Source: a virus. From it: a DNA stretch of 32,039 bases. The notes beneath the pieces are model-generated. The model searched no databases. It worked only from the letters and a program-made list of their open reading frames with translations, and was not told where the DNA came from. Shown piece by piece: positions 1-32,039 of the stretch (within the stretch, counting starts at the first letter, position 1; each line of letters begins with the position of its first letter). Position numbers and translations under genes: made by a program. Location of the stretch: IMG/VR virus record IMGVR_UViG_3300046534_000123, positions 1 through 32,039 of that record; one strand, given 5' to 3'.

Positions 1-284
1 TATTTTTTAGTAATAATCTGATAAAGCTTTTCGTCTATTTTATCTAGTTTGTCACTATTTTCTTCTACCTTGTCTTGCGTGTTCATTATAGTTTCTCTAA
101 TTAATTGATCTTTTAAATCATACTCAGTTCTACCAACTTCTGGCTTAGGTAACTCTTTAGCAAGATCTATGTCTTTCTGAAGAGCAAACCACATACCTAC
201 CACGGTAACAACAAAGCCTACGATTATTAATAATGTTTTTAAATCTAAAGTTAATTCAGTGTTTTCTGAAATTTTGCTACTCAT
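1..284 (-). CDS. small single-pass membrane protein, holin- or spanin-like candidate (reaches window edge)
   Basis: The frame starts at the ATG at 284 and runs 94 codons to the edge. The last two bases (TA) may be the start of its stop codon. After a short N-terminus (MSSKISENTELTLDLKT) comes one hydrophobic segment at about residues 17-36 (LLIIVGFVVTVVGMWFALQK). A charged, helical, coiled-coil-prone tail follows (DKVEENSDKLDKIDEKLYQ). A single transmembrane helix with a coiled-coil tail suits an inner-membrane spanin, a small holin or a phage-specific membrane anchor. The adjacent lipoprotein gene makes an envelope-related pair possible. No endolysin is in the window to confirm a lysis cassette. 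Confidence 0.6.
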   Translation of the reverse strand, partial: MSSKISENTELTLDLKTLLIIVGFVVTVVGMWFALQKDIDLAKELPKPEVGRTEYDLKDQLIRETIMNTQDKVEENSDKLDKIDEKLYQIITKK

Positions 285-304
285 TGTTTTGTTTATTTTT
301 TTTA

Positions 305-943
305 TTAATTACCTTTTTTACCACCTCTTGTAACAATAAGAGTTGAGTTATTACTAGGTTTTGAATTATAACTAGGTCTAGAGTTATAACTAGGTTTACT
401 GTTAAAACTAGGCTTGCTATTAAAGCTAGGCTTAGAATTAAAATTAGGTTTTGGTTTGTTATAATTAACTATTGATTTTACAATTGGCTTATAACTTACA
501 ACTGGTTTATTATTTAGAATCGTTCTAGATATATTAAGCTTATTTAAAGCCATAGCATCTTTAACTTTTATTTGGTTTCTTCTACTAGAATTATAAACTA
601 CATTATAACCTTGATTATTAAAAGGTCCTTGATTCCAAGGTATCATATAGTAATCCCAATAATTCCAAGGTCTGTAGAAGCTAGAATAGTAGTTATAAAA
701 ATTTCCTTGATAAAAGTTAAAATCCATCCACAAAGGTCTCATACCCCAGTAACCATAGTTATTAGTAAAATAAAAACGAGGTTTAAAAGGTTCGAATTTT
801 ATACGTACTACACTTGTGTCAAAACCAGTAAACATAGATGTTATATCTTCTGGAGACGTTTGCACATCTACATAAGTACTAGGAACATATTGATAACTTC
901 CACAACTACACAGTAGCATTACTAATATTATAAGTTTTTTCAT
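305..943 (-). CDS. predicted lipoprotein with Asn/Tyr/Trp-rich body and hexapeptide repeat tail
   Basis: A 212-residue protein starting at the ATG at 943. A longer frame to 1000 is open but only adds a non-native prefix overlapping the previous gene. The start MKKLIILVMLLCSCGS is a classic lipoprotein signal with lipobox LCSC, so Cys14 would be lipidated. The middle is unusually rich in Tyr, Trp, Asn and Phe (FYRPWNYWDYYMIPWNQGPF). The C-terminus carries six near-repeats of FNSKPS and ends in GGKKGN. Phage lipoproteins act in superinfection exclusion or as the outer-membrane half of a spanin. The neighbouring small membrane protein makes the second idea possible, but the body is larger than known Rz1-type proteins. 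Function remains open. Confidence 0.65.
   Translation of the reverse strand: MKKLIILVMLLCSCGSYQYVPSTYVDVQTSPEDITSMFTGFDTSVVRIKFEPFKPRFYFTNNYGYWGMRPLWMDFNFYQGNFYNYYSSFYRPWNYWDYYMIPWNQGPFNNQGYNVVYNSSRRNQIKVKDAMALNKLNISRTILNNKPVVSYKPIVKSIVNYNKPKPNFNSKPSFNSKPSFNSKPSYNSRPSYNSKPSNNSTLIVTRGGKKGN
353..460 (-). repeat. six in-frame 18-base tandem repeats in the lipoprotein gene
   Basis: The segment ACTAGG and close variants recur at 353, 371, 389, 407, 425 (GCTAGG) and 443 (ATTAGG) on the plus strand, a strict 18-base period. Each unit encodes the hexapeptide pattern [FY]NS[KR]PS. Copies differ mainly at third positions and in Phe/Tyr exchange, so they are old or selected rather than freshly duplicated. 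Confidence 0.8.
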
Positions 944-944
944 A

Positions 945-1214
945 TTATTTTTTTTCTTTGTTTTTATTACAAAAGCTTTTAGCGGCTGCAATGCTACCAA
1001 ACCCCCATTTCTTTAAAGCTATTGCTTTTTTAGTTGGTTCTCCTTTAGCATCTTTCATAGCACCAGCCATACCTGCAAACCTACACGCGAATGAAACTCT
1101 TCTTTTTCCAGTACCAGATGTTTGCCTAGATCCTAAGGTTTTACCAGTTTCTTTTTTGTACTTTGATCTCATTTTTTTGTTTTGCTTCTCGTAAGCAGCA
1201 TTATCTAAACCCAT
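945..1214 (-). CDS. small basic DUF6321-like phage protein
   Basis: An 89-residue, very basic protein. The core KRRVSFACRFAGMAGAMKD, followed by GEPTKKAIALKKWGF, matches my memory of the DUF6321 pattern (K-R-x-SFCARM-xG...MKD...G-x-PT-x-KALALRKW) seen in many tailed phages and in short host proteins. The usual SFCAR order is SFACR here, so the cysteine is shifted by one. Function is unknown. The charge and the conserved Cys, Arg and Trp residues suggest nucleic acid contact or a small metal site. It follows the giant gene by 11 bases and overlaps nothing real. Confidence 0.62.
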   Translation of the reverse strand: MGLDNAAYEKQNKKMRSKYKKETGKTLGSRQTSGTGKRRVSFACRFAGMAGAMKDAKGEPTKKAIALKKWGFGSIAAAKSFCNKNKEKK

Positions 1215-1225
1215 ATTTTTTTTAT

Positions 1226-4200
1226 TTACATATTATTAAGCTTTTCAAATGCTTTATTTATTCTTGCTTCTATTTTAGCAAACTCAATAGCATCTTTTTC
1301 TTGTTGAGGTAAGGCATTGTATATAGAATCTTTTATTCTTTTGTTCTCTTTTCTAGTTATTTTAGCTTTTATTTTGCCTTGCTCTTTTCTTATTATTTTA
1401 CTTTCTGCTTTTATTCTATCATGTTCTTCATTTTTAGCTTTAACGTCCCAAGTTCTATATCCAATAGCTAAAGCAAGTCTTTGCCATTTAGTATTTCTAT
1501 CATCTAAAGCTTCAGTAAGAGCATTAACTTCAGCAACTAGTCTATCTAAAGGTATATTTGTAAATCCTGAAACAATATCACCAGTAACTTGATAAGAAGG
1601 GCTTAAGTTAAATTTACCATCAATAGTAACATCAAAGCCTCTTTCTGCTATAGCATCTTTTTCAATTTTTTTAGTTTGTATACCAGCGTATACTTTTCTA
1701 AGTTTAGAACCAAGTGGCGGTGATAAGTTAGCGAGCTCTAATATAGTGTAAGTATGATCTGCCATAAATCCTTTTTCTTCTTGCTCTATATATTTCATGT
1801 AAGCATTTTTTACTGTAGAAATAGCGGCTCCAGCAACACCAGAACCTCTAAGCATAGTATCAATCATACCGTTAGCTATTCTAGTTTGTTTTCTATTAAG
1901 TTGTGTTGCTATATCTTCTTCAGTTTCCTCATCATCTTCATTAAATCCTGGTATCATTGCAAATAAAGCGTTTTGCAGCGTAGAAAATATTAAGTTTTGA
2001 ATAAAACCATAATATATTATTTTTGATATATGAGTTTTTGCATCACCTCTACCGTTTATTAAATCTAAACCAGCTTTCTTCATAAGTCTAGTGTACTGCA
2101 TTGGTGTATTTTGAAATGCTAAAACTAATCTACCTAAAACACCAGCTTGTTGACTTGATATTAGCATAGGATCTGCAGACTGTTGAGATTCGTCAGATAC
2201 TTCACTAAAATCAATAAACGCTTTTTGCTCAGCTTCAACATCTGTAAAGCCTTGTTTTTTGTAAGTATTAATCCTGTTTCTATAAAAGGTTGCACCACCT
2301 GTAGATATAGCAAGACTATCTGCTATTTGAGTAGGTGTAAAACCGTACTTTAATAATATACTTATAGCGGTTTGCATTTTGTTTTTTGAACCTTTAACAG
2401 CCGCTGCAATTTCAGCTTCGTTAACATCACTTTTTAAACCAGACCTACGTTGTTTTAGTTTGTCTGAATTAAACAATCTAACAACATCCTTCCAATACTG
2501 CGGTTGATTAGCAAACGCTGCGGCCGCCATCATAGGATTATTATCACTCCAATTAACAAAGTTTACCGAAGATATTAATTGTAATAGTGCAGATTTTCTA
2601 TTAAAAAACATTATAGCACCTATCGAGTTGTTGACCCAGTTGTTCCACTTGTTTACAATAGCTGAATCGTTTGATTTTGAAGTTTTATTTTGACCAGATT
2701 TCATTCTAAAAATAGAATCTACCAATGCTTCACGAACTCTAGTACCGTAGTTAGCTTCTATTTTTCTTAAGTTATTTTCATTAAAAATAACATCTACGTT
2801 TTCAATAAACTCAGCTAAGTATTCGTTTCTGTTTATTTTTGTAGTCAAGCTATTCAAATCACTTAAAATAGTTCCACCACTCCAATTTCCAATTGGCTCA
2901 ACGTATTTGTCTTTTTTTGTAACTGCTAACACGCCATCTGCAAAAGCAGATAAATTAGCGTCTTCTATTACCGTTTTAAACAACATAGTTTGATCTCTCT
3001 TAGACAGTCCTGGAATTGTAAAACCAGCTTTTTGCCATAAATACACTCTAACTGCTTCGTCGTAAGTATATTGTTGGTCTGTTATTTTTGATCTTAATAG
3101 CTTTTTTATTTTAGGAAAACCTTTAATTAGCCCACCAAAATCTCTAGACACTTGTTGTCTTGCTTTTTCTATAGCATTAACACCTTGCGTGTAAGGTTTA
3201 ATTAAAGCTTTATTAAACCACTCCATGTCTGCTTCACCTTTTCTACCTTCACCAGAAAACATATACATAGTTAATCCTCTAAAATCGTCAGCGGAAGGAG
3301 GTATAAAGAAATTCCAACGTTTTTTGTTTTTGCCTAGTCTTTGAGCTACAACTTGAGAGTATCTTTTATTTGCATCAATACCTTTGTTTTGCTCTAGCAT
3401 CAAATTAAACTCTGTATCTAGTTTTTGAGAAAACTTAGCTCTAGCTATTTGCACCTTAGACTTAACATCTAAAACATCTAATACTTCTTTAACTGCTTTT
3501 ACGTTTTTTGTAGCATCATCAGTAAAATAAAAATCATTATATCCTTCAGCAAATTTATTAACCATCCAATCAGCTTTAGCTTTTGCAGCGCCATTTTCTA
3601 AACCTGTTATATTTGCTAATGGTATATTTAAACCAATAGACGCTAAAAATTCTTGTATAGGCACAGCTGCTTCTTGTGGTCTAGCTGTTAATACAAATAT
3701 ATCTTCTGATCCTCTTTGGTCTTGTATAGTCTTAGCAACGTTGAACAAAGGTCCTTTTCTGCCTTCAACAACTTTATTAAACTCTTCAAAATTCCACTCA
3801 ACACCTTGTCTCTCCATTTTAGCTGCATCTTTTGCAAACTCAGTAGCTGAAAGCTTACCTTTAGTTCCATCAGGCATGGTGTATAATATTTTAGAATTAC
3901 TTTTTGCTAACGTATCGTCAAAATCAAACACTCTAATTTTTTTAATTTTTTTAGAATACTTTGCGCTTCTAGCGTTTTTCATAGCAATGTCAGCGTTGTT
4001 ATCTTTTAACACTTGCTCACCAGAATTAGGTTTAAATACAACAGGGTTATTAGACTCGTAATATGTTTGAAAGTCTTCACCAATTTTATCTCCAGTTTCG
4101 TAAGATTCTAAAGCGTAAGGTATTTTACCTTTTGTAAATCTATTAAAATATCGTTTCCACCATGTTTGATCTCCTGGTTTATAGTTAGCTAACATTATAG

Positions 4201-7200
4201 AACTGAACCCTGTTTTAGTTATAACATCATCCATTTCTGCTATAGGTATAATAGCAACTCTATAATCTTCGAATAATAGATCTAAATCTATTGATTTGTT
4301 TTTGTTTACATAAGAATCATATAAATACCATAAAACAACTCTAGCAGGAACAACGTGCTCAAACCTATAGTTTGATTCTAGCATTAAATTTCCTTTTTTA
4401 GTGTACATTTTGTCACCAATTTTTTTAGCTTTTTTATCTTTAACATCTTTAGCCGTAGCAAGTCTAGGCTTTTTGATTTTATCGTAAGACATTACAGTTG
4501 ATTTACCCCAAACAGGAGCTGCTAATCTTAAAGCACTATTACTACTAGAGTTTATAGTAGCTAATATTAAAGCTGTTAAATTATCGTTTTCACCTTTTCT
4601 AGGCAAAGATTTCATTAAAGCTCTTACAAACTTTTCAGCTTTTTTAGCATCTGTTTTAGATTCGTTCCATTTAAAGTTATCACCTAACATAGACTGTTGA
4701 ACGTCTGCAGATCTATTAATATTAACTTTTCTAGATGGAGTGCCATCATTAAAAGTTATTATTTGATCAGCTATACTTTTTACATTAGGAAAATTAGGTT
4801 GTATTAAATTTTGTAATATATCTACGTCTTGCTTGCCAAACAAACCTGTTCTATTGCTAGCGTCATTATGTCTTTGTAAGGCTTTGTTTTTAAATTCAAA
4901 AGCACCAAACTTACTTTGGCCTTGACTAAAAGTAGTGCCTGCAAACGCAACTAAATAATCTAAAGCTAAATCATCACTTTTAAGATCACTTTTAAGTTGA
5001 GCTACAAATTTTTTGGATAAAAAATCTCTACCTTCGTTAACAGAGTTTAAGTCTCTTGTCATTTCAGAAATTCTATAAGGCACAGTTACACCATCACTGT
5101 TTACTATAGAAGCTCTTGTAAATTGAACTATAGTTTGATTAACATCACCAGCAAGAACTATGTCTTCTAAGTAGTTAACAAATTCATCGTTTGTTTTAAA
5201 TACTATTCCATCAGCTTTATTAACAGGTATTAAAAGTTTGCTAAATTGTAATGCAATATCTTTATGTTCGTTTTCAAACTCAGTTCCATATATTCCTTTA
5301 TGAATATTTAATATAGTTTTAGATTTGTAATCTTTAGCTTTTAATATTTCATCAAAAAATGTTTGTTTCTTAGATTCCCATAAATCAAACTTACTAGGCT
5401 CTAACAAGGCTAAGCTGTTTTTAACACCTCTTCTTTCTGTTTCTAAAGTTACTTCAGCTTCTAAATTATAAACATTAGCTAATTGGTTTAGCAACTGTTG
5501 TCTTTCAACAAACGTATCTTTTATAGGACTAACCTCTTTATTTATTTCTGCAGCAAAAGTTTGTATACCAATCTCTTGAAGTAATTGTTTTGCTAAAGCT
5601 TCCGTAGGTGCAACTTTAACTTTGTTGTTTATACCATCAATATATTTTCCTTTAAACTGAGATAATGGTATAACATTTTTAATATTAGGTATACGTCTTG
5701 TTTTTTGCATACCAGACGTAGATCCTTGATAAGGCCCATCTCCTGTTCTATAAAAATCAACTTGACCTTCTTTTGTGCCTTTTGTTCTATCTTTCCAGGT
5801 ATCATAATTAACCCAACCCATACCGTTAACATATTTTTGAACAGCTTGAGGAAAAGCTTTTAATAAATAAGTAGTTGTTAAGCCGCCAGAAGAAAGTAAT
5901 GTTTCATAGTTTTCATTTAAAAATTGTTCGTACGCTGGTAAAGTTTTATTCCTACCACCCATTTCATCTATAACTTGAGCATATAAGTTTTTACCGTCAA
6001 CAGTAGTTGTCAATATACCTTTAGTTATAGCTTGAATTAAGTTTGATTTACTTTTAAAAGTTTTGTTATCTGATATTTTAGGCAATTTATATTTAACCTC
6101 TTTTGCTACGCCTTTTAAAATTTTATTATCTAAAGATTTTTTGTCTTTAAATTTAATGTTTTCTTTTATAGAAGGTATAGATTCTTTACTCTCTTTTTTT
6201 GCTCTTGACTTGAGATCAGTTGTTGTATCTGTTTTGCTTTGTACTTGCTCGCTATCAATATCTACTCTAGTTCCTTGTGAAACACTTGGTATTCCAAATT
6301 CGTTTTTAGCCCATGAATTAGCTCGCTGCATACCTGTGTTAGCTATGTAACTACCAAAAGTAGCTTTGCTTGCGTCAAAATTTAAAGCTATAGTACTTAG
6401 TATTTGTTCAGCATCTGTTATCCATTTTTTTCTACCAGTTCTATCATTTAAACTACCAATGAATTTTTCTCTTATATTTTCAGGTATAGGTCTACCAAAT
6501 CTACTCCAAGTTCTACTTGCGACTTTGCCTATTGTTGAATCAAATTGCTCTTGTGTTATAGGTGTAAAATTTTCTACATTAGCGTTTTTATCATTAATAG
6601 TCTGTAAAGTGTTTAAACTTCTAGATGCTTTAGTGCTTAGATTTTCAGTTATAGCCCCCTTGTTTTGGAGCTCTATACCTCTTTTAGTAAACTCACTCAT
6701 TTTCCCTTGTCTAGCAGCAGCATTACTACCTAAAGCATAAGCTAATGCTTTTTGTGGAGTGTTTATGTTATATCTTGATCCACCAAAAACTTTATCTATA
6801 ATATTATCTAAAGTGCCAAAACTTTGTTCGGTAGTTTCTAGTTGTAAATCTCCTTCGTAAGCAAATAAAAGAGACTGAGCTTCTTTTGTCCATTCATCAA
6901 GATATGTATCGTTAATCGTACCGTCTTCGTTAAATTCATTATATAATTGTTTTACAACACTACTAGCTCCGTTACCTATGCTTTTTAAATTTACATTACT
7001 AGATTCTAATAAAGCTTTTCTAAAATTTTCAGCATAGTCTTTACCTCTTGCTGATAAACCATCTGTAGTATTTCCAAAAAACTTATCATCTTGCGCGTGA
7101 TTTATTTCATGTAAAACCACTATTGATGCTCTATAGTCATTTGCTTTAATTCTTTCTTTTATATCGCCAATAGTGTTTACAATAAACTTACCGTCTACAA

Positions 7201-10200
7201 TAAAACCTTGAGCACCAGGATTTTCATTTAACTCTAATGATATATTTACATATTCTTCAACCTCAATTTCTTTATTGTTGTACATTCTTTCTAGTTCAGT
7301 TAAAAGATCTGAACCTTCTGGTTTTTGAATTAAAGTTAAATCATTTAAAGATTTTTCATTAAGAATATTTGCAGCTTGTGATGATTCACTGGCAACTGTT
7401 ATCGCCATAGAAGTACGCGCTCCAATTGCTTTACCTTGAGATATTAGCCATTTTTCTTTATTAGGTATTTGTTTACCTTTACCCATTAAGGTATAAGCTT
7501 TAACTAATGTTTGCCAATTTTCTTGTACTTGTGGATCTTTTCTAGCTTTTTCTGTATTTCTTTTTTGGTTTTCTTCAAATATATAAGATATAACTGCAGC
7601 TATTTTTTGTCTTGGAGTCTTAGCTTTTTTCCATTGATCTGTTGGATTATTTTTTAATCTTTTTTCGGTTGCTGTATACATACCAAAAGTTGGATCGTTG
7701 TTATTAAGCATGTCTTTTACAGACTCGTAATCTTTATCACTGTTCCTAATTTCATTAATTGAACTTTCAATAGAGTTTAGTTCTCTTTCAAAATTAGCTT
7801 TTTCATCACTCGTAAGCTTTCTTCTTTTATATTGGCCTAAAATATAATTAATTTTACTTGGGTCTGTATTAGCACCAACACCAGCTTGTCTTAATAACCC
7901 GTCTTTTATCTGTTTAAAATGTAATAATTTTTTTATATTATCACCACCTAATGCAATTCCATCAACAGCCGCTTCACCATTCGTTTCACTTAAACCTTTG
8001 TACAGTTCAGCTAGTTTTGATAATTGTGACTCTTTATCTTCTTTGGTTATACCTTTAATTAGTAAAGATTTTTCAAGTATTTGTATTTTACTATATTGCT
8101 TGCTAGCTTGTTTCTTCATTTCTTGAGAAATACTAACATTTACAACAGCTGAATAAGCTAAACTAGGCCCATTAGAAAAACCTGCTGTTAACAAAGTAGA
8201 AAACCATACATCATCTAATTGATCTAAATTAAAGTCTCTATCTAATATAGCAAACTCAGACAAACCTTGAGTACCTATTAATATAGTAGATTCTTCAATA
8301 AGTTCACCTCCAACTCTTTTACCATACTCCATACCATACAAACCATACTTACCTAATAAAGTGTTTTTATTAGCTAGCGCTGTTTGGCTTATGTTTGAAT
8401 AACCTCTAACGTCTTTAAGTATTTTAACAGTATTATTAGCAGAACCTATATATCTTGTTACACTACCTTCTACTACACCTGTCATAAAAGAAGCAGCCTG
8501 TATTTGCTCGTCACTCATGTCATTAAAAGCGATGGTTTGTGCTGCATCAGCCATACCGTTAGCATAGGTGCTCTGGTCTATTAAACCTTCTTTGTAAGCT
8601 CCTTTTAACCAAGTTTGCTGCTGTTTAGCTTGATCAACTAAACCTGTTTGTATTGTTAATCTTCTATAAGTGTCCGCACCTGAAGTAACACCAAACGTAG
8701 TTGCAATAGAAGTTTTTACCATTGCATCACTAAGTTTTGCAGCGGTACCTAAACTACCAGTTCCTATAGCCATTAAAATATTAGGAAACTGTTGAGATAA
8801 AGTTCTTAAAGCAAACAAACCTTCATTACCTGATTCATCGCCTAGTTCGCCCATAGTCATGTAAACTTCATTCTTTTGATTCAATCTTACTTGCTCGTCT
8901 ATAGCCCATTGTGAACCAGCTAGCGTTGGTAGTGCAAGAAAAATACCATAAGTAGCATCACCAAAATCTTTAGATATTAGTTCAGCAGTACCATACTCTT
9001 TAGAAAAAGCATCATACATATTTATTTTTTGTGAATCTCTTTTTTTAATATAATCAGTAGCTTCTTTTACCGTGTAAACACTTCCTGTATCTTCGTTAAC
9101 AGTAGTAATCAATAAATCTACTTCAGCTTTAGTTCTTTCTTTTTTTTCACTTTCATCAAGAACTTCTTTAAATTTTAAATTTACTATTTGATTTTTAAAA
9201 TTTTCTATTGTCTGTGTTTTGTCTTCTTGTAAAGTCTGTAATGTGTTTTGAATTTTAAACAACATTGCTTGAGCTTCGTTAAACTTTGCTTGATCTTCAT
9301 TGTTTAAATCTTTAGGAGCTGATATCGAATAAAACGATCCTTGTCCTTCTATATTTTGAAAATTATATTTTACACCTTCAATTTCTTTTATTTTTTCATC
9401 AATTGCTATTATTCCAATTTTAGGAATTTCTTCTAAAAGCTGTGAAGCTAGCTCTAATTTTTGCATTTTATAAGCTAAAGATTTGTCTTGTAAAGCGCCT
9501 TCAGTTTTACTTAACAATCCTCCAGTATCTATAATAGTCTGCTCGTCTTTACCTATTTCTCTAATAGCAGATCCATGCATGGTATCAAATCTTTTATCAA
9601 TCATTGATCTTCTAAGGCCACCATCACCGTCAGGGCCTATTAAACTATTTTTGACTAAAGCTTTTAAATCTACGGCCTTTTCTAGTTTTTCACGTAGTCC
9701 TGGAAACTCTACAATATTTTGTTCAACAAACTCATTAAGCTTTAAATCTAAATTACTTGTGTCTGTGTATTTTTTCATCATCTCAGAAGCAGACTTGATT
9801 CCAAGGTTTTTATCAGAAACTATTAAATTATTTCTTTCAAAATACTTTGTTATGTGTTTTATTTCTTCTTCGCTAAAATTAACATCACCTTTTTCATTTA
9901 CTAATTTTAAATATTCAGGTATATCCTTTGATAAAGTATTATCTTTTATGTATTGTTTAACAACACTAGCGTTATCATCTAGTGATATCTTTTTTTCAAG
10001 TTCAACTTTTTTAGCTTGCTGTAGCTGAACCCAGTTATCATAAGTATTAACTAAACTTTCTTTTATAATACTAGTTTCTTTTGAACTTAAATTGTTTCTA
10101 AGATATGCTTGAACGCCATCTAAACTTAAATCATTTTCTGCTGCTAAAAGATTAAAAGGTAAACCATTTTTAAGCAATTGATAACCTGTAACTTTAGGTG

Positions 10201-11224
10201 TTTCTGTACCTGTTAGCCCTGATGTTTTTTCAATATTATCATAAATAGGTTTTACTTCATAGTCAATAACTTTTAATTCTGTATTTAAAGCTATTAAAGA
10301 TAAATTACCTTCATCAAAACTTTCCACTAGCCCAGCTATTTGAGATGGCTCAATAACGTTTTTAACAAGCTCAACCATGTTAGTGGCTTGTATTACAGAT
10401 AATTGATGATCTTTTAGTTTTTGATAATTTTGCTCAAAAATTCTTTTTTGTTTATCGCTACCTCTAAAAGTAGAATCGTAATTCATAGGTAATTCTAAAA
10501 CATTACCATCGCTTAAAGTAGCTGTTAAAATATTTTTATTCCCTGCACCGCTTCCATTTTTATTATATTGAAAAGTAGCCACACCACCATAACCAGATAC
10601 AGGATTGTTAAAGGCTTTTTCAATATTTTCCGGGTTATCACCTATAAAAGTCTCTGGTATATTAACATTTATGTCGGTATTCCTTAGTGCAGAGTTAGCT
10701 TTTTCAAGTTTAACTCTAGCTGCTTCTCTTTCACGATAACCTTCGTTGTAAATATCATCATTTAATCCTCCCCACCATTTTCTTCTATCCATTAAATCAG
10801 GATATTGTTTTTCTAGTTCATCATACTCAGCTTGTGCTTCATCTACACTTGCATAAGCTGGATCTCTTGTTGGACCCTGGTAAAGAGAATCCAATGAAAA
10901 ATCTTCCGATAATAATTCCGAATCTGATATCTCGAGTGCGTTCGGATCTGTAGGTGCTGCATTTGCACTTGTTTGTGCAACACCTTGTTGAAAATTTTCA
11001 ATATCTTTATTTACTTGCTCTTCAATAAGTCCAGCGTTTATATTATCTGTATCTACTTCTTTTTCAACATTTCCATTATCGTTGATCTCTGGTTTAACAA
11101 ATGAAATATTGTTTAATTCCATGTATTTTTCTACCGTAACGGGTGGTTCTTCTTGTGAAGCTAACAACTCTAAATCAAGTTCTGATAAAGGGTTATCTGG
11201 ACTACTTAAGTTTATATAAGGCAT
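1226..11224 (-). CDS. giant 3332-residue virion/ejection protein with zincin and HAD domains
   Basis: One uninterrupted reading frame of almost 10 kb, about a third of the window, in the position of the T7 gp16 ejection protein. The first about 800 residues are charged and helical. Gly/Ala/Thr-rich hydrophobic segments lie near 815-850, and others near 2865-2895 and 3064-3091 (IYYGFIQNLIFSTLQNALFA). A zinc-protease motif HEINH is at 1372-1376. A region with FDASKATFGSYI sits near 1616-1627, followed by a Lys-rich linker. A full HAD motif set is at 2434-2570. The C-terminus is Lys/Glu coiled-coil. No lysozyme or transglycosylase signature was seen. Probable roles are ejection with the genome and processing of host or virion substrates on entry. 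It could also be a polyvalent protein delivering several enzymes. The ATG at 11224 is the first in the frame and follows the previous stop by 12 bases. Confidence 0.75.
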   Translation of the reverse strand: MPYINLSSPDNPLSELDLELLASQEEPPVTVEKYMELNNISFVKPEINDNGNVEKEVDTDNINAGLIEEQVNKDIENFQQGVAQTSANAAPTDPNALEISDSELLSEDFSLDSLYQGPTRDPAYASVDEAQAEYDELEKQYPDLMDRRKWWGGLNDDIYNEGYREREAARVKLEKANSALRNTDINVNIPETFIGDNPENIEKAFNNPVSGYGGVATFQYNKNGSGAGNKNILTATLSDGNVLELPMNYDSTFRGSDKQKRIFEQNYQKLKDHQLSVIQATNMVELVKNVIEPSQIAGLVESFDEGNLSLIALNTELKVIDYEVKPIYDNIEKTSGLTGTETPKVTGYQLLKNGLPFNLLAAENDLSLDGVQAYLRNNLSSKETSIIKESLVNTYDNWVQLQQAKKVELEKKISLDDNASVVKQYIKDNTLSKDIPEYLKLVNEKGDVNFSEEEIKHITKYFERNNLIVSDKNLGIKSASEMMKKYTDTSNLDLKLNEFVEQNIVEFPGLREKLEKAVDLKALVKNSLIGPDGDGGLRRSMIDKRFDTMHGSAIREIGKDEQTIIDTGGLLSKTEGALQDKSLAYKMQKLELASQLLEEIPKIGIIAIDEKIKEIEGVKYNFQNIEGQGSFYSISAPKDLNNEDQAKFNEAQAMLFKIQNTLQTLQEDKTQTIENFKNQIVNLKFKEVLDESEKKERTKAEVDLLITTVNEDTGSVYTVKEATDYIKKRDSQKINMYDAFSKEYGTAELISKDFGDATYGIFLALPTLAGSQWAIDEQVRLNQKNEVYMTMGELGDESGNEGLFALRTLSQQFPNILMAIGTGSLGTAAKLSDAMVKTSIATTFGVTSGADTYRRLTIQTGLVDQAKQQQTWLKGAYKEGLIDQSTYANGMADAAQTIAFNDMSDEQIQAASFMTGVVEGSVTRYIGSANNTVKILKDVRGYSNISQTALANKNTLLGKYGLYGMEYGKRVGGELIEESTILIGTQGLSEFAILDRDFNLDQLDDVWFSTLLTAGFSNGPSLAYSAVVNVSISQEMKKQASKQYSKIQILEKSLLIKGITKEDKESQLSKLAELYKGLSETNGEAAVDGIALGGDNIKKLLHFKQIKDGLLRQAGVGANTDPSKINYILGQYKRRKLTSDEKANFERELNSIESSINEIRNSDKDYESVKDMLNNNDPTFGMYTATEKRLKNNPTDQWKKAKTPRQKIAAVISYIFEENQKRNTEKARKDPQVQENWQTLVKAYTLMGKGKQIPNKEKWLISQGKAIGARTSMAITVASESSQAANILNEKSLNDLTLIQKPEGSDLLTELERMYNNKEIEVEEYVNISLELNENPGAQGFIVDGKFIVNTIGDIKERIKANDYRASIVVLHEINHAQDDKFFGNTTDGLSARGKDYAENFRKALLESSNVNLKSIGNGASSVVKQLYNEFNEDGTINDTYLDEWTKEAQSLLFAYEGDLQLETTEQSFGTLDNIIDKVFGGSRYNINTPQKALAYALGSNAAARQGKMSEFTKRGIELQNKGAITENLSTKASRSLNTLQTINDKNANVENFTPITQEQFDSTIGKVASRTWSRFGRPIPENIREKFIGSLNDRTGRKKWITDAEQILSTIALNFDASKATFGSYIANTGMQRANSWAKNEFGIPSVSQGTRVDIDSEQVQSKTDTTTDLKSRAKKESKESIPSIKENIKFKDKKSLDNKILKGVAKEVKYKLPKISDNKTFKSKSNLIQAITKGILTTTVDGKNLYAQVIDEMGGRNKTLPAYEQFLNENYETLLSSGGLTTTYLLKAFPQAVQKYVNGMGWVNYDTWKDRTKGTKEGQVDFYRTGDGPYQGSTSGMQKTRRIPNIKNVIPLSQFKGKYIDGINNKVKVAPTEALAKQLLQEIGIQTFAAEINKEVSPIKDTFVERQQLLNQLANVYNLEAEVTLETERRGVKNSLALLEPSKFDLWESKKQTFFDEILKAKDYKSKTILNIHKGIYGTEFENEHKDIALQFSKLLIPVNKADGIVFKTNDEFVNYLEDIVLAGDVNQTIVQFTRASIVNSDGVTVPYRISEMTRDLNSVNEGRDFLSKKFVAQLKSDLKSDDLALDYLVAFAGTTFSQGQSKFGAFEFKNKALQRHNDASNRTGLFGKQDVDILQNLIQPNFPNVKSIADQIITFNDGTPSRKVNINRSADVQQSMLGDNFKWNESKTDAKKAEKFVRALMKSLPRKGENDNLTALILATINSSSNSALRLAAPVWGKSTVMSYDKIKKPRLATAKDVKDKKAKKIGDKMYTKKGNLMLESNYRFEHVVPARVVLWYLYDSYVNKNKSIDLDLLFEDYRVAIIPIAEMDDVITKTGFSSIMLANYKPGDQTWWKRYFNRFTKGKIPYALESYETGDKIGEDFQTYYESNNPVVFKPNSGEQVLKDNNADIAMKNARSAKYSKKIKKIRVFDFDDTLAKSNSKILYTMPDGTKGKLSATEFAKDAAKMERQGVEWNFEEFNKVVEGRKGPLFNVAKTIQDQRGSEDIFVLTARPQEAAVPIQEFLASIGLNIPLANITGLENGAAKAKADWMVNKFAEGYNDFYFTDDATKNVKAVKEVLDVLDVKSKVQIARAKFSQKLDTEFNLMLEQNKGIDANKRYSQVVAQRLGKNKKRWNFFIPPSADDFRGLTMYMFSGEGRKGEADMEWFNKALIKPYTQGVNAIEKARQQVSRDFGGLIKGFPKIKKLLRSKITDQQYTYDEAVRVYLWQKAGFTIPGLSKRDQTMLFKTVIEDANLSAFADGVLAVTKKDKYVEPIGNWSGGTILSDLNSLTTKINRNEYLAEFIENVDVIFNENNLRKIEANYGTRVREALVDSIFRMKSGQNKTSKSNDSAIVNKWNNWVNNSIGAIMFFNRKSALLQLISSVNFVNWSDNNPMMAAAAFANQPQYWKDVVRLFNSDKLKQRRSGLKSDVNEAEIAAAVKGSKNKMQTAISILLKYGFTPTQIADSLAISTGGATFYRNRINTYKKQGFTDVEAEQKAFIDFSEVSDESQQSADPMLISSQQAGVLGRLVLAFQNTPMQYTRLMKKAGLDLINGRGDAKTHISKIIYYGFIQNLIFSTLQNALFAMIPGFNEDDEETEEDIATQLNRKQTRIANGMIDTMLRGSGVAGAAISTVKNAYMKYIEQEEKGFMADHTYTILELANLSPPLGSKLRKVYAGIQTKKIEKDAIAERGFDVTIDGKFNLSPSYQVTGDIVSGFTNIPLDRLVAEVNALTEALDDRNTKWQRLALAIGYRTWDVKAKNEEHDRIKAESKIIRKEQGKIKAKITRKENKRIKDSIYNALPQQEKDAIEFAKIEARINKAFEKLNNM
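3455..3952 (-). other. HAD-superfamily phosphatase domain in the giant protein
   Basis: Residues about 2425-2590 hold the HAD motifs in order. Motif I is VFDFDDTLA, with D2434 as nucleophile and D2436 as acid/base in a DxDxT pattern. Motif II is VLTARP, with T2513. Motif IV is FTDD, with D2569 and D2570 as the metal-binding acids. Lysines in GAAKAKADW before motif IV can serve as motif III. The spacing is right for a small-cap HAD such as phage polynucleotide phosphatases, so a nucleotide or nucleic-acid-end phosphatase is plausible but the substrate is unknown. Confidence 0.78.
7025..7207 (-). other. zincin metallopeptidase motif in the giant protein
   Basis: Residues about 1340-1400 contain FIVDGKFIVNTIG, then ASIVVLHEINHAQDD with H1372, E1373 and H1376 as the HExxH zinc and catalytic residues. 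A strand (FIVDGKFIVN) followed by a hydrophobic helix bearing HExxH is the usual zincin core. A third zinc ligand cannot be fixed by eye. D and E residues in the following 30 positions (DDKFFGN, YAENF) are candidates. Confidence 0.6.
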
Positions 11225-11236
11225 GTGTGTTTTTTA

Positions 11237-12895
11237 TTATTTTATTCCTAAATAAGGTTTTAAAGATAATTTACTTGCTGGTTTTCCAACGTTCTTGTAT
11301 ACAACGTTTCCTGCGCTAAAGAAAGCCTTTTGAGCTTGCCATTTATCTTTACTGGTTTGAATAATTCTAGTAGTTTCGTCCGCGTTAGGATTTCCTTGTA
11401 TTACATTAGCTAATTCTACTCCTGTTCCTGCTACTGGATCATAAAACTCTATAGCATTATTACCAAAGCTTGGGTCATTAAACCATTTTACATCATTTGC
11501 TTCCCATTCGGTAGGTGGTGTTATGGTTTTGTTCTGGTCATTTACCTCGGGTCCTTTTGTTTCTAAATAATAATGATCAGCGTTTTTCCATATTTCAAAT
11601 TCTTTAGAACCTTTATCTGGCACGTTTGATAGGTATTGATTTCCTTCTGCTTTTTTAACTAATATTTCATTTATTTGAGACTCGGTAAGTTTGCCTTTTT
11701 TAAAATCATCAGTAAAATCATCTACTAAACCTTCCATTTCTATTTTTGCTAAGTAGTCAATTTTATCTTCATTTGACATACCGCTAAAGTAATCTGGCTT
11801 TATGTCTAAAACATTTATATTAAATCTGTTTTGAAAATAAGATGCTAATTGTTGATTTGACTGACCGTTTACTAATTTTGTTGCTCTAACATTAACTTGT
11901 CTGCTTGTTAGTTCTTGTACTTTTTCTATAGGTAGGTAAGTAAAAATGGAAGACTGTATCCTAGAGCTATCAGATATTCTGTTTATAATTGGAGATAATT
12001 CAATTTTAAAATCACTTTCTAAATTACCTTCATCGTTTAAAACTGTTGATACTTGACCAATTTTATTAAAAATATCTGAGTTATTACCTGGTTGTACATT
12101 TACTAACATGTCAGTGTTTCCTTGGATTCCTAAAGTTTGCGTAATAACATAATAGTCTCCGTCTTCTTTTATAGTTACATCATCTAAATCACTAGTAGTC
12201 ATATCTACGCTACTATTAATAAGATCATGGTTCTTAGAAACTCTATGAGTATAAACATCAGCCCCGTTTATTAATTCGTAAGTAGTTTCAACTCCTGGTG
12301 GAGTTTGTCTTGCTAAACCCATACCGGTAAGCTGAGTACCTAGTTTAGCACCTGCTTCAAGCCCACGCCATGTTAAGTCTAAATTACTACTTCCGCCTTT
12401 TATATATGCAGCAACTTCAGTAGCTTCAGCTCCGTATTTTCCAGTTTTACCAAGAACTTTTTGTATATTACTAGTTGCTTTGTTTTTTATTTCATTGTAT
12501 TTTGTTCTATCTTCTGAGCTAAGATTTTTATCTGTATCTAATAAATACTGAGCTTGAGTAGCGCCCATTACAAAATCTTTATCTCCTTGTATCCCAAATC
12601 CGTCAAATAAAAGTCGTTGATTTTTAATCGCGGCATCCCACATATCTTGAGGTATATTTGACTCTCTAAGACTTTTCTCCATTTCTAACACCATGGAGTT
12701 GTTTCGGTTAGTTGTTGCGTTTAATATTTTTTGATTTAACTCTTGAGTTCTTTCTACTTTAGCTTTTTGAGTAGCTCTCATGCCAGCATAAGACTTGCCA
12801 ATATCAGCTAAAGCACTGCCTATCATATTACCTACGTTAGCTGAAGCCGCTGCTCGCGGATCGTTTATCATTCTTGGGTTATCGTATGCACTCAT
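11237..12895 (-). CDS. internal virion protein candidate (gp15-like by position)
   Basis: A 552-residue, largely helical and soluble protein with no recognised motif. The N-terminus is helical (ASANVGNMIGSALADIGKSY followed by a basic TQKAKVERTQELNQK region). The middle has mixed charged segments (DLDDVTIKEDGDYYVITQTL), and the C-terminus ends KPASKLSLKPYLGIK. It lies between the small ejection protein and the giant protein, exactly where T7 places gp15. Without sequence similarity I can recognise, the role as an ejected core protein is inferred from order alone. The leader is A/T-rich (ATAAACAACAATATG) and shows no Shine-Dalgarno. Confidence 0.5.
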   Translation of the reverse strand: MSAYDNPRMINDPRAAASANVGNMIGSALADIGKSYAGMRATQKAKVERTQELNQKILNATTNRNNSMVLEMEKSLRESNIPQDMWDAAIKNQRLLFDGFGIQGDKDFVMGATQAQYLLDTDKNLSSEDRTKYNEIKNKATSNIQKVLGKTGKYGAEATEVAAYIKGGSSNLDLTWRGLEAGAKLGTQLTGMGLARQTPPGVETTYELINGADVYTHRVSKNHDLINSSVDMTTSDLDDVTIKEDGDYYVITQTLGIQGNTDMLVNVQPGNNSDIFNKIGQVSTVLNDEGNLESDFKIELSPIINRISDSSRIQSSIFTYLPIEKVQELTSRQVNVRATKLVNGQSNQQLASYFQNRFNINVLDIKPDYFSGMSNEDKIDYLAKIEMEGLVDDFTDDFKKGKLTESQINEILVKKAEGNQYLSNVPDKGSKEFEIWKNADHYYLETKGPEVNDQNKTITPPTEWEANDVKWFNDPSFGNNAIEFYDPVAGTGVELANVIQGNPNADETTRIIQTSKDKWQAQKAFFSAGNVVYKNVGKPASKLSLKPYLGIK

Positions 12896-12913
12896 ATTGT
12901 TGTTTATTTTATG

Positions 12914-13690
12914 TTATGATGGAGGTGGTACTATGTTGCCCATGAAGTCTATTTGCTTATCAGCGGTAGAAGTACCTATATTGGCTATACCAACACTAGC
13001 AATCCCAGATATAGCTCCAGATATTGCCCCACCCCAAGCTTGTGATTGAGCTGCTTGAGCGGCGTATTGTTGTTGTTGAGCATTAGCTTCTTGACCAGCT
13101 GCCCTACCAAGATCAGCGTTTGTTCTGTTTTCTCTTAAGCCCATCATATATTGTTGACCAGCTGCTTCAGCGCTTTGTACTCTTTGGCCTTCTGATATCT
13201 GTAAGCCTTGAAGTCTTTGAGCTTCACTCATTTTTACTTGCTCTAATTGTTGTTCTCCTTGAGCTCTTAGTTTTTGATTTTGAGCTTCTTGTTGTTCTAT
13301 ACTAGCTGATACTCCTTTTTTACTTGCTAAAGCTGCTTGAGCTAAAGCTGTTGCACCACCAGCGCTAGCACCTGTTGTTGCTAAAGTTTCTAAAGCATTA
13401 GATAACGCTAGGTTAGATTGTTCAACTTTCATTTCAGCGGCTTGTGTAGCCACGCCTAAATTAGCAAATGGATTTGACATCATACCACTTAAGTCCTTAC
13501 CTAAGTTAGACAAATTTGCTACACCAGCGTATGGATTTATTATAGGCTGTCTTTTAGATTTTATAGCATTAATTTCAGCCGCGGCTAAATTAGCAGCATC
13601 TCGTGCCGAATCTGCTCTTTTGCCTGCTTGTCCTGCTGTTATAGCACCTGATATTACACCAGCTGCAGCGATTGCTGTCATTACTCCCAT
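12914..13690 (-). CDS. small internal virion / ejection protein (gp14-like by position)
   Basis: A 258-residue Ala/Gln-rich protein. It has a Gly/Ala hydrophobic N-terminus (MTAIAAAGVISGAITAG), a long Gln/Ala/Glu coiled coil (about 120-215, for example QLEQVKMSEAQRLQGLQISE) and a second Gly/Ala-rich hydrophobic stretch (about 218-239, WGGAISGAISGIASVGIANI). This build, two small amphipathic or membrane-active ends joined by a coiled coil, is typical of T7 gp14 and P22 gp7 or gp20, which leave the head and form part of a channel across the host envelope. An internal Met at residue 4 is an alternative start. It is followed after 18 bases by the 552-residue gene. Confidence 0.62.
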   Translation of the reverse strand: MGVMTAIAAAGVISGAITAGQAGKRADSARDAANLAAAEINAIKSKRQPIINPYAGVANLSNLGKDLSGMMSNPFANLGVATQAAEMKVEQSNLALSNALETLATTGASAGGATALAQAALASKKGVSASIEQQEAQNQKLRAQGEQQLEQVKMSEAQRLQGLQISEGQRVQSAEAAGQQYMMGLRENRTNADLGRAAGQEANAQQQQYAAQAAQSQAWGGAISGAISGIASVGIANIGTSTADKQIDFMGNIVPPPS

Positions 13691-13691
13691 T

Positions 13692-14093
13692 TTATATGTT
13701 TTTTGTTAATTCATAAGAAGAGCTAGTATCAACTGCCCACCCTAATTCTTTGTGTGTTTCAATTAAATGTTTATTCCTACCAATACTAAACATGTGTTTT
13801 TTACCAATAGCTTTACAGGCAGCTTCTGCTCCTGTTATTAAAAGCTCTAAAGCTTCTTTTCTGTCATTTTCTCTGTACTCTGGATCTGATACTATCCATT
13901 CTAATAAAACAGCGTCAGAGTTAGTTAAATATATAAAACCTGCGCATATAGGTTTGTTATTTTTTTCTACTATAAAACCTCCTTTACCATTATCTGGTAA
14001 AAAACTTTTAGGTGGATTAACCCACTTAGGCCATGCTTCCCACCATTTACATAGTGTATCCCAGTCTTGATCTGTTAGTTTTCTTAATTTCAT
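13692..14093 (-). CDS. GNAT-fold protein in the T7 gene 13 position
   Basis: A 133-residue protein with the layout of a GNAT N-acetyltransferase: KLRKLTDQDWDTL start, GGFIVEKNNKPICAGFIYL (38-56), a beta4/alpha3 region VLLEWIVSDPEYREND (62-77), a helix KEALELLITGAEAACKAIG (79-97), and HKELGWAVDTSSSYEL near the end (114-129). The acetyl-CoA loop normally reads [RQ]xxGx[GA]. Here it is RENDRKEA without the usual glycines, so activity is doubtful. T7 gp13, an internal-virion-associated protein of 138 residues, has the same fold and lies in the same slot between nozzle and gp14-like genes. A virion-assembly role is therefore at least as likely as enzymatic acetylation. Confidence 0.68.
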   Translation of the reverse strand: MKLRKLTDQDWDTLCKWWEAWPKWVNPPKSFLPDNGKGGFIVEKNNKPICAGFIYLTNSDAVLLEWIVSDPEYRENDRKEALELLITGAEAACKAIGKKHMFSIGRNKHLIETHKELGWAVDTSSSYELTKNI

Positions 14094-14098
14094 TTAAT

Positions 14099-15409
14099 TT
14101 AATATGATGATTCGTTGTATTCTAGCGATACTGCAAATAACTCATTAGTACCTGATGTAGCTGTGTTTGTAGCTTTCATTTTAACTGTTGCAAAAAACCC
14201 TTTAACACCTGATATAGATTTACCATAAACAACCTCACCTTGCGTAAACGCTGAAGTATTTATAAGATTAGCAAAATACTTATCTTCTTTTTGTTTAAAT
14301 TGATTTTTAAATAAACTATTTTCTAACGCTGATAATGTGGTTGGCATTTCAAAAACACCTATAGGGTTTGCTGTGTCAGTATCAGTATACTGGTTATTGT
14401 TTGTAGCGGAACTACCATTTGTTTCTAAACTTAACATTTGCCAGTTACTACTTCCTTCGTAATTTATAGTTTTAAAACTTTTAATTAATGAAGGGTTTGT
14501 GTTAAACACTGTTTCCACGGTTGAGTCATATTGAATTTCGTAAAAATAAGCTCTTTTAACGTTCGTAGAATAGTGTTGGTATATATTACCATTGTTTGTT
14601 GAAAAGAAAGCATTTTGTACACTAAAAATTTGATTAGGTACGTAGCTATATCTACTTGTCCAACCTTTCACGCCTTCGTCAAAACTTAATGTTTCTGGTG
14701 TTAGGTTTACAGCAGAAGGAACCAAAGATAATGTATAGCATTTATTATGTATATCCCATCCGCCAACAGCTTTGCCACTACCTAAATCTAAAAATTTATC
14801 TCTAAAGAAATCATACATTCCATAGTTTGATATTTCCGTAAGTCCGTCTTGAGATAATCTCATTACAGAACCTTTGTCTTTGTCTGTAAAGTATTTTCTA
14901 TAACCATATACCGCAAAGCTTTCTGGATTTTGACTAATACCAAACTCTCCAGCGTAAGCAATTATGGCTCCAATAACAACGTTTGAAGTTGTTTGTACTG
15001 GTTGGCCTTCTTGTGTATAAATAGCGTCTTTATCTATAAGAGCTTTATTCACTTTACGCTCTTGAAATATAATTAAATTAGTGTCTTCGGCGTATAGCTT
15101 TTGTATACTACCTTTAGAAGGGTCTACAGTTCTTGTTATGTCTTCTCCAGAAGGAAATTGATTTGTTTGGTTTATGCCGGTTCTAGAATTTATAACCCCA
15201 GAATACATAATAGAACTCCCAAGCGTTTCGCTAGAGTTGTCTTCTGATTTTAAAAAAGCACGAGGAGATAATCCTGTTTGAACATTGTTGTATCCACCTC
15301 TTATTCTAGACTCTTCTACATACCAATCGTAAGCATTAGTGACATTGAATCCAGTTAATTTTTTTAAAACGTATGTGTTATAGTATTTTATAGGAATTAT
15401 TGCAGCCAT
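14099..15409 (-). CDS. second nozzle-type tail protein (beta-propeller-like)
   Basis: A 436-residue protein. It carries motifs of gp10/gp12-like nozzle proteins: LYAEDTNLIIFQERKVNKAL, YGYRKYFTDKDKGSVMRLS with QDGLTEISNYGMYDFFRDKF, and GGWDIHNKCYTLSL, which recalls the GGYDP...EYVLTL blade of related proteins. In many relatives these motifs lie in the same chain as the N-terminal nozzle region. Here they form their own gene, 32 bases downstream of the 1649-residue one, with its own ATG and A/T-rich leader. It probably co-assembles with that protein at the tail tip. The separation could be an old gene split or the ancestral state, and the sequence cannot decide. Confidence 0.62.
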   Translation of the reverse strand: MAAIIPIKYYNTYVLKKLTGFNVTNAYDWYVEESRIRGGYNNVQTGLSPRAFLKSEDNSSETLGSSIMYSGVINSRTGINQTNQFPSGEDITRTVDPSKGSIQKLYAEDTNLIIFQERKVNKALIDKDAIYTQEGQPVQTTSNVVIGAIIAYAGEFGISQNPESFAVYGYRKYFTDKDKGSVMRLSQDGLTEISNYGMYDFFRDKFLDLGSGKAVGGWDIHNKCYTLSLVPSAVNLTPETLSFDEGVKGWTSRYSYVPNQIFSVQNAFFSTNNGNIYQHYSTNVKRAYFYEIQYDSTVETVFNTNPSLIKSFKTINYEGSSNWQMLSLETNGSSATNNNQYTDTDTANPIGVFEMPTTLSALENSLFKNQFKQKEDKYFANLINTSAFTQGEVVYGKSISGVKGFFATVKMKATNTATSGTNELFAVSLEYNESSY

Positions 15410-15441
15410 ACTTAGTTATTATTACTTGTTTTTTATTGTTT

Positions 15442-18400
15442 TTAATTTGGTCCAGTTGGTATAGGGGTAGCTGTTGGCGCTATTTGAGAACCTTGTGTTC
15501 CTCCTGACACGTTACTGTAAAAAGGAACTATAGTACCAGACACGTATGGTAGCGCGTATTTTATTGTTCCTGCGGAATTGGTGCTGTACATTAATTCTGC
15601 CTCCCATGTTTGACCACCAGTTGGACTAGAATAAGGCGCTTGAGTTATTTCTAATTTTAAATTCACTAAAGCACACTGTCTAAAGTCATATGAAGGTGTT
15701 GTGGTTGCATTAACCATTCCAGGGCATATTTCATTAGCTATTTGAGTGCTGTTTGCGCTGAAGGCAGACAAAGATTGATTAGTATATGTAAATGTTTCTG
15801 TAGATCCAGAACCTGTTTGAGTACCAATGCTAGCTGTAATACTAGATTCTGTAGTGTTTGTTGGAGTTGAAGGAAAATCACCTTGTCTATTAACGCCTGA
15901 GTTTACGTTTGTAACATCTACATTAAGAGCTTGATCCGTGACACCGTAAGTTTTTAACCTAACCCATAAATAAATTTGTAAATTATTTTGCCAGTTTTGA
16001 AGTTGTCCAGTCCAAGTTGGTAAAAGAAGTTGGCTGTTGCCTATCAAAGAAGTAGTTAAAGAAGAACCAAAACCTGTGCCAGAAGTATAAGCGGTTGTTA
16101 CTACTGACCCAGAGTAACTAGCTTGTGATAATGTAAAGCTAACCGATGTATCTACAGTTAATCCAGACGTGTCACTATTTCTAAACACAAAATCATAAGT
16201 CGTTCCAGAAACTAAAGGATACGTATTATTATTTGTTACTTTCATGTTAAAACCACAAGCCCTATTAATGTTTCCGCTACTACCAGTTAAAGCAGTTAAA
16301 GGTATTTCAAAACGAGCATCTATGTCAACTGAGTTTGTATAAACAGTAGACACACTGTTCAATGTCTCTGTTAAAGAAACTATACTCCAACATTGATTTG
16401 CTCCACCTCGACTAGTTCCTAAAGTGTATTGGCCCCAGTTTCCAAAAGTAAGGTTATCTGTGTTTCTTGCGCTTCCATTTATTGCTCTCGGAGAGGTGTC
16501 TAAAACTCCTGCTCCTTCAATAACACCTTGTCCTCCGAATATCCACGTGGTGTTAGAATCAAATACAGATTGAATCAAAGCCGGTTGATAGATAACAGGA
16601 TTATTATTGACCAACTCTAGTGTTAAAGTCTCGTTTGTTACCGTTGCACCATCTGTCCAGGCTATTGTACATATAAATCTTCCAGCATAGCTACTTCCAA
16701 GTTGTGAACCTGAGTCTGTGCCTACGCCATTTGATCCTGCGTAAAAAGTATCTGTTGTTTTTATAGCTATACTGCCAGTTGCTAAAATATCAAATGAAAA
16801 CCTTTGATTAGCCCCACTTAAAGCGAAATTAGTTGTGTTGGGAGTTGATGCAGGTCCTGTAAAACTAGCGTTTGGTGGATAATTGAATACAGATATTAAA
16901 CTTCCAGTAGCACCAGTATAAGTTGTACCATTAACAGTTGGATAAATATTAGAAGTCACATACGATCCAATAGGATTATTTTCTTCAAAATCAATAACCG
17001 GAGTTGTCATACCGTTTATTTCAGTATTCTCCCCTTGTATAGCGTTGTTTAAGTCTGATATTAAATCAGTAGTTGATGATTCGTAAAATATTTCGAAAGG
17101 AACTACTACTGGAGCAGTTTCATATACAGCTAGTGACATTCCCGCTGGATAAGGAAAATTACTAGTTCCTATTCCTGGAAGTGCAAAACTCTCTTCTTTA
17201 ACACCTAAACTTGATTGAGTTGAAAATTGTGCTATATAAGGTTTTGTTGCTGGATCATATAGAGTAAAAGTATTGTATTCATCTGTTGCAGGAGCGACTG
17301 GTGGAACGCTAAAAGTTATGTCAGGAAACACGTCCTTTACAGTACCTATTAAGTCTGCAGTATCAGGACTTGAAGAAGGGTAAAACTGCCTATTATAAAC
17401 ATAACTAGTAGGTGTAGTTGTAGTATCTGCAATTTGAAGTGTGTTTACAACTCTAGGCCATAATCTTTCGTCACTTGTAAACTGATCTTGCAAAGGACCT
17501 ACTTTTTCTAAGTTTCTAGGTATTTTGTTTATATTGTCAGATATTAATGTTGTAAAAGCGGTTTCACCACGTTCTAAAACATTACCGTCAATAGGATACC
17601 CGTTTACAAAACCAGGTAAATATACGTTATAATAATCTTGTTGCAACTGCTTTATACCTATTCTATAGCTATAAAAACCTCTAGGATTTATATTATAAGT
17701 AGCAAACGTTTTGTCAACAGCTAAAGCTGGTTCAGTTCTTGTTGGACTAGTTTGTCCACTATTATCAAACAAATAAGTTGATGCGATTTCATTTTTAGTA
17801 AAAAACGAAACAGCTCTAACTGGAGTATATAAAGCAGTTACACTTTTTATAGAAGTATAATCACAATATAAGCCTCTTAATTCTTTTCCTACAGCGTAAT
17901 AACTTTGATATGTTGTCGCGAAGTCAGGAAACAAAGGATTACCACCAGCGCTGTACGTACCTGTTTGATATTTGTTATAGTTGTTAGCTGTGTATCTTAA
18001 CGTGAGCTTATAGGCAACTCCAATAACAGGAGCTACAACAAAGGTAACAGTAACGTCATCGTCACCTGTAGCGTCACTTATAGTGTAATCCGTGGTTTTG
18101 ATTAATTTTATCCAACCTGAACCTGTGTTTTTGTATAGTTCATAAGTATTAGTAGCTTCTTGCGTGTCTACGTATACTATGTTTGAGAACAACATTGTTA
18201 GATTGGTGTTTGGGGCAACTACTGTTTCGTTACTATAATCCCAAAAATATGGCAACGTAGGTATTGGCGCTGTTGCTGCGCTTACGGTGTAGTAGTTTCC
18301 TATAGCGTACACTCCTGGATAACCAGGGTTTACGTTGTTTGAATCTGCGGCTTCAGGAATACCAGGCGAATTAAAATTTAATCTTAAATTGTCACCATAC

Positions 18401-20391
18401 CAACCTTGTATGTTATCTGCAAAAGATAATGCTTTGTAGTTTAGAAATATATTAGAACCTGGAACTGCGTTACCTAAAGCGTCCTTTAGATCATCATAAT
18501 TAGATAATATTATGTCAGTTTGTCTTCCGTATTTATCTGCTAAAATTAAACCAACTTGATAGTTTCTGTTTTCTTTTATAGAGTGTTGCGGATATTGTAT
18601 AAATTCTTGTATTGTTTTATCTAAGCTATCTACAAAATAATTCAAACCTATAGGGGCTCCATTACTTTGCACAAAGTTACCATACATTACTCTATTACCA
18701 CTAGTCTCTTGCGCTAAAGCCGTTACTGGTATTTTGTCAAAAACTCTTGTTGTTTGGTTTAAGGTTAAGGTTTTTAAAGGCAATGTAGATTGATAAGAAT
18801 ATTGATAAATATTTGTATTGTTCAAATTACTTACAAAAGCTTCATCAACAACTATACTTTCTATTACAGAAAAAGCTTGCGCATCAGATTCTTTAAACAA
18901 AATATCTATTCCTTTTATCTTATACTCGTTTAAAATATCAATAGTTGGTAGTTCTATGTTTAAGACCGCGTTATTAACAGAGTTTTGCATAAATTCTACA
19001 ACAGTAGTTATAAACGCTTGATTTTCATTGTCATTGACAAATTGTCCTTGTTGTTCGGGTATAAAAACATCTTGACTAAAAGGCGCTGCCACTGAGTATT
19101 CATTGTCATCAAACTTAAATCTATAGCTAAATTTAGCAAACTTATCTTTTAAGTATTCTGGATCTCCATTCCAACCGTTATAATTAGAATTTTTAATACA
19201 TCTAACTGATCTACCTGCTAATTTTGGATTTGAACCTGGAGCTGCTTCTACTGTAGCGTTAGGAGTGTTATAAACCATTTGAACAAAACTATCGTCACCA
19301 GCGTCATTAGTCCAATAGTTAGTTGTTTGTGTTATTTCTTGGAAAAAAGGACTTGTTGCTATATTTTCTCCAGCTGGTAAAGAATTAAAACCTTTAGTGT
19401 TTTGGCCTTGATTTGCAGTAGCTGAAGTTTCCCATAATTCTTCTGATTTTAAAACTACACCAGCCCCGTTGTATGTGTTTCCAACAACGCTACTAGATAC
19501 TGTTGTTAAACTAGCCTCCCATTGTGCTTTTGATAACACTTCGTAACCTACAGGCGCTAAACCTCTAGGATCTAAAACTGCCCACTTATTATACAAAACA
19601 CCGTAAGTAACACCGTTTCCTAAATCATCATTATAATAACACCACGCTCCTGTTTGATTTGTATTTGCTGTAACCCATGCTGAATTTCCTACAGCGTTTT
19701 CTATAACATCTCCGTTTTTATATCTAGTTACTGCTAAGTTTACTGAGCTAATTTCACTAACACCAATTAAAATAGTAGGTAAATCTTCTGCGTCAGTCAT
19801 TGTAGAAGGATGCGTAGCCGCGCTTGTCGTTATAACAGATCTTAAATTTACAAATTCTGGCGCTCTATAAGGAGCCCATTTGCATACAGATATTTGGTCT
19901 TCGTTAGAATAATAATTTAATGTTTTAGTTATATTTATTTTTCTTGGCGCGTTTCTATTATCAGTCCAAAACAAAAGATCTTCAATTAAATTAACTCCAT
20001 ATATAGGGTTTTGTGTAGAGAAATTTAAAAAATTACCTTCAACTAAAACGGTAGAGCTGTTTGAAGCTATGCTATACCTTTCTATAGTCATAATCCATGA
20101 GGTAGTGTCAGCAGGAAAAACATCAGCAATTCCAGTGTAATTTGTTTTAAAAAAATAAATCACAGAATTAACTTCATCAATTATTTTACCAATTATTTCT
20201 AAATTAGCTTGACCACCTCCATTGTATATTTTAGCATTACCCAACACAGATTCTAAAGAACCAACATCACTTCCTTCTGATCTAGATACCGCTACGTTTA
20301 AAGCATCTCTGTACACATTACTTGGAATTAATCTCTCGTCCAAGTCTTTGTTCATTTTAGATTGTATGAAACTGTTTTTAGACTCTGCCAT
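15442..20391 (-). CDS. large nozzle/muzzle-type tail protein with inserted FISUMP domain
   Basis: A 1649-residue, beta-rich protein in the place of T7 gp12 or P22 gp10. The N-terminus has MNKDLDERLIPSNVYRDALN and GVNLIEDLLFWTDNRNAPRK. These read as beta-propeller blades and are a recurring signature of marine and crAss-like nozzle proteins. A FISUMP-like domain is inserted at about 220-402. The nozzle sequence then resumes with LKDKFAKFSYRFKFDDNEYS. Around 730-795 there is an Ig-like module (NIVYVDTQ through VTVTFVVAP). The last about 550 residues are Thr/Ser/Asn/Gly-rich, as in surface-exposed adhesion regions, and end in a Pro/Thr-rich tail. It probably closes the tail tube and contacts the receptor. 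The 436-residue gene after it looks like a further part of the same assembly. Confidence 0.72.
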   Translation of the reverse strand: MAESKNSFIQSKMNKDLDERLIPSNVYRDALNVAVSRSEGSDVGSLESVLGNAKIYNGGGQANLEIIGKIIDEVNSVIYFFKTNYTGIADVFPADTTSWIMTIERYSIASNSSTVLVEGNFLNFSTQNPIYGVNLIEDLLFWTDNRNAPRKINITKTLNYYSNEDQISVCKWAPYRAPEFVNLRSVITTSAATHPSTMTDAEDLPTILIGVSEISSVNLAVTRYKNGDVIENAVGNSAWVTANTNQTGAWCYYNDDLGNGVTYGVLYNKWAVLDPRGLAPVGYEVLSKAQWEASLTTVSSSVVGNTYNGAGVVLKSEELWETSATANQGQNTKGFNSLPAGENIATSPFFQEITQTTNYWTNDAGDDSFVQMVYNTPNATVEAAPGSNPKLAGRSVRCIKNSNYNGWNGDPEYLKDKFAKFSYRFKFDDNEYSVAAPFSQDVFIPEQQGQFVNDNENQAFITTVVEFMQNSVNNAVLNIELPTIDILNEYKIKGIDILFKESDAQAFSVIESIVVDEAFVSNLNNTNIYQYSYQSTLPLKTLTLNQTTRVFDKIPVTALAQETSGNRVMYGNFVQSNGAPIGLNYFVDSLDKTIQEFIQYPQHSIKENRNYQVGLILADKYGRQTDIILSNYDDLKDALGNAVPGSNIFLNYKALSFADNIQGWYGDNLRLNFNSPGIPEAADSNNVNPGYPGVYAIGNYYTVSAATAPIPTLPYFWDYSNETVVAPNTNLTMLFSNIVYVDTQEATNTYELYKNTGSGWIKLIKTTDYTISDATGDDDVTVTFVVAPVIGVAYKLTLRYTANNYNKYQTGTYSAGGNPLFPDFATTYQSYYAVGKELRGLYCDYTSIKSVTALYTPVRAVSFFTKNEIASTYLFDNSGQTSPTRTEPALAVDKTFATYNINPRGFYSYRIGIKQLQQDYYNVYLPGFVNGYPIDGNVLERGETAFTTLISDNINKIPRNLEKVGPLQDQFTSDERLWPRVVNTLQIADTTTTPTSYVYNRQFYPSSSPDTADLIGTVKDVFPDITFSVPPVAPATDEYNTFTLYDPATKPYIAQFSTQSSLGVKEESFALPGIGTSNFPYPAGMSLAVYETAPVVVPFEIFYESSTTDLISDLNNAIQGENTEINGMTTPVIDFEENNPIGSYVTSNIYPTVNGTTYTGATGSLISVFNYPPNASFTGPASTPNTTNFALSGANQRFSFDILATGSIAIKTTDTFYAGSNGVGTDSGSQLGSSYAGRFICTIAWTDGATVTNETLTLELVNNNPVIYQPALIQSVFDSNTTWIFGGQGVIEGAGVLDTSPRAINGSARNTDNLTFGNWGQYTLGTSRGGANQCWSIVSLTETLNSVSTVYTNSVDIDARFEIPLTALTGSSGNINRACGFNMKVTNNNTYPLVSGTTYDFVFRNSDTSGLTVDTSVSFTLSQASYSGSVVTTAYTSGTGFGSSLTTSLIGNSQLLLPTWTGQLQNWQNNLQIYLWVRLKTYGVTDQALNVDVTNVNSGVNRQGDFPSTPTNTTESSITASIGTQTGSGSTETFTYTNQSLSAFSANSTQIANEICPGMVNATTTPSYDFRQCALVNLKLEITQAPYSSPTGGQTWEAELMYSTNSAGTIKYALPYVSGTIVPFYSNVSGGTQGSQIAPTATPIPTGPN
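19186..19734 (-). other. FISUMP-like domain within the nozzle gene
   Basis: Residues about 220-402 of the 1649-residue protein show the FISUMP order of motifs: GVLYNKWAVLDPRGLAPVGY (264-283), a Trp-containing helix (AQWEASL), GFNSLPAGEN (334-343), NYWTNDAGDDSF (358-369) and the ending AGRSVRCIK (392-400). FISUMP (Fibrobacter succinogenes major paralogous domain) occurs mostly in secreted proteins of Bacteroidota and Fibrobacteres. It is thought to adopt a formylglycine-enzyme or C-type-lectin-like fold. A role in binding a host surface sugar or protein is inferred. Confidence 0.72.
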
Positions 20392-20396
20392 TTAAT

Positions 20397-21662
20397 TTAA
20401 TTTTTTATCCATTTAGACTTACCTCTCATTACTTGAACTATTTCATCAAGTTTTATATTAGATAATCTTATTTTAGCGTTTCTTAATTTAGCACTTTTTT
20501 CTTTCTTTAATCTTTGCACAACATATTCCGGCTGATTTATTCTAACTGAAATCAAAGCATGTAATATATAAGCGTATATAGCATCTTCAGCTAACTTAGG
20601 AACTCTACTATCTAGGTCATATGCTAAACCATCAGACACATATTCTAAAACTATCAATCTATCCACTAAATTGCTTGAAAAAGATATTTTACCTTCTCGC
20701 TCGTTTATATTAAACCAACCATTAGTTTGTGCGTATTGAGGCTCCATTCCATACATTTGGCCATAAGCTCCACCAATAAATCCTCCTAATTCGCCCCAAT
20801 TATATGCCCACATATCATTAGTGAAATCATTAGCAAAATTACCATTAATAAAACTATCATTAGCAGTGTGCCATCTTTCTTGTGTAATTGAAGTACCTTC
20901 TAAATCATTACCAAAATTATCTTGAGTAGGTATACCTGCAGAATCTTGCGCTTGAGTATAGTAAGGACTTATAGTTAAATTATTAGCAGGGTATATAGGT
21001 CTTTTAACGCCTAGATCATCAATAAACGACATCTTAACATAGTTAACCATGTCTTGAGGTAGTATTAACGTTAAACTAGCTGGTACAGTTAATTCTGCGG
21101 ATTTAATACTTTTTAATGTATCATAGCTAAACTCTTGCATTGCTCTTTTAGTAAAAAATATTACATCGGTTCTTTTAGCGTCTTGTAAAAGTTTGTGTTG
21201 TCCTACGTATCCTACTAAAAAATTACTTACAACGTCATTTAACGTAACGTATTGATAACTTCCGTAATTGTCTTCTACAGTTTCACCGTAAGCTTTTTCA
21301 GCTTCAGTGTTACCATATTTACCTCCACTTAATATTTTTAACTGTACAACAACATAAGCGTTAGCTACTGGCGCTGCTGTTAAAGTTATAGTTTTACCAT
21401 TTGTAACTTCTAATTGAGTGATCCACTCTGACCAGCTTCCAGCTAATCCTGTAGAGCTAGTGTAAACTTTAAAATTATTTAAACTATAATTAACATCGGT
21501 AGGATTCCAACTTGTTAAACTTCCTAATACAAGATCAGTATCAAAATCGGTTGGAAATGTTTGACCACCACCATTTGCGGCAGCTCTAAATCCTTGAGAA
21601 CCTTGAAAATATTGTTGTGCGTTTTCAGTTACTAATCCGTTGCTTGGTGGTTGTATTGCCAT
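20397..21662 (-). CDS. tail tubular / ring protein, gp11 (T7) or gp4 (P22) type by position
   Basis: A 421-residue protein just before the nozzle gene. The C-terminal two thirds are helical, with LNDVVSNFLVGYVGQHKLLQ, TDVIFFTKRAMQEFSYDTLK and RVPKLAEDAIYAYILHALIS. This is the style of tail tubular A and crAss-like ring proteins. The N-terminal about 115 residues are a separate beta module (PTDFDTDLVLGSLTSW to ITLTAAPVANAYVVVQL), reminiscent of small beta domains used at fibre or collar attachment points. The C-terminus is basic (MRGKSKWIKN). The role would be to join the portal and adaptor to the nozzle. The assignment comes from position and secondary-structure impression, not from a profile match. 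Confidence 0.6.
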   Translation of the reverse strand: MAIQPPSNGLVTENAQQYFQGSQGFRAAANGGGQTFPTDFDTDLVLGSLTSWNPTDVNYSLNNFKVYTSSTGLAGSWSEWITQLEVTNGKTITLTAAPVANAYVVVQLKILSGGKYGNTEAEKAYGETVEDNYGSYQYVTLNDVVSNFLVGYVGQHKLLQDAKRTDVIFFTKRAMQEFSYDTLKSIKSAELTVPASLTLILPQDMVNYVKMSFIDDLGVKRPIYPANNLTISPYYTQAQDSAGIPTQDNFGNDLEGTSITQERWHTANDSFINGNFANDFTNDMWAYNWGELGGFIGGAYGQMYGMEPQYAQTNGWFNINEREGKISFSSNLVDRLIVLEYVSDGLAYDLDSRVPKLAEDAIYAYILHALISVRINQPEYVVQRLKKEKSAKLRNAKIRLSNIKLDEIVQVMRGKSKWIKN

Positions 21663-21668
21663 ATCTTA

Positions 21669-22634
21669 TTAATTTCTTTCGTTTTGATTTTCCATAGCTA
21701 TTTCTTGAGTTGCAGCTTGAACTATTTGAGGATCTTTTATTACAACTCCAGCATATAGTAATATTTTTAATATAGTGCTAGTTTGCTCAGTTATATCTAA
21801 TTCAAAGTTAACCGAACTAGCTGGGTCATAAACGTAGTAACCAGTTGCGGAAGAAAAATTCCAAGCTACATCTGCTGGTTTTCTAATATAAGTAACTTGT
21901 ACTTGGTTGTTAATAGTTTGAGGATATATAGTTATTCTGTTTTGTTCATAAAAACAAACAGGAAAATGCTCAGTAGGTTTGCTTATAGGTGACATATTAA
22001 GCATAGCTAGTTCGTTTCTTTGAATTTGCTCAACTTCTCTGTCATCTCTATATAATATTGTTCCTAATTTGTAAAAATCATTAGGGTATAAATTTATGTT
22101 TAACGTACTACCAGCTCCAATAGGCGTTGCGGGTACCGTAGAGGTATCAGCACTAAATATACCACCTGTAATATCCCAATTAGCGTTAGCATAAGGAATA
22201 GCGGCTGTGCCAGTGGGTGTTTCTATAGTAACAACCGTAGTAGCGTTTTGTACTTGAGCTTGTGTTATTGTAGTTAAAGGATAACCTGTCGCTGTTGTCG
22301 ACGTTAAAAATGTTTGAAATCCGCTTGCTACATTTGAAGATGTTGGTATAGCAAAAAAAGCTGGAGTAGTTCCAACTGCGGCATTGTAAGTACAATCTCC
22401 TATTTTTTTAAAAGCATCTAGCTTTTCTTGTACGTTTTTATAGCGATTTCCATATTCGCTATCATTTTGTGGCACGCGCATTTGTTGATTAATAGTTTGA
22501 AAATAATCATCAATAGTCTCTAGTTGGACTTGTGTTGCTATTTTATTAAACTCGTCAGGAGTAAGATAACCTCTTTGCTCTTTGTTTATTATTAATAAGA
22601 CGGTTTTGTAAACCTGATCTACGTTTATTGCCAT
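21669..22634 (-). CDS. head-tail adaptor / ring protein candidate
   Basis: A 321-residue protein at the head-tail junction position. The N-terminal about 75 residues are helical (DQVYKTVLLIINKEQRGYLT, DEFNKIATQVQLETIDDYFQ), and the C-terminal 100 residues mix beta strands and a helix (RITIYPQTINNQVQVTYIRK, then ILKILLYAGVVIKDPQIVQA). Between them, roughly residues 85-180, lies a Thr/Ala/Pro/Val-rich segment that looks like an inserted surface domain. Adaptor proteins of podoviruses attach below the portal ring. The assignment rests mainly on order: capsid, unknown, this gene, tubular protein, nozzle. Confidence 0.55.
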   Translation of the reverse strand: MAINVDQVYKTVLLIINKEQRGYLTPDEFNKIATQVQLETIDDYFQTINQQMRVPQNDSEYGNRYKNVQEKLDAFKKIGDCTYNAAVGTTPAFFAIPTSSNVASGFQTFLTSTTATGYPLTTITQAQVQNATTVVTIETPTGTAAIPYANANWDITGGIFSADTSTVPATPIGAGSTLNINLYPNDFYKLGTILYRDDREVEQIQRNELAMLNMSPISKPTEHFPVCFYEQNRITIYPQTINNQVQVTYIRKPADVAWNFSSATGYYVYDPASSVNFELDITEQTSTILKILLYAGVVIKDPQIVQAATQEIAMENQNERN

Positions 22635-22650
22635 TTGTATTTTTTATTAT

Positions 22651-22682
22651 AATATTGGGCCCGAGTAAACGAGCCCTATATT
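22651..22682 (-). terminator. hairpin after the 253-residue gene, probable terminator
   Basis: Inverted repeat with left arm 22651-22663 (AATATTGGGCCCG), loop of six bases and right arm 22670-22682 (CGAGCCCTATATT). In the minus-strand transcript the GC core pairs GGGCUCG with CGGGCCC using one U-G wobble, with A/U flanks extending it. There is one mismatch between the core and the flank. In the transcript it is followed by an A/U-rich stretch before the next ATG at 22634. Confidence 0.65.
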
Positions 22683-22693
22683 AGTATTACATG

Positions 22694-23455
22694 TTATTTG
22701 AGTTTTTTCTCGATAGACTTGTAAACTTCTAGCCCTTCATCAGTCTTTAAAAAGGCTGCAAATTCAGAATAAGGGTTTTGATCAAAAGGAACTGTTACTA
22801 GTTTCTTTTTATTAGTTGCCCATAAGAAAGTTCTTTGGTCTGGAGACAATGTTATTATACCTAATTCAACTGCTTTAATCGCAAAGTTTCTTAGTATAAC
22901 ATTTTCATCATTAGCTAAGTCAATAAATAACTTAGGGTTTCTTTTAGCAAACATTAATAGGTCTCTTTTTATTTCTTTAGAAGCCATTTTACCCACTTGT
23001 GACCCAAGCTCTACTCTTAATATAGCCTCGGCTTGATCTATGTCCATTTGTTGCGCAGCGTTTAAAGCATGAATTTCTAATTCAATATTGTATAGTTCAT
23101 CTTCAGCTACAGCTATGTTATCATGTTCCATAAACAAACGACCACTCAACGGGTGGTATATTGATAACAGTTTTTGTAATGTTTGTAATTCTTTTTGAAC
23201 CATTAGCACACCATCTGTAAAAGTTATGTGCCCCATAGTTGCTTCTCCTTTTTGCTCATCTACGAAACAAGACTGCTGATTAGTTGCAAATCTTATTTCT
23301 CTTTGAGAATTTAAAATAGGATCAAAATATAGTAATGGATGTTTTCTAGTATGTTTACTAGGTATTGTTAAAGTTAATGGAGTTTTTCTTCCTGATAAAA
23401 AATAGTGTCTATCTTTTATTTCCCAATTTTTTTGGGTTTCTTTTTTATTTGACAT
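22694..23455 (-). CDS. conserved virion-region protein of unknown function
   Basis: A 253-residue protein located between capsid and adaptor genes. The N-terminal half is beta-rich and has LYFDPILNSQREIRF, then a segment with SCFVDEQ and ITFTDGVLMV. The C-terminal half is helical (IKRDLLMFAKRNPKLFIDLA, then AIKAVELGIITLSPDQRTFL and FAAFLKTDEGLEVYKSIEKK). I recall similar proteins in this position in marine phages but know no function. Head completion, head decoration or a head-tail joining role would fit the position. It is bracketed by two minus-strand-specific hairpins, so its dosage may be set separately from both neighbours. No catalytic motif was found. Confidence 0.6.
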   Translation of the reverse strand: MSNKKETQKNWEIKDRHYFLSGRKTPLTLTIPSKHTRKHPLLYFDPILNSQREIRFATNQQSCFVDEQKGEATMGHITFTDGVLMVQKELQTLQKLLSIYHPLSGRLFMEHDNIAVAEDELYNIELEIHALNAAQQMDIDQAEAILRVELGSQVGKMASKEIKRDLLMFAKRNPKLFIDLANDENVILRNFAIKAVELGIITLSPDQRTFLWATNKKKLVTVPFDQNPYSEFAAFLKTDEGLEVYKSIEKKLK

Positions 23456-23489
23456 AATATAATATAATTAAATAGTTTAAAAGTAATAG

Positions 23490-23516
23490 TTACCCCCGTT
23501 AATATAACGAGGGTAA
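23490..23516 (-). terminator. hairpin downstream of the capsid gene, probable terminator or mRNA-stabilising stem
   Basis: A 12-base inverted repeat: TTACCCCCGTTA (23490-23501), loop of three bases, TAACGAGGGTAA (23505-23516), read on the plus strand. In the minus-strand transcript the single imperfect position is a U-G wobble, so the stem is continuous. In the plus-strand transcript it would be a C-A mismatch. The downstream sequence in the transcript is A/U-rich but has no clean U tract. Confidence 0.65.
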
Positions 23517-23532
23517 AAATTACATGAATTTT

Positions 23533-25023
23533 CTAGATTCCTCTGAATAATACAAAGTTGTTTCTAGCTTGTGTTACTAAACATCTTTCAGATAAGAAGT
23601 TTACTTCCATTGCATCTAATGAAGAAGTAAATGCACCACCAACAGAACCTGTTAGCCATGATTTCATTCTTCTATCGTCAGCTTGTGAAGCTCTATATCT
23701 TACGTGTAAGAAAGGACGTCTAATGTTTGTACCTAAAATTTGATCATAAACAGTAGAAGTTCCAGCAGGAACTAAAATTCCTTCAATAGAAGCAGGTCCA
23801 GTTAAAGCACCTCTTGTAGAAGCATCATTTAAGTATTTCCAATCTGTTTTATAAAAATCATAAGAACCTCTTCTGAAACCACTAAAACCTAAGTTTAAAG
23901 CCATTTCTTCAGAGTTTTCGAATAAACCGAAAGCAGTACCACCAGAGAATCCTCCAGAGATAGAAGCTAGCATATCATCAAAATCTAAAGCAGTGCTTCT
24001 ATTTAAGAATAACATGTTTTCTTCAATTGCTCCTTGAGTATCAAGGTTTTTAAGTATTGCATCAAAAGAGTCTAATCCTGCAGCAGCTGTAAAGCCTACT
24101 TGCACGTTACCACCATTTTGTATAGCAGCGAATAAACCTTCTGTTCCTCCATTTTGAGCAGGAACTGCACCAGCGCCAGCGTTTAATTCACCTTCAACCA
24201 TTGCCATTTCTAGGTAATCTTCAAAACGTAGTCTTGTTTCAGACTCAGCTTTTAGATACCATAAATAACCTCCAGTTCCATCTTCAGTAGAAACTTCTAC
24301 CCAACCGATCTGAGCAGTGTCAGAACCGTTTACAGTGTATTGGCTTCTAATTATGATAGGAGAATTTGTGAATGTAGTAAATGCAGGATCTACAGTTACC
24401 ATAGGGTTTAACAAGTTACCTGCACCAGTAGAAGCGTTTGCTCCAACTGCAGCATTTGCAGTACTTGATCCTTTTTGGAAATCAGAACCGTATACAAATA
24501 TTTTAACAGGGTTTCCGTTAGCAATACCGTTAGCAGCTAAATTAGCTCCTTGATATACTTCAACAACTAACTGTCCAGCTCCTGCACCAGCTTGCGCCGT
24601 GTTAGATGATGTTACTAAACATTTTGCTTCATTACCGAAATTATCCATTACAACTATTGTTGATAAAGGGGAAACAACGTTAACGATTTGTGGCGCGACA
24701 CCAACAGCAGTTACAGGAATTGTAATTGTTGCAGCGGCTGCACCAGCACCTGCTACTACGCAGTTGTTGTATGATATGTGTAATCTTTCTTGTTCTGACC
24801 AAATTACTTGATCAGATGTCATTGGCATCTCAGCTCCAACCATTCTTAAGAAACCTGATAACGTTCTGTTACCATATCTCTCTACTTCTTGCTCATAAAG
24901 CTCTGGTAAATATTGTTGTGAAAAATTCACACCATTTGCACCAGAAAAGTTTAAATAATTAGTTGATAATGCTTGTTGCGACTGGGATGGGATAATACTC
25001 CCAAACTGTGGACTTAAAGCCAT
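23533..25023 (-). CDS. major capsid protein (HK97-type fold expected)
   Basis: A 496-residue protein following the scaffold candidate. It begins MALSPQFGSIIPSQSQQ. An N-terminal helical arm region (YLPELYEQEVERYGNRTLSG) comes next, then Ala/Gly/Val-rich beta segments (about 90-230) that read as a domain inserted in the HK97 fold. The core has GYLWYLKAESETRLRFEDY and later a large helical and beta region ending NNFVLFRGI. Size, position and composition fit the capsid proteins of marine and crAss-like podoviruses. The stop is TAG, unlike the TAA used by most neighbours. A strong hairpin follows at 23490-23516, which could end or trim the transcript so that capsid mRNA is favoured. Confidence 0.87.
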   Translation of the reverse strand: MALSPQFGSIIPSQSQQALSTNYLNFSGANGVNFSQQYLPELYEQEVERYGNRTLSGFLRMVGAEMPMTSDQVIWSEQERLHISYNNCVVAGAGAAAATITIPVTAVGVAPQIVNVVSPLSTIVVMDNFGNEAKCLVTSSNTAQAGAGAGQLVVEVYQGANLAANGIANGNPVKIFVYGSDFQKGSSTANAAVGANASTGAGNLLNPMVTVDPAFTTFTNSPIIIRSQYTVNGSDTAQIGWVEVSTEDGTGGYLWYLKAESETRLRFEDYLEMAMVEGELNAGAGAVPAQNGGTEGLFAAIQNGGNVQVGFTAAAGLDSFDAILKNLDTQGAIEENMLFLNRSTALDFDDMLASISGGFSGGTAFGLFENSEEMALNLGFSGFRRGSYDFYKTDWKYLNDASTRGALTGPASIEGILVPAGTSTVYDQILGTNIRRPFLHVRYRASQADDRRMKSWLTGSVGGAFTSSLDAMEVNFLSERCLVTQARNNFVLFRGI

Positions 25024-25037
25024 AATTTTTGTTTTTT

Positions 25038-26255
25038 TTAGTTAAATTTTCTTGTTTTTATTTTTAATTTTGATGAATCCAATCCACTAATAGCTTTTAC
25101 TTTTAATCCGTTTATAAAAACATTTCCATCGGCAACTTGCCTAGGTCCGTCTTGTGATGGGTTTTTGGAAGATGTGATAATGTCTTTGACACCGTCAGCT
25201 TTTCCTTGCTCGTAAAAATGATGAGCGATTTTATCAGCATTCATAGCAGCATACATAGCTTTATGATACCCAGCTTGATCTACAATTTCACCTTTATCGT
25301 TGGAATATTTTCCAACAAAGTTCTGTACATCTGCTTGAGTTTCACCAATTTTACTAGGATCTTTTACTCCATATCTAAATTTTTTATCTCCAACGTTAAA
25401 ATCAAAACCTTTGAATTCTTCGCTAAATAGTTTTTTAGTATTGTCTCTAAAGTCACCGTGTAATTTTGTAGCAATTTTTTGCTGCTCTTTGTAGCGGTCA
25501 TAAAAGCTTACTGCTTCTTGCTGTTCTTGAGTAACGCCCGGTCTCAACTTGATCTCGTCGTAATATTTACTCTTAGAACTTTCTAAAAAGCTTTTGGCAT
25601 TTGCAACCTCTTCTTTAAAAGCAAGTTTTTTCTTTCGAATATGCCTTGCTTCGTCCACTTCCTCGTCAAAGTCAAAATTATCTTCTATTAAAAAAGAAAT
25701 TTCTTCTTGATCTAAATGTGGTTTTGTTGTTGTATAGTATTCTTTAAGAACTTGTGTAGGACTTAAAGTTGTATAGTCTTTATTTAGCGAAACGTAATCT
25801 TGTACTGTTCCACCAGTTTCTTCCATAAAATTAACTAGTTTTTCGATGTTTTCTGGTAATTGTTTACCTAGTACTTTTTCATCTCTAACTGCTTCTTTTA
25901 TTTCTTTTGTTACTTGTTTAGCTTCCTGTGTTATTTCTTGGATTGGTGAAGCTTCTTCAGAAACTTCTTCGGGCTTTGGTACTTGTTTGTCCACCTTAGC
26001 GCTATCTCCGGCTTGTTCGCCCATAACCATTTCCTTTGTTTCTCCGATTTGAATGGCATCCTCTTCTGGTTTAAGAGTTGGTATATCTACCTTGATAACT
26101 TCTGGGATTAATTCTCCAGTTGCTTCGGGTTTTGATAAATCAACTTTTGTTATATTGTTTTCTGATTGTTGACCTAAGTTTTTAGGTGTTTTCTTTTTAG
26201 ACTTTATTTTAAAGTCACCTTCCTGCTTAACAGGTTCGTTTGTTTGTTCTGACAT
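25038..26255 (-). CDS. scaffolding-like protein between portal and capsid genes
   Basis: A 405-residue, strongly charged protein. The first about 130 residues are low-complexity and rich in Lys, Glu, Pro and Gln (for example PVKQEGDFKIKSKKKTPKN). A helical, coiled-coil-prone middle follows (ENIEKLVNFMEETGG to AFKEEVANAKSFLESSKSKY). The C-terminal part is more ordered and ends with the basic segment LKIKTRKFN. Position between portal and major capsid protein, high charge and lack of catalytic motifs are the hallmarks of phage scaffolds, whose basic C-terminus commonly contacts the capsid protein. No protease signature is visible, so it does not look like a protease-scaffold fusion. The leader before the ATG is A/T-rich with no Shine-Dalgarno. 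Confidence 0.7.
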   Translation of the reverse strand: MSEQTNEPVKQEGDFKIKSKKKTPKNLGQQSENNITKVDLSKPEATGELIPEVIKVDIPTLKPEEDAIQIGETKEMVMGEQAGDSAKVDKQVPKPEEVSEEASPIQEITQEAKQVTKEIKEAVRDEKVLGKQLPENIEKLVNFMEETGGTVQDYVSLNKDYTTLSPTQVLKEYYTTTKPHLDQEEISFLIEDNFDFDEEVDEARHIRKKKLAFKEEVANAKSFLESSKSKYYDEIKLRPGVTQEQQEAVSFYDRYKEQQKIATKLHGDFRDNTKKLFSEEFKGFDFNVGDKKFRYGVKDPSKIGETQADVQNFVGKYSNDKGEIVDQAGYHKAMYAAMNADKIAHHFYEQGKADGVKDIITSSKNPSQDGPRQVADGNVFINGLKVKAISGLDSSKLKIKTRKFN

Positions 26256-26284
26256 GATATGATATTATATGATTATTAATTTAA

Positions 26285-28684
26285 TTAATTAAGGCCAAAT
26301 TGTGATAAATCTTCGCCAGCACCTTCAAAGTCTACTGGTCCGGAATCATTTTGTCTTTGGTTTATTAATTGACTTTGTTGTGTTCCTTGTAATTTTACTC
26401 TTTTATCTTTACGATCTTCAACTTGTTGTTCTTTGTTATCTTCTTTTCCTATTTTCATTTGAGCCAATTGTTTTTGGTATTCAAATTCTTGAGCTAATAT
26501 TTGAGATTTTATTTGCATTTCAGTTTGCATTCTTTGCAATTCAAATTGAGATTTAGCTTGCTCTATGCTTACTTTTTGCTCTGTTAAAGCTTGTTGTTTT
26601 TGAACCTCAGCTAAAGCAACTTTTTCCGCTGTCTTTGCTTGAGCTTCACCTTGAGAAGCTATAATTTGTTTTTGCTGCTCTTGATCTCTTTTAATTTTCT
26701 TTTTGCGTTTTTGTTTAAGAAGCTGATTAGCTAATTTAATGTTTTTTATTTGACGTATGTCTATAGCGTCTTCTAAGTCAATACCTCCGCCTTGTAACGC
26801 TATTTGAACATTTTGCTCTAGCATTTGCTGCTCTTCTTCTTCTGGTTCTAATTCTAAAAATATACCAAAGTCATGAAGATTTAAATTACTTATTTCAGAT
26901 AAAGTTTTAGCATTGTATACAGATACACTTTCTAACAAAGCCTTATGAGTCAAAGGAAAACTTAGTACATCTACCATTTTTAAAGATATGTTTTCACATA
27001 TTCTAAGAGCTAAATAAAGACTAGCTTGGTTAATATGTTTAGTAGCAATATTAGATTGATTAGCGGCCATCTTAGCTAGGCCTACTAACGCGTCTTTGTC
27101 TGGTAAACTACCATCTCTAGCTTCATTAAGCCCTGTTACGTCTCTTATCATTTGCAGGTAGTATTGATAAGTCTGTATAAGACTTTGCAGTTTAGCCCCA
27201 CCTGATGAAGATGATAATTCTTGTATAGGTATTTTACCTCTATTTAAATCACCGTCTTGAGTTAAGGATCTACCAACTATAGAACCAGTTTGGAAATACA
27301 TGTTAAGTGCCTCTGCTGGATTATAATTTGTACCATTACCTAAATCAACCTCAGCTAAACCATCCATATCTAAAAACACACCATCAGGTACTAGTCTTGC
27401 TAATACTTGCTGCATTTTTAAATGAGTAAGCTGAATCATATCTGCAAACCCTGTAATTCTACTTACAATTGATTCTATTCTACCTTTATACATTCTTGGA
27501 GCACATATAGCATAATTCATTTCAACTTTAGTTGAATCAGCCATTGGTCTTGTCATGTTTTCAGCAATCTCCCACTTTAGCATTGTGTTTGTTCCGAGTA
27601 CTTTTGCACCGCTATATAAAACCTCAATACTTCTTGAAACTTTTTTAAATGTATCAGCCTCTGGTGGATCAAACATATCAGTCTTTTGGATTATTTTTTC
27701 TAATCCATTTTCTGTTTGTTTTAATTTAAAAACTTGATCATGATAAGTTTTATATTCAAAATACATTACCTGAACAGTGTTGTTATCATAATTACCCCAA
27801 CCAGTTATGTACTGTCTATTACCTGGCATTTCTTGAATTCTTTGTAATTCTTCAGGTGATATATTTGGAAATTCTTTTTTTAATTCAGGTATAGTTAACG
27901 ATCTAACTTCACCAACATAATATATATCTTGAAAATTTGGATCTTCAGTGTAAGAATATATCATATGAGCAGGGTCCACATAGTCTACAACTATACCATT
28001 TGCTTTATTAAATGAAGTTTTTGTAGCTGCTATACCACATGTTACTAAGTCATAATTTATTCTACGCTTTGTTAAATCCCATTTATTTTTAGCTAGAGTA
28101 GTACTTATAGCTTCTTCTTCTGCTATTTCTATAGCTTGCTTATAACTTAATTGCATATGCAATTCTAATTCATCTTCAGACTCAGGTAATTTATTTAAAG
28201 GTACGTTTGAGCTTTGAAAATTTGTACCTAATTGATTCATAGCATCAGAAAGCATTTCTTTTGCATACATATCTTTTGCTAAATTAGTAGCATAATTTGT
28301 TCTTTTCTGTGTTGAATAAGGATCTTGAGAAAAGGCTTTTATTTCAAATTTTTTATTTGATATACCGTTTACAACTATGTCAACAAATTTAGAAATAACT
28401 GGAACTGGTTTCCAGTCTAAATTAAGATAAGACAAGTCACCGTTTATAGATAATTCATCTTTATATTTTTGAACTGATTGCTCACCCCTAGCATATAATC
28501 TTAAGTTATGATAATTATTCCAACTAGTAACAAATCTATTACCGTTTGTCCTACCTTGGTTGAACCACTCTGTTTCGATAGCTGAAGCTACCTGTGTTCC
28601 ATATTCCAAAGAAGACTTTTCCGCTTCAGGTACTACCTGACTAGGAAAGGCACTGTTAGAGTTAGTGTATATTTTTGACTTCAT
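26285..28684 (-). CDS. portal protein
   Basis: A 799-residue protein directly after TerL, in the size range of podovirus portals. The portal forms the dodecameric ring at one capsid vertex through which DNA enters and leaves. Supporting features are the gene order (TerL, portal, scaffold, capsid) and a typical central portal region (VTGLNEARDGSLPDKDALVG, followed by a long helix ending NISLKMVDVL). The C-terminal about 160 residues are an extended Gln/Lys/Glu-rich coiled coil (around KRDQEQQKQIIASQGEAQAK and VSIEQAKSQFELQRMQTEMQ), consistent with a P22-like portal barrel projecting into the head. The last 20 residues are acidic and flexible. Translation is probably coupled to TerL because the ATG abuts the TerL stop. 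Confidence 0.88.
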   Translation of the reverse strand: MKSKIYTNSNSAFPSQVVPEAEKSSLEYGTQVASAIETEWFNQGRTNGNRFVTSWNNYHNLRLYARGEQSVQKYKDELSINGDLSYLNLDWKPVPVISKFVDIVVNGISNKKFEIKAFSQDPYSTQKRTNYATNLAKDMYAKEMLSDAMNQLGTNFQSSNVPLNKLPESEDELELHMQLSYKQAIEIAEEEAISTTLAKNKWDLTKRRINYDLVTCGIAATKTSFNKANGIVVDYVDPAHMIYSYTEDPNFQDIYYVGEVRSLTIPELKKEFPNISPEELQRIQEMPGNRQYITGWGNYDNNTVQVMYFEYKTYHDQVFKLKQTENGLEKIIQKTDMFDPPEADTFKKVSRSIEVLYSGAKVLGTNTMLKWEIAENMTRPMADSTKVEMNYAICAPRMYKGRIESIVSRITGFADMIQLTHLKMQQVLARLVPDGVFLDMDGLAEVDLGNGTNYNPAEALNMYFQTGSIVGRSLTQDGDLNRGKIPIQELSSSSGGAKLQSLIQTYQYYLQMIRDVTGLNEARDGSLPDKDALVGLAKMAANQSNIATKHINQASLYLALRICENISLKMVDVLSFPLTHKALLESVSVYNAKTLSEISNLNLHDFGIFLELEPEEEEQQMLEQNVQIALQGGGIDLEDAIDIRQIKNIKLANQLLKQKRKKKIKRDQEQQKQIIASQGEAQAKTAEKVALAEVQKQQALTEQKVSIEQAKSQFELQRMQTEMQIKSQILAQEFEYQKQLAQMKIGKEDNKEQQVEDRKDKRVKLQGTQQSQLINQRQNDSGPVDFEGAGEDLSQFGLN

Positions 28685-30898
28685 TTATTGAATTATTTTT
28701 GACATTGATCCTTTGTTGTTAAACTTTTTAATACCTAGATCATAAACTTTTCTTTCAACTACAGGGTTTGGTCTATATTTATTTTTATTGCAAGCCATCA
28801 CAGCTAGTCCCGAGCTTATAGAAGCATCATGAGTTGTTCTATTATTTATATTAAACTTAGCCCAGTCTTCTAAAGTCCTTTGAAAATACATGTCTCCATA
28901 ATTCCCGTTAACTTTTAAGCCTATGTGTTCATCTATGTAAGATTCTATTGCCGCGGCGTGAGCCTGTTTAATATCTTCACTTGAATTAGGTATTCCACCT
29001 ATTTCTCTTTCTGTAACAGATAATTTGGTGTATATTTTATCTGGCCTGTTCATTGAGTAGCCTCTATAGCCTCTTCTTTTAAAATAATACAAAAGCCTAG
29101 GTTTATTATTTTCACACAATATAGGCATGCCATAAAAAATACAAGCCATCAAAACGTCTTCAAAGAATATTTCAGCAGTTTGTGGCCTAGCTATGTATTC
29201 TAAAAAGAAATGATTAGGCGGATGGTTTTCCATTGAAAATTTCGTTAAACCATGTAAAGCGCCATTTGATCCTCTACCATCTACTGTACCTGATATATCA
29301 TAACTATCACAACCAAAAGCGCCCATGTGCTCGTTACCTGGATATTTAGTGCCTTGTTTTATTATAAGTTTGTTTTGTAAATTAGATGATGGTATCCATG
29401 ATACAAAAAATCTTCCACTTGAATTAGGTGTAAAAATAACAGAACCATCCTTGATTCCATTAACCCATTGAAAGTTTCCTTGAGTAACGGTATTGTTTAT
29501 TTTTGAATCTGCGTTCCAGTCTATCTGTTCGTATATCTTAGTTAGATTAAACAAAGATGATTTTGCTTCATCTCTAAAAGCGTGTTCCTCTGTTCTTGGA
29601 AATTGTCTGTAAAATTCATTTAAACCATCTTGATCTCCTTTTAATCCATCAACTTCATTTTGCCAATACTCTATTACACCTATTTTAATTTTAGTCCCAT
29701 GAGGGTCTTCGACATTTTCTTTTGGTGTGTCGAATACAGGTATGCCATAAGAATCAATGTATCCTTCGTAGTTCCATTCCATAGGTATGAACAAAGAATA
29801 GAGTCCTGAACGAGTCTGTCCATTGGAGTTTCTTTTTGTAACATCTGAATCATAGTATAATTTTTTAAAATTAGCACCTCCTTTATCTAAAGAGTTTGAT
29901 GTTGATCCCATCATGCATTTACCAATAATCTTACTACCTAGTCTTAGTGTAGTTTTTGTTACACGCCAGTTATTTAATATATTGTTTGGTCTTTCCCACT
30001 TACCTGACTCATCATGTACTAAAAGTTTTAGTTTTTCACCATCATAAGCATTGTCTCCAGTGTTTTTCCAATCTATAGTTGTGTCTAGTCCAGCAAGATC
30101 TTCTGGTTTATCTGTGGAAACTATAGATCTTCTTGTGAATTTAGAAGCTGGCACACGATATGCTAATTCTGTTTTAGGGCGATCCATACCATCTTGTATG
30201 GGTTTGAAAAAGAAAGGATAATTAACTGATATTGGCACTACCTTATCTGTAAACATTTTCTTAGCATCAGCACCTGATTTTGATAATATACCAAAACGTG
30301 CATCGGTTGATATTGTTGCCATATTAACGCATTCACCGGATGCCATAAACGAAAAGCCTGAACGTCTGTTTTTAAGATAAGACATACCGTAACATCTGTT
30401 ATCAGCTATGCAAGCAGCCCAGAATATAAAAAAAAGACGGTTTGACTCTCTAAAGTCTGGTTTACCAACATCAATCTTTGACCATTGTAAATACATGTAA
30501 TGAGTGCCAGTAATGTAAGTAGTAATGCCTTTGCTAACAAACCAAAATCCTTTTTCGCGTTTTTTAAACTCTTCGTCAATATAGTCATACCATTTTTCTT
30601 GAAAATCTTCTGGATATTCTCTCCAATCAAATACGGTTTTTATTTTCTTTAATACTTTAGGTATTTCAGTTCTTGTCCATTTGTCGCTTTCAAAAACATG
30701 AACCTCGTGTTGCTTAGGTAAAGCTATTTTGAGGTTTTGAATCTCATATATTTCACCTATTTCTCCAGTTTTAGATATAACAACCATATCATGATCTTCG
30801 TTATATCCATACTTCCATTTTTTATACCTATTCATCTGCTTAAGAATCTTAGGTTTAATATGATCGGGTATTACCTTGTATAAAGTTTGTTTGTACAT
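28685..30898 (-). CDS. terL: terminase large subunit (packaging ATPase and nuclease)
   Basis: A 737-residue protein that would power DNA translocation into the prohead and cut the genome. The ATPase half has GTHYMYLQW (131-139), a Walker A-like loop KNRRSGFS (176-183), a Walker B LKLLVHDE (290-297) and a coupling motif MGSTSN (330-335). FPRTEEHAFRDE (433-444) is the usual linker region. The RNase H-like nuclease half offers acidic residues in the expected order: CDSYD (530-534), ILCEN (593-597) and THDAS (689-693). The Walker A-like loop lacks the canonical GK[ST] ending, with Arg-Arg-Ser-Gly instead, as in several divergent phage terminases. The gene is translationally coupled at both ends: TAATG before it, and TAA directly followed by the portal ATG after it. 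The overall make-up resembles terminases of marine Bacteroidota and crAss-like podoviruses. Confidence 0.93.
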   Translation of the reverse strand: MYKQTLYKVIPDHIKPKILKQMNRYKKWKYGYNEDHDMVVISKTGEIGEIYEIQNLKIALPKQHEVHVFESDKWTRTEIPKVLKKIKTVFDWREYPEDFQEKWYDYIDEEFKKREKGFWFVSKGITTYITGTHYMYLQWSKIDVGKPDFRESNRLFFIFWAACIADNRCYGMSYLKNRRSGFSFMASGECVNMATISTDARFGILSKSGADAKKMFTDKVVPISVNYPFFFKPIQDGMDRPKTELAYRVPASKFTRRSIVSTDKPEDLAGLDTTIDWKNTGDNAYDGEKLKLLVHDESGKWERPNNILNNWRVTKTTLRLGSKIIGKCMMGSTSNSLDKGGANFKKLYYDSDVTKRNSNGQTRSGLYSLFIPMEWNYEGYIDSYGIPVFDTPKENVEDPHGTKIKIGVIEYWQNEVDGLKGDQDGLNEFYRQFPRTEEHAFRDEAKSSLFNLTKIYEQIDWNADSKINNTVTQGNFQWVNGIKDGSVIFTPNSSGRFFVSWIPSSNLQNKLIIKQGTKYPGNEHMGAFGCDSYDISGTVDGRGSNGALHGLTKFSMENHPPNHFFLEYIARPQTAEIFFEDVLMACIFYGMPILCENNKPRLLYYFKRRGYRGYSMNRPDKIYTKLSVTEREIGGIPNSSEDIKQAHAAAIESYIDEHIGLKVNGNYGDMYFQRTLEDWAKFNINNRTTHDASISSGLAVMACNKNKYRPNPVVERKVYDLGIKKFNNKGSMSKIIQ

Positions 30899-31173
30899 TA
30901 TTTAGATCTTCCTTCAGCAAAGCCTCGAAACGTAGTTTCTTTTTTAGCTTCTTTTGGTTTTTCTTCTAACATATTCTTTTCTTCTTCAATGCGATTAAGT
31001 ATTTCAAAAGCATCAAATATAGCTAGCTTTTTAGTTGCTGCTGCGTTTTTTAATCTGTCTGCTGATAAATCTTCGCTTGAACCTAGTATAGGTTCTTTAG
31101 CTACTTTGATTAATTCTTCAACTGCTACTTGCCCAGCTAGGATTATACTTTGTTTGGTTTTTTTGATTTCCAT
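30898..31173 (-). CDS. small protein upstream of TerL, candidate small terminase subunit
   Basis: A 91-residue, mostly helical and charged protein. Residues about 35-75 (LSADRLKNAAATKKLAIFD, then a Glu/Lys-rich helix ending near EEKPKEAKK) predict helix-turn-helix-like and coiled-coil segments. The C-terminus is basic (FRGFAEGRSK). Its TAA shares one base with the TerL ATG (TAATG at 30900-30896). Small terminase subunits usually sit directly before TerL and are small helical DNA-binding proteins, so this is the positional candidate, though it is shorter than most TerS. The ATG at 31173 gives a 56-base overlap with the co-chaperonin-like gene. No later in-frame ATG would leave a sensible protein. 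Confidence 0.5.
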   Translation of the reverse strand: MEIKKTKQSIILAGQVAVEELIKVAKEPILGSSEDLSADRLKNAAATKKLAIFDAFEILNRIEEEKNMLEEKPKEAKKETTFRGFAEGRSK

Positions 31174-31723
31174 ACTTAATTACAATATCATTTGATTTCA
31201 TACAATATAAACGCTTTTCATTAACTATAAAGTCATACTCACCGTTAGGCGTGTAACCTACAGTGTCACCCTCGTTAATTCCTAGCGCTTCTAATGAGCT
31301 ATTACCTATTTTTAATATACCAATAAGACTTTGTTCTTTTTCAACCTTAAATTTATCATTATTTTTTAAAGGTTGTATAAAACATCTATCATTTATAGAG
31401 TTCCATTTGTTTTTTCTTTTGTATAAATACACTTGATCCAACGAACAAAAATATTTGTTATCTTTAAAGTAAGACCTTGATTTTTTCTTAACACCTTTTA
31501 CGTCATAAAAAGTTCTAAAAACATTGTGGTGTATTAATATTAAATCTCCTTTTTTAACATGAGTTTTAAAGGCTAATGGTGTTTCTATAACTTTAGCAAT
31601 ATTATTAACAAATTTATAGCTTTCTATTTTTGTATTTAATATTACTTCAACACCACTTAGGTTTATTTTGTTATCATAAGTTTCACCAACTGGTTCTACT
31701 ATGAAATCATATAAACTTTTCAT
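31118..31723 (-). CDS. tandem GroES-like (Cpn10) co-chaperonin, two domains in one chain
   Basis: A 201-residue protein that reads as two consecutive GroES-type beta-barrels. Domain A (about 1-105) starts LYDFIVEPVGET, matching the LHDRVIVKR-type opening of GroES. It has a loop around SGVEVILNT (23-31), where GroES has its GroEL-binding IVL mobile loop. It then has KKGDLILIHHNVFR (57-70), the equivalent of the GroES GDIVIFNDGYG segment. Domain B (about 109-186) repeats the plan: NDRCFIQPL (111-119), EGDTVGY (151-157) and YCMKSNDIVIKY (173-184), like the GroES ending ESDILAIV. Domain B lacks an obvious mobile loop. Phage co-chaperonins such as T4 gp31 let the host GroEL fold the capsid protein, and the position beside the packaging and capsid genes fits that. 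Cpn20 of chloroplasts is the known precedent for tandem Cpn10 domains. The fold call rests on motif reading, not a profile search. Confidence 0.72.
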   Translation of the reverse strand: MKSLYDFIVEPVGETYDNKINLSGVEVILNTKIESYKFVNNIAKVIETPLAFKTHVKKGDLILIHHNVFRTFYDVKGVKKKSRSYFKDNKYFCSLDQVYLYKRKNKWNSINDRCFIQPLKNNDKFKVEKEQSLIGILKIGNSSLEALGINEGDTVGYTPNGEYDFIVNEKRLYCMKSNDIVIKYGNQKNQTKYNPSWASSS

Positions 31724-31950
31724 TAATATTTAAGATCATACTCAACGGATATAGCCATGTTAGAGTTAAACTTTTTCCATGGCAATACCTCGTCGTTTTT
31801 TTTAATATGTATATTATAAGAATTGTCTGAGTCTTTAAAAAGTATGTGTGATATTATATGACCACCATAGACTTCTTGACCTACAGAGTAATGCATAGCA
31901 TCATTTTTGTAGTCAGACCCAATACTAATCTTTCTTATATTATTCTGCAT
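31723..31950 (-). CDS. small conserved phage protein of unknown function
   Basis: A 75-residue protein, using the ATG at 31950. A longer frame from a TTG at 31992 is open, but its first 14 residues (MILKMVLTLRSKKK) overlap the preceding gene and look non-native. The body has alternating hydrophobic and polar residues (YSVGQEVYGGHIISHIL, then YNIHIKKNDEVLPWKKF) and suggests a small beta-rich domain. I recall similar short proteins in marine phage contigs, but I know no assigned function. Its TAA shares one base with the ATG of the downstream co-chaperonin-like gene (TAATG), which makes coupled translation likely. Whether it helps the co-chaperonin is unknown. Confidence 0.6.
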   Translation of the reverse strand: MQNNIRKISIGSDYKNDAMHYSVGQEVYGGHIISHILFKDSDNSYNIHIKKNDEVLPWKKFNSNMAISVEYDLKY

Positions 31951-32039
31951 CTTCTTTTTCGATCTCAACGTAAGAACCATCTTTAAGATCAATATTAACT
32001 TGACCGTATTCTTCTTCTAGTTCTTTTTTAGTAGCTTCA
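31940..32039 (-). CDS. C-terminal end of an unknown acidic protein (partial)
   Basis: An open frame enters from the window edge and ends at a TAA at 31942-31940. The visible 32 residues begin EATKKELEEEYG and end EIEKEDAE. They are highly acidic and no family can be recognised from so short a piece. The frame ends 11 bases inside the next gene, whose ATG at 31950 lies within the last codons of this one, so the two are probably translationally coupled. The same DNA in another frame allows a TTG-initiated extension of the next gene, but this frame explains the sequence better. Confidence 0.55.
   Translation of the reverse strand, partial: EATKKELEEEYGQVNIDLKDGSYVEIEKEDAE

What the first reader, a model, noticed from the sequence alone, without database searches (positions are those of the whole stretch)
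19186..19734. FISUMP domain inserted into a phage tail nozzle protein
Residues 220-402 of the 1649-residue protein carry the ordered FISUMP motifs (DPRGLAPVGY, GFNSLPAGEN, YWTNDAGDD, GRSVRCIK). They lie between two segments that read as continuous nozzle sequence. FISUMP belongs mainly to secreted proteins of Bacteroidota and Fibrobacteres and has a C-type-lectin-like fold. A host-type domain on the tail tip could act as a receptor-binding module and points to the host phylum.
Basis: partly seen in the sequence, partly recalled or inferred. Interest (0 to 1): 0.62.

Follow-up and report, generated by a model that had tools for sequence, protein, structure and literature searches.

The report
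FISUMP domain inside phage tail-tip protein
One uncultured lineage of crAss-related phages has built a protein module otherwise typical of surface proteins of Bacteroidota bacteria into the protein that forms the tip of the tail, at a spot where sister phages carry unrelated modules or nothing, which suggests an exchangeable site for touching the host cell.

Summary
Residues 218-400 of the 1649-aa protein match Pfam Fib_succ_major (E 5e-19) and NCBIfam TIGR02145 (1e-14), both above cut-off. The protein is the N-terminal part of a crassvirus muzzle (T7 nozzle-like tail tip; PF25731, 41.8 bits); the muzzle is split here and the next gene carries PF25729. The domain lies inside the Ig-like domain IG1. 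It is an insertion: crAss001, phi38:1, Elemovirus and ctfjg026 have only 11-14 residues there. On a tree of the flanks, FISUMP presence needs one change (28 carriers, one clade, support 100%), and muzzle FISUMPs form one clade apart from bacterial ones: gained once, inherited, no loss seen. Sister clades fill the slot with at least five other insert types (about 97-200 aa) with no detectable similarity to FISUMP or each other. FISUMP is also common elsewhere in viral contigs, mostly at protein C-termini, including a tail-module protein of other crAss-like phages. A receptor- or surface-binding role is the best explanation but is inferred. No reverse transcriptase was found in 31 related records, so a diversity-generating retroelement is unlikely. 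The lectin fold was not confirmed. The host phylum follows from relatives, not from the domain.

The parts
15442..20391 (-). Muzzle (tail nozzle) gene 1, 1649 aa, carrying the FISUMP insert
   Evidence: phrog_14478 E 1.5e-42; PF25731 crAss_MUZ 41.8 bits on the first 720 aa; hhalign to crAss001 gp44 residues 8-178, E 3.8e-8
19192..19740 (-). FISUMP (Fib_succ_major) domain, residues 218-400
   Evidence: PF09603 E 5.3e-19, TIGR02145 E 1.4e-14, position
19183..19782 (-). Likely full inserted segment, about residues 204-403
   Evidence: bounded by motifs shared with muzzles that lack FISUMP; limits good to about 10 residues
19822..19890 (-). Segment before the insert (first IG1 strand), residues about 168-190
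   Evidence: alignment to crAss001 gp44 IEVSKV; IG1 = gp44 163-292 per PMC10172136
18667..19161 (-). Rest of IG1 after the insert, residues about 411-575
   Evidence: KFSYRFKFDDNEYS aligns with gp44 FTYYNKYGKETN and phi38:1 FLRFSYRYKYADGEVS; exact end inferred
17692..18294 (-). Second clade-specific insert in the muzzle, residues about 700-900, no Pfam match
   Evidence: blastp hits in 26 FISUMP-clade loci and in none of the others; alignment gap at 695/902 in the others
14099..15409 (-). Muzzle gene 2, 436 aa: C-terminal part of the muzzle
   Evidence: PF25729 crAss_MUZ_C E 2.5e-9; phrog_14478 positions 910-1242; conserved two-gene arrangement
20397..22634 (-). Two genes next to the muzzle (421 and 321 aa), probable ring proteins
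   Evidence: phrog_13977 and phrog_14543, virion structural proteins; weak SU10_adaptor match for the 321-aa protein; gene order as in crAss001 and phi38:1

Best explanation
A FISUMP domain was inserted once into the loop between the first two strands of Ig-like domain 1 of the muzzle in the ancestor of an uncultured lineage of flavophage-related, crAss-like podoviruses, and has been inherited vertically since. It sits as a side domain on each muzzle subunit at the tail tip, so if the muzzle is a hexamer as in crAss001 there are six copies. Most likely it contacts a component of the Bacteroidota cell surface (polysaccharide or surface protein) during adsorption or triggering of the muzzle. Shown by computation: family, position, insertion, single gain, vertical inheritance, faster sequence change than the flanks. 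Inferred: outward exposure, hexamer copy number, binding function, ligand.
For: Family: and model match to a viral FISUMP protein (TM 0.60). Profile comparison of the muzzle slot with bacterial FISUMP: probability 100%, E 4.9e-53. Muzzle identity. Insertion: slot of 11-14 aa in crAss001, phi38:1, Elemovirus, ctfjg026. Single gain: one change on the flank tree, clade support 100%; muzzle FISUMPs one clade, 100%. Presence: 69 of 80 loci found with a query from the C-terminal flank only, the 11 without being the most distant. Vertical: rank correlation 0.78 between FISUMP and C-flank distances, Mantel p 0.001. Faster change: mean p-distance 0.525 in FISUMP against 0.358 and 0.303 in the flanks, 0.635 in its C-terminal half. 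Same slot holds other unrelated inserts in sister clades. FISUMP is separately placed at the C-terminus of a tail-module protein in other crAss-like phages L285 and L321, beside ring and muzzle genes.
Against: No binding or structural data. The C-terminal half is variable in bacterial FISUMPs too, so fast change need not mean receptor selection. dN/dS stays below 1 and many dS values are saturated. FISUMP is kept throughout the clade rather than swapped, as a structural part would also be. The orientation of the loop in the hexamer was not examined.
Confidence: 0.58

Rival explanations
1. The domain is a structural spacer or brace of the muzzle (subunit packing, stability, shape of the tail tip), without binding a host ligand.
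For: Fixed in all sampled clade members; co-occurs with a second clade-specific insert in the same protein; core residues under strong conservation.
Against: FISUMP evolves faster than the muzzle flanks; unrelated inserts or nothing serve in the same place in relatives; in other phages FISUMP is mostly a free C-terminal module.
Confidence: 0.25
2. The domain is an adhesin for something other than the infection receptor, for example extracellular polysaccharide, mucus or particles, keeping the virion near its hosts.
For: Analogy with BACON tandem repeats in crAss-like phages, for which host binding has been suggested (PMC6949934); many viral FISUMPs are C-terminal, some behind Thr/Ser-rich linkers.
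Against: No ligand known; location on the tail tip rather than on the head or fibres points to the late contact step.
Confidence: 0.14
3. The domain is the target of a diversity-generating retroelement, as reported for some Fib_succ_major proteins in gut metagenomes and Bacteroides phages.
For: Known precedent (PMC4159848, PMC8143477); variable C-terminal half.
Against: No reverse transcriptase (PF00078) in 31 related viral records, several of 50-66 kb; the domain is internal, and close relatives differ by ordinary divergence.
Confidence: 0.02
4. Assembly chimera joining bacterial and phage DNA.
For: None.
Against: Same junctions in dozens of independent contigs, with phage-specific FISUMP clade.
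Confidence: 0.01

Closest known systems
Muzzle protein gp44 of Bacteroides phage crAss001 (PDB 7QOK, 7QOL; Bayfield et al. 2023)
   Same: N-terminal region homologous (PF25731 41.8 bits, hhalign E 3.8e-8), ring genes adjacent, IG1 split by the insertion point
   Different: gp44 is one chain with a 13-aa slot; here the muzzle is two genes, with FISUMP in IG1 and another clade-specific insert further on. The paper mentions length variation by insertions in the crass and IG2 regions, not in IG1
Muzzle genes of Cellulophaga phage phi38:1 (Pervagoviridae), Elemovirus, and uncultured ctfjg026
   Same: Closest annotated relatives by muzzle and terminase
   Different: No FISUMP anywhere in their genomes; slot of 11-14 aa; phi38:1 and Elemovirus muzzles are single genes
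Bacterial FISUMP / Fib_succ_major proteins (PF09603, TIGR02145)
   Same: Domain homologous over its whole length; 37 of 99 sampled genomes of the phylum of a Bacteroidales MAG carry it
   Different: Muzzle copies form their own clade and lose bacterial-conserved residues such as W at 214 and H at 284
BACON domain repeats in crAss-like phage tail proteins
   Same: Host-type domain recruited to tail proteins, host binding suggested (PMC6949934)
   Different: Different domain and different protein; tandem repeats rather than one internal insertion
Fib_succ_major / DUF1566 proteins diversified by DGRs in Bacteroides phages and gut metagenomes
   Same: Same Pfam domain in phage or metagenome variable proteins
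   Different: No reverse transcriptase found here; domain internal in the muzzle

Membership tests
FISUMP domain (PF09603 / TIGR02145) | Profile match above curated cut-off | tested here: met
   69.7 vs 33.9 bits; 55.2 vs 41.65 bits
FISUMP domain (PF09603 / TIGR02145) | Full-length coverage with ordered core motifs (NLxV.YRNGD, YGxLYN, DPRGLAPxG, SVRC) | tested here: met
   profile 12-187 of 187; about 40 positions conserved in both phage and bacterial sets
FISUMP domain (PF09603 / TIGR02145) | C-type-lectin-like fold | tested here: inconclusive
   AF2 model pLDDT 63, pTM 0.64; no PDB match; matches only another predicted FISUMP protein, TM 0.60
Crassvirus muzzle | crAss_MUZ profile (PF25731) on the N-terminal region | tested here: met
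   41.8 bits against 27, residues 8-182; not listed when the whole 1649-aa protein was scanned
Crassvirus muzzle | crAss_MUZ_C (PF25729) C-terminal domain | tested here: met
   present in the separate next gene, 37.9 bits against 27
Crassvirus muzzle | Ring-joining domain, seven-bladed propeller, IG1, IG2, crass fold in a hexamer | not testable with these tools
   low-confidence model of the first 720 aa did not retrieve gp44
Phage receptor-binding protein | Binding to a host receptor | not testable with these tools
DGR target protein | Reverse transcriptase and template/variable repeat pair | tested here: not met
   PF00078 absent in 31 related records; the window itself and repeat pairs were not searched; records are partly fragments

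The most novel reading that the evidence does not exclude
The first loop of IG1 in the muzzle is a general insertion slot of crAss-like tail tips in which unrelated, surface-exposed domains (FISUMP being the only recognised one) are exchanged over evolution and set which cell surface the tail tip engages.
Probability: 0.33. Interest if true: 0.68.

Novelty: new variant of a known kind. Interest (0 to 1): 0.5.

Why it matters
How crAss-like and flavophage tails contact their hosts is poorly known, and the muzzle was thought to touch the cell through the crass domain (PMC10172136). A slot in another domain of the same protein that carries a bacterial-type FISUMP in one lineage and unrelated inserts in others gives a concrete candidate for host contact, and a small domain that can be purified and tested. 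It also shows that FISUMP, known mainly from bacterial proteins of unknown function, is a frequent phage virion-type module, which is a clue to what FISUMP does.

Tried and rejected
DGR: no reverse transcriptase in 31 related records. Chimera: rejected by dozens of contigs with the same junctions. FISUMP replaces IG1 as a whole: rejected, since IG1 segments lie on both sides. The other slot inserts are decayed FISUMPs: no support, profile comparisons 1% probability or less (small sets, low power). Structural confirmation: FISUMP model and 720-aa model gave no PDB match. PDB sequence searches with FISUMP profiles found nothing. Genome-wide scan for bacterial donor: one weak relative, 31% identity, so no donor named. 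Literature: no paper with the word FISUMP in the library, none describing it in a muzzle; the library is open-access only.

Full report
Setting. The window is a 32 kb viral record, low GC, with genes on the minus strand in the order terminase, portal, capsid, ring-like proteins, muzzle. Terminase matches 87 phage records at full coverage, all but one from phages of Flavobacterium, Cellulophaga, Tenacibaculum or Maribacter; the best is the uncultured ctfjg026 at 62.5%. Muzzle matches give the same picture. Hosts in Bacteroidota (Flavobacteriia) are therefore likely from the backbone alone.

The observation. Residues 218-400 of the 1649-aa protein are a FISUMP domain by two independent curated profiles. 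The muzzle slot of the clade compared with an alignment of bacterial FISUMPs gives 100% probability and E 4.9e-53 (that alignment also holds one phage sequence). A low-confidence model of the domain (pLDDT 63, pTM 0.64) retrieves a viral protein annotated as Fibrobacter succinogenes major paralogous domain at TM 0.60. No solved structure was found, so the lectin-like fold rests on published profile similarity of Fib_succ_major with DUF1566 (PMC4159848).

The host protein. PHROG 14478, Pfam crAss_MUZ on the first 720 residues and hhalign to crAss001 gp44 residues 8-178 identify the N-terminal part of the muzzle. In gp44, IG1 spans residues 163-292 between propeller blades 2 and 3 (PMC10172136). 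The hhalign match stops at gp44 178, and the sequence after the insert (KFSYRFKFDDNEYS) aligns with gp44 FTYYNKYGKETN and phi38:1 FLRFSYRYKYADGEVS. The domain is thus nested in IG1 after its first strand. The second half of that placement rests on a multiple alignment at low identity.

Presence and absence. The first scan fetched 80 relatives by the N-terminal 364 residues; Pfam finds FISUMP in 30 of 40 near records and in 0 of 44 others, including the complete crAss001, phi38:1, ctfjg026 and the Elemovirus record. L028 and L030 end before the slot and are uninformative. Slot lengths are 218-301 aa in carriers, 11-14 in crAss001, phi38:1, Elemovirus and ctfjg026, 21-29 in several relatives, 107-330 in others. 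On a tree from the flanks only (455 columns), FISUMP needs one change and its carriers form a clade with support 100%. A second scan using only the C-terminal flank gave 69 carriers of 80; the other 11 are the most distant and hold an unrelated insert of about 97 aa. A scan by FISUMP profile gave 80 loci, all in the muzzle slot, 78 with both flanks and 2 cut by the contig end. Many of these loci come from the same contigs, so the counts are not independent events.

Origin and evolution. Muzzle FISUMPs form one clade (100%) against 35 bacterial domains and against other phage FISUMPs. Distances of FISUMP and flank correlate (0.78, p 0.001), so it is inherited with the muzzle rather than re-acquired. 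FISUMP changes faster than the flanks, the C-terminal half most, but bacterial FISUMPs are also more variable there, so this is weak evidence for receptor selection. Members L002-L004 and L035 carry further inserts of about 60-70 aa inside the domain.

A slot, not only an insert. Sister clades have other segments at the same point. Profile comparisons among five such insert groups, FISUMP and bacterial FISUMP showed no relation except FISUMP to FISUMP, and none has a convincing Pfam match. Some groups have three members only, so absence of similarity is not proof. Motifs on both sides (TM(T/S)DA and GDPxYLxDKF) are shared between carriers and at least one non-carrier group.

FISUMP in other phages. 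An alignment of bacterial FISUMPs found at least 422 matching stretches in viral contigs; among 89 ORFs examined, 72 carry it at the C-terminus, 12 internally and 5 run off the contig; 22 have a Thr/Ser-rich linker before it. Some of these contigs may be bacterial: several ORFs look like lipoproteins. In L285 and L321, crAss-like by ring and muzzle profiles, FISUMP is the C-terminal part (one or two copies) of a protein encoded just before the ring and muzzle genes. This second use in the tail region of related phages supports a surface-contact role.

Function. A module that bacteria and phages attach to surface or virion proteins, placed on the tail tip, in a slot that tolerates unrelated domains, most simply serves contact with the cell surface. 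None of the binding steps is shown. The alternative, a brace of the tail tip, remains open. A diversity-generating retroelement is disfavoured.

Verdict. It is a new variant of a known kind: a phage tail protein with an acquired adhesin-type domain.

Noticed in passing
window 14099-15409 and 15442-20391; L002-L051, L005, L065, L084: The muzzle is encoded by two consecutive genes in most of this lineage, split at about crAss001 gp44 residue 905-938, so the propeller would be completed by a second chain. It is a single gene in L052, L058, L059, L074, L078-L080, phi38:1, Elemovirus and crAss001, and L005 and L065 appear to be in three pieces.
   Followed up: partly
window 17692-18294 (residues about 700-900 of the muzzle): A second insert of about 200 aa in the IG2/crass region is found only in FISUMP carriers (26 loci, none of the others). 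No Pfam match. The two inserts may work together.
   Followed up: partly
L002-L004 slot, L035 slot: Nested inserts of about 60-70 aa inside the FISUMP domain, one a Gly-rich GxGYT...GSGY segment.
   Followed up: no
L285 2344-3555; L321 1744-3573: crAss-like phages with one or two FISUMP domains at the C-terminus of a protein next to ring and muzzle genes; its N-terminal part has a paralogue without FISUMP in L285.
   Followed up: partly
L335 2914-5979; L301 3903-6551: Phage-classed contigs with ORFs made of four or five tandem FISUMP domains.
   Followed up: no
L087 (Bacteroidales MAG contig): One ORF of 1084 aa carries several tandem FISUMP domains; the same genome has 8 matches.
   Followed up: no
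window 1226-11224: A 3332-aa ORF without Pfam match above cut-off, in the place of the very large structural proteins of phi38:1 and Elemovirus.
   Followed up: no
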